Positions 1-64,000 of a DNA stretch of 64,000 nucleotides are shown piece by piece. Positions within the stretch are counted from its first letter, which is position 1; each line of letters begins with the position of its first letter. The position numbers and the translations under genes were made by a program. The notes under the pieces are model-generated. The model was not told the origin of the DNA. It saw nothing but the letters and a program-made list of their open reading frames with translations, and searched no databases. The DNA is from Dillenia suffruticosa (lineage: Eukaryota; Streptophyta; Magnoliopsida; Dilleniales; Dilleniaceae). Location of the stretch: positions 9,818,001 to 9,882,000 of the forward strand of contig JAVTVX010000017.1 in NCBI GenBank assembly GCA_033439265.1, in the 5' to 3' direction.

Positions 1-457
1 TCCCCAAAACCACCATAATCATCAAATATCCAAAATCAAAGTAGCTTTACACAAGTAAAAATCCAATATTGCAAACTAATTAACATTAATAATTGTTTTT
101 ATGCCAACTTTTGGAATGCAATCCAACATCACAAACTAATAAACATTAATTAAATTTAAAAGGGCAACTAAAACCAAATACAGAAACTCAGAACCCCGAA
201 ACAACTCAAACCATCAAAAACTGGAATAAGAATTAAAGGTAACAAACGTAAGTATCTACCATTATAATCCAATCCAATTCAATCCAATCCAACCCACAGC
301 CCAGAAACCATTTTAACCCAAAACTCTCATTAACATAAAAATGGAAATAAAACCCCAAACACCAAAACAACTAAAATCATCAATAATATTAATTAAAAAA
401 AAAAGTAAAAATGCAACAGTATAAATTTTAATTAAAGAAATGATTTTGAATGCTGAC
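1..457 (-). other. Intron 1 of the cyclin D gene (partial)
   Basis: This AT-rich stretch follows the splice donor of the cyclin exon on the minus strand. I find no cyclin-box coding sequence in it, so it reads as the start of an intron that runs past the left edge. Confidence 0.6.
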
Positions 458-772
458 CTTTGAAATCCAATCAATAGCCTCTTTCCTTGCCTTGAAGTCC
501 AAATCACCATTTTTCAATCTCGACAAATAATCCAAATTAGGCAAATGTTCATTCTCTTTCTCAAACAAAGAAGACAAACACTCATCACTCTGCACAGGCA
601 AAACGGTGATAAATTCATCGCCGCCATTAAAGCACTGGTTTTGAACATTGCTTCGGTTGTTCCGATTATGTTCGAACTCATCAACATTCACATCATCAGC
701 ATCACTGAAAATACTATCGTTGTCTTCGGCACACAATAGGCTTGACATGACACAATCAAAACTGGGCGCCAT
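458..772 (-). CDS. CYCD4: D-type cyclin (D2/D4 group), first exon, gene runs off the left edge
   Basis: D-type cyclins bind CDKA in the nucleus and drive G1/S entry by targeting the retinoblastoma-related protein. The exon starts at an ATG (base 772) and encodes 105 residues. It opens MAPSFDC and holds the Rb-binding LxCxE motif at residues 12-16 (LLCAE). An acidic Asp/Asn-rich stretch follows, and the exon ends in the segment that leads into the cyclin box (KARKEAIDWISK). A GT donor lies at 457-456, in phase 0. The cyclin box itself is outside the window. The opening and the LLCAE spacing are typical of the D2/D4 group rather than D1 or D3. D4 over D2 rests partly on gene order, since a 14-3-3 kappa-type gene lies to the right. 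The exon looks intact. The group is firm, D4 less so. Confidence 0.88.
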
Positions 773-1022
773 ATCTCTCTCCCTCTCTCTCTACACTTAA
801 AATCTTATTCAATAATCAATAATAACAAGAAAAATAGCAAATACCCAAATCGTGATTTTGCAAGATTTGTGTGTTTCAGGGTGGTTGAGGAATAGATTTA
901 CTATGGAATGAATAACAAAAAGATAAAAGAACAAAATAGAGAGAAAAACAGAGTTGTAGGGTCGAGAGAAGAGAAAGAATGAATGAAGAGAATGCCACAG
1001 AAGAGAGGTCTCTTATTAGGGC

Positions 1023-1071
<49 letters not shown>

Positions 1072-1200
1072 GACACAGACAGAGGAATAAGAATTACAAG
1101 GAATTTTGTTTTTGTAGTGAGAGAGGCACCCACTCTGTATAGCTACAAAACCTCTACCATACGTAGCAGTAGCATCCTTTCGGTTGGTCTACACTTGGAA
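773..1200 (-). promoter_or_regulatory. Leader and proximal promoter of the cyclin D gene
   Basis: The minus strand here is CT-rich, as plant 5' leaders often are, and holds a long CT run. No upstream coding exon fits the cyclin reading frame. The transcription start cannot be placed by eye. Confidence 0.4.
1025..1067. repeat. (GA)n microsatellite
   Basis: This is an uninterrupted run of about 21 GA units. Read on the cyclin strand it is a CT run about 255 bases before the start codon. GA/CT runs of this kind are common in plant 5' leaders and can bind GAGA-binding (BBR/BPC) factors, but no function is shown here. Confidence 0.9.
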
Positions 1201-4189
1201 ACCACTCATTTGATACATTTTCATTTTTCGACATTTTTCTTATATTAAGAAATTCATACGCACTTTCTAACTCTACAAATAACAAATTTTCATTATGCGC
1301 AACTTACTCCTTAATTTTTGTGTCGATTGAAGCAATTTACACTAATTCACTTTGTTTTGGTTTTGTAAAGACACCTTTTTGCATTTTGCCTTTTTTTTTT
1401 CTTTTATTTTTTATGAAATAAAATCTATTCATTCTAGTTCAAAATACTTAGTTCTAATTCCTAAAATTTGACAAAAGGTGAGAAAATAAAATTACTCTTT
1501 AAATTTTGCCAATAATTCAGATTATGATACTATCTTGCTTTATTTATAAATATTTTAATTCTCATGGTGTTACGATATTAATTTTACCGATTACTGATCT
1601 TTATAACATAAAACAATAATAATAAATTGTTTGACTCAAAACATTTTACTTAGTTTGATTCACTTGAAAAAACATTATGCTTTAATTGTATAGATTAACT
1701 CTAATTATATGCTCCTTTCACTTTTTATAGTTATGATGTTTGATGGCTTAGATAAATTATGAAATCAAATTTTATTTAATAACTTAAATTAACATGTATC
1801 GATTATTTCTTAATCAATTTATATATTTCGATGATTTTAAATAAAAATATAATAAAAAATCAATCAAAATATATATTAATGTATACCGTTATATAGAATT
1901 TAAGTCATGATTTATTTAATTACTCTTCTTGCAAATAAAAACTACTTTCAAAGAATTTGACATTCTTAAAATCCAAAGGAAAAAAAGGGAAAAGAAGAAG
2001 CTGCTGCTGAAAAATAAAAACAGCCCCGGTTTTAGTAAATAAAATTTTCTTCTATGAAAAAAAAAAAAAAAAAAGCAAAGGGGCAAAATGCGTAAATTCA
2101 TAAGTTGGGGGCCAACTGACAGAAATTTTGTCTTTTTCTGTCGTGAACCGGCACGTGTATTCCGATCTCCAAATGGTGATGACCGGGAAGGCACGTCTCT
2201 GTTTCTCTTCATGAACGGATTCTAGTCCTCGCGTTTTCGGAACCTTTTTATAAACACAACAAGCAATTTCCCGAACAATACGCTTCCGTTATCAAAATTA
2301 CAGAAACCCCACCAGCCTCACCTTTTTATTTTTTTATTTTTTTATTTTAAAAAGTAAGTTGCTCCATACTATATAAATTGATATTATAGTCACATTATAC
2401 AGTACTTATATTCTGAAATTACATAAAAGAATATATTTAGAATAATACTAAAACAAAAATTAACATTCATAGCACTTAAAGCCAAATTAAAAAAATATAA
2501 ATATGAGATATTATTTTATGGTTCGATGCCTTTTTTATATCTATCCAAAAATCTAAACTTTTTATTATGATAATAAATTGATAAAAGAGTAATGATCAAG
2601 TTGAGAACCCACCAAAAGTTCAAAATAATCCTACCCCCTCCCACAAACCCACAAAGCTCTATCAACCCTCTAAAATAATTAGAGAAAATTTATACATTAT
2701 TCAACTTTTTTTTTTCCCAATTCGGCACTCTTTCACCCACCTAATAAAATTGTACACAAAATTATATATATAGTCGTTATTTTTCTAAGTAAAATTTGAA
2801 TTTAAATAGGAAACTTAAATATACTTGTACAAGAAAAGTTGGTATCTAAATCTTTTATTTTCAAAATAATAATAATAATAATAATAATCGACTCCAACAA
2901 TATCCTCCTTCATAAGTATTTTGCCAGCTTTGACCCCCCCTACGAAATCCTTATAACCATCATGAATATTGTAGAAAATTCACTGGCCTTTAAAATACCA
3001 CAATTATACACAAAATTAGCATTACTCGATAGTTTTATACTTGATTCAAGGTAGCGGTTTAATGGACCATGTGCAACTACTATAAAGTCAATGACATAAC
3101 TTTGGAGAGCGGTCTCTATCCCCACCTTAATGTCAACATGTCCCTGTTTTTTTTTTATACAAAAAATACAATAAACGGGATAGAATAAAAAAAAATGAAA
3201 ATGAAGAGTCTGTATTTTTTTGTTTTGATTATCGATATTTATATTTTATCCGACTAATTCGATTCGAGTATTATAGAGTCTATTTTTAGGGATTAATATT
3301 TCTAAATCATTTTTTTATCATTATCAAGAATTTGAATTTAAGATTTCTGATTAAATGTTTTTGATCATTTAATTCAAAAAAATTTATTCATTATTGTTTT
3401 ATTTTTACATAAAACAAAGTTATCTTTTGAAACAAGCAAGGAAGACCAAATATACAACATAAGAAAACGTGGGTATTTGTCTTTAATTATCTGTACCTAC
3501 CTCTTCTAAAATTGTCATGCAATCAAGTCCAAAGTTCACTTCCAACGATTTGTTTGATATAGGTTAGAAATGGTGAAATTCTTCGGTATTGTTCTTATTT
3601 TCATTTTGCCTTTTTGGTTCTAATTTTCATTTCGTGTGTGCTTGCTATGCATTTAAAGCCTTTTTCCTTTGTTGGGTTAATGTTTATTTTGTTCTTATTA
3701 TTTGGCTGAGGAATCATATGATAGTCGTGTGAATAATTTGTGCACGTGGTTGTTCTCTATCATATCACCACTTGGGCCCAACTTCACTAAAATAATTTTT
3801 CCTTGTTTTAAAATATGATAAACTTAAAGAAAAATATTAAATACAATATAGGGAGAGAATAATTAAAAAAAAAAAAAAAAAAAACCTTGATCTTATTTTT
3901 TCTATTGTATTTGTATATGTATAATACATTGAACAAAGATAATATTTATACAAATTGAGGTATATATATAAAAGGAAATAGTTAAACTCAAGCTAATCAA
4001 ATATTCTCTCAAATATCTAATATGTCAACATATTGTAATATTTGAAGTAATTTCACATATAAGAAATATCTAATATAATGGTATCATATAGTTTCATGTA
4101 TATTTTTGAAAATATTTACTTTCCATATATTAATATATATTTTATGGACATCCAACCAATTTCCTAAAATTTATAATACTCTCTTTGGA
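1200..4189. other. Gene-free AT-rich spacer
   Basis: I see no coding exon. The open frames here are short and low in complexity. Homopolymer A/T runs and an AAT-repeat near 2870-2888 are the only patterns I can point to. Confidence 0.5.
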
Positions 4190-4340
4190 TGTATGTCTTG
4201 ATATCTTTAAGTCGATATATTATAATTCATTTTACTAATCTTTTAAATGTAGCAATCAGTAGTGTCTTAGTAAATAAATCTATTAAATTCTCACTTTATC
4301 GAATTTGTTGCGCATCAATTTCATCATTTATTTTAAAGAT
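4190..4340 (-). mobile_element. Ty1/copia relic, end of the polyprotein (RNase H tail)
   Basis: Read on the minus strand, about 4234-4318 gives a worn version of the tail shared by plant copia polyproteins, with a QQIR stretch followed by a DLFTK stretch. The flanks are AT-rich and may hold LTR remains, but I could not delimit a repeat pair. It is an old, short, broken fossil. Confidence 0.5.
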
Positions 4341-6824
4341 CATGTGTAGCACAAATAATATATTATAATTCCTTTTACTAAGAAACCCTAAAAATTTTTA
4401 AAATATATTTAGTTTTATCTCTCTTGATATATATTATGCATGTAGTATTGTTTCTAAATAATATTATATAAATATCTTCTTTGGAGGATAGATACTGTTT
4501 TTCCTCCTGATGTAATGAGTTATTGATTTTAACCAAATATATTGTTCACTTGTTTCATTAATCTATGATTTCATCATGATTTGAAAAAGTGGGCATGGAT
4601 CATAAAAATTATGATCTCAATGCTTTAAATTATAAAAGCTTTCAAATTAATATATATGTTGATCAAAATTTCTGACCCAAGGAATTAACGGAATAATTTC
4701 AAAATCTTGTCAATTATGGTTCAATGCTCTGTCACCATTGCCAAGGAGGAAACCTACTACTGATTATATATATATATATATAGAAAAGTTCAAATTCAAA
4801 ATGTTTAAAAGAAAATGGAGTGACATTACAAATTGAGTTATAACTTGCGAAAACTGCTATATAGATGCCAGAAGCAACAATACAATAGATTGGAAACGTA
4901 AGCATTTTGGACTTAACCTAGGTGCATTTTGGCGACTTCGGAGCCACAGATCTTGATCAGGGCCAAAGGATCATTTTGACTTAACTAACCAATTTAGTTT
5001 GTTTTATTAATCGAAAAAATATACATTTTTAAAGATATTTCATTTAAACTTTAATTACAATTTTTTAAAAACAAATTTGCGTAAAACTCTTACTCAGAAT
5101 AAGACACCCAAATGGTGAGTATTAAGACCCCCAAAGGGTTAAAATTCTCATATAAGGCAATTGACACCAAATATAAATTTGAGAAATTTGATGGCCCATC
5201 CTATAGAATTCGCCTCGAACAAAATCAAAGCGTTGTCTTTAATCTGAGGGAGGGCATAAGAATCACAGAAAGAGAGGGTGTCCTTTTGCTTTTGGTAGCT
5301 TTTAGGGGAGCGTCTCCTCTTGTGGGGTTCCTGAATCGCAAGTACACAAGAATTTAACAACCCACCTTTTGGATTACCAAAGTTCTGGGTGGGCGAAGAT
5401 AATTATGCAATCTATGCACTATGAATTAAGTTGACAGTCATCAAAACCGAACACCCCTTCTACTTAAACTATTCACTCTACAATTTCTGCCAATTAATTT
5501 GCCAAGGCCTCTTAGAATTTTATTTTAATACTTTTTATGTCAATTTAAAACTCACTAAAGTAGTATTTCTCTTTTGATCGGATATAACAAGTACATTCAT
5601 GAAATAGTAGTAGATACAAATCCTCACAAACCCTCGAAATTTTGGATTGAACTACATATGGACAAACTAAGGTAAGTTAAAACCTAGGATACTTGTGCCT
5701 TGAGTTCATCATCCAGGCTTTGATAATATTTTTGATTGATAAAGACACTTTATTAGGACGCAAATTTCAAACCCTTTCTCCCCCTTTTGAAACTCACCTT
5801 TCACCCTTATACCCAAAAAACAAAAAAAAACTCACCTTTCACCCTTACCCTTTTGCAGTTTCACTCCCAAAATTTTAGGCAAGGGCAAGGAAAGAATCAA
5901 GTCAAGCACCAGCAAATCCATAAGGCTTAGTTTGTCAGTAAAATGTACAAATTTGAGAGACACATTAAAACCTCTCTTTTTTAAGGCTTGGAGGGAGGGA
6001 AAGAAGAAAGCACGGGTGAGGTGCCTCTCATGACTTTGGAATTTGATAATACTGACTTAGTTGTCAGTATTTTCTTTCGATCGAAGATACAAGTATCCAT
6101 CCATGAGATCCGAGCTCTCTCTCTCTCTCTCTCTCATTAAATTTTGGTTATTTTGACTTTGTTCATATATGTTAGGCATATGGTCCTATTCTTTGCCTAA
6201 ATCTCTCTCTCTCTCTCTCTCATATTCGTTTTGGGGTATTTTGACTGCTGCAAGCCCATGGTTTGTTCATATCTTAAACATAAGACGAAGACCAAGTTGT
6301 AATATACATTGGAAAAACAATGCATTACTCTCTTATTTTTTCTAGTTTTATAGCTGAATTCAAAATGTAATCATTGCGTTTGCTTTGAAGGCACCTTATC
6401 GCTTATCCAATCATTTTCTAGCCTTGGAAAGGTGTTCAATACAGGAGACAAAGATAGTTAAAAGGTTTTGTGAAATATGGAGGTTGATTCTTAAAATTTT
6501 AAATATAAATTATTCATAAAATCATAATAATTAATGATTTATGATTTAGATGAGTAAATAATTTTGAATAAAAATGAATAAAAATTCATATAAATTAAAT
6601 TAACATATTTTTATTTATATATTTATTTTTTAAACGATGGATTTTAATAATTGAGATTAAAAGTTTTATTATCATTATCACACTCTTTGGTTTTATAAGA
6701 ATTTTTTTTTTTTTTTTTTTTTAATGGCCGACCATGTGTCCTGTCCTAGCAATGTTTTATTTCCTCTCTCATTGTTGAAGTTCGAGTAATTAGGCTAATT
6801 GCAAAATGCACAATGTTTATCCTC

Positions 6825-6855
<31 letters not shown>

Positions 6856-9800
6856 TGGGACATCTCCTTGTTTAAATGTTTAGTAAGACCAAAATTTTTT
6901 CGGTTGACGTTGAAATCACAACAGATAAGAGAATTTTTATTCACGGTAACAAAAATAAAAATAAAAATTTGTTAAGACAAAATTATAGAACAAAACATTT
7001 AAATCTATTTTATTAAATAATTTTTCATTTTTTGAAGGGCATCATAGTTTATATTGCTTCCTTACTTTCGATGCTAAACTCACCAAAATTGACGATAAAA
7101 AAAAAATATATCATGTTGCTGTTTTTATTATCTATATAAATCAAAATTTTATAAAATTAATGACAAGCGGACAGAGTGGATAGAGCAGGAACGGGACACG
7201 AAGGGAATAGGTATGTGTCAAGGATCAACGCCGTGGTCCGCCATCCATCGGATTGCATCCAGAACATCCGCCGTATCTTCCGTGTCTCCACGATCTGATT
7301 CTTAACTCATCCCCCTTAACCAATTAAATAATGCCACCTGGACACACTCCGTACAACGTGCCATTTAAAATCCTACGTTACCTCCTCACCTCAACCAAGA
7401 AATTATAAAAATTAAAGAAAATCGTATGTCTCTATCGAAAAATTCGAGTTCATTTCTAATCCTTGATTTCAATGCTGTCAGAATTTGCTAGACCAATCTT
7501 AACTAAATTGTTGATAATAATAATAATATATTACTAATATTTTCATCCCCTTCTCAATTTTTTTTTTCCAATTTTGCCCTTGATGCTCGGAGAGAGAGAG
7601 GGGGTGTGGGAGAGACGCCATAATCACCATTCACCAAGGAAGGAAAGCCAACATATTTTGCAATCAATAGATTTCAATTTTAACTTTGATTAAATGAAAT
7701 TGTTTATAAAGTAAGCATTAAATGCATTATAATTCACACAGAGTTTTTTGTGATTTTAAAGTTTTTATAACATTTTTAAGGGAAAAAAAATGCAAATCAC
7801 CTCTCAACTGTGTAGCTTAAAAAGCAAGGAAAAACAGACAATATTAATTCTCCAAGATTTTGTTATCGGTAAACTAACCTACTCCTTTTCGGACCGGCAG
7901 AGTCGCCTTTGCTTTGGCTCAACTTGTGTCTTCACCAAACCCGAAAGCACAAAGACCAAATTATTTGGCAGATGCATTGGAAAAATAAAAAAAAATAAAA
8001 AAAAAAAAAAGGAAATTGAGTGGATTAGAGCCCCACAGAGAAGCATTCAAAGACCAGGAAGAGGGGGGGGGGGGGCAAAAGACAACAAATTAATTATTCT
8101 TTTTTATTATCATAGAGGGGACTCTTCTCCTGTCCCCATTTTAGGCGTGCTCAAATGTCAAATCTCGATGAATTTTCTCATTAGTCAAATCCAGTCTCTC
8201 TGTCGATCCTTATTCTAATCCGTATCCATCCACTCCCAAATATGTCAAAGTTAATCGAATCAATTCATTTATTAAAATATTTTATATATTAAAACAAATT
8301 AATAATTAATTTAATTTTAATGATATCTAACTTTTTTATTTTTATACTTATGATAAATTTTTTTTTTTATATAAATCTGATCTAGTGTAATATTTTAATT
8401 AAAATAATAAATCATTAAAATTTCATATCATTATATAGTTTCATATTATTAATATAGTATTTAATTCATGTTCAAATATTTTTAATATGATATTATTTAA
8501 TATTATTCATTAAGTCATTTAATAATTAATTGGTAAGTCATGATAGTCATAATTTTTAACGAAAAATTCAATGAAGTTTATGTTCATGATCCTTTTTTCT
8601 GGTTAAACCAGATGTGAATTTGGGTTCATTCACTCACACTTAGGACTTGCTGCCAACAAATTCGACTCAAGTAATTTGCCATTCTATTCACTCTGGAGAG
8701 CTATTTGGAGAATTCCACCTACACCAAAGTCCCTTTAAGGTTGGAGATAGCACATTCCCCTTGATGCACCCTCACATATTACATCAAATAATATTGTATA
8801 CACTTTAATTTCTTTCATAAACTAAAGGTAAGGGTAGCATTTGGAGCATCCAAGTGATACGTCTATCCTTAACATATCACGGACAAACAAATACTTCAAA
8901 CGTTTGTTTTTCAACATTCTTAGTCCCATTCGGACAAATCTTTATTTATCTTTGCTATATTTTAGTTACTTTTGTTTCATTTTATTTTATTTATAATATT
9001 TGTTGGCAACAAAATTTTGTTATAAAATAATTAGATTTATTGTTATGTGTATAATTTTTTTTAAATTAAAAATCTTAGCAAACCCTTGGTTCACTCTTTC
9101 TCTACTTTTCTTAACTAAAATATGCTTCCCAACTAAAATACAAACAAGAGATGAAAAAACCAACCTCCATTAAAAAAAATTATCCTAGTACCACATTATC
9201 ATTGGCTACATAATTTGTAAGCCAATGAACTATAATTTAACGAATACCATATCCCCTCTCTGTATCCCTTTCTCCTTAATCTATTGAGTTTGAGTTTTCA
9301 TATATATATATATATATATATATAAAAGTTATCAAACTCTTTTACATTCAGTGGACACTCTATTCTCTTAATTAAAGATTTCAAATTTAAATTTAGAAAT
9401 GAAAAAAAAAATTTAGGAAAGTCAACTCTTTAATGAGTTCTATAGTGCTAGGATCTAATCAGTCAAATGAAATCTGGATACCGATTGATTAAATATCCAA
9501 AATAAATAAATAAATAAAAGCTACTTAGTGTCTGTTTGGTAGAACTTTTTTTCAACGGAAAAACCCTGTCAAACAGAATTTTTTAAAAGCTCTTAAAAGA
9601 AGAGTTATTTTTTCATAAAAAAATTTAAAAAAATAACTTTTAAGTAAAAGCCATGAGAGGAGCTTTTACTTCTCATTTTTTTTAATACTCAAGCTTTTCT
9701 GAAAATTTATATATTTTTTTTCTATTTATATCCTCACATAATTGTTTTTATTCCATTAATATTGTCATTTAAATGATACAAAATTTTAAATATACCTATT

Positions 9801-10700
9801 AATTTTTAACTTTTAACTTTAATTCAAGAATAAAAATGTAAAAAAGAAATTAATTGTTTTGTTTCAAAAGTAAAAAAATTAAATAATTTTTAACTTTTTT
9901 TTAAGTAATTAATTTTTTTTTTTTAAAAGGAGAAGATAAATAAAAAAAAATCCAACCGAAGGGGCACTTAATCCACGAGATAGAAAAAGCTCCATAATCG
10001 ACTCGGCCCACAATATGAGACGGAAGGTCCTCGGAAAAAATCTGACCTTTCGAACTTGCAGGGCAAGGAGTAGAAGCCTGTCCACTTTCATGGCCCTCAA
10101 AAACTAGCCTAGCATACACAGTGTGGAAAAATTTTCCACTTTAACAACATTATTCGGACGAAAAGAATTTTATATTATTTTATGAAATTCATTATTCAAT
10201 TCAAAATTTTTTACTCTCATAATCGTTTGTAATTTTAGAAATATTAGTCAATCTTGTAATTTGATAATAAAATTTTATATATTGGAAATTATTTAAAATA
10301 TATAAATTAAAGTATTAGTTTACTAAAAAATAGGACCTTATTTTTGTAAAAATTGTCATTCTATTCTTTAAAACTTAAAAATAACCTTAAAAATGATTTT
10401 AGAAAACATTTTTAGATAGGAAATGGTAATTTTGAAAAAATACCAAAAAAAAAAAAAAAGAAAAAGTATTTTTTAGGAATACCATTAACCGATAAATCTT
10501 GGCTAACTTGTTTTGTGCTAGGCTGACTTGCTTTCTGCTTTTCAGGTCGTCAAGTCTTTTTTTTCTCAAAATCCAAAATCGTACCATTAACCGATAAATC
10601 TTTTATATATAAATTCATAGAAAATGAGATATATTACACTTTTTTCTGTAAAAGGGTATTGCTTTGTTGTGTGTTAAAATAAATTATTATTATTATTTTT
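4341..10700. other. Gene-free spacer with simple repeats
   Basis: I recognise no gene. There are TA runs at about 4765-4782 and 9301-9324, CT runs near 6114-6135 and 6204-6221, a TTTA run at about 6823-6854, and a G14-type run near 8070. Open frames at 5112-5357 and 7790-8218 resemble nothing I know and show no exon structure. Confidence 0.5.
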
Positions 10701-10784
10701 AAATAAATAGTAGCAAATTAAACGGGCATTCATTTTTAGGAAAAGAATAAAGGATTAATCAAAAAGAGAGAAAGGGCGAGACGC

Positions 10785-10794
10785 TGACGTGGCA
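10785..10794 (+). promoter_or_regulatory. ACGT-core (bZIP-type) element upstream of the CutA gene
   Basis: The sequence TGACGTGGCA matches the hybrid C-box/G-box class bound by plant bZIP factors. It lies about 330 bases before the CutA start codon, in a locally GC-richer stretch. The site itself is clear, but its use is inferred from position only. Confidence 0.4.
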
Positions 10795-11027
10795 AAGTAT
10801 CAAGTTGGTTCGGTTCCGCAAAGCGGGAAGAGCCGAAGTCGCGCGAGACTCGATGCCATGTCATGTCATCGAGTGATGTCATGGACATGGCCTCTAATGG
10901 CCTCACCGGTGTTTTCATAAGCCTCCGTCCTCGTCTCTTCTTCATCACTCCGTCGTCGTCTTCCATTAGAGGGCGCAATTCGTGTCCTCATCATAGGCTT
11001 CTCCACTCTCTCTGTCTCTCTCTGTGC

Positions 11028-11035
11028 TAGGGTTT
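11028..11035 (+). promoter_or_regulatory. Telo-box in the CutA leader
   Basis: TAGGGTTT, the reverse of the AAACCCTA telo-box, lies 80 bases before the CutA ATG next to a CT-rich leader. Telo-boxes are common near the transcription start of broadly expressed plant genes. Confidence 0.4.
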
Positions 11036-11115
11036 TCCATTATAATTTCACTAATTTACTTCTTTTCGGATCCAGATACGGCAATCAACAAGCTCAAAGC
11101 GTTCGTTCTATTGCG

Positions 11116-14100
11116 ATGGCGGCAAGTGACAAGCTTGTGGCTAGCATTATTGTTTATGTCACCGTCCCCAATCGTGAAGCAGGTCTCTCATTTCTCATCC
11201 TCTAGTTTCTGATTCTTAATCTTTTGTTGTTGAAATTGCGGAATGAGAGACAATAAATTGGGGTAACGTAGTAAAGGATAGGAATAAGGAAACAGCCACT
11301 AAGAAGAAGTAAAAGAAACAACCTAAATTCTTGTCAAACAAGTTCAATACAAAAGAATCTGTCATCTTCCTCCCGAACCCCATTATTTGCAAGAGCTGGA
11401 CTATTCAGCTTGATGCTTTCATAACTTCTCTAAGAAACCATATCCCTCCTGGTAAACGTATCAATACCTACTAATTTTCAAGAGTTACCAACATGAACTT
11501 GGTAGGAATTATAGCATTAGTGTTCCATGCATCATCCTCCCCGGGTGAGAGTAAACTCGTTCATGAGTGAGCATTTTTCCCGAAGTAATGAGCTGATTTC
11601 TTGCAGAAGTTTTTGTGTTATCTTCATCTCCAAGAAACTCTGTTAAGTCTTGCACATTGAATGTAGAATGGGTTTGAACACTATCAGGAAGCTCCACCTT
11701 ATACGCATTATCATTCGTTTTCTTTGGAATTCAACACAAACCAATCTTTATTTTAAGAAGTCCGTTGTAGCAGCCCGAAGGAAAACATTCCTTCTTCAGA
11801 TAAACACAAACTAGAATTCAGCTTGAGGAAGCACGGAATCCCATTGTTCACGCCTTTTTGACACAAACCCCTGCACTGTATTTCCCTAGTTGCAGTTGAC
11901 ATACTTGGTTTCCCCGTTCGGTTGAGGATAGTAGGCACTGCTGTACCGCAAGCTGGTGCCGATTTTCTCCTGCAAGCATCTCCAAAAATGGCCAAGGAAC
12001 TTTTCTTGATCACATGTGATAGACTTAGGCAATTCCATGATGTTTGACTACCTTGCCTGGCAGTCTGCTTCCCTCCGAATGATGAATCCACTTGAAATAA
12101 AGGCTAGCAACATAGGAAGCATCCATAATATTTTTACCATGATGAAAGTGAGCCATTTTAGTGTATTGATCAACAGCAAAATGGGAAAAAAATAAAAAAG
12201 AATCAAAGCATCTTTGTGTTATCGTGATAAACATAATCTTTGTAGTACCCTTCCTTGCAATGATTCCATATTTCAGCAAAGCTTTCATTGCTATTGTACT
12301 TTTCCTTGATGGAATCAAACTCTTCACGTTGTACACTTAGTCTGTTTACAAGAGCCACAGGCATACCAAGTACATCTGCAACTTCATTTCATTTTCTGCA
12401 GGCATACTAAGTGCATCTGCAACTTCGTTTCATTTTCTGCTCTTGAGATAGAAAACTCCTACAAGAACAAAATCCAACTAGCATGCCTTATATTCAGATT
12501 TTCCTAACTATTAATGTGCTTATGGGCTTTATGGTTTGGATTCATAACAAATTTCCTTTGAATTGGATAAAAGCACCAATGCCAAGGTGTTGGAACAATG
12601 GAATACAGCTCTAGATGACAAGCAGAATACTTTTTCTTTGTGTCATTGAGGTGTTCTTTATTTTTTATTTTTTTCCCCCTTTCCCTAAAGAAAGTGATGA
12701 GGTGGCCTTCTTGGCCAAGTACACCACCAATACCCATTTGAGAGGCTTGCGTGCTTCGAAAATCTTTTCAATGTCTTGAAGAAAGTCACCATTGGAGCAC
12801 TACCAACTTCTTGCTTAAAGGCCGGAATTTTCTCCGCTTGTGGTGACCACTTGAATTTTGCTTTCTTGTGCAAGCTACCAGTGGTGCTGCTATGGTGCCA
12901 AGATTTAGTATGAACTGCGATAAAATGCTAATCTATCAAAACTTCTCGCTTCTTGGAGGCTTATGGGAGCGGTCATTCTTGAATAACTTTAATCTTCTCA
13001 TCATGAACTTCCATACCTCTTAAAGTGTTAGGCACAGTTCCCATATGCATCATGTGTTCATCCTTGTTTCTGCTATAAACAAGGATATCGTACAACAACA
13101 AATTTACCAATGAAAGGATGGAAATTCAGTACCCTCATAAAAGTGCTAGGCGGCAGTGGAGAGTCCAAATGGCACGATGAGCCACTCATATAAGCTTTCA
13201 TGGGTCTCGGAAGTAGTCTTCCATTGATTTATAGGCTTGATTTGAATTTGATGATAGTTGCTTCAAATATTGACTTCGGCGAACACTTGAGCTCCACAAA
13301 GCATGTCAAACGTGTCATCAATTCTTGGGATAGGAAACCTATACTTCATAGTGATCTGATTGATGATATGACTATAAATGAACATATTTCATGATCCTTC
13401 CTTCTTTGGAGTGAAAAGAGTGGGTATTGCGCAAGGGCTCGTGCTTCCCCTAATGTAAACCTTTTCGTGCAACTCTAAGACCTTTTTATTCAACTTCTCG
13501 CGTTCCTTTGTGCTCATACCATAATAGCTTTATTTGGTAAACTAGAATTAGGGATCAAGTCAATTTGGTGTTAAAGGGGAGTAGGTAACTCCTCAGAAAT
13601 TACATCTCTAAATTCTTTCAAAAGGGATTCAATCTCACAAGGAATACCAAAAGTTTTCTCCCTCTCATTGGTCATCAGCAAGTACACCATTCTACTTTCC
13701 TCACTTTTTTTTGGACAAACTTTGTCCAAGTAAGGAAAATAGTTTCCCCACCGCTTAATGATCTAGTTTTGGCTTCTTCTTTCAGGGCAAAAGAAAATTT
13801 TCTACCCTTTTTATTCTAAATGCCTAAGTTTTCCATGACCATCATGGTTGAAACACCTATTATTTTGCCAAGGTATATGACTAGCATCCATGAGAAGTAT
13901 GTCACACCAAATTTGATTTTTGTAAATTTTTTCCTTAAAAATTGAAACAAGCCTTATACTCCTTACCTTTCTTGAACCATGCAAGCTTCTAGGGTTTTGC
14001 GTGAGGTTTTGCCTTGAGCTTGAGTTTAGTCACCAATTCATTTGAGGCAATATTTGCATAGCTTCCATGATCTATTATCAATGAGCAAACCTTCTCTTGG

Positions 14101-17100
14101 TAGTGGCATTTTGTCTTGAATATATTGTGCTGAAGCCAATCTTTGTCTTAATTTTTTTTTTACTTTTTTTTTGCCTCAGCAGTGGCAAGAGTCTTTTGGA
14201 TAATCAAAAAGTAATGGTCTAATCTCTTCCCACTCTTGATCTCTCCATAATTATCATAAATTGGTATAAGAGTTTCATCAACATGGTATTGCTCATCTAC
14301 TTCTTCTCTTAGATTCATCTACCTAAACAAGAATTCATTTGATTGATAGCTAATCTGCAAGCATTTGAAACCGGTTATCTGATGGTTACCTTGTCTTGCA
14401 ATTAAGCTTTTTGGGGTGAGTTTGCTTGCTTCTTGATGTGAATTTTCAAGCGTCTTATTAATACTCTTTTTGTGAGAAGATTCACTCCTTAAGCATATAA
14501 TACAAGGTAGGATGGTAAGCAAATCTTTGATCTTGATATGACCTCTCTGGCCTTCACTTTCAAGGCCAACTGTGAAGCTTCATCTATTGTGTCGTATTTC
14601 CACTACATCTTGAATTGAATACTTCAAACTATTGACATACCTTGCAATCAGTTGCTCTTCAGATTCTTGGACATCATTACGGGCTAGCAAACTGTAAATT
14701 TTTAGTGTAATCGGTCTCACTTTTTGCCTCTTGATGAAGGTTGATAAATTGTGTGAAGGTACTTTGAGCAAAGTTGGGGGGAAGAAAATCTCCTCGTCAA
14801 GATTTTATTTTCTCCCAACTCGAGATCTTGGCTTTGCCCTTGCGAACTTGCAATTCTTAAACTTTGTCTCACAATGTGGAAGCATAACCATGGCACCTTG
14901 TTGCCATCAATTTCACCTTCTCAGTTTCAGGACTATCTTGATAATCAAAGAAGTTTTCAACAGCACTCAGCCAATCAAGAAATTCTTCTCCTGAAGATGA
15001 CCATGGAATTCTAGCAACTCCATTTTAATGGCATCCCAAAGTTGGAAATCCTCTTTACAATGCACCTTCTCAGGTTTGACACTCTGCAAAATGATTCACA
15101 TTGTCGAGCTTAGATCAAGGGTGTTTTGCAAGGGAAGCGAGCACTAATGTAGCCATCCGGAGAGGGATAAGGAAAACATAGAAAATAACAGCCCCTAAGA
15201 AGAAGTAAAGGGAAGTGAGCACAGCTCAACCTAAGTTCTTATTAAAGAAGTTCAATACAAAATAATATGTCATCCTCCTTTCCAAGTCCCTTAACGGTAA
15301 GATCTAAAATCATTGATAACAAGGTCACCATTTAGCTTAATGCTCTCATAACTCCTCCAAAAAGCTACATCCTTCCTGGTAAAGGTATTAATACCTACTA
15401 ATTCCCAATTGTCACCAATATGAACTTGGTAGAGATTATAAAATTGGTTTCCACTACTTGACATAGCAATTAGCATTATACTTGGATGTATTTGATGAAT
15501 GCACCTGTGGCTTTAGAAGATTGAGATGGAAACCCTAGATTGTTAATAATTTTGTGTTCATTCCAACAAGTTCTTGCTATTGTTTTCTAAAATGCTTGTT
15601 CTAGGGGTCATGTTTGATATGAATGGCTAATAAATAGTATGCAGTTATTCACATGGCTATTGGGCTGATTTTTTTCCATTCAATCTGAATTAGGTCTTTT
15701 TATGAGTGCTGAATTTTCCTTGTTGCAGGAAAGAAGCTAGCACAAAGCATTGTCAAAGAAAAACTTGCGGCTTGTGTCAATATCATACCAGGTATGTATT
15801 AAACTTCTTGAGAATTGAACCCCTGGGCATTGCCCCTTTATGTTATGATATTCAATTTATAATCCTTAGCTGATTAAGAAACCTACTACATTTGGGTTCC
15901 CTCTGCTATTACTATTGGACATTCTTTTCTCATGCCCTTGTTAATTAGGTGACATAGTTGGATCATCTTCTCCAAATTGACCTTTTTCTATTCCAATTCT
16001 TATAACTGTTGATGTATCATGACCTGTTATATGTAAACTTTTCGTGAAACTTAAAGTGACCTATCACTTGAATTCTCAAACTTGTCCAAATGTCAAGTGA
16101 GTTCTGTATGCCTGACATGGTTTTGGTTATGGATTCAGCTTTCAGTTTGGAGTAGTCGTGCATAGTAGCTGGTAGGGCAACATGGATAGTGTGTAATAAT
16201 TGGCAATGTTGAATGAGACACTTGGTCATTCGTGGTGGGTGTTGTGTGGTGGACAAGAAGTTCTGAAATTATCTCTTGCATGACTTTTTAGTTTTGGAAT
16301 AGGCTCCTTTCGTGCTTGTTAATTTAATATCTAGTTTGATTATTAAGTTTGTTAGAGATCAAATTGTGATGATTAATTTTTCAACCTATTAAAATATGGA
16401 TAAAGATTTTTCTAGCTTCCGTGATTGCTGTACATGAAAATGAGATAACATGTTATTATTGTGCAAGTACAAAATAAAGAGCTGCTATGTGAAATAAGTT
16501 CATAAAATATCAAATCTTGATGCATGCATTGCATGAGTGACTGAAAATTCAGAAGCGGCTTCTCAGTAGAAGTACCTGTGCGACACAGAGCATAATGTAT
16601 TTCAACAGAAGAATCTTCTTGTTTTCTGATTCTGGCAATTTTTGATTTTATGTTTCTGATGGAGAATCTCTTATCTTTCAGCCCTTTTATCTCTCTAATT
16701 CAGGGATGAGAAGCATTATCAATCATTTTGACTTATTGAAGATTATAGTTGTAAATTAACAAAATAATGTAGGGATCTCAATCATCATTGTGATTGTGAT
16801 GATCTTTTAATGTAATCATAGTAGAAATGCAGGATTCCGGCTCCTCATGCAAGCAATTTTTCATCCTCCATATCAGACCAAGAATTCTAAACCTGCTTCA
16901 ATGAGTGCAATTTATGTGGGTACTTGGATTTAACAAGGAATTATGGAAATTGTACACATTATAAATTTGATTTTCCTCATACTAGATCAAACTTATCTAC
17001 CTGTTTCAGTCATAAACTGCCAATCACGATTGTTGTGTAGCATTCTTCCAGAGTCGGATCTCATTCCTTCTAGAGGATGGTGTGGTAGTTGTCGACTTTA

Positions 17101-18110
17101 CTTGATAGAGGTTGTCTATATAACCTATAGCTTTAGTTCTTGGGCTGGGTTTGCCATCCCCTTTTTTATTCCTCTTTCACTGACTTATTGAAAGTGTTGC
17201 CTTCATCAGCTGCGTCAACAGTTAACAGTCAAACTGAATGTCAAGCGGGAGCCACCCCCCCTCCCAAAAAAAAGAAATAACAATGTCCTGGTCTTGAGGC
17301 CATCTTAAATGTGAATTGCGCTGTCAAATTGAAAAACTGTTTTCATTATAATTTTAAAGCTAGCTTTGCTGTAATTGTTCATCATTGCAAGCGAAGAGAA
17401 TCTGGAACCTTCAAAAAAACATGTTGGCAGGATTGTACCAGTGTTAGGGTTCCCTGTAGTTGAAGGACATTTGAAATTATCAAGATTGTTTGATTCTTTG
17501 TGACAATTGTTCAATGAAACTTAATTTACACATCTCTTTTTCTCCATAAATGAAACACTAGCATCTCATTTCTCTATATAAGTTCTTGTAGACCATTTAT
17601 TTTTCTTATTACTTAGTCTTGGCTATCTTATGTTTGATTGCTTGTTTTCTACAGGTATTGAATCCATCTATCAGTGGCAGGGGGAGCTAAATGCTTGATT
17701 ACTTGTTCTATGGTTTTGTAAATATAGTGATATTGTAACTTTTACCCTGGGGCTGTCTTTAATGGGGGAAATTCATGTTACAAGCTTATGAGAAAATAAA
17801 TTGTTGGTGAAGGCTTCTCCAAGATGGTCTATGATTTTATAGTGATATTATGGGAACAAGAGGAGCATTGTTCAATTCCCCTGTTTTCATGTAAAGCCAA
17901 GGATTTTATGTCCTGTCTCTAACTGTTGACTGAAAAATAACCACTGAAAGCAGCTTCTTGAGAAAATTATTCGTTTCTTTTCCTTTCCAAATGCTCTACT
18001 ACCGGGTGCAGATCCAGACGGATTCAGAGGAACTTCTGATAATCAAAACTAGGGAGTCCCTCTTGGAAGCTCTAAAAGAGCATGTAAAGGCAAATCATGA
18101 GTATGAGTAA
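11116..18110 (+). pseudogene. CUTA: CutA-type divalent-ion tolerance protein, apparently disrupted
   Basis: CutA proteins are small trimeric proteins linked to copper binding; plant forms usually carry an organelle-targeting extension. Exons seen: 11116-11182, 15729-15791, 17655-17686 and 18012-18106. Together they encode the family core: YVTVPNREAG, KLAACVN, GIESIYQWQGE, IQTDSEELLIIKTRESLLEA and HVKANHEYE. Intron 1 (4.5 kb) holds a Ty3/gypsy fossil. Oddities: the donor after exon 3 reads CT, not GT (17687-17688). The last exon, expected to encode VPEVIALPI and about 16 further residues, is not found between 18107 and the 14-3-3 gene. Without splicing after exon 4 the frame stops at 18108-18110. 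Upstream, 10921-11115 is open in frame and looks like a targeting peptide (Ser/Arg-rich, then hydrophobic) but has no ATG and is preceded by TAA. A PMD transposon begins about 100 bases after exon 4. Identity is firm; function looks lost or altered. Confidence 0.8.
11255..15480 (-). mobile_element. Ty3/gypsy LTR retrotransposon fossil inside CutA intron 1
   Basis: Diverged direct repeats at about 11260-11520 and 15160-15475 are the two LTRs. Between them, on the minus strand, the parts follow the Ty3/gypsy order: gag-like sequence near 14.3-15.1 kb, reverse transcriptase near 13.0-13.3 kb (an ILVYS stretch), RNase H near 12.7-12.9 kb, then integrase core near 12.0-12.3 kb (a KMAHF stretch). 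It is broken many times over and the LTRs differ widely, so it is old. The edges are approximate. Confidence 0.75.
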
Positions 18111-18199
18111 GTTAAAATCTTTTTACTGCTCAGTGTTACTGATAAAATGGTCTGTAACTTAGAAATGCTTAAGAACAAAACTTGAATTGCTTGGTTTGT

Positions 18200-18208
18200 C
18201 ATGCAAAG
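18200..18208. repeat. Left copy of a 9-bp imperfect target-site duplication
   Basis: CATGCAAAG here pairs with CATGCATTG at 23854-23862, 7 of 9 bases the same. They sit exactly outside the inverted ends of the PMD element, and 9 bp is the usual Mutator-type duplication length. Confidence 0.6.
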
Positions 18209-18799
18209 GGGCATTTTACTAAAATATTGCAATTTTGGTTTTAAATTATTAAAATGATGTAATTTTTTTCTTCCAAATGTATTGATGCTACGTTTGGAAA
18301 AAGCGATACCACTGTTTTTCGACTTTTTTTTTTTTTTCTAAGAAAAGAAATCCATGATGTCAAGTTATGGGGATGTCGCGCTTTGTAAGAACGACATGAA
18401 CAGAACATTGATGTCGCATTCCTGGAGTGTGACATTCATGTCGCGTTTTGGGAGTATGATAACAATGTTGCGTTTTCCAACCACGGCATCAACTTTCATA
18501 CCTTACAATTTCAACTAATTTCACTTCAAGTTCTCCTATATAAGTTCAAAACAATTTCAATTGATTTCTCCAAAACATATATCACCAAAATCTTTAATAC
18601 CTCCAAAATAATATACACCTCCTCAAACAATACAATTCATCAGTGGAAAAATACATGGTGAAATCACATAAGGAGAGAAATTACAAGAAATTATATTAAT
18701 AAGAAATTATGAATAGAGATTGAAATTATATTTTATAAAATTTAAATGTAATATGCTTAGTCTACACTAAGTCCCGTAAGAAGGTTGTCTAACATTTCG

Positions 18800-20470
18800 T
18801 CACAGTTGACGTTTAATGGGAATACGAGTGGACCTACCAAGCAGAGGTAAAGGACTACTATATGGCTGTGTACTCTCATCACCGTTGGGGAATGTGGTTA
18901 CAACTAACCCAGTATCATTTAAAATATCGACAATGACACCGCTGATAAAAATTAAGATGTGGAGTCTCACTCGGTACAGTATTATCAATATTCTAAGAAA
19001 CAGATGTAAATACCAAAGTGGGGTTAGATATAAAAATGAATAGGTATCTTTATTGGATCGTCATAGTCACCTACAGTATCAGAAGTGGATGAATTTCTAG
19101 ATCAATAGTTCTATGTGGACGTGGAAGGATGGTAATATTTAGGTGGCACATGTCCAATCAGTTGTAGTGTACGTCATAGCATATCTATGATGTATCTAAC
19201 TCAAAAATTCATTTCTTATATGATATGGATATCAGATACTACTAAATGGATGTTTTGAAATTATAGCACTGTAGAAGACAGAATTGTAAAAAAAATATAT
19301 TATAAAAATAATAAAAGTAATATTAAACAGCAAATTTCTTTTGATTTACGAAAATCTCCATCTATGTTACTATCGGTTGAAAACCCCACTAATAACGATG
19401 TGTAGAACTGTCAATATCTATACGGGTGATATGAGAATACCGGATCATATAGTTATTTGTTGTCGTGATATCACCAAAACATTTCTTTCCGTCAATAATA
19501 TAATATTAATGGTTAGTTCATAACTGTAAAGGTACCGCATATACCTTAGTCCAATCTTATTAACCTCTCTTACGTCGATTAGTATAGTGTATCTCCAAGT
19601 CAGTTTGTCTGGGTAAAGAAATGTCCTACTACAAGCCAAATTGTCTTATAATCTTCTTAAAAAAATGAAACTCGATGACCTACAGAGACTCGACGAGTGT
19701 CGCATCCAACGAGATAATACGCGGACAACGCTTTCAGCTTAACATATGAATATGACATATAAATAAATTGAAAAAAAAAGAAAAAAAATAGTGTTAGTTT
19801 GATCTATTGTATATTGTAATAGAAGTGATCGACAATATTCACAATAAAATTTAAACTCATCTGATCCTCCCTTACATGATCAAGTTGATTATGATAAATT
19901 TGAAAAATAAACTGACCGATCAATGTGGAATTATACAAAGTGAAGAAGAGAAAATTAAAAAAAATGATAAAAGTAGTAAGCATAACGTACAAAGATCCTC
20001 TAGCCCCGCCAGATATGTTCAAAGCAATGGATAACGTACATAAGGCCAACATATAGCCTCGTGAAGTGTCGTCAAGATGGCAAGGCTTTAACTATACCGT
20101 TCAGTACAATCAAAATCTCGTAGAATCTCTAAATACATGAGTTTCACTCTTGACTCAGGCTTGTACGTCCAAAAGACAATCCAATAGCTGCATAATACGA
20201 CCCTACATGTGAATCTCTACGAATGTCGTATCTAATTCGGGAACCATAGGATATAAATCAAGAAAAGTCGTGATCGTCCGTCATTTAAGTTAAGTCTATG
20301 AAAATCCTTTGAATTGGGAATGAAACCCTTGAGATTACGACTTATATCTTATTATTCAGTAATAGAACGAGTCGAGCGTTTCCCAATAATTCTCTCTATC
20401 AATAGACAATCCGAGCAAGACTTAATCGTAATTTAGTATAATCAAAATCTCCTAATAGGTAAGTGAAAGA
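18800..20470 (-). pseudogene. Decayed PMD gene, left-arm copy
   Basis: This is the minus-strand counterpart of the right-arm gene. Readable pieces include a GSLYVML stretch in 20052-19804, the segment at 19639-19445 that parallels right-arm 22570-22740, a YSHITRI stretch near 19.43 kb, and a C-terminal DTGLVVT stretch near 18.9 kb. Stops and frame changes interrupt it throughout. PMD proteins are found both on plant transposons and as host silencing factors of the MAIN/MAIL family. This copy cannot encode a full protein. Confidence 0.6.
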
Positions 20471-20789
20471 TATGAATTTTTATTTTCATCTCTCGACTAA
20501 TGTTATGATAAGTGTATGATGACACTAAATATGTTCACATCAATATACGTCCCAAAAATTCATCCGTAACAAAATTTTCTGGATCACATGTACATAACAA
20601 TAATAGTAGAGATTTTCAAATATTTGTATTATCATATATATATATATATATTAAAAAATAATAATAATTAAAAATTATCAAACAATATCTGTGATCATAT
20701 AAAACAATAAGTTCTGAAAATTACAAAATATAAGATTATTGAAGAAGACAATGATACAATATAATACAAATATATAATACATAAAACTT

Positions 20790-20885
20790 TCAGTTTTGTC
20801 TTGTCATCTTTTGCAATTGGGTCATATTTGGGCAATAATTATGATTATATTCGTATTTATCACAAGTTTTGCAACGCTTATACAA
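20790..20885 (-). pseudogene. Zinc-knuckle remnant, left arm
   Basis: The minus strand reads RCKTCDKYEYNHNYC, a CX2CX4HX4C-type knuckle in which the His position is Tyr. Such knuckles close the MURA-type transposases of plant MULEs. The rest of the transposase is absent. Confidence 0.45.
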
Positions 20886-21109
20886 GTATGTGTAGAATTT
20901 GTGCGGACATGAAATGTGAGTTTATGACACTTGTAGGCAAAATTCACAGTTGACAATCAATTCTTCTTACCTATAGTGGCGAATTTCATCCTCTTCTACA
21001 TAAAGATTATTAATTCCCTCATCTCTTTGTTAACCAATGTTTCATGCCTTAACTATTAGCCAGATAGACCATGTAACATGCAAATTCGTAATAAAATGGA
21101 TTAAAAAAG

Positions 21110-21190
21110 AATTCGGCGTTGTAAGGCTTGTGATGTATATGAGCATAATCGTAACCATTGGCTAAACATGTTTGGTCGCACTAGAGGACA
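21110..21190 (+). pseudogene. Zinc-knuckle remnant, right arm
   Basis: The plus strand reads RCKACDVYEHNRNHW, the same CX2CX4HX4C frame as in the left arm. Here the His is kept and the last Cys is Trp. The two arms have therefore lost different zinc ligands. Confidence 0.45.
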
Positions 21191-21477
21191 AGTATTTGTG
21201 TTATATTGTACCATTGCCTTCAATTATCTTGTATTTTTGTACTTTTCAGAACTTATTCTTTCATGGATCATAAATATTGTTTGAAAATCTTTCATTATTA
21301 TTTTTTTTTAATTTTCTTGAAGTGTTTGATAATTTTTACTATTGTTTTTGTGTACATGTGATTCAGAAAATTTTATTATGGATGAGTTTTTATAGCATAT
21401 GTAGGTGTGGGCATATTCAGTACAATTATACATTTATTGTAGTATTGATCGAGATATGAAAATAAGAAATTCATATG

Positions 21478-23222
21478 TTACACTTCTCTGTTGGTGAGAT
21501 TACGATTACACTACAGGACGTTTCAATTTTGGATTATTTGATAGAAAGGCAATTATTGAGATAGATTTGGTTTGTTTTATTGCCGAATGGTAGGATATAT
21601 GCGTAGTTTCATGGGTTTCATTCCCAATTGAGAGGATTTTCATGGAGACTGACTTAAATTATGGGTGATCACGACTTTTTTTTATTCACATCTTCTAGTT
21701 TCTAAATCATATGCGACATTCGTAGAGTTTTATGTGTTGAGTCGCATTATACATCTATTGGGTTGTTTTTTGGGAAACAAGTCTGAGTTGAGGGTAAAGT
21801 TCATGTATTTGAAGTTTCTAGGAGATTTTGATTGCGGTGGATGGTATAGTTGAGGTAGTGTTATTTTAGTAGCACTTTATAGAGTTATGTGTCCGGTTTT
21901 TTTTAATGAAGTTAGATAGATTTTTTATTCAGTTTTATCTATACAACTATTATATCTCTACTTTATCTATTCTTTTTTTTATACAAACACTTTATATAGA
22001 TATTATATATTTTATTCAATTTTTTTCTTTTACCAGTTTCGAGTATGAAAGATTGATATTTATCTCGATTAGACGTCATAGCGTTGATCCTATGCCTATT
22101 GCTCCGAACAGGCCTGACAGCTTTAGAGAATCTCTGTATGTTATGTTATATTTTTTATTTTTCTCTGCTTCATTTTGTATTACTTCGTATTAATTTTGTT
22201 TTACTTTTAAATAGTTAGGATGTTTTTCGCAATTATGTAATCAGTTTGTTTTTCAAACTTATCAGGATAATTTGATCATATGTGGGAGGATGTGGTAAGT
22301 TTAAATTTCATTTTGGGTATTGTCAACCATTTCTATTATTACGGATCAAACTAACACTATTTTTCTTTATTTTTTTTTTAGTTTTTTTTGCTACCATATT
22401 CATATATTGATTTGGAGGCGTTGTCAGCGTATAATCTCCTTAGTTGCGATATATGGCGTATCTTTGTCCCACTTTTATGTTTCGAAATTGTTGAGTTTCA
22501 TTTCGTTAAGAGAGCTATGAGATAATTTGGTTTGTAAAAGGATATTTACTTATCCATGAAATCGAGTTGAAGTTGTAACGTATTGATCGACGTGGAAGAG
22601 TTGGACAAAATTCGAGTAGGGTACATGCGTTACCTTTATAGCTGTGAATTAACCGTCAATATTATATTGTCAACGGAGAGCAGTGTTTTGGTAATATTAT
22701 GACAACGGGTGACGATATGATGTTAGTATTGCCATATCATTCGCATATACATCGGCAGTTTTACGCATCGTTATCGGTAGTGTTTTTGGTTGACATAAAT
22801 GGAAATTCTTATAAGTTAAAAGAATTTTACTATTTAATATTATTTTTATTGTTTTCATAATATATTTTTTTTTATAATTCTATTTTTTGCAATTCTATAA
22901 TCTCAAAAATATTCACTTAATAACATTTGATGTCATTATCGTGGAAGGAATGGATTTTTGAGTTTATTACATCAGAGATATGCCATGGCGTACACTCTAA
23001 TTGTCTGAAAATGTGCCATTTGAGGGTTACCATCCTTCGACATTTAGAGCTCTTACTGAGCCAAAAATTCCATCTACTTCTGATACTACAGGTGATTATG
23101 ACAATCCGATAGAGATACCTATGTCATTTTCATATATGACTCCCACTCCAACATTTTCCCCTGTTTTTGAGAGTATCGACGATATTATATTGAGTAAATC
23201 TCTATATTTTAATTTTGCCTAA
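21478..23222 (+). pseudogene. Decayed PMD gene, right-arm copy
   Basis: Family landmarks appear in the right order. GEITITLQDV (21493-21522) is the PMD opening motif. 21665-21853 encodes a stretch with LLGCFLGNKSEL and GGWYS, followed after a stop by an ALYR remnant. Next comes RRHSVDPMPIAP near 22.07-22.10 kb. 22390-22530 encodes PYSYIDLEAL and later VEFHFVKRAMR followed by a QFGL-like remnant, the equivalent of the family's EFH...DRVLRQFG. A ID-RGRVGQN remnant and an IIRIYIGS stretch follow, and a Pro/Thr-rich tail lies near 23.1-23.2 kb. Stops and frame changes break it. The PMD identity is strong, but which PMD subfamily is not determined. Confidence 0.65.
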
Positions 23223-23853
23223 TGACGTTGTTGTCCATATTTAGATGATACCGGATATGTTACAGTCACATTTCTCGATAGTGATGAAGGTACGTAGCCA
23301 TATGGTAGTCCTCTATTTTTGTCTAGTAGATCTGTTCGTATTCTCACTAGATGTCAGTCGTGAAAATATGTTAGACGATCTCCTTATAGAACTTATTGTA
23401 GGTTAAGTGTATTATATTTTGTAATCTATAATTTCAATTTCTATCCATAATTTTTTGTTAATATAATTTTTCATAATTTTTCTTTTTATATGTCTTTACT
23501 ATTTATTTTTTCCACTGCAATTGTTGAATGAATTGTGTTGTTTGAAAATGAGTATGTAGATTTTGGAAGTGTCGTATGTATTGGAAAAATCAGTTGAAAT
23601 TGTTTTAGAGTTGTACAGGAGAAATTGGAGTGGAATCGGTTGAATTTGGGCGATGTAGGAAATGATGTCGTAATTGCGATATGCGACACTGTTGTCATGT
23701 TCCCAAAATGCAATATCATGGATTTCTTTGTTTTGTTTAAAAAAAAAAAAAAAAATCAAAAAACAATGATATCGCGTTTTTCAAATGCAACGTCTGCGAA
23801 AAAAAAAATGTCATTTTAATAATCAAAATTGTAATATTTTGGTTAAAAGCCCC

Positions 23854-23862
23854 CATGCATTG
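23854..23862. repeat. Right copy of the 9-bp imperfect target-site duplication
   Basis: CATGCATTG follows the last bases of the PMD element directly and pairs with the left copy at 18200-18208. Confidence 0.6.
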
Positions 23863-24733
23863 CCTGCACGGAATTTATTTCCTTATGATCACCGATAAAA
23901 TCAGCATGTAGTTCAAAGGGATGGACTAACAAGATATGAACTACGTCCAAACTTGTTAGTGCCCTAACATGGCTAACAAAGTTAATGGTGCAACACTCGT
24001 TGGAAGAAACTTGTTAGTGCCCTAATATTTTGGTACCGTCCTTGACCTCACTTTCATGCAATCGATGAGCCTCAAAACTTCTATAATAGGTCTTGATTCG
24101 CGCCCTTAATGGATGACGTTAAGGTTCCATGTCCAATCTCCTCTCTCCATGTTTTACAAGAAGTCTTAATGCAGCCTTCAAATTGTGCGACCCCGATCAA
24201 CTTTTCTGTAAAAAAAAAAAAAAAAAAAAAAACACAAAATGGGAGCATGGTTGACTGCAATAAGAATTCCAGACTCGCTTGAGAATAAACTAAGGGAGTT
24301 ATTTTTTTATTTAGCCTAATGATTAATACAGGCCACAAATGAGTGCCATCAAATGAAATTGTTTTTACAAAAGGAATTATCAACAATAGAAAAATATTCT
24401 CTTCTGGACCTCAAGGCACATAGAATCTCATTAGATGTCCATATTCTCCAAAGGATACATCTTTGCACATCCATCAAGTTAGGCTAAAATAAAGGCTGCA
24501 TATGGTTCTGTTACATTTAACTGCATAATTCGAAACATATAAAAGGGCAATGTGTAAGCCTGCATAAAAGCTGCCGATGCCACTACATCACCGATTTAAA
24601 ACATTGAAACATGAATATGTCAAGATCGACGTCCACTTTGTAGATAATACACACTTAACCAGCAGAATAAAATGACATTCAAAGCCCACCTCCTCCAGGA
24701 GAAGAATACAACCCTTGTTCCTCATACCAACAC
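23863..24733. other. Spacer between the PMD element and the 14-3-3 gene
   Basis: No CutA last exon and no other coding exon is visible. An A-rich run lies at about 24210-24232. The part near 24.5-24.73 kb is probably the 3' untranslated region of the 14-3-3 gene on the minus strand. Confidence 0.5.
23950..24025. repeat. Short direct repeat
   Basis: The 18-mer AACTTGTTAGTGCCCTAA occurs at 23950-23967 and again at 24008-24025, identical, 58 bases apart. It may be the footprint of a small insertion or slippage. No function is implied. Confidence 0.7.
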
Positions 24734-27444
<2,711 letters not shown>

Positions 27445-27522
27445 TGCAGATAGAGAGAGAGAGAGAGTGAGTTGGTCGTGTTTTTTGGTTTTTGGTTGGT
27501 GACGAGTGACGGCCTTAGTCAA

Positions 27523-27794
27523 GGAGAGGTTATAGAAGACAGTGTGAGGAGCGTCGGATGGAGAAGAAGTTTAATGTGAAGCGTTGGATTTGGTCAGCGG
27601 ATGAGGAAGCGCCTATCGTTTCAAAATGAGCACAAAAAGTCTACAGAGACCGGTACTCCATCGCAATCACGCAACTCAACACAGCACAACCACCGCGCTT
27701 TCTCTATTTTCCCTCGCATCGCATTTTTTCTTATTTTTTTAATAATACAATTAAAAATAAAATTATATATTCAGTGCCCTCCGATCTCGATCGT
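27523..27794. promoter_or_regulatory. Proximal upstream region of the 14-3-3 gene
   Basis: This is a GC-richer stretch directly upstream of the minus-strand 14-3-3 leader. No TATA box or named element can be assigned with confidence. Confidence 0.3.
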
Positions 27795-28850
27795 GAGATT
27801 ATTTCAAAAATACAATAATTGAGTATTTAAATTTTAAAAAATATAATAAATTTGATGACACATGATTCAATACCCGTAACCATAAAAGCTTAGGCATTAG
27901 GGCCATTAAGCCATAGAAAGTCCACAACCTTCAAGTGGTTTCTCGCTAAAATACCTAAAATGATTAAACATTGTCTTGGCCACAACTAGGTTGAACATTT
28001 TCTAGGTTTGCATCCTCGATCACCTCACCTCTCGATTAGGTCTCTCAGTTACTACATTAGCAATCTCTAATTTTGCAAGTCTACGCTAAAAGTAAACTTT
28101 TTTCTAATCCGATACAAATCTCACAAGAAAGAAAATTTATGTGATAATTTAAATTTTTTTTAATCATAATAATCATAAATCTCCTATAAATCTTGGATTA
28201 TAATCCCAGCAATCTTAAAATATTCCCAAAGGTCTCTCCACGATGTAAGTAGGATTTCTATGCCTTTTGCTTTATAGGCGCACACTTTATATACTGCGTA
28301 GAGATCTATGAAAGGTATGCAAATAGTCAACTCTACACACCCCACACACGAAGACAACATAGGGTCTTTCTAAGAATCTACTTAGTCTGTTTTATTTTTC
28401 ATTATCGCTCTTTCTGATTTGAGTATCGAAGTATCTTTCTTTGGAAACACCTTCGGTAGTATTTGTTGGTCTCTTCTCCTACGACGGTCCAGAAGACTCA
28501 TCAACATCAACTTCTTCCTGACTCAGTGGAGCAATTATCTACAGAGCAAAATTCACCTCTAACAAAATTGATTATTCTGTCAATAATAGTGTCACGCTGA
28601 TTATTAAATAATAAGTTAGAATAATATGTCATTTAACGTAAAAATCAATATCGCTTATTACTTTAGCATTCTAAACTAATGATATGACATTTTGGAGCGT
28701 CAACAGGTGATATTTCATGTCAAATGGCACAAGATTCCAACTTACTATTTAATGATTAGCGTGATATCATTATTATCGTAAGGTTCAATTTATTATATTT
28801 TTTAAAATTTAAATATTTAATCATTATATTTTAGAATTTGTAAACATAAT
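27795..28850. mobile_element. MITE with long terminal inverted repeats, split by a solo LTR
   Basis: Without the inserted LTR, the left arm (27795-27852 plus 28565-28640) pairs with the reverse of about 28700-28850. For example TATTTAAATTTTAAAAAATA near 27825 recurs reversed near 28800, and the GTGTCACGCTGATTATTAAA part pairs with a TAATGATTAGCGTGATATCA type arm. The ancestral unit was about 340 bp with arms of about 150 bp. There is no coding capacity. The superfamily is not clear because the outer target duplication could not be seen. Confidence 0.65.
27853..28564. mobile_element. Solo LTR, probably Ty3/gypsy, inserted in the MITE
   Basis: The unit starts TGATGACA, ends TCTAACA and is 712 bp. 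A perfect 5-bp duplication AAATT lies at 27848-27852 and 28565-28569. Removing it rejoins the two halves of the MITE arm. No internal retrotransposon sequence is present, so it is a solo LTR left by recombination. The style of its 3' third recalls plant gypsy LTRs, a weaker inference. It is younger than the MITE and looks whole as an LTR. Confidence 0.72.
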
Positions 28851-29340
28851 TGTTAGCTAATCACATGATACAAAGATTGAATATAAAATTTTCTATATAA
28901 TTAAATTAATACAAAAAATTGATATCACCCCTGCATCCAAAGTGACCCTTGAATAGGCACGAGTTCGCAGGTCCAATTGGTGCTCACTGCTGACTCCACC
29001 ACATCCACGGCTACCCTACCGTTGTTCCTACCTTCAATGGTGAATGGTAACTTCAATCAATGGATTCCCCTTTTTAAATTAGTTTTAAATTGATAATAAT
29101 TTTTGTAACATGGAGAGATTCTAATTGGTAAAAATACGATGTGAAAATACTTTTTTCAGTGATAAAAATTATATTTAAAATAAAATAAAAATAATTTATA
29201 AACATTTTTTTGGAAAAGCACAGAAACATCGTCAAAGGCTTCTTCTACATTCACTCGTGGACTTTCTACTCAACTCCATCAATATTTTTCACCACCCAAA
29301 ATCAAACCAACTTCTCACTCAGAATCAGACCACCTAAAGC
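28851..29340. other. AT-rich spacer
   Basis: I see no gene or repeat pair here. Confidence 0.4.
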
Positions 29341-29377
29341 AATCCTTTTTTGACCCCTTTTGTTCTCCAACTTGCTA

Positions 29378-29385
29378 AAACCCTA
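29378..29385 (+). promoter_or_regulatory. Telo-box in an orphan leader-like stretch
   Basis: AAACCCTA is followed by CT-rich sequence and a CT run at about 29465-29484, directly before an ATG. This is the usual look of a plant 5' leader, yet no full gene follows. Confidence 0.3.
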
Positions 29386-29484
29386 GAAGACTTCATCTCT
29401 CTATTATCTTCTTTATCACTTCCTCCTCTTCAAAAGATAAGAGAAATCACCTCAGAAACCCTCCCCTCTCTCTCTCTCTCTCTC

Positions 29485-29595
29485 ATGGCCTTCAAGAAAA
29501 GACGAACATTTTCGCTTCACAAACACTTCTCTAATCAAGCATTCCCAAGTCCAATCCATTTCAAAACCCTAACCCTGATCGTTTGTAGGTTTTAG
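29485..29595 (+). CDS. Short open frame behind a leader-like stretch, unrecognised
   Basis: The ATG follows a CT run and opens MAFKKRRTFSLHK. The frame stops after 36 residues, and I see no clear donor and no downstream exon of a known family in the next kilobase. It could be a real small gene, the first exon of an unrecognised gene, or the remains of a gene whose body was lost. I do not recognise it. Confidence 0.18.
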   Translation: MAFKKRRTFSLHKHFSNQAFPSPIHFKTLTLIVCRF

Positions 29596-29599
29596 ACGA

Positions 29600-30384
29600 T
29601 ACCCATTCGCCCAAATTGGTTTTTTATTCATGGATTTTTGGTCAATTCTCTTTCCCAAGTCTCAAATTTGCCGAATCGGGTTGTCTTGGTATCACCGTGA
29701 GTAGTGATTTGCCTTTGATGATGACCGATGACAATTTTTTTTTTTTTTGGTACAGGACCGATGACAATGACTCTTCCCCTTGACTCTGAAGGGCAAAAAG
29801 TGGCATGTAATTTTCTTGGGTTTGAGAGGCGGGTTTCTATAGAAATTTATCATTTTATTTGAATTTTACAAAATGCTTGATTCATGGCTTTCATTCCAAA
29901 ATCTTTTTTCTCGTTTTGTTAACCCAAATGATTTATAAAGATTTCAAATTATTTTCATATCCTCTGACCAAATACCAAGATTTTAAATTCATTGTTAATT
30001 TTCATACTCTTTAATCAAATATCACTTAAATACAAACGGTTCTTCCGCAGCAATCCGAGCTTGGCAGGTTGCACCAGGAGTGATAAGGGATCATTTCATA
30101 GGGTTTTTGGGTCATAGGCTTTTCCACAAACCTCGGTTGGGCATCTTCTTCGAAACTTAAGGCCTAGGCCGTCAAGGCAGGCCTTCCATTGGCAGTAAAT
30201 CTAGGTTTAAAGCACCTTATTGTCGAAACACAATTCTATTGCGACCATCAATTTGTTGAATGCGGATTCATTTAACCACAACCGCTCTCTCTTATTGACG
30301 ACTACGTGTTTTTTGATGAGGAGTTTCGCTGTTCGAGTTTTGAAGCCCTCTTGCCAGATTGGCTGCTACGAGGCTTTTTGATTA
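29600..30384. other. Spacer, nothing recognised
   Basis: There is mixed-composition DNA near 30.05-30.37 kb and AT-rich DNA before it. No exon of a known family is seen. Confidence 0.35.
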
Positions 30385-30566
30385 GGTGACGTTTGATTAA
30401 TTACAAGGAGAATTTAAATTCCTATGAATTATTTAAATTAATAGAATAAAAATAAAAATTTAAGAATAAAACTCTCATAATAAGGGTTTATAAAATCCAA
30501 ATTAAAACATGAACTTTGTAAAAATTGTTTTCAATTTAAATTTCAATTTTCGAACCAAATGTCCCC
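30385..30566. mobile_element. Tourist-like (PIF/Harbinger) MITE, 182 bp
   Basis: The ends are imperfect inverted repeats, GGTGACGTTTGATT on the left and, reversed, GGGGACATTTGGTT on the right. A TTA lies directly outside each end (30382-30384 and 30567-30569), the 3-bp target duplication of this superfamily. It has no coding capacity. Confidence 0.65.
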
Positions 30567-30569
30567 TTA

Positions 30570-31898
30570 CAATTTTGTATCAGAAGTTACTGTCCTAATA
30601 AATATCAATAGCTATTCATAATATTTTCCCCAAAAAAGGGAAAAAATTCTTTTAGCTAAATTAGGGTCTTTTGGACTTCGTAATAAGGATAACACCCTTA
30701 ACCCAACAAAAAAAATGACTCCTGTTGAACTTAGGAATTATTTTGTGCCATATATATCTTTTTAATCGAATTTAATAGAAATTTTGTTCTCAATAAGGCT
30801 AATAGCAGTTGAAGTTGCCTATTCACAGTCCCAGCTTTCATCTTTTTTTTTTTTCCCCAATTTAACACTTATTATATTTTTATTTTTCACTGCAATTTAA
30901 CACTCAAAACTAATTATCGCCAATTTATAATTCTAAAAAATCAATTTAATTTGTGTCTTGGAGAACTCCTAAATCTAAACATATTTGCACACGCTCTCTC
31001 TTTTAAAACTCTATTTATTTTAAATTTTCTCTCTTTAAATACAATAATTTAAGTTCTCTCTATAAAAATAAAAACCAAATTTTATTGCTCTCTATTCAAA
31101 ATTAATCTATTAGTTGTCATTCTAAAAATATAAAACTTAAAAAGAGAAAAGTCTGAATAGGTAAATTGGGCATTTGACGGAAATTCATCACATCCTTAAG
31201 TTCAATTATTTTTTCTGAACCATAATGGTAATGGAGAATATTTCTTTTGTTTGAACAAGCGTCTCACGAGAAGGCACGAAAACGAAAACGAAAACGAAAG
31301 CGAAACGAAATCCCATGTTTTTCTTCATTGTAACATTCTGATTTCACCCCCTACATATTAGTTTACCTATTACCGTTTCAACTTGTAACGGTTTTAGTAT
31401 CTCAAACAACATCAAAGGTTCTCTGTCATTATGCAATTTGAGTTTGTAGAAATGCATGATCTATACGATGTTGTCTCAATCCTAATGACACTGTCAAAAT
31501 TTTTTGAGTTTGGCTCTCAAGAATTAAGATTGTACCAGATCAGTGCAACCAAATGCAACTTGAGAGCATAAAGCAACCTGCACAACATAGAGGACTACAC
31601 AAAGTGCACCATCCTTTAATGGACCAAATCAACAAGGAGGTTGAACGATAGACAGTGGATATCTTCTTCTTGTTTTTTTTTTTGCTTGGGGTTTTTTTTT
31701 TTTTTGGGTAAGGACAGTGGATATCTTCAAGTGAAGATTGTTAGATATATCTTATGCCAGTTTTCGATTTGTACATGATCAGAGCTATAAACCTCCAATC
31801 TACCACTGCTTGTCCCCCTACCCTGTATGAGGCTTCTCTGGCATTACTAATGTGTCCAAAACAAAAAAGTAAACTGTTACACGCCGATGAGTCCTGGT
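30570..31898. other. AT-rich spacer downstream of the J-protein gene
   Basis: No coding exon is recognised. T-rich runs lie near 30.84 and 31.67-31.70 kb. The part next to 31.9 kb is likely the 3' untranslated region of the minus-strand J-protein gene. Confidence 0.4.
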
Positions 31899-34800
31899 TT
31901 ACCAGATTGAGTGCCTAATCCCAAGGCCATTGCATGTTAATATGAGGCCCTTGTAACGAATAAGATATTCCTGCAGGATATTTTTGACAAAGTCGGACAG
32001 AGGCCTATAAATAATGAACAATTGACTACTCATGGGCATGATATAGGAGAAGAGCTTACAGTGATATCATAGTCATGGACGTACAGCATCCTTCTTTTGT
32101 CGTATTCTCTCCTTTTCACAGGATCACCAAGAACTGTCAATTTGAGAAAATCCAAGAGTTATACATGGAATTATCATGAAAAACTTCCAGCTACTTTCTC
32201 CTATGTCGATAGAAACAAAGAAATTGCTTTGAATCAAATTACATGAATAATTTTAAATTGAACTACTGGGACAGAGGACAGCCAGAAATGACTCGCTCCA
32301 TGAAAAACAATAAAAAAAGCGATTTCCCATAACGTCACATAAGGTAGAGAATTTCTGGTGGCACCTAAGTTGACCAAATGAATAGCAGATGGTAGTGGCA
32401 AATGCTATAATGAAAGATTAAATAGGCTAGGCAATGAGAATGTTCTCTAATCAACATTAACTGACTAACAGTGGTTTTAGCATTTATTGGAACATTTGGG
32501 CAAAAAGTGATCTTGGTGGACAGATGCCCTCTTTGAAGAAGGATCTTGACTCAGTTGATCATGTCTGGTTTCCTTGCTCTTGAACAAGATGCTTGAGGGA
32601 GATGGTGTTTGCATTGCTTCATATCCAATTAGTACAGTCTTAAAGGTATCCTCAATGAAATGTGAGCATGGAGGAACAAGTTGTTGTGCAGCAAAGAAAG
32701 ATAACTTAATTGATCCTAAGCAACTTTTTGATTAGTTTAGAGGAAAGAAACATTAGCGGTTTTAAGGTCATTGAGAGACCCCCCTTTTGTGATGCAAATT
32801 TTAGCTTAGGACATTTTTTTAGGGATCTCTACCATTGTTTCTCTGTGTTAAAGTTAACTATGCCACTCTTGAAAAGCTGGGCAGATAAGAAGCCCCCACT
32901 TCCCACCCCACCAAAAATAAACAGAAAAAAAAAAAAAGATAAATAAAAAATCTCCACCCTGGTGGCTCCTTTTGTAGACAACGCCTCTAGGCGTAAAAGG
33001 TCAGAAAGAACCATTGTGGATAGAAGCCAGCTCTAGGAGCCCCTCCACTGGCACTTTAACTGACAAAAGGCAAATGAGATGCAAATGCAATTGTTTGGAT
33101 GTCCAGGCCCGTCCCAAGGACAATCCTGCCAATCTAAGGGAACGTTTAAAGAGTTCCATGAGGTCGGGATTGGGCCATTTGTTGCATCTCTTCATTTTAT
33201 CTTTTCTTCTATGACGAATAATCACATATGATGTGGGGTATTTAGCTGACTGAGACCAAATAATAGTTCATGATAACATTCACTCTACTAAACTTAGCAA
33301 CCCCCCCCCAAAAAAAAAACAATGGCTACATTGTTTACTTTTGACCACAAAGATTGCTTCTACCCTGTCACAAGAATTTCCTATCCATTGATGATGGGTA
33401 TTCTTAAGCGTGACCAAGCTTCAACTCCCACCCATTACATGAGAGTTCCTTGAATGTTGAACCTCCATCTCTCGTCCTAGTTAATAGGGCTTTGATGAAC
33501 TCACCTCAATCAAAAGTATGGGCTAAACATAGACACACAGATAAAGACATGGAAAACTACTGACACATTCTAATAATCAAAATGTATGTTTAACATAAAG
33601 TATGTATCCCCACGTGCAAATGATACCTAGATGAAATTAGTCTACGCTCTACACTCTATTTCACATGAATGAATATTTTTTTTTAATTGACAACATTCGG
33701 AACAGCAAAAATGCCTCAACAGCTGGAAGGGAATCCTGGTGTCCACCAAAACGTCTTTCCTAGGTGCAAATTATGCTGGATGAGGACAAATGCATATGAC
33801 TACAAGAAAGGAACAGATGAATAAAAACTTCCACATGCTTAGTGAATAAAATGCAGTATCCCACCCTTTAAAATGCTTACCAAGCATTTTCCAGCCCCCA
33901 TAGAAGTCAAATGTTCTACACCTCTTGAATAGAGTTAGACATGAGAGGACCAAAAACCAAAACAACCACCATCCAAACCGCAAAAAAAAAAACAAAAAAT
34001 AAAAACACTAAGTGCTCCCAATGCTCCAAAGAACACTAGCAGATCAACAGACATCAAAGAATTTCGTTACTGCAGAGAGCATATTACAGCATTCCATCTT
34101 TATTTTTTGGAAACATTGCACCTGTAGATTCACATGGCCAACCCGCACGTGAGAGGGAGGACTGAAAGAATACTTTTCACTTGTCATTAGAATGGAAGAA
34201 GCAAACAAGAAAAACCAAAATATGGGAGAATATTGTATTCTGTTGAAAGAAGGAATCCAAAACATAGTAGCATGACAATCCATCTTCAACAGAATGGAGT
34301 ACAGCGAAACATGGAAGCAGACAATATGCAGTCCATCACCCAATCAAGTTAGTTCAACACATATGGTAACTCCTTCCAGAATTTCCAGGTCAGCTCCTTT
34401 TTGGTATGTTTTCATCCAAAACCGATGGCTTACTCCTTGAAGCATTCACCAAAATTTACCCTCAAACACCATAAACCTACTTTGACCAAGAAGATTGACA
34501 TTAGCCTTTTGTGTGTTACATGATAGTGAGAAATATCTTGAAGCTATGCACATTGCTTCAGCTCAATTTGAGCTCTCAAACCTGATCCTGCCGATCTATG
34601 CACATCCTATCATTAGGTGCACAAATACTGCCTAATTTGAGTTAACCAGAGCTTATGGCAATTGTACATCGACTCGCCTAAAGTTTTTTCCCCAAGTATA
34701 CCATTTTGCAGAATGGCTAAATCAAAACAAAACATATTTAGTGACATTTTTTTCTGATGACTTCTCCTTTGTTTCCCCAAAATAACTGCCAAGAAGTTAA

Positions 34801-35824
34801 TTCTTCTATCCTGCTTTGTTAGGTTATGGGAATGGTCAGCAACTATGTTGCATAGATGTATCTGTGTTGAACAGGTCCCTTTTGACATGACAACCATATA
34901 AGACATTCTACCATAGGGTAGTGTTAAAATTTTTTCACAATGTTTTTTGTGCGATATCCATGTTGTCTAATTCAGTGTTTCATAGGATAGCACAATATAT
35001 TTTTTCAGTCAGCATTAAAAAGAAGACCAAGTTGTAAGAAAATGACTTGCAAATTACAATTCTGCGAGTCACTTTTCTATCTGCACACTTTAGCAAGCAG
35101 ATAATTAGTGGTTGGTCCCGAATTAGTAATAGAAAATGATTACACACCAATTTGATTTGGCCAACAAAAGAACATATTCAAGGTCCATCAAATAAAGTTT
35201 TCCCCCACCGGGGGGTGGTGATTTTATCAACTAGCAAACTCCAAACAAAATAAGTGTTCTCTCTCCTTTAGAAGAACACACTACAATTACCCTTGCACCA
35301 TAAAATAGTAGTCAACCTTAGAACCACAAAAAAAAAAAAAAGAGTTAAGGAATAGACACCAACCCTGGTAAGCCTCATTGATCTCCTGAAACTTGGAAGT
35401 TGCGCAGTCCTGACCCTTTTGCTTATCTGGATGCCACTTCTGACCAAACAAATCAAAAGTAATCAACTCACTCTCATTACATCCTAACATTAAGATTAAC
35501 ATTGAAAAATGACAAAATTTCAGAATAGGAAGAAAATAAGACTACATACCAATGCAAGATGAATGTAATTGGAGCGAATAATTTCGTCTGGAGCGTCATA
35601 ATCTACTTCCAAAATTCTATAGTAATCCTAAACCCCCAAAAAAAATCAAAGAAAAATCAGAAATTTAACCATAAAATCCGAAAGAGAAACGCAGAACAAA
35701 AGAAATAGGAAGATACCTTAGGTTTGGAGAATAGAGAGATAAAATCGAAATTAAAAGGAATGTCGTCTTCTTCTGAGTCATGGTGTTGTTGATGAAACTC
35801 GGTTTCCCACTCATCCCACATCAT
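31899..35824 (-). CDS. Small J-domain (DnaJ-like) co-chaperone, complete, five exons
   Basis: J proteins stimulate Hsp70 ATPase activity through their HPD motif and hand clients to Hsp70. Coding exons: 35824-35717, 35627-35550, 35439-35364, 32133-32060 and 31970-31899, joined by GT-AG introns, giving 135 residues. An acidic start ([10 protein letters not shown]...SEEDD) leads to the J domain at residues 37-107: [15 protein letters not shown], then [11 protein letters not shown] with [12 protein letters not shown], and [12 protein letters not shown]. The short tail ([13 protein letters not shown] and a final IW) is one I associate with uncharacterised small plant J proteins, so the end at 31899 is probably genuine. 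There is no Gly/Phe region, zinc finger or clear membrane anchor. Intron 3 is 3.2 kb and I recognise nothing in it. The client is unknown. The start chosen is the first of two adjacent ATGs. Confidence 0.88.
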
Positions 35825-35829
35825 GCGAT

Positions 35830-36253
35830 TTGAAGCTTAAGGGAAGCCCAGAAACTGTCGGAAGAGAGATATTCTTGTCTTCGGAATTGGGGAACAATTA
35901 CGTGTTCGGCGACTCCGAATGTACAAGACACGGAACGTTCCAGATAATGATATGAAGCCGACCAGGACAATAGGAGGAATTTGAAACGGGGGCACAATCC
36001 ATTTTCATTTTCTTTTGACAGAGCGATGGGGCGCCGGTGGGGGGGGTGCGGGGGATATTTCCTTAAATATTAAATTTTAAAATAAAAAGTATAAAAACAT
36101 TTAATATTTTTATTCGGATAATAAAAATAGTGAAACCAATTTTATTACGTTCGCGATCCGAATAAAAGTATTATATTTTTATAATTTTTTATCTTTAAAT
36201 CTAATGTTTAGAATTATGAACCGGAACCAATATAGGGTCACAACCCCGCATGA
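35830..36253. other. Upstream region of the J-protein gene and short spacer
   Basis: The first 220 bases are GC-richer and probably hold the J-protein leader and promoter. A G-rich run lies near 36.03-36.05 kb. The rest is AT-rich. Confidence 0.35.
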
Positions 36254-37711
36254 TTTAACAATTATGGTTAGTGATTAATTATAGTTAAAAATATTAATAA
36301 GTAATTAATAGAAATAATTAAATAGTTAGTAAAAATAGTATAGATAATAATATCAAGATATGTATTGGTATGAAATTGAATGTAAAGAAATATAATCTCT
36401 CTTTCTCTTTTGTATTCTCCCTTTCTCTTTCTCTATAGTCTTTCACTCTCTATCTCTTAATTCTCTTTCTTTCTTTCTCTCTTTTTCTATCTCTCTATAT
36501 ATTTTCCCTCTCTAAAGTGTATTGTTACAAATTGATATTACAGTCTACGAATCCTTGACTAGTATTGAAAAATGATAGATGAAATTGGGTATGAAACCAT
36601 TGAAGAAGAAGTTTGGTATGAACCTATGGAAGAACATTTTAAAAGACAAAAAATTAAAATACAAAAATTTTATTCACATATTAACAAGAAAATTGATGAA
36701 AACGATTGGAAGATTGATGAACAAAATCGAAAATCGGATACTTTTATGGCAAGTCTTGATGACAAATTCAACATTTTATTAAAAATGTTGGGTATTGATG
36801 AGAATATCAAAACTTTGATGGAAAAAGAGCAAGAATATGAAAAGAAATTGGAAAATAATGAAACAAATCAAGTGACAAATGAAACAATATTAACACACAT
36901 GAAAAAATAAGGTATTGATATATTTTTTGAGTTTTCCATTCTATTTTCTCCTAGTAAAGAAATGTTGAGATATACTCTTAGTGAATAAATGTTAAAGGTA
37001 GAAGAAAGATCACAAATGACTAAAGAAGAACCTATTAATGGTGATTTCTTATCAAACTTTTCAAAAGTTGAAATTTTGGCTTTCATCGAGAAAATTTTTT
37101 CATTAGAAGTAAGATTTCAATTGTCCAAGACAAAAGTTCTTTATGGTAGATTCTTGTCAAACTCTCCAAAAATTGAATTTTCATTATTTGTTGAGAAAAA
37201 TCATTCACAAAAAAATTCAAGAAATATCTCTATCAAGTTCTTTCATTTTTATTTTTCTCTCACTACTCTTCATGTAACTCAAGTTATATCAATTATTCGT
37301 TTTCATCATCTTATCTTTCAATACAAATGCAAGCAATGGTTCAAGATTTATGGATTCAAGTTTCAATTCTTGATTTTTTTTTTCTATTATTGAGGATAAA
37401 GATATTTTCAAGGGAGAAGTATTGTAACAACCATAGTTAGTGATTAATCATAATTAGAAATATTAATTAGTAATTAATACATTAATTAGTAATTAATATA
37501 AATAGTTAACTAATTAGTAAAAATAGTACAAATAATAATGTCAAAATATGTATTGGTATGAAATTGAATGTAAAAAAATATAATCTCTCTTTCTCTCTTG
37601 TATTTTCTTTCTCTTTCTCTATAGTTTTTCTTTTTCTATCTCTTAATTCTCTTTCTTTCTCTCTTTTTCTATCTCTCTATACATTTTTCATCTCTAGAGT
37701 AGATTGTTACA
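36254..37711 (+). mobile_element. Short non-autonomous LTR element, 1.46 kb
   Basis: The direct repeats at 36254-36529 and 37423-37711 are the LTRs, each with a TCTCTTTC-rich 3' half and ending GTTACA. A perfect 5-bp target duplication, CATGA, lies at 36249-36253 and 37712-37716. A purine run (AGGGAGAAG) sits just before the right LTR as a polypurine tract, and a worn tRNA-Met-like primer site may follow the left LTR. The 893-bp interior has no protease, integrase or reverse transcriptase. It holds an open frame at 36572-36910 that is charged and probably coiled-coil (gag-like at best). The ends look whole and the LTRs differ moderately, so the age is middling. Confidence 0.78.
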
Positions 37712-37716
37712 CATGA

Positions 37717-38816
37717 TGTCCTTAGACATAAGAGGCCCCCAAGGAGCCGTAGGACACCCTCTTGAGCATGATGTGCTAGCTAGATGGATTCTAAAGCATT
37801 GATACAAAGACATGCAATTTTTGAGGATAGATAAATGTGGTGAAAGGTTAGAAGATCTAGTCGTACTAAAATACGTAAAAAGTTTTTTATCGAGGACCGT
37901 AAATGAGTTTTTTTGATTATTTGATTATTTTTATTTTTTTATCTATTTATTAATAGGAATTGGTCATCAACGATACATTTGCCGTAAATGTAGATGTATT
38001 TCTAAAATTTGGAATCTATTGACGTGGTTATTTTATGTGAGTTACATGGAAATCATTTTCTATTTCATTATTGATTAAAAAAAAATTCTTGCAACTATTT
38101 GATTTTTTCAAACCAATTCTGAGAAAAAGTTAATTTTATTCAAAAAAGCTTTAAGTAAATTGTCTTATCACGATAACAAGGAAAAGTGAACAGTGCGGCT
38201 AGCATAATAATTTTATAAATCGTGTTATTAATAATAAGAAAAAATACTCACTTTATACAAAAAAAAAAAAAAAAAAACAAAACAAAAGAGAAAACTTCTC
38301 AACTTAAAAGAAAAAAACAAAAAACAAAAATCTCATCCGTATAAAGTTAATCATTCTGTTTATTTATTAAAATAATAAAAATGTTATTTTTGTAATTTAA
38401 ATTCTTTACTATTTTTTTCACTAATTTTGTTAATTTTGTTTATTTTTTGATCTTAAATTCAGATTAATAAGGAAAATTACAATAAATTTATAGTTGATAT
38501 AAAATTTTTGTCAACTCAAGATCAAAATAAAAAATTCTCTCTTCTATATTTTATATTGTTTTTTTAAATAATCAATTTTAAAATATAAAATTAAGATGAT
38601 ATAATTATTTAACTATTTTATAATTTATTTTTAAATTAAAAAAATTAAGGGTAAAAAAATGAAATCAACTCCCCCAAGTTATGTATGGAATTAACCTATT
38701 AAAAAAAATTTAAAACAATCTCGAAACCAAACTAATACAAAATATAACCCCCTTTTGTAACTGGTTGGACTTACGATACCACATAATAATATCCGATTAG
38801 ATCACGTGTCATATTT
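37717..38816. other. AT-rich spacer
   Basis: I see no gene. A long A run lies near 38261-38277. The DNA just right of the short LTR element is GC-richer for about 100 bases and rejoins the left flank once the element is removed. Confidence 0.4.
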
Positions 38817-38847
38817 TCAAGATGCGACACAACTTGTCGCGTCTTGA
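38817..38847. repeat. Perfectly placed 13-bp hairpin
   Basis: TCAAGATGCGACA (38817-38829), a 5-base loop, and TGTCGCGTCTTGA (38835-38847) pair at 12 of 13 positions. It stands at the left border of the GC-rich pyrimidine tract. Confidence 0.7.
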
Positions 38848-38867
38848 AGACACGACAACTGGCTTGC

Positions 38868-39166
38868 CGCGGCCCCTCTCCCTCCCTCCCCCCGACTTTC
38901 TCCATCCCTCCTCCACCCGCGGCTCTACTCTGCTCCCTCTCCCTCCTTTACCCGTGGCTCTCTCTCTCCCCCCGTCGCCCACAGCTCTCTCTCTCTCCCT
39001 CCTTCCCTCACGGCACTCCTCTCTGTCTCCCCCGCGACACTCCTCCCTCTCCCTCCCCCACTGTTGGGAAAGCCCTCTCCCTCCCTCCTTCACAATCGCG
39101 GGAGCCTCCCTTTTCCTCCCTCCCCCGTTATCGCCTACTACCGCGGTAGCCCTCTCCCTCCCTCCC
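38868..39166. repeat. GC-rich pyrimidine minisatellite
   Basis: The plus strand is a run of degenerate CCCTCTCCCTCCCTCC-type units split by short CGCGG- or CACGG-like spacers. It is far richer in C than the surrounding DNA. The minus strand is G-rich with repeated GGG runs that could form G-quadruplexes. Open frames across it are low-complexity artefacts. Confidence 0.7.
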
Positions 39167-39289
39167 GCGTTGTCACAAGAGGACTATGTCATGGGTTCAA
39201 CTCCTGATATAGGCTATCGCAGTTTTTATCTATAACAAAAGGGGTCATCAACAGAATTATCTTTTATAGGTGATTGTTTTTAATTTTTT

Positions 39290-40760
39290 TTATTTAGATC
39301 CGTACATGTTCCCCCACGCAACCCCCCCAAGGCGCCGCGACGGGGCCACTCACCCTTCTCCCTAGATCCAAGGGAAAAGATAGATGCGTCCCTGACAGTC
39401 GATTAGGCAAAATCGAAAAGTCGAAAAGTTGGATTCGATGATGACGTCTTCTTCTCCGGCGGCTAAAACGAACGACGAACAAGGCAGTCGGTAGACGGAG
39501 ACGGAGGAAATGATCGGTCGATTGAGGCGAATCAATGGTGGTCGAAGAGTGTGAGGGCCTGAGAACTCAAAGACGAAGATGAATCGGCCGGCAGAGTGAG
39601 TGATGATGGTTTCTGACGGCCGAATCGAAGCGAAACTAGTGGTGGGTTTGGACGGAGAAGACGAAGCTTGAAGGCAACGGCAGCGAAAATCGAACACGAT
39701 GGAGATGGTGGTGACTGCAATCAATCACGACTGGAAACTGGACGGCGATGGCGAATGGAGAACTCGAAGGAGGAGAATACCTCTGCAAAACCCAAGAACT
39801 CCTCTTTCTCTCTCTTTTAACCTCTCTCATCAATTCTTTCAAGTTTCTTAGGATTTTAATCCACCACAACATTCTTAAGCATTCAATTTCACTTTCTTCA
39901 TTGTCAATTCACGTTTCCCGGGAATCCGTCTAAGTTTCAATCCAACAAAGAAATTTAGTCAGCTATGTTTCTTCTAGAAATAATTTAGAGTCTGTTTCTA
40001 GAAATGACAGGGAGTTCTAATTTGTGTACATGAGACTTTGTTTGCTTCTGATCACTTAATATCTATGATTGTATTTGCCATATTTTGTTGCTCAGGAATT
40101 GCTAAAATCCTGTCGCATGGCCTCCGTTTTTTATTTTCAACTTGTGTTCTTCATTATGTGATGGTTTTGGTGGAGCCATGCTGGAAGGTTCTTCAGACCT
40201 TGACCTGTTTGATGGGTGAAGTGTCAGAATATGCAAATTGGGATTTGGCAAAAATACTTGTACATGAAATCTTTGGCACACAAGAACCATTTTCCAACAT
40301 CAATTTCACCCATATTCTGACGAAACACACCACGATTGTTGTCGAAGGTAATGTAAGTTTTTAATCTTCAAAATTAAAGCTCGAATCCATGTTATCTCAT
40401 CCTCTTCAACATATGCGAAGCTAAATTGGATCTTCTCCACCTCTGTGTTGAGTCACTGTTACTGTTTCTTTGACCTCCGCCATTAACGCCACCATCAAGC
40501 TTTCGAGGTCATTGCTGAGGTCCTAATTGAACCTCAAACCCACCCTCTTTCACGCCTTGACAATGCATTTTGAACTCAATTTCAAGATGTCAGTTGAACT
40601 GGACCCAGACATGGGCAACAAGAAATCAAGTGATGCTTCGGCTTGTATATTCCTCATAGGACATAGAATTTCCGCTAATTTGCACTCCCCGTATTTGCAC
40701 TCCCAGTGTTCGGCAAGAGTTCTCAATAATCAAACTTAGAGAGATTGCACGAGGGAAGGC
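39290..40760. other. Unassigned GC-richer region with open frames
   Basis: 39300-39780 is unusually GC-rich for this window. On the minus strand it looks like a leader or low-complexity coding stretch (Ser/Arg/Pro-rich). A 108-residue open frame lies at 40038-40364 on the plus strand and a 62-residue one at 40102-40290 on the minus strand. None belongs to a family I recognise, and no exon chain can be built. Gene fragments carried by a transposon are a possibility, not shown. Confidence 0.25.
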
Positions 40761-41799
40761 TGATGAACAATCTTCTTCCTTTTTTTTTTTTTCCCTGAAA
40801 GAAAAATTGTAGGAATGAGAAAGAAGAGGGTGAGAGAGACTCGATTTTAAATAAAAAAGTAAAATTTTATTATTTTTTATTGTTTTAATAAATAAAAATA
40901 GACAAAAAGATTACCTTTATATATTTCTGTCTTTGAGGGAATGATTTTATATTTTTAAAATTTAAAAAATTTTTGTAATTTATCAATAATTTTGGACTCC
41001 TAATAATATGGTAAAATCATAAACTATGAATCCCCTTTTACCCTTTAACTTGCCTGACGAATTCATTTTCAATAATTTGTTTGTTGTTTTGCTGCATGCA
41101 CGTGTGTTGAAACCTTAAATTTTACATACTTGGTACCACATGCATACTACATATTACATGTGTAGCATACGCCACAAAATTGTGATATTTCTTATTACTT
41201 GTGTAGTCCACATACATACATACATACACCCATGCATGCATATACATACATACATATATATTGTCGATGCTAACAAAAACAATTTGAATTGGTGATACAT
41301 TACTGATTAGTCACTTGTCATGCCGGTTGCACAAAAGAACTGAAGCCGATCTTCGCTACAACATGAAGGAAAGTAGCCACCGGGAGAGAGCGAAAAAAAA
41401 AAAATAACGAATTGATTTGTCGAAAAAACGAAGTAGTACTATATAAGTCTTGTAAAGACGAATTTAGATTCAACTGAATTAAAACGAATTTATCAATTAA
41501 AAACTATTAATATAATAATAATTTATTTATTTTTTATAAAAACTAATTTTCACTTACAAAGCTCCATATTTTTATCATATATTCATTTTTTGTTTCAAGT
41601 AATAATACTATAAATAAAATAAAATCAAAATCAAAATAAATTGAAACATGAAAAAAAACAAAAAATTTCCAAATATATCAGAATAGGATATATTATAACA
41701 ACAGATTTTATGTATTGTTTATAATGTATATCGTTAATAGATATCATATATTCTTATGAGAATATTTGATTTTATTAAAATATATTATATATAAAGATC
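40761..41799. other. AT-rich spacer
   Basis: The only patterns are a CATA-type short repeat near 41212-41260 and A/T runs. Confidence 0.4.
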
Positions 41800-42345
41800 A
41801 AGTGATTATTGATTTGATTTTTATTATATTTATTTCTATATTTATAATAATTTATTTTCTATAAAAACTCAACATAATATGATAATTTAATGAAACAACT
41901 TAATATTATGATTTAATATTATTTTTATTATCACTTCATATTTTTAATATGGTATTGGAGTCATATTCTTCTAACTTTATTATATTCAAATATTATTCAA
42001 TATGGTAACAGATTCATTTTCAATTAGTTTTTTAATATGGCATTAGAGTGTTTTTTTTATCTCTAATATCGTTTTGTACCGTTCACGCACTCATGTGCAC
42101 CTTTGGAGCAAGTGCTATTATCATATTCAACGTATCCTCTAATACACTTATAATTGAGTATATTTAATTTTATTTATTTCTATATTTGTAATAATGAGTT
42201 TTGTGTATAAGTTTAATACATTGTGACAATTCAATAAAATAGTTAAATGTCAAAGTTTAATATTATTTTTATTTCAATATTATACCAAGACATATTTAAT
42301 ATATTTTTTAATGTGACATGAGAGTTATATTATACCCCTCTTGTT
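41800..42345. repeat. Diverged AT-rich direct repeats, possibly LTR ends
   Basis: Two stretches about 350 bases apart (about 41.82-41.97 and 42.17-42.34 kb) share a weak common pattern. The first and a separate site near 42.04 kb end in TGGTATTGGAGTC- and TGGCATTAGAGTG-like sequence, which recalls the tRNA-Met primer site of plant LTR elements. They may be layered, very old LTR remains. Confidence 0.3.
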
Positions 42346-43300
42346 TATATTATATGCTTCAATTTTCAATTATGGTAGAAGTATGACTTGTATATATTAT
42401 ATTAGGAGATTCCTATCCCTTAAGAGAAATTCAATTATGGTAGAATTAATTTGGATGAAATTGTAGATATCAAATAGTGGATCGAGAATGAGGACTAAAA
42501 GGGAAAAAAAATGGGTCCCTGTTAGCACCTTTACGAGTATTCAAAAGGACATTTTTTAGGACCACAAAATCAGAAGAAAACGATTGATGAACACATAATT
42601 TGTGGCCAGAGTCAGAATATGGACAACGAAGCTCCTTGACAGTTCAGTAAATCTTGTGAAAAAAATTATTAACATAACGCTAATTTTCATTAAAAAAACC
42701 TTTAATTATGAAACTCTATATTTTATGAATTCTTATTTTAATTAAAAATTAGAATATATTGAAAAAATTAAAATAAAAAAAAAAAACCGAAGTAAGTTGA
42801 GATTTCCCAAAGAAACTATACCTTTTCAACTTCTAATTTTTTAGAGGTATTTTTTTTTAACTCGCCAATGTTTTGTAACTCGAAGGACAAATATTTGAGT
42901 CCTAGGCGGGTCACCTCAAAGTTCCAAAGCCTTTCGTTGTCTCCGAGAAAGTCAAATAATTGAAGAGGTTTATTAGAATTTATTTATTTTTTGATTTTCA
43001 AGTGCCCTTGGCTCTGCGTCATCTTGAGTGAAAATCTTCGGGTACGACAAGACAAACTATAACCTGACTTTCGCGGTTCAGAAATAAATAAATAAATAAA
43101 GAGATAGTTTTGCCCTTTGCGTTTGCAGCTGAACGAAACGTTGGAGCTGCCTACTTGGTCGGAATCCAGACAAAATCTGAAGGCAACCGGAAGAATATTC
43201 GAGGCCCATCCCGGCCCATTCTCACTCAATAACAAGCTACACTCTCACCTGCCAACGTGTGAAGCCTTTCCACCTCCGCCCGCACACCTACTACACCAGC
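42346..43300. other. Spacer and promoter region of PGI1
   Basis: The first part is AT-rich with nothing recognised. From about 43.1 kb the DNA becomes GC-richer and is probably the promoter of the isomerase gene. CA/GA-type repeats near 43322-43360 and a CT run near 43377-43390 lie in the leader just before the ATG. Confidence 0.4.
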
Positions 43301-43414
43301 CACCTTCAGCTGGCTTCAAAACAGAGACAGACACAGATACAGACACAGACACACACCCTCTCTGTCTCTCAGCAACTCTCTCTCTCTCTCCTCGTTTTCT
43401 ACGCTCAGTCAAAA

Positions 43415-46400
43415 ATGGCTTCAGTCACGCGCATCTGTTCATCCTCTTCCACATTCAAACCCGAAACATTCATAACAAAACCATCAGCATCGTCATCATC
43501 GACGATTTCCATTTCTTCCATTTCCATTGCTTCGAGATTGCTCTTCAAAGAATCGGTTCGATGCCGGTCCGACCGGCCTCACAGTCTCTCTCCTCTCAAC
43601 TCCGTTGCTCGCGAAATCCCGACCGGTCTCTCTTCTCCCTCCGACTTCGCTCCCATGAGCAGCACCCTAGAGAAGGATCCACATGCTTTGTGGAAGAGAT
43701 ACGTGGACTGGCTGTATCAGCACAAGGAATTAGGGCTTTTTTTGGACGTGAGTCGAATAGGATTTACGGACGAGTTCGTGGAGAAGATGGAGCCCAAATT
43801 TCAGATGGCTTTTAAGGCAATGGAAGAGTTGGAGAAGGGCGCGATCGCCAATCCTGATGAAGGAAGGATGGTGGGGCATTATTGGTTGAGAAACCCTAAG
43901 CTTGCCCCCAATTCGTTTCTCAGAGTGCAGATTGAGAACACTCTTGATGCCCTCTGTACATTCGCCAATGACGTTATCAGCGGTAAGGTGAGTCTCTCCC
44001 CCTCCCTCCTTGTGTGGTAGGGAGGTCACTGTTGGAGAGTTGACCTAGTAATCAAAGTGGTTTCTTTGTAGTTCAGACTCTGATTGGTGCTTTAACGTAC
44101 ATTTTTCTTCTACTTGATAATATGTTAAAAGTTCTTTACGGTCGCTTTTGAGTGGGAGGAATCTGAAGAGCTGGGTGATAATTTTGCCATGATAGGTTAC
44201 GGAAAAAAAATTGTCATTGGGCTAAAACGGGGCGCAAGTGTTGAAGGAAGGCATCTTTTGGAGTTTGCTTTTGTTGTTGGCTATTGGAGAATGAAAAGCA
44301 TCACCCACTTGGTGATGGACAAGAATTATATCTCTGCCGCATCATTGTGATTGACCTTGATCCCTTGCACCCTTCTATGTGTCATGCCACTGACTCTGAC
44401 TCATATTTTAAGGGAATTGTCATTTTTGTGACAAGTCGCTTAGGGTGATGCTTCTTGGGGACGTACCAAATCTGATGCCTCCTCCATCCTATAGGAGATA
44501 GGCTGTGTGGAACAATGTTGCCATTGGACTTCCCATGGTGAATTCCCTTAAGATAACTCTGCTTTATCCAGGAAGCATAGTGAATCTAGGCGGCAGTCTT
44601 TTTTTTAGGGCTTCAAATTGGTAATGTCTATGAGACATCCAGTGGTATGATTTTCTTGGTAGGTGCTGCTTCTTGCCTTTCTGACCCTACAGGCAGAGTT
44701 AATTTTAGCATCTTGGTTCCCACTAGCGAGCTAGAAAGGCTTCTAGGTTTGATGTACTCATTCGATTCTTTAACACATTGCATGTGGTTCTTTTGGACTG
44801 TTGCATTTTGATGCAGATGCAAGTTATTTGGATAGCAGAATTGGACATGCGTTGGGGTCGTTGGCCTTTTGGGATCAACCCAAAGAGGAGAGCTAATGGT
44901 GCTTTGGCATGTTATATCTATTCAAGCTGTTTGCATGCAACCAATGAATAGCTCCTGCATTTGGTCCTACTAGCTCATGGCCTCATGAATGCCTCTCAAT
45001 TCATCTTTATGGGAGTTCCTACTTTAACTCCATAGAATTTCTTAGGCCCATGAATGGGCTCTTACATTTTGACGGTTCACACCTCTCTTTCAGCAAGGCC
45101 TGCATTATACTATCATCTCAGGTTTCTAGCTGCTCTAGTCTTTCCACTGGTCCTCCTAGTTCTTGATTAGCATATAGACCCCTCCTTCACATCCTACGGA
45201 AGTATGCATCGTGAAATTCAAACTTGTGGTTGCTTTTATTAAGGCCATCGAGAAAATAAGATATATGCAGAAAATAGTTATATAGTTGTATATAAATAAG
45301 GCAAGTCACTAGTGCCCGGACAATAAGGGGTCCTGGTGTCTTAAGGGCGCCTGGGGACCTAACACTTTAACACGAGATGATACATGCATTGGGCAACCTT
45401 TGTTCCCACTTGGCCACACTTTCTTCTTTGGGCAGACGAACATTTGGCTTATTTTGCTGGTTTGGTTATTGGTCTTTGGGGTTTTATCATCAACATTAAT
45501 GTGTAAAGAAACATGTCCTAATAAAACTAATTAGGACAGTTTTTTCTGGATGGAAAGCAAAAAGAATAATATGGACAGAAGTGAGTAAAATATTAAGAGG
45601 GGAAGAATGCATCCTCTTGAAAAAGAAGAAAGCAAGGCACATAGCTGGAGGACAATAATCAAAATTCAAAACAAACAAAGGTAAGACATCTTCTGACTTT
45701 GTTGGAAGACTGTTGGTTGATGGCCATGATATGGTGGTTAACAAATACCATTCGTGTGCCAAAAAGATTTGATAGTCCACTATCCCTGAACATCAGGAAT
45801 TAAGACCAAAATGCTTGCCATATTAATTATTGGACCATTTTCAAACCGTTGTACCTCAGCTAATTATGCCTTGTCCAAATTGCAGATTAAGCCTCCATCT
45901 TCTCCAGAGGGTCACTTTACCCAAATACTTTCTGTTGGGATTGGTGGTTCTGCTCTTGGACCCCAGTTTGTTGCTGAGGCTTTGGCTCCTGATAATCCTC
46001 CTCTCAAGGTATTCAGTGATCTTATCACAACCAAGCTACTTCATTGCTCATCAATTTCCTTTGAAATTTTAAAATGAAATTCGTTCAGTGGTGGATTTTC
46101 TATTTTTTTCTTTTTAATTACTAGCTCCTGCTTTCAGTACATAATCTGCTTGTATATGCATTTACTGTCTAAAAATAAAAAAGAAAAAAGAGAGACTCCT
46201 TTTAGTGCAAACTAACTAATAAGCAAAAGTAGCTTTGCTGATTTGTAATATTAGTTTCTGATTAAACTTTGTTGTTGTTGTGTTTCTATTGGGTGTGAGA
46301 AAAGACTATAATGATATCTATTCCACCACATTTGGCACCCTTATTTGCTCAGAAGTGTGTTCTCTTAGTAGAACTTATTGAGAATATAAAGTTTTTTCTA

Positions 46401-48958
46401 CAGATACCAAATATGAATGCCTTTTTGTTTTTGATGTGGTAAAACACATCCTAGAGTGATCAAGATTTTGATAACTCTCGTGTTTCAGTTTGGCAGTGTT
46501 GCTGGGAAATGATGTTAAATATGCCCACTTGCTACATGTATCTTGAAAAGCTTTTGATGTCATCTTTGCTTTCATAACTGTATTCGAATTGAACAAGGAG
46601 TTATATCATTTACAGGCCTCAGTAGACTATCGGGCAATCCATAACCTTGTTGGAACAGAGCATTAGTCTTCTATGCTGAGATGATCTGGTTCATAAAATT
46701 ATGCTACTTAAACATATTCTTGTCTTGTTGGTAGATAAGGTTCATTGACAATACTGATCCAGCTGGAATTGATCATCAAATCGCACAACTTGGTCCTGAG
46801 TTGGCTTCTACTCTTGTGATAGTTATCTCAAAGGTCTAAAAATATTTTTTCTATTTGTTCATTTCTTCTAGTTGTTTGAAATGTTATTGGAAGAATATAC
46901 TGATGTAGATGTCTTAATCTATTACTACTCAGAGTGGAGGTACACCTGAAACTAGGAATGGTTTATTGGAAGTACAGAAGGCTTTTCGTGACGCTGGCTT
47001 GGATTTTGCAAAACAGGTTTTAATCTCAGGTTCTTGCTTCTGCTTTTATTTTGTTTTGGCCATTCTCAGTTCTGTTGCAGCGATGCTCTTCTAGAACTTA
47101 AACAGAGGTAATGGTGGAAAATTTTGATATTTGAAGTCTTGACTTCTACCTGATGCATATTATGATGTTAATTGCTCTTTTCTTATTCTTTTTTGGTTTG
47201 CAATTCTATATGGACATTCAAATCTTAACTGTTCTTCTGAGTTGGCACCGGTGAGTTCATATTTTCCGGGAGGCAATAAATAGGGGTTTTAGAGTGCCTA
47301 ATCTTCTTCTTCCCTTTTTTTTGGGGTGGAGGGAAGAAGCAGGGAGGTTTGTAGCAAATCGTTTCCTGGACGTGATACTCTTCATATTGCTGATTTTTAT
47401 ATATGGAATTTTTTCTTAAGATGTGAGCTTGCTTCTACTTTCTACATAAACACATACTTTGTCTAATGTGGAAATAATGGTGATTCTGCAATAAATCAGT
47501 ACTTGTCATTCTTTATGGATGTGCGGCAGTGATAGTGATTGAGGCATTATAATATATGCGAGTTTCTCCTTGGTCTTAATTAGGCAGTGACATTTTCTTT
47601 TGGGGTTGGGGGGTGGGCGATGTTTGCTGCTCGATTCTACTGAACAGTAGCTCCTTAAGGTTGGGTTGTATCCTACTATAATTGTCAGATATATTATGCC
47701 ATCAGACAAAATGTTTGGTTCTGGATTTTGTATCTGGAGCAACAAGTTTGGCTAAGTTGCAGTTCTTCTGGAGCTTCTGGAAGCATTGCATTAAATAGTG
47801 TCACCTTCTGCTGTGCAACATCACTTTACTTGACTCTATGAACTTTAATTTTAAACCATTGCTCATATATATACATCATTTTGCAGGGTGTAGCTATTAC
47901 ACAAGAAAATTCATTATTAGACAACACGGCAAGAATTGAAGGTTGGGTAGCTAGATTTCCCATGTTTGATTGGGTGGGTGGCAGAACCTCAGAAATGTCT
48001 GCAGTTGGTTTACTTCCAGCAGCACTTCAGGTTGGTGTCCCTTTTGCTCCCTTACAGAATTCTGTTTGTTCATTTTGGTCAACTTATAGCTGCATTGTTT
48101 CCAATAAGAGATCTTGATTTCAGGGAATTGACATCCGAGAAATGCTTGCTGGTGCAGCATTGATGGATGAGGCAAATCGGACCACAGTGGTTAGTTTGTG
48201 TTCTTTTAATGTTCTAATGCCATTGCTTTCTTGCAATGATATTAAACAAGTAATCCTCCCCCAATGTAAATATCTTTGTATCTTGACGTTCTAAATCTTT
48301 GCCTGTATCTTCCATATAATGTTCTTTTTTCTTGTTCCTTAGTCAAAGAAAAAGAAAAATGAAAATTATATGTAGTGCATGGAAGATGTTTCACCTTTGC
48401 TTGCTGAATTGAAGATGCCAATGAGTAAATTGGTCAACTCCATTCTTATGTTAATGTATTATCTTCTTCACGCAACTATCATCTTTAATATTGCTAAGAG
48501 TTTATTACTATACAAAAAAAAAATGTTGCGGTTGATTTGATGGGATAATGAATCATAACTTACTTTATATTTAAAATGTTTTTCCCTTATCAAATGATGT
48601 GGACTTTTTCTATTTGAAGAACTTATTTAAAGAATAAATATCTCTCCAGCCTATAAGAACTGCTAAGGTAGGGATATTGCCAACTAATTTCCTCCTGTGA
48701 ACTTCAACTAAAACCTCGTGCCTGCATGTAGATTCCATGTGAATTAGACTCATATTTCACCGTTTTAATTTTCTTTAATTCTTCCCATGCCAACAAGAAA
48801 GTGTATGAGAATTAAAACTTATAGAATATTTATAGACAAATTCTTGTGCCTGGATCTATCATGAGAGAGTTGTACTCTCTCTTTGATGTCATGTGGGGAA
48901 TTTTTAATGGGTGTCTGAAGCTAATTCCATGGCAGTTGGAGATCTTTACTCTAAATTT

Positions 48959-49016
<58 letters not shown>

Positions 49017-52000
49017 GCTTGCCTTTTCTCCTCCGTATAATAAATCTTCCTCTCTCTCCACTAAATTCATCTTCTAGTAAGAGCGGAATAGAGATGACTG
49101 AGAAACGAAAGAAATTTCCAACTGATAAACTATCTACCCATTTGCAGCTGAGAAACAATCCCGCAGCTTTGCTGGCTATGTGCTGGTACTGGGCTACCGA
49201 TGGAGTAGGATCCAAGGTGGTAATCAGTTCAGATGCTTACTGTCAGCATACAGTTTCAGTTCTCTTATGTTTCAGTTTCAATTATAAATGGCCGTGGCAT
49301 CTCATTTTGCTCTTCACAGGATATGGTTATCCTTCCTTACAAGGACAGCGTATTATTATTTAGTAGGTATCTTCAGCAGCTAGTCATGGAATCATTAGGG
49401 AAGGAGTTTGACTTGGACGGTAACCAGGTATGCTGATCAGAATTAACTGTATCTATTTATTTATTTTTTTTTAATTTTCTACACACAAAATTGAATAAGC
49501 TTTTGTTTGCATCCCACTTGTACATTATATTTTATCTGTATAAATAAAACTTTGGAGCACTTTCAACCAGTTACAGTGTATTTTGTGATTTGTGTTGGCC
49601 ATGATTATGTGCAACTTGTTTTAGTTCTTTCGCATGACTTAGCAATGCGTTATGTTAAATCCTCCATTGTAAAGTCATTGTTATCTTTTACGATTTAGGT
49701 TATTTCCCCATTATTCATGAAGATGGACATGACAAAATACATAAGACATGACATGGTTGTAGCTCTGAGCTAGAAATAGCTAGGTATTACATGACTTGGA
49801 CATGCACATTGAAATTTATAAATAAAATCAGAATGAGTTAAGCATCTGCCTGAATTTTCACTTACTCTTACCTTAGAGGCCTTGCACGTGCCTCACTATT
49901 TTGCTTTCTGGAGGGGGGGAAGAAAAGAATGACTTCAATTTGAGTTTTACACCAACCTTTACTAATTTTTTATTTTATTTTTGTATGCTTGGAAAAACTC
50001 CATGAATATGTGAACTATTGTTTCCATTACATGAGTATAAAGAAGTTAGTCCATAAAGATAGGATTCGTTTAGTCACTTGGAACATGGGATCCTTAACCA
50101 GTAAGTTAGGTGAGATAGGAGAAATAATGAATATAAGAAAGATCAATATTATGTGTCTCCAAGAAACTAAGTGGGTGGGGGAGAAGGCTAGACTAGTAGA
50201 GCCTTATAAGCATAAACTTTAGTACACATGTAGGAATAGAACTAGAAATGGGATATGAATAATTGTCCATGAGGACTTACGAAAGAATGTAGTGGACATA
50301 AAAAGAAAGGGGGATAGAATTTTACTTGTCAAGTTAGTTAGTAGAGAAAGACATAATTAATATAGTCAGTGTTTTTGCATGCCAAATATGTATAAATGCA
50401 ATTAGTAAAAAAATAATTTTGAGAAGATTTAGATAAATTTATACGAACCATATCTAGTAGAGAGAAGTTATTTATTGGAGGAGATCTAAATGGACATATA
50501 GGAGAGAATAATGACGGATTTGAAACCGTTTAGGAAAACTTTGACTTTGGTAATAGGAATGAGACGGGAGATACTATTTTAGAGTTTGTCACAGTATTCG
50601 ATTTGATATTCAAACACTTTTTCAGAAAAAGAGAGTCGTATATAGTTATATATAGAAGTGGGTCGAATGTTAGCAAAATAGATTTCCTTCTCACAGAGAA
50701 ATGACGGAATGGCCTGTAAGGATTGCAAGGTTATACTATGGGAGAGTATAGCAATTCAACATAGATTTTTAGTTGTAGATATGCGTGTGCCTAAAAGATA
50801 AAATAAATATCGTCCATTGATGGAGTCAAGAATTAAGTGGTGGAAACTGAAAGAAGAAAAAGTGGCGACTTTTAGAGACAAATTAATTCAAGTAGCAATA
50901 TGGTCTGATTTAGAAATTATGTGGGTAGAAATGTCTAATAATATTAAGAATATAGGTAAGGAGGCTTATGACATATCTAGAGGTTGGGATCCAATAGGTA
51001 AGAAGCCATGGTGGTGGAATGAGAATATCCAAACTGTTATACGAATCAAACAAGTGTGTTATAAGAATCTTAAAAGTAAGAGAAGTAACAATACATTTAA
51101 AAAATACAAGAATGCAAAGAAAAAGATGAAAAAGATTATTCACGAATCAAAAAGTAAGGTATATAATGAATTATATAAGAAGTTAGAAACTAAGGATGGA
51201 GAAAAGAGATTTACAGAATTGTCAAACTAAAAGAGCGGAAGGGAAAATATCTAAATAGTATTAGATGCATTAAAAGTGAAATCAATAGTATATTTGTAAG
51301 GAATGAGGATATAAGAAAGCGTTGGAGAGATTATTTTGATAATCTCTTCAACGTGGAGAGCACAAGAGAGATATTGACAATATCATGATATCTGTAGAAG
51401 ACATCAATAGACTTTAAATGTAAGATTCGTTCTCGTGAAGTAAAATGGGTCTTAAAGAGAATGAAGAATAATAAAGTCATAGGACCCGATGACATTCCTA
51501 TTGAGATATGAAAATATTTGGGTGAAGTTGAGATGGTAATGTTAAGAGATCTTTTTAACAAAATTTGACAATCAAGAAAATGCCCCAAATATGGAAGAAT
51601 AGCACACTTGTACCACTATATAATAATAAAGAAGACATACAAAATTATTGCAATTATATGGTTATTAAACTTATGAGTCATACTATCAAATTGTGGGAGA
51701 GAGTGATTGAGTATAGATTGAGATCGAAGATAAATGTATCTCAGAATCAATTTGGATTTATATCAAAACGATCCACTACCGAAACAATTCACTTGTTAAA
51801 ACATTTGATTGAGACATTTAGAACACAAAAAAGAGACTTATATATGGTATTCATTGATTTGGAAAAAATATATGATAGGCTTCCTGAAATTATATTATCG
51901 TGGGTGTTGCTGAAGAAAAAGATTTCCATCTGGTACATTTATCTCGTAAAAAATAAGTGTGTGTGAGCTGTTACCAATGTAAAAACTTGCAGGGGTGTAA

Positions 52001-55000
52001 GTAATAGATTCCCAATTAACATTGGACTTCACTAAGGGTCAGCATTAAGTTCCATCCTTTTTGTAACAGTGATAAATGGAATCACAAAAAGTATTCAAGA
52101 TAAAATACTATTGTATATATTTTTTGTAGATGATATAGTGTTGGTCGATAAAACTAAAGAGGATATTAGTGCCAAATTGGAGTTATTGAGGGATACACGA
52201 GAATTCAGAGGATTTAGATTGAGTCGGTCAAAAACTGAATATATGAGATATACGTTTATTAGCAATTATCATAATAATGAAGAAATGATTAACTTAGAAG
52301 GACAAGACATATCAAAAAGTGAACGTTTTAATATTTTTTTTCCATCATTCAAAGGGATAGTAACATAGATGAAGATGTGAATCATAAAATTCTAGCGGGT
52401 TGGATAAAATGGAGAAGAGTATATGGAGTTCTTTGTGATTGCATGATGTTATTGCATTTGAAGGGGAAGTTTTATAGAGCTGCAATAAAATCTGCACTTT
52501 TGTATGGTATTAAGTGTTAGATCATTAAACAACGATAAGAATATAAAATGGTTGTAGTTGAGATGAGGATATTCATGTGGATATGTGATAAAACTAGAAA
52601 AGATAAAATTAGAAATGAAGAGATACGTACTAAGTTGAGAGTGAGTTCAATTGTGGATAAGATGCGAGAATATTGATTGAGGTGATTTGAGCATGTGCAA
52701 TGAAGATCCAAAGATATACCGGTTAGGAAGACTGAGAAATTAAATATAAGAGATTTAGTGGAATGACGAGATAAACCATTAAAAATCTGGATGCAATGTA
52801 TCCGTAAAGATATCATGGTCAATGGACTAATTGAAGAGATGATTTTAGATGGAAATGAGTGGTGTAAGAGAATTAAAACAAATTAAATCATCTCTTTGTT
52901 ATTGTAACTTTATATGGATAGTTAGTTTTAGTGTTTTATTTTTTTTAACTTCTCTGCTATGTTTTAAATTTTTAATTATTCTATATTGGTTTCTCAAATG
53001 ACCAATCCAAAAATTTGGGATTAAGGTTCAAACTACTGTTGTTATTGTCATGTTTAAAACACATTAAATTTTAAAACTACATTTAATAAATGGGAACATA
53101 GATGAGATTTGAGATGTGCCTCTGAGGTGCCAAAGGAATGTTGTGTCCGATGAGGCATCTGATATGGACTGCCTGCAATGTGACAAGTTCCTAATATCAT
53201 GATGTTTAAAATAACTCCATGAATGTACTAATGGTCCATATCTCTTTTTAATAGGTAAACCAGGGAATTTCTGTATATGGAAATAAAGGAAGCACAGATC
53301 AGCACGCGTGAGTATAATTTTGCCTCTCTGTTGTAAATGTCTGTGGATGTAAAGAAAGACTGGCCTGACATTAAGACCTTACAGATATATTCAACAACTG
53401 AGAGAGGGTGTCCACAACTTCTTTGTGACATTCATTGAAGTCTTACGTGACAGACCCCCAGGTCATGATTGGGAGCTTGAACCGGGTGTCACTTGTGGCG
53501 ACTATCTTTTTGGAATGCTACAGGTCAGTTACACAAAGCACTACATCTAAATTCTTCTTGTTCAAGGACTTTATGCGTGATGATTTATAATATCTGAATA
53601 CTATCACTTTTTTGCATTTAAGAAGGTGGAAGAATCACTGGATGCTTTCTAATCATTGGCCCAAAAAAAATGATCTACGGGTTTCATAGTGTATCTGCAT
53701 GTAATTGGCATTAATCAACTAAATCAAATTAATAGCCATGAAGTATCTTGATATTATGCTTCATTTGCCAAGTCACTTTTCTACTTCAATGTCTTTTATC
53801 ATTTTCTTTTTGTGTATGTTCTCTTTTTAGTACATTCTTTTTTAATTCACAAAAGGAAAGAAGGGGAAAAAAAACAATAAATTCAATGTGCGTGTGTGGT
53901 GTATGCACATATGGGTATTTTGTAGTTTATGGTCTCGTGGAACTCTTGAAAACATCTATACTTCATTTATCTTAGCTTTGGTAGTTCATGATTAGTTGCA
54001 CTTTTGTCAACATCTATACATCATTTACCTTATGCAGAATATCATCTATAATTTTCATTAAAAAAAGGAATATCATGTATAAGTGTGTTTACTTGTAGGG
54101 AATGTATCTTCTGACCTTTCTCCAATTCAGTCTTTTATTTACTCAAATCATTTGTGCTACCCCTAGTGGCTCAAATCAATTAGAAGTCTCGTATTTCACT
54201 TCAAAGTATTTATATCTTTGCTATTCCCCTATTTTCCTTGCATGTGTAATTGATGGGCACCTTGTTGTACAAGCATTTATGCCTGTCCTATGTCAATGTT
54301 GCCCACTAATGAACTGATTCCATTCTAGAACTTAAGTTAGATAAGGCTGGAGACAATATTTGAGATTCTCTTAAAATCCCATTCAGTTTTGTGGATGATT
54401 TGCCAGTACTCTAAACAGTGGGAAAATCACAAATTTTTATGAGGTATTAATGGTTGGGATGATAGTTGTACAACAATTGTGGAAAGAATTGGTTTCTATT
54501 TTGCCTTAAATAGCAGAAACTGTACAGGGAACAAGAGCAGCTTTATATGGCAATGACCGAGAGTCAATTACAGTCACTGTACAAGAAGTGACACCAAGAT
54601 CTGTGGGGGCGCTAATAGCACTGTATGAGCGAGCAGTAGGAATATATGCCTCGTTGATCAACATTAATGCTTATCACCAACCTGGTAAATGAACGTTCGC
54701 TAGACCTTAAACAATTGGAGAATTGCTAAAATTTAATACTTTGGAAGGTTTTACAGCTCTAAAATCTGTTATATTGCCATTTTAATCTTACTGTTCTTTT
54801 CTTTTGTATTGGTTGTGCTCCTCTTAGGTGTTGAAGCTGGGAAAAAGGCTGCCGGAGAAGTATTAGCCCTTCAGAAGCGGGTTCTGGCTGTACTCAATGA
54901 GGCCAGGTAGCTATTCGACAACCATTGTTAGGATATCTCATCTCTCTGAAATATTCTTTAATGCCTTTTTTATCCTTGGGAGAGGATGTTATTGGTATAC

Positions 55001-55693
55001 TATTCTCACCAATGAATGCACGAAGTCTTAAAATCTCTTCAAGACACATTTGACTTGGACCGTTTCTATTTTAATGTTGGAAACAAATTGTAGGTCCTTT
55101 CTCTGAACAGACGAACACTTAATATATGGAAATATTGCCAAAGCACTGTGTGATGTAAATGAACTGTTACTGATTTATGTGAATTGTGGAAGTTTTGTGG
55201 CAGCAATATGCCCCTCAATGTGTTGTCAATTCTTTACTTGAGCATTATATTAAGTTTAAAAGGGACCTAGGAATGAAACACAAATATTTATCGGTATTAG
55301 GTGTCTAATTTTTCGTCCACTATGGATTCACGGTGAGATTTTGTATTGAAATTTTGCTTGCATGGTTTTTCTCAGTTGTAAAGAACCTGTTGAACCATTG
55401 ACACTTGAGGAAGTAGCTGATCGGTGCCATGCCCCTGAGCAAGTATAATTTTCCTGAATCCTCAGAAGTCATTTTAATGCTGAAAGCTGTTTTTAGTTCT
55501 CAAAACTGTGTTCTCCAAAAGTTTTAGGCTAATCAACATTTCATTTGAAAAATTGCAGATTGAAATGATTTACAAGATAATTGCGCACATGGCTGCCAAC
55601 GACAGAGCACTCATTGCTGAAGGCAGCTGCGGTTCTCCTCGGAGCATCAAGGTTTTCCTTGGCGAATGTAATGTTGATGAGATGTATGCATAA
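43415..55693 (+). CDS. PGI1: Plastid glucose-6-phosphate isomerase, complete, 14 exons
   Basis: The enzyme interconverts fructose-6-phosphate and glucose-6-phosphate in the plastid stroma, feeding starch synthesis. Exons: 43415-43987, 45886-46008, 46735-46833, 46933-47016, 47887-48030, 48124-48189, 49148-49216, 49320-49427, 53255-53307, 53385-53523, 54528-54684, 54828-54906, 55376-55442, 55559-55693. All have GT-AG borders and consistent phase, giving 631 residues. Residues 1 to about 60 are Ser/Thr-rich, a likely transit peptide. Sugar-phosphate-binding marks follow: VGIGGSALG (208-216), [10 protein letters not shown] (266-275), [21 protein letters not shown] (434-440) and YHQPGVEAGKK (from 535), the last matching the isomerase signature with its substrate-binding Lys. 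The ATG is chosen for the transit peptide; the longer frame upstream is leader. Intron 8 holds a LINE. No break is seen. Confidence 0.96.
48963..49013. repeat. (TA)n microsatellite in PGI1 intron 6
   Basis: This is a pure run of about 25 TA units, probably length-variable between individuals. The open frames with IYIYIY repeats across it are artefacts. Confidence 0.9.
50008..53212 (+). mobile_element. RTE-type LINE in PGI1 intron 8, nearly full length, decayed
   Basis: The element runs in the same sense as PGI1. An APE-type endonuclease start is readable at 50044-50222 ([20 protein letters not shown]). The reverse transcriptase is at 51.56-52.35 kb, with [17 protein letters not shown], an FVDDIVL active-site box (usually FADD in this clade) and KTEYM. 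A GGATTAAGG plus TTG-type tail near 53.02-53.05 kb fits plant RTE ends. A 12-bp direct repeat AACTCCATGAAT at 49996-50007 and 53213-53224 frames it. Several stops and frame changes interrupt the frame. The 3.2-kb length fits the clade. About 160 bases lie between the tail and the right repeat. Confidence 0.8.
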
Positions 55694-57400
55694 GCCATAT
55701 ATGTTTAAAAATGTTGTTCCATATATTAGAGCATTCATCAGAGTATAGAAAGGCATTGCCAGTTGATGGCATCTGCCTAAATCAATGCATCTTTGATGAA
55801 GACCAAGTTTTATGTCACGGGTAAATTCACTCTTGTGGGCCATGTTTGATGGGCTCACATAAGCAACAAATTTTAGTTTATTATTGAGGTAAGGCATTGC
55901 CCTTGTTATTGGTCGTAGCTAGTCTTATGTTTATTCTTGCATATGATGAGAATTGATGATTCATACCCATTCATTTATTCTATCTTTATCATATATTTTA
56001 TGTCTTACTGTCGCAACAACACTGACTGCTGAGTAGACCTTTGCATGACTGCGAGATTCTATGCTGAGCAAAAGGTTGATGCACATGCAAGCCAAATGCA
56101 TGTCTACCGTAATGTTTTTCAACTTGAAAAAGTAGCTTCTTATAACATGGTATTGGCAGTTCCAAAAATTCTGTTGGGGGGGGGGGGGGAGGTAATTCCT
56201 CGCCTCCATCTTCACTCTTCTCCACCCTCCCAAGCCTCGAGCTTCCTGGGTTTTGCGCAAGAGGCTTTATTCTGAATGCATAGATGTATGTATAAGTAAC
56301 AAAATTAATTTAATAAGCTTGCACATGTCAAACTTAGGAATGAAAAAAGGCAGATGCTTATGCATTTTAAAATCTAGATTGTGTTGCAATTAAAACTATT
56401 CCTAGAGCGATGTTGTTCTCAAATAGGTGTGGACGAAATTGCTATGTGAACTAGATCTGTATTTAACTCTTGTACTTTTCTCTATTTTGATTAACATACT
56501 TCTTCCGTGGAGTTCCTGTGCATTAAGAAATTTCCATTTGCATTTGTTAACGTTTCTGGATTAATGAATTCTTTTTGTGTACTAGAAAGTAGAAACATTT
56601 AAGAAACCGTATTCTTATAACAAATAATTAAAGATACATAAAAAAAAAACATAATTATTTTTATAAATGTTATTAAATAATAATTTTAAGATTGAATTCT
56701 AAAGTTACTTTGTTATAGTTATTTTTTCTTTACGTGAAAAATATAATTACAAACTCATCCAAATGTCAAGTAATTATGAAATTATAATTTAGTGAATGAT
56801 TTTTATTAATTAAATTGTGCCTCCTCCGGACTTGACCCCTTCTTCGTGATACAAACCGAAAAAGTTCCTATCCTGGCACGAATGGACCCCTCATGTGGAT
56901 GTGAACGTGGACCCCATAAACACTTGACACAATACAAACAACGTTCGAGTTCGGCTGTTTTGTTTTCTGCTGAACAATTTTAGCTTTATTCCACCGCACC
57001 GCCGCATCTGTGCTTCTCCACGTCACTCCTCTAAACCCAATAGAGGAGTTAAGAAAATAAGGAAGAAAGGAAATAAGGACATTACGGTTAATTACTTGCC
57101 ATTAACAACTTGGAGATTTCTTATGGTGGAAGCAAAGGAAAGCCCAAACGACGCCGTTTGTACTGGAAAGGACATTATAATTTTTCTCATTATTTTGAAG
57201 AGAGTCTAATTTTTAAATAATGTTAGTTTTAATTTTAATTCTTGTTATAATTTTTAATTTATTTAAAAATTCTTTAAAAAGAATTATCTTGTAAAATAAT
57301 TTTAGATTTATGAATTTTCTAATTAAAAGAAAAAATCCTCAAGCATCCTAACCATTCGCCAGTCAGCATAATTTAAATGATTTATTAAAAAAAAGGAAAT
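55694..57400. other. Spacer between PGI1 and the next gene
   Basis: The first few hundred bases are probably the PGI1 3' untranslated region. A G14 run lies at about 56176-56189. The remainder is AT-rich with no exon seen. Confidence 0.45.
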
Positions 57401-57638
57401 AAAAAAGGAAGGGAGGAAAAAAAAAAGAAGAAGAAAAAAGTGTATAGTGAAAATCCCACACGGCAGCTGAATAAGGAAGTTAATGTGACGATCCCATTTT
57501 CTTTCCTTTCCTCTCCTCATTCTCCTACTCTGTCCTGTCTGCTACTAAATCTCATCTCTTTCTCTTCATTTCATTTCCATTTTAGTATAACTTTAAAGAC
57601 TTCAGACCCGAAATTTCAGCATTCCCATTTCGCATCCA

Positions 57639-57646
57639 AAACCCTA
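57639..57646 (+). promoter_or_regulatory. Telo-box in the leader of the At4g24610-like gene
   Basis: AAACCCTA lies 20 bases before the ATG, downstream of a CT-rich stretch (about 57.50-57.57 kb). This is the usual layout of a plant leader and supports the start chosen at 57666. Confidence 0.45.
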
Positions 57647-57665
57647 GTAGGCAATTGAGAAAACA

Positions 57666-60600
57666 ATGTTCGCTCAAGCCTGGGCTCGCGAGGTTTGATT
57701 TGCTTCCTTCAACTTCCATCATTTCACATTCTCATTTTATTTTTTTTTATTATTATTTTTTAAAATTTTGGGAGAATCCATTAATTCATTTTATTTCTTA
57801 AAAAAACAGAGTTCAAGAATAGCTGTGCCACCGGCGGCGAAATTCCGAAGTGGGCATTTACCGTCCGGCGTAGTTCCAACGTCGACAGTCATTTATAGTG
57901 AAAACAACGAAAGCGGGCCTGATTCATATGATGAGCGGAGTACAGATTCCGAGACTGACACTAGATATTCGTTAGATTCATCTCCGCGGAATGTTGGGTT
58001 TCCCCATTTGGGTACTAGGAGACATAATTCGGTTTCGTCTGTAAGGAAAACATCGTATGCGACTGATCATCTGTCGTCCGATGTGAGTTCTTCGAGGGAT
58101 AATGTGGGTTTGAGGAATGGGAATAATTTGGTAAGAAATGGAGTTAATGGGTTTACTGAGGAGGATGAGTCCTCGGACTCGGCCAGCAGTTCCGGATTTT
58201 CGTCGATTCGTGGTGGAGGGAGAAATGGGAGTGCGCCCCGTTTGAGGGTTTATGATCCGGAGGGTTACGCCTCGAGTGTTGCTTCGCGGATTGATGTGCA
58301 GAGGGGTGCCAAGAAGGTTTGTTTTTAATTCAATGTTGTTTTGGGGTTCTTTTTTTTTTATTGATTTTCTTCATATTGGTGCTGATTTTTTTGGGTATTA
58401 ATATGGAGTGTATGTCTAGGATTATTGCACTTACTTTGTTTAAATTATAGAAAAAAAGGGATTATATAATTTGCAAGATGTATTTTGGACTTTAGTGTAA
58501 TTGATGTCCCATGAATGCCTGTGATTGTTTTAGGTATTAATTTGGAACGCCTTTTTGGATTTGGGCTGTATTGTTGTTGTGAATATCTTAGGTGTAAATT
58601 TGTAGGCAAACATATTCCTGTAATGTTCCAAAAACTTTGCTCGTGCTGTTCTGCTGAAGTCATAGTGTTTGTAAGCCTGTCACAGCCATGGTCAAAGTTG
58701 GTTGGTTACCTTTGAACATATTACGATTTTGATCTACCGCCTGTGATTGATTTTATTACATCAGCATAGGAAAATAATTGATCTACAAATGATGAGCTCA
58801 ATCACAGTATTGGGTTATGTGTTTGAGAGTAGTTCTTTTTGCATTCTACTGTGGTCACCTGAATCAACCCATTAAAAGCCCCTGAAATTCCAGAATGATC
58901 TGGCTTTCAAAATACTTTTTTTTTTTAGATATTAGGTATTACACTTAAGAACTAAAGGACTCTGCTAGATTTGTATGGATTTTCTTTGTGGAGGGATCTT
59001 TTACTTGGTTTCATAGTCTTTCTTGTAAAGTGACACTTCTTGGCCTTAAAAATGATTAAAGATAATTCTCCATTAGTGAAGGAAAAAAGTGACTTTAAGC
59101 AATCGGCTTTGTTACCTAGTTTGTTTTCTCATGAGTTATTGTAATCTAATTAAATTATTAGTAGAGCATTAGATATTTTTCCTCATATAATTATTTTTAG
59201 GCAACACCAATAATTGTATCTCAATATAACTACTATAATAAATACCAAAATTTCTAATGCCTTTTCTCTGCATGCCATGCTTTGGACCCTAAAATTTTCC
59301 AGCTTTGGTAACTAAGGAGTAAAAGACAAAAGATCGGAGAGTATGTTATGTAGAAGCAAGAAAAAAGTAATAGATATTTATGGATATCTATTAAATATGT
59401 ACCATATATATAAAACATAAATCCTATGTGTGACATAGAAAATCTTAACTAATGAATCAACCGAATCCACTCCCAGCTCAACAATCTGCATCTTTTCCAT
59501 ATAAGCCTCCAATGACCCTGTACCGGTGCCATGTACAAAATGTCTGTTTTTAGGGTAAGAGAAATTAATAAAATAATGTGAACATTGATGCATCTTTTCC
59601 ACAATTGCCCTTGGCAACAGTTTAGTTTCATAAATACTACATGGTGGGCTCATATTCTTATAAAGAAACATGGAGTCTTAATAACTCAACAGATAGTTTA
59701 TGATTTTTATCATCAGTTTGCTTCAGTAAATGGAACTTGTCAAATTTATCATAAAATGGCCAAAAAAAAAACCTCATTCCAATCAATGAGTTTCTTTTCA
59801 TGTAAGTTTAGGTGATCAGTTATACCCATGAGTTTATTTTCATGATACGAGGCATTTGAAATTTTGTCATTTGCTGTGGCGCTGTATGTGCTTATAGTTG
59901 GCCCATCAAAATTTTGACTTTGGTGTTTGTATTGGTTTTTTTCTCCGCTTTCTGCATTGCTATTCATCATGTCATCTTCTTTCAGGGGGATTCTCTGCAC
60001 CTAATTCACCATTTTTATGGCTGTGTAGTTCCATCTAGGTTCATGTTGAACATTAAGATGCATAATTATACATGATCGCCATACTCAACATGTGAACCTC
60101 TATTTTGTTCTACTATGTGATCTGGAAAAGGTTAATCAAAAGAATAGTGCAACATATTCTTTATGTTCTATCTAGTGTTGAGCAGAACCTATAAAGGAAG
60201 CAAATTGAGCTTTTCCTTCATTCATATTGAAATTACTTGTTTGTTAGTTGATCAAAATACAAAATATTTGTTTAGTCTAATTTTTGTTCATGTGCTCTTG
60301 TGTACGTGAGGTTTTATCCTCATTTTTTAAAAAAAAAATTTCATTGCTATCCTTGTCTTTTTCATATTAAAAAGATTTACACTTAAGGTTTTATTTCCAG
60401 TTTTATTTATTTATTTATAATTTATTTATTTTTGCAAATTTGTCTCACAAATTTTGTGAGTCTGGATAATATTTATTTCCAAGTTGTTGTTCATGTTTTC
60501 TTGAGATGCTAGTCATTGTATTACAGGACTTACAAGCCAGAAATATACAAAATTGGAAGTTTGTTAATGACGAAGATGAAGAAATTCCTAGTGCACCTCC

Positions 60601-63600
60601 ATTTACAGGTTCTTTGCAGGAGATCAGTCAAGATGCTGAGCAAATTCCAACTGTGGGAGCACAGAGTACCCCATCTGTCTCTTTCAAGAATAAGCTGAAC
60701 ACTGGTTTGTCTACAGGGGTTAATGCTCAAAAAAATATGGCCCAGAGAACCTTACATGACCATTACCAAAATGAAAGGTTTTTGTTGCCTAACATTTGGA
60801 ATTTGCATGATCATCTTCACTAACATTTGGCCAATATCTCTTCTGCCTGATTATCTTCACTAACATTTGCCTGCATGTTTTGTTGCCTTTTTTGACACAT
60901 TTGTCTGCAACCTCTTTTTTGTTATACAGGACTTCTATCAGTACTGAAGCAGCTGTTCCTGCTGGATCATTTCTTGTTCGCCTTCCTACCTTTCATGCAA
61001 GGTGCTCTTTCTGAACATTGTTACTAAGCTAGGTTAATGGTGCTTGTGCGTGCTCCGTCAGAACTAACCCGTGGAGTTAGTCATAGATTAATGGTAAAAA
61101 AAATTTGATCCTGTGATACTTTCTTTTGATTCCAGTGCACAAGGGCCGTGGCTGGCCGTAATCACATATGATGCCTGTGTGCGGCTTTGCCTCAATGCAT
61201 GGGCTAGGGGCTGTGGGGAGGCCCCCATGTTTTTGGAGAATGAATGTGCTTTGCTGCGAAATTCTTTTCGGTAAGCTCATTCTCATCCACTGTTGTTATT
61301 GTTGTATTGAGTGGGATAGACATGGTTGTTATGGTTACTTATGTACTTTCAAATGGTTTCTCCATCTCCCATTTTTGTGATCTAATTAGCTGTTCTTTGA
61401 ATGGACCTAGGTGGGCGTTGATTCCCAATGCAGCTTTCCCATGCCCTGGTCATTTCTTCAAGTTGTACATTCATGAATTTGACTATATTCAGTTGACCTT
61501 TACTACTACAATTATTGGAGCCACCATGAGTTGGTTTAAATACTATATCCTGCACTGCACTCACTTTGTCATGTTCCTGATTTTCAGTTATCTACTGTCT
61601 GTATCCAGAAGATCTTAGATTATGTAAAAAAAAATTCAAACTTGGCAGAACTAATGCTTTTGACATCCCAAGAATGTAGTTACTACTAAAGGGTTACTAC
61701 TGAAGGGGATGTCTAGTATTAAGATATGTGCATTTGGCTCTCAGGAAATATTCCTAGTTCTAGTTGTGGTGGTTTATGTAAGAACCTTGTTGTGATGGTT
61801 TTGATCCCTGCTCATTCTCAACTCAAATGGGTGCATTTGACATGTCTAAGGTAACAAAGCAAAAATGAAATGGGTGATAGAAAACTGATTTCTGGTTGTG
61901 TTGACAAAGTAATAGAAACCTAAATTTCATTTTGCAGAACTAGAAGATTGAGAATATGATTATGATCTTGAGTATCTTCTGTGCGCACTATGAATCTCTG
62001 ACACGACCCTTTAGAGTTCACTCACCTCAGAACTATTTTTATTTTGCTTTCCAATTTATAATGGAAATTTCCATGATGATGCCTATCACAACATTTGAAA
62101 ATCGGGAAAGAAAAATTGGTTCCATTGTAAGAATTTAGAAACCATTCCTTTCTTACATGTTGCTTTTTGTCCAAGGCCTCTCTCTCCCCACTGGTTGCTC
62201 CTGATGAATGCCACATTTGTTGAAGTTCCCTTCAGGCTGTGTTGCTGCAATTTTTACTTTTCTTCCCTCTACTTGGTCATGTCCTTTATACATTGAATAT
62301 CTATAATTCCTTTTGAAGGTTTTAAAACAACCATAACTGCAACTTTTTCCATCTTGTACATAGATGAGATTTGAACAAATCTTGGACTTTATGATTGATA
62401 CATATGGGTTTAGACAGTTCATTGTTCTGAATTTTAAAATGGCCAACGTGCAATGCTAGCCTTGATTAGACCCTACATTCTTTCACTTGCTAAGGTGTAA
62501 ATGTATGGTAGGTAGGTTACAGAATGTGCTGTTGCAATCAGAGGAGGAACTTTTAGGAAAGTGTCCGTCTGAGCTTACTAGTGAGGGATCTCTGCCAAAA
62601 CCAAAGAAAACTGGTGGGAAGATTAAGGTTCAAGGTTGCCATTTGTCTAGATCTAGACCACTCTTCAATTGAGACATTTCCTGTTCATTGTTTAGCTTTA
62701 CTAAATCTGACATCTTTTACACTTTGAAGTTCGTCAGGTCACAAAGGCCCTGGACCCACCTAGGGGCTGTAGTTTCCCATCACTCCCGGTGATGGAGTTG
62801 GGATCAATCGGCCATCATTTCTCTAATCTACAGTGTAAGCTCTCTTCTGGGTGGCAAGCATTTCGTAAAGTGCGTTTCACACCTCATGTGCCTGCAAATG
62901 GTTCTTTTTCACGTCAAAGCTTGGCCTATGTGCAAGCTAGCACTCACTACATTAAGCAGGTGTCTAATCTCCTGAGAACTGGGGTAATATCTTTACGCAA
63001 TAGCTCATCATCATATGAAGCTGTGCAAGGTACGGACTTAATTAGTCAAGGAAAATGTTTAGTGTCGTTTTTTATTATTTCAGCATTCCATGTTGCTCTG
63101 CCAGTAATGGAAAAGGAGAAGTGATTAATTCAAATGTGTAGGCAGCTCAGAACAATGGCTTTGGAAGCCGGTGGCTTTAATTTAGAACTTGCCTTTGATT
63201 AGGTTGATAAAAACTATTATGGATCGGTGAGAAAAAGCCTCCACCCCTTTTATATGGTTTCCCATATTGATTTTTGATCTAGTCATGAATTATGCAATTT
63301 GGCAGTAGCTTCATTAGGTGTAATGTATAAGAAGTTGGTTGTTGGATAGGGACTCACAGGGCGATTTGTTGCTAAAAAATGTGTTGCAGCTGTTATGGCT
63401 TTTTCAAATCTACCTTTACACCCAATATGGGGGAAAACTTCTTCACATCTTCCTTATCAGCCATAACAGTCGCTGCAGCAGATTTTACATAATGCTTGCT
63501 ATGGTTGTTATGGGCTGGTATATAAATCTATGGCTTAGTCTTCGTGATTGACTTTGGATACTGCTTGGTACATTAACTTTCACAACTCTATATCTTTCCT

Positions 63601-63906
63601 CAAATCAGTTGCTCTAATGTGGTCTGTATAATTATAAACAGAAACATACTCATGCTTGTTGAGACTTAAAAGTTCAACGGAAGAGGATGCTATCCGACTG
63701 CAACCTGGATCTGGTGAAACGCATGTATTGTATGTGGCTTGCCTTTTTCTTGTTCCATCTGTTTAGGAGTGGGTGGAGAAATTCATTGAATGCTTTACAG
63801 CTTTCCAGATGGTCTTGGAGATGATTTAATTGTTGAAATTCATGATTCAAATGGGAAGCATTATGGCCGCGTCATTGCTCAAGTCGCTGCTATTGCTGAA
63901 GACCCG
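57666..63906 (+). CDS. Large plant protein related to At4g24610/At5g65440, first nine exons
   Basis: Function unknown. Exons: 57666-57692, 57810-58316, 60527-60777, 60930-61001, 61136-61270, 62516-62634, 62730-63029, 63642-63729 and 63801-63906; the last ends in a GT donor. All are GT-AG with consistent phase, giving 535 residues before the gene leaves the window. The start MFAQAWARE is a 9-codon exon. Residues 10-178 are Ser/Asp/Gly-rich and probably disordered. The conserved part begins with FLVRLPTFHASAQGPWLAVI, then TYDACVRLCLNAWARGC, ALLRNSFRLQNVLLQSEEEL, and a stretch with GWQAFRKVRFTP and YIKQVSNLL. A final segment with FPDGLGDDLIVEIHD and GRVIAQVAAI looks like a beta-rich, perhaps C2-like, unit; that is a guess. 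Identity is by family memory and by its place next to PGI1. No break is seen. Confidence 0.85.
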
Positions 63907-64000
63907 GTAATTCTGAGTCCTTCTTAGCAGGTTTATCAACTAAGAATAGTTAACACAAGGCTTATATATAGTTATAATTATAATACAGAATGGAAAACTC
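63907..64000 (+). other. Start of intron 9 of the At4g24610-like gene
   Basis: The stretch begins with a GTAATT donor and is AT-rich to the window edge. Confidence 0.6.

Follow-up and report, generated by a model that had tools for sequence, protein, structure and literature searches.

A near-palindromic, PMD-bearing element beside a CutA gene in Dillenia suffruticosa: a probable fossil inverted-duplication derivative of a MULE

A transposon that is almost one long palindrome, with the remains of a PMD gene in each arm, raises the question of how the doubled form arose and what has acted on it since. The element lies in Dillenia suffruticosa, at 18209-23853 of the 64-kb stretch of DNA that was analysed (the window). 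On balance, we favour the view that it is a fossil inverted-duplication derivative of a MULE, with the architecture of Mu killer of maize, which has aged in a host transcription unit.

Architecture of the element

The element is a 5.6-kb near-palindrome in which 18209-20877 matches the reverse complement of 21116-23853 over the full length of the arms. Its parts are as follows.

18200-18208, + strand: candidate target duplication, left copy (weak), CATGCAAAG, 7/9 match
18209-18238, + strand: left terminal inverted repeat end, GGGCATTTTACTAAAATATTGCAATTTTGG, from sequence and alignment
18284-18485, unstranded: left subterminal region with GTCGCGTTTT-like motifs, from motif matches
18209-20877, - strand: left arm, reading outward, aligned inversely to the right arm over its whole length
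19587-20557, - strand: left PMD pseudogene, Pfam PMD at 19587-19724, the remainder by nucleotide homology to the right arm
20832-20876, - strand: degraded zinc-knuckle-like peptide, RCKTCDKYEYNHNYC, histidine ligand lost, from translation by eye
20878-21115, unstranded: central spacer of 238 bp without significant inverted match, where the local alignment ends
21116-23853, + strand: right arm, reading outward, aligned inversely to the left arm over its whole length
21117-21161, + strand: degraded zinc-knuckle-like peptide, RCKACDVYEHNRNHW, last cysteine lost, from translation by eye
21388-22558, + strand: right PMD pseudogene (Pfam PMD) in several frames, with stops and frame changes
23824-23853, - strand: right terminal inverted repeat end, GGGGCTTTTAACCAAAATATTACAATTTTG on the - strand, from sequence and alignment
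23854-23862, + strand: candidate target duplication, right copy (weak), CATGCATTG, 7/9 match

Local alignment of arm against arm joined 18081-20877 to 23971-21116 (1954 of 2591 columns identical, score 1871), a span whose outer end includes some 100 columns of poorly matching flank. Controls fell far below this score, with maxima of 93 among 30 dinucleotide shuffles and 117 among 12 other 3-kb segments of the window. Within the element, 1883 of 2469 columns are identical (76.3%; K2P 0.30; 435 transitions, 151 transversions), and identity per hundred-base bin lies at 63-89% in all 27 bins from 18200 to 20877. The sequence-only reading had named this alignment beforehand as a check, and the match indeed spans the whole arms and not the outer few hundred bases alone; its estimate that the match reaches about 100 bases from the centre agrees with the unmatched 238 bp, about 119 bases on each side. 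Re-comparison of the spacer halves gave just a gappy weak match. In the rest of the window, blastn with the arms found no second copy and only two short weak matches (57 nt, E=1e-3; 103 nt, E=6e-6), and neither Rfam nor a tRNA scan gave a match anywhere in the window. With the arms 24% apart, an assembly artefact is unlikely.

As in MULEs, the element ends in terminal inverted repeats, and these ends face outward only. The two 60-base ends score 63 against each other, compared with 29-33 for each against the central 19800-22500, no better than shuffles (means 34 and 30), and thus no inner ends were found there. The motif G[AT][ACT]GC occurs five times in the left 312 bp and twice in the right 313 bp, as raw counts without a chance control. 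MULE target site duplications are typically about 9 bp long (8-11 bp). The imperfect 9-bp duplication proposed earlier does match at 7 of 9 positions, a likeness attained by 0.4% of 20,000 random exact pairs; with a slack of ±5 at both ends, however, 15% of 2,000 pairs do as well, and the ATGCAT within it is self-complementary, so that the likeness may merely extend the terminal repeat. A target duplication this weak does not show that the doubled form moved as a unit.

The right PMD pseudogene matched the Pfam profile at 32.7 bits (E=6e-8), with a further 21.7 bits in another frame, covering profile positions 2-51 and 242-295, and 114-162 from separate fragments; an intron ending at about 22390 is suggested by eye. 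The left one reached 16 bits (E=0.007, profile 257-296) at 19587-19724, where no single stretch passed alone. Every arm match falls below the curated PF10536 cut-off of 34.9 bits. Submitted as fragments, three of six right-arm pieces but none of four left-arm pieces gave PMD, and the left copy therefore owes its identification chiefly to homology with the right arm at the nucleotide level. A PMD piece compared with solved structures had no match at E up to 1. Over 256 codons in the right-arm frame, the right arm holds 5 stops and the left arm 10; the 3 common positions were not accepted as proof of gene death before duplication, as chance is not excluded.

Neither arm matched a Pfam zinc knuckle; the degraded peptides contain what we take to be a counterpart of the MURA knuckle. 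Of the earlier statement that each arm bears the same parts in the same outward order, the order stands, while the knuckle is assigned by eye and PMD scores below the Pfam cut-off. A search of the arms in six sense-frame translations, allowing E up to 1, recovered no MULE transposase (MURA-like) domain, an absence expected for a deletion derivative. The gag of Ty3/gypsy elements also holds a zinc knuckle. Pfam detected neither reverse transcriptase nor any other pol domain in either arm, and there is no long direct repeat around the element, whose ends are inverted, so the LTR and gag-pol layout of Ty3/gypsy is absent. Since PMD also travels on Ty3/gypsy elements, according to the excerpted text of PMC5418596, the MULE origin rests on the inverted ends and the gene order.

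Host gene and divergence of the arms

On the + strand, the element is preceded by exons of a CutA gene.

15729-15791, + strand: CutA exon 2, Pfam CutA1 and structure match
17655-17686, + strand: CutA exon 3, its expected GT donor reading CT
18012-18106, + strand: CutA exon 4, followed by a GTAAGT donor and, about 100 bp downstream, the element; boundaries by eye

Joined, exons 2-4 match Pfam CutA1 (E=3.7e-24) and the solved CutA structure 2zom (E=3.3e-30). From this homology and the putative intron, the element adjoins, and probably lies inside, the last intron of CutA. The last-exon motif of CutA, allowing up to 3 changes, was unmatched in the 64-kb window; looser DNA matches fell at 5327 (+), 43045 (-) and 20244 (-), none of them on the + strand past exon 4 and none CutA-like onward. 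A 6/10 likeness to the CutA tail at 18156 was judged probably due to chance. CutA now looks broken, given the CT donor and the last exon not found by motif, and the flanks of the element may consequently be rearranged.

Arm divergence looks mostly neutral, with coding sequence no better kept than the rest: mismatches occupy 184 of 728 chosen coding columns and 402 of 1741 others, and 29 of 101 single-difference codons are synonymous against a neutral expectation of 29.0 ± 4.4. Mismatches do differ among codon positions 1, 2 and 3 (78/242, 44/246 and 62/240; p=0.001), and the PMD segment 22388-22561 (18/52, 7/53 and 21/52) hints at a constraint-like pattern; this signal reached p<0.05, uncorrected, in 7 of 25 overlapping 200-bp windows. 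Decay of C is alike in CG, CHG and CHH contexts (0.316, 0.333 and 0.308, retained C pairs being taken from both arms whatever the context), which rules against methylation-driven decay. An LTR pair (15 CHG and 3 CG sites) and a repeat pair at 36/37 kb (none) offered too few sites to serve as methylation controls.

The arm differences are strand-asymmetric relative to the chromosome, a new observation here; the earlier reading mentioned neither this nor the host gene. On the + strand, 270 differences are G·T and 165 A·C (p=5.5e-7). The sign is the same in all six segments, three of which reach p<0.05 alone; by block, 36 are positive and 10 negative, and the excess is unchanged under three other alignment schemes. 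The most skewed mismatch class is T·T, at 41 against 14 A·A (p=0.0004). Because a palindrome is in itself free of skew, the bias probably dates from the time after the arms were joined, in a fixed orientation, and suggests that they aged together.

The CutA introns share the direction of skew seen in the arms. On the + strand, GC and AT skews are +0.080 and -0.045 for the pooled arms and +0.067 and -0.141 for the CutA introns, where the excess of G over C is borderline (473 versus 414, p=0.051) and that of T over A is clear (953 versus 717, p=8e-9). An assumed intron of the neighbouring - strand 14-3-3 gene has -0.196 and +0.159. Opposite GC signs were also found in intergenic DNA upstream of CutA (-0.12) and in a retrotransposon in a CutA intron (-0.088).

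Origin of the palindrome

We propose that the element began as a MULE encoding a transposase C-terminus with its zinc knuckle, followed by PMD reading toward the terminal repeat. Such a full-length parent is plausible, as transposase-PMD fusions are described for MULEs of grasses and Amborella in the excerpted text of PMC5418596; in these, as in the Dillenia element, a transposase-like knuckle precedes a PMD that reads the same way, whereas the Dillenia element lacks the transposase core and is duplicated and inverted. This MULE would have lost its other half, and a head-to-head duplication of the half with PMD would have followed, likely by aberrant gap repair or template switching, giving one 5.6-kb element that bears the same end twice, not two elements. 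The product would have come to lie beside, and probably within, the last CutA intron, and its decay would have been largely neutral, with transitions prevailing. Provided that C-to-T is the usual change, it would have run faster on the + strand in both arms, likely as a result of CutA transcription through the element.

The earlier contrast with 'normal MULEs' overstates the novelty, since Mu killer has this same architecture. As far as the excerpted account goes (PMC3440606), Mu killer is an inverted-duplication derivative of MuDR, an internally deleted and partly duplicated MULE with both ends from one side of the parent, two inverted partial gene copies, host genes on its flanks and reported read-through from a flanking gene. 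The Dillenia element likewise bears the same end twice, with inverted partial gene copies, no inner ends and a flanking host gene. Mu killer, however, is newly arisen, reaches 1.298 kb into mudrA and silences live MuDR, whereas the Dillenia arms are about 2.7 kb long, derive from the PMD side, have diverged by 24% and carry broken genes. Among the matches listed for literature on PMD, MULE, foldback and Mu killer, in the portions returned, no palindromic PMD-MULE appears.

It is conceivable, though quite unlikely, that two already diverged members of a MULE family met head to head through nested or adjacent insertion and deletion. The arms are merely 76% alike, and the lower change at codon position 2, clearest in 22388-22561, could record earlier selection on separate genes; yet non-coding sequence is kept as well as coding, synonymous changes sit at the neutral expectation, nothing end-like lies near the centre, and a chromosome-strand asymmetry is not expected from ageing as separate elements. 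The mostly neutral divergence, the absence of inner ends and the asymmetry thus favour one inverted duplication over two elements that had diverged earlier. Arrival in palindromic form from a foldback-type MULE family, normally with very long inverted repeats, is also unlikely, despite the possible 7/9 target duplication and the precedent of Tm1, a Mutator/Foldback family sharing long inverted ends and reported to make 9-bp target duplications. No other copy occurs in the 64-kb window, the duplication is weak, and Tm1 ends are described, in the excerpted text of PMC3169594, as composite and internally redundant in short motifs, unlike the gene-bearing half elements in Dillenia. Such a history would be compatible with a one-time inverted duplication that moved later. 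The best supported origin is accordingly the one that the sequence-only reading inferred, in which the PMD-side part of a MULE was duplicated in inverted orientation; its further point, transit as a unit, is at most a possibility.

Hairpin RNA and silencing

Read-through RNA from the + strand would fold into a very long hairpin, and the arm differences might owe their bias to selection for pairing, in a working hairpin or siRNA locus, instead of to strand-biased mutation. Pairing is indeed greater for + strand RNA (87.2% of columns, versus 82.9% for the - strand), and its predicted fold is the more stable (-2327 versus -1974 kcal/mol; one control segment, -1215). We nevertheless regard this as very improbable: T·T, the most skewed class, gives no help in pairing, and the CutA introns show same-sign skew without pairing. 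Moreover, the longest unbroken helix is 27 on the + strand, shorter than the 39 on the - strand. A silenced siRNA source might carry long CG/CHG methylation, of which the context-independent C decay bears no footprint.

Apart from any silencing, a palindromic insertion offers an internal control for mutation that differs between the strands. Because the same sequence is present in both orientations, the effect of its composition drops out, and whatever bias is left reflects transcription or replication. Old insertions of the inverted-duplicate type could serve for such tests across plant genomes.

By analogy, the element could once have acted like Mu killer, in which a transposon family was silenced through the accidental inverted duplication of one member, against its parent family. 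The full version of this idea, to which we give little credence, is a fossil Mu killer: a PMD-MULE duplicated in inverted form and driven by a host gene, whose hairpin RNA acted against an active PMD-MULE family, and whose long transcription beside CutA left strand-specific decay in both arms. If true, a Mu killer-type event would have persisted in a lineage, and not just have given rise to a new locus in a maize stock; this second, old and independent case, in a lineage with PMD, would suggest that derivatives of this kind can form and last in nature.

Arm alignment and the parts of the palindrome

The sequence-only reading had described the element at 18209-23853, a probable Mutator-like element (MULE) derivative carrying plant mobile domain (PMD, PF10536) sequence, as almost one long palindrome, and this description is borne out by alignment of its arms. 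When the left part is locally aligned with the reverse-complemented right part, the match spans the terminal repeats inward to 20877 and 21116, leaving a centre of 238 bp without inverted match. It scores 1871, compared with maxima of 93 among 30 dinucleotide shuffles and 117 among 12 other segments of the window. Every one of the 27 hundred-base bins shows 63-89% identity; within the element, the arms agree at 1883 of 2469 aligned columns (76.3%). The differences comprise 435 transitions and 151 transversions (K2P 0.30), which at substitution rates of 6.5e-9 to 1.3e-8 per site per year would mean an age of roughly 12-23 million years. With arms this divergent, an assembly duplicate is an unlikely source.

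Both arms read outward and contain the following parts:

Parts of the two arms
Left arm, adjoining the centre: degraded zinc-knuckle-like peptide RCKTCDKYEYNHNYC, one metal ligand missing (by eye)
Right arm, adjoining the centre: degraded zinc-knuckle-like peptide RCKACDVYEHNRNHW, one metal ligand missing (by eye)
Each arm, outward of the knuckle-like peptide: PMD pseudogene, sub-cut-off Pfam PMD match

The lost ligand differs between the two peptides, and Pfam called a zinc knuckle in neither arm. Every PMD match lies below the family cut-off of 34.9 bits: the right arm reached 32.7 and 21.7 bits in two frames, and the left arm 16 bits, with no single stretch passing alone. When the arms were submitted piecewise to Pfam, PMD was matched by three of six right-arm fragments and none of four left-arm fragments; frame changes and stops are present in both pseudogenes. 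The terminal repeats start with GGGC and GGGGC, and GTCGC-type motifs number five near the left end and two near the right (counts without a chance control). PMD genes on MULEs are already published: excerpts of PMC5418596 describe fusions of PMD-C members with MULE transposases in Amborella and several grasses, and place other clades of PMD on Ty3/gypsy elements. The palindromic form was not met in our literature search, which covered listings.

Origin of the arms

We consider it probable that a single inverted duplication of the PMD-side half of a MULE gave rise to the element, which then aged within a host transcription unit. Alternatively, two functional relatives could have been brought together, which appears unlikely, since coding sequence should then outconserve the rest, and here it does not. 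Across coding segments hand-picked in right-arm frames (256 codons), 184 of 728 columns are mismatched, versus 402 of 1741 in the non-coding remainder, and 29 of 101 single-difference codons are synonymous (29.0 ± 4.4 expected). Nor does either 60-base end of the element have a counterpart near the centre: the search for inner copies at 19800-22500 found none, with scores of 29-33 (shuffled-end means 34 and 30), while the two ends score 63 against each other. In favor of joined relatives, mismatches are unevenly spread over codon positions 1/2/3 (78/242, 44/246 and 62/240; p=0.001), which counts against a purely neutral history. The PMD segment 22388-22561 displays the pattern expected from constraint (18/52, 7/53 and 21/52); in segment 22579-22707, position 3 is lowest (16/43, 11/43 and 6/43). 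A frame-blind scan gave p<0.05 (uncorrected) in 7 of 25 overlapping 200-bp windows. Early constraint on the arm coding sequence is possible, and it would make a single duplication slightly less likely and a joining of two elements slightly more so. Stops number five in the right arm and ten in the left, with three positions common to both, and are not decisive.

A 9-bp imperfect target duplication had been taken to indicate that the doubled form moved as a unit. The match itself stands, as CATGCAAAG (18200-18208) and CATGCATTG (23854-23862) agree at 7 of 9 positions. It falls short of proof of such movement, since agreement at 7 or more positions occurs by chance in 0.4% of random exact pairs but in 15% with ±5 bases of slack per end, and since ATGCAT is its own complement, so that the same letters may equally extend the inverted repeat.

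Strand asymmetry and possible CutA transcription

Because palindrome arms hold the same sequence in opposite orientations, sequence-intrinsic bias cancels between them. Read on the plus strand, the arm differences comprise 270 G·T versus 165 A·C (p=5.5e-7). This excess has the same sign in six of six successive segments (three with p<0.05 alone) and is positive in 36 of 46 non-zero 50-column blocks, with a block-bootstrap interval of 63 to 146; three other alignment schemes gave 255/157, 233/144 and 275/169. If C-to-T is the usual direction, plus-strand C was lost faster in both arms. T·T exceeds A·A (41 versus 14), and selection for RNA pairing is a poor explanation, since T·T, a skewed class, does not pair in RNA. 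Descriptively, G·T outnumbers A·C by a factor that declines from centre to ends (2.0, 2.2, 1.7, 1.5, 1.4, 1.4; 21116-23849 versus 18209-20877).

The simplest account of the asymmetry is transcription from the neighboring CutA gene, which would run along the plus strand across the element and produce strand-biased decay in both arms. Upstream of the element, at a distance of about 100 bp, lies the end of a plus-strand CutA exon with a GTAAGT donor. When exons 2-4 are joined, they match Pfam CutA1 (E=3.7e-24) and 2zom, a solved chloroplast CutA from rice (E=3.3e-30).

CutA and other features of the window
11152-18106, plus: CutA gene, at least four exons, probably a broken copy
11291-15453: within CutA intron 1, an old LTR retrotransposon whose direct repeats (about 240 bp) agree at 81% of 236 aligned columns; minus-strand gag-like fragments (by eye), of which one was compared with Pfam and had no match
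24831-27570, minus: 14-3-3 gene; ORF 26914-27570 matched by Pfam at E=1.4e-56, last exon by eye
36274-37714: two direct repeats (about 255 bp, 90% alike) whose starts lie 1.19 kb apart, enclosing open frames of 113 and 134 codons; perhaps a small LTR-type element
51559-52368, plus: remnants of a LINE-like reverse transcriptase, with RVT_1 called by Pfam in two ORFs, in a G-over-C skewed stretch (+0.30 to +0.40 at 50-53 kb)
428-790, minus: ORF with sub-cut-off Pfam matches to Cyclin_N (E=0.002) and, probably spuriously, Ntox16 (E=5e-5)

GC and AT skews are +0.067 and -0.141 in the CutA introns with the retrotransposon excluded (GC excess alone borderline, p=0.051; T excess strong, p=8e-9), +0.080 and -0.045 in the pooled arms, and -0.196 and +0.159 in the assumed intron of the opposite-strand 14-3-3 gene. 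Against read-through, the intergenic stretch before CutA (GC -0.12) and the intron 1 retrotransposon (GC -0.088) are oppositely skewed. In addition, exon 3 has a CT donor in place of GT and motif search within the window did not find the last exon, so the present CutA copy looks broken. That its remaining exons have open frames suggests that this breakage is recent relative to the element. The 81% likeness of the LTR pair indicates that CutA has carried a second old insertion. The 14-3-3 gene is convergent with CutA, and the base-skew sign flips between them at about 24 kb. Just past exon 4, the peptide NLEMLKNKT (18156-18185, plus) shares 6 of 10 positions with the CutA tail, a likeness that is probably due to chance.

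Hairpin potential and wider use

In palindrome register, the predicted fold of a plus-strand transcript has 2042 pairs (-2327 kcal/mol; longest unbroken helix 27) and that of a minus-strand transcript 1886 pairs (-1974 kcal/mol; longest 39), against a control of one segment, 28001-33645, without shuffles (-1215 kcal/mol). The same anatomy is found in Mu killer, the inverted-duplication derivative of MuDR that silences MuDR in maize (excerpts of PMC3440606). According to these excerpts, silencing was accompanied by antisense RNAs from an internal promoter, and flanking read-through yielded sense transcripts in non-silencing plants; a read-through hairpin is thus no safe model even for maize. 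Decay of C is similar across contexts (CG 0.316, CHG 0.333, CHH 0.308), revealing no footprint of long CG/CHG methylation in the arms, and we regard a past silencing role for the element as improbable. The palindrome could provide an internal control for strand-specific mutation, a use that would reach beyond the present locus.
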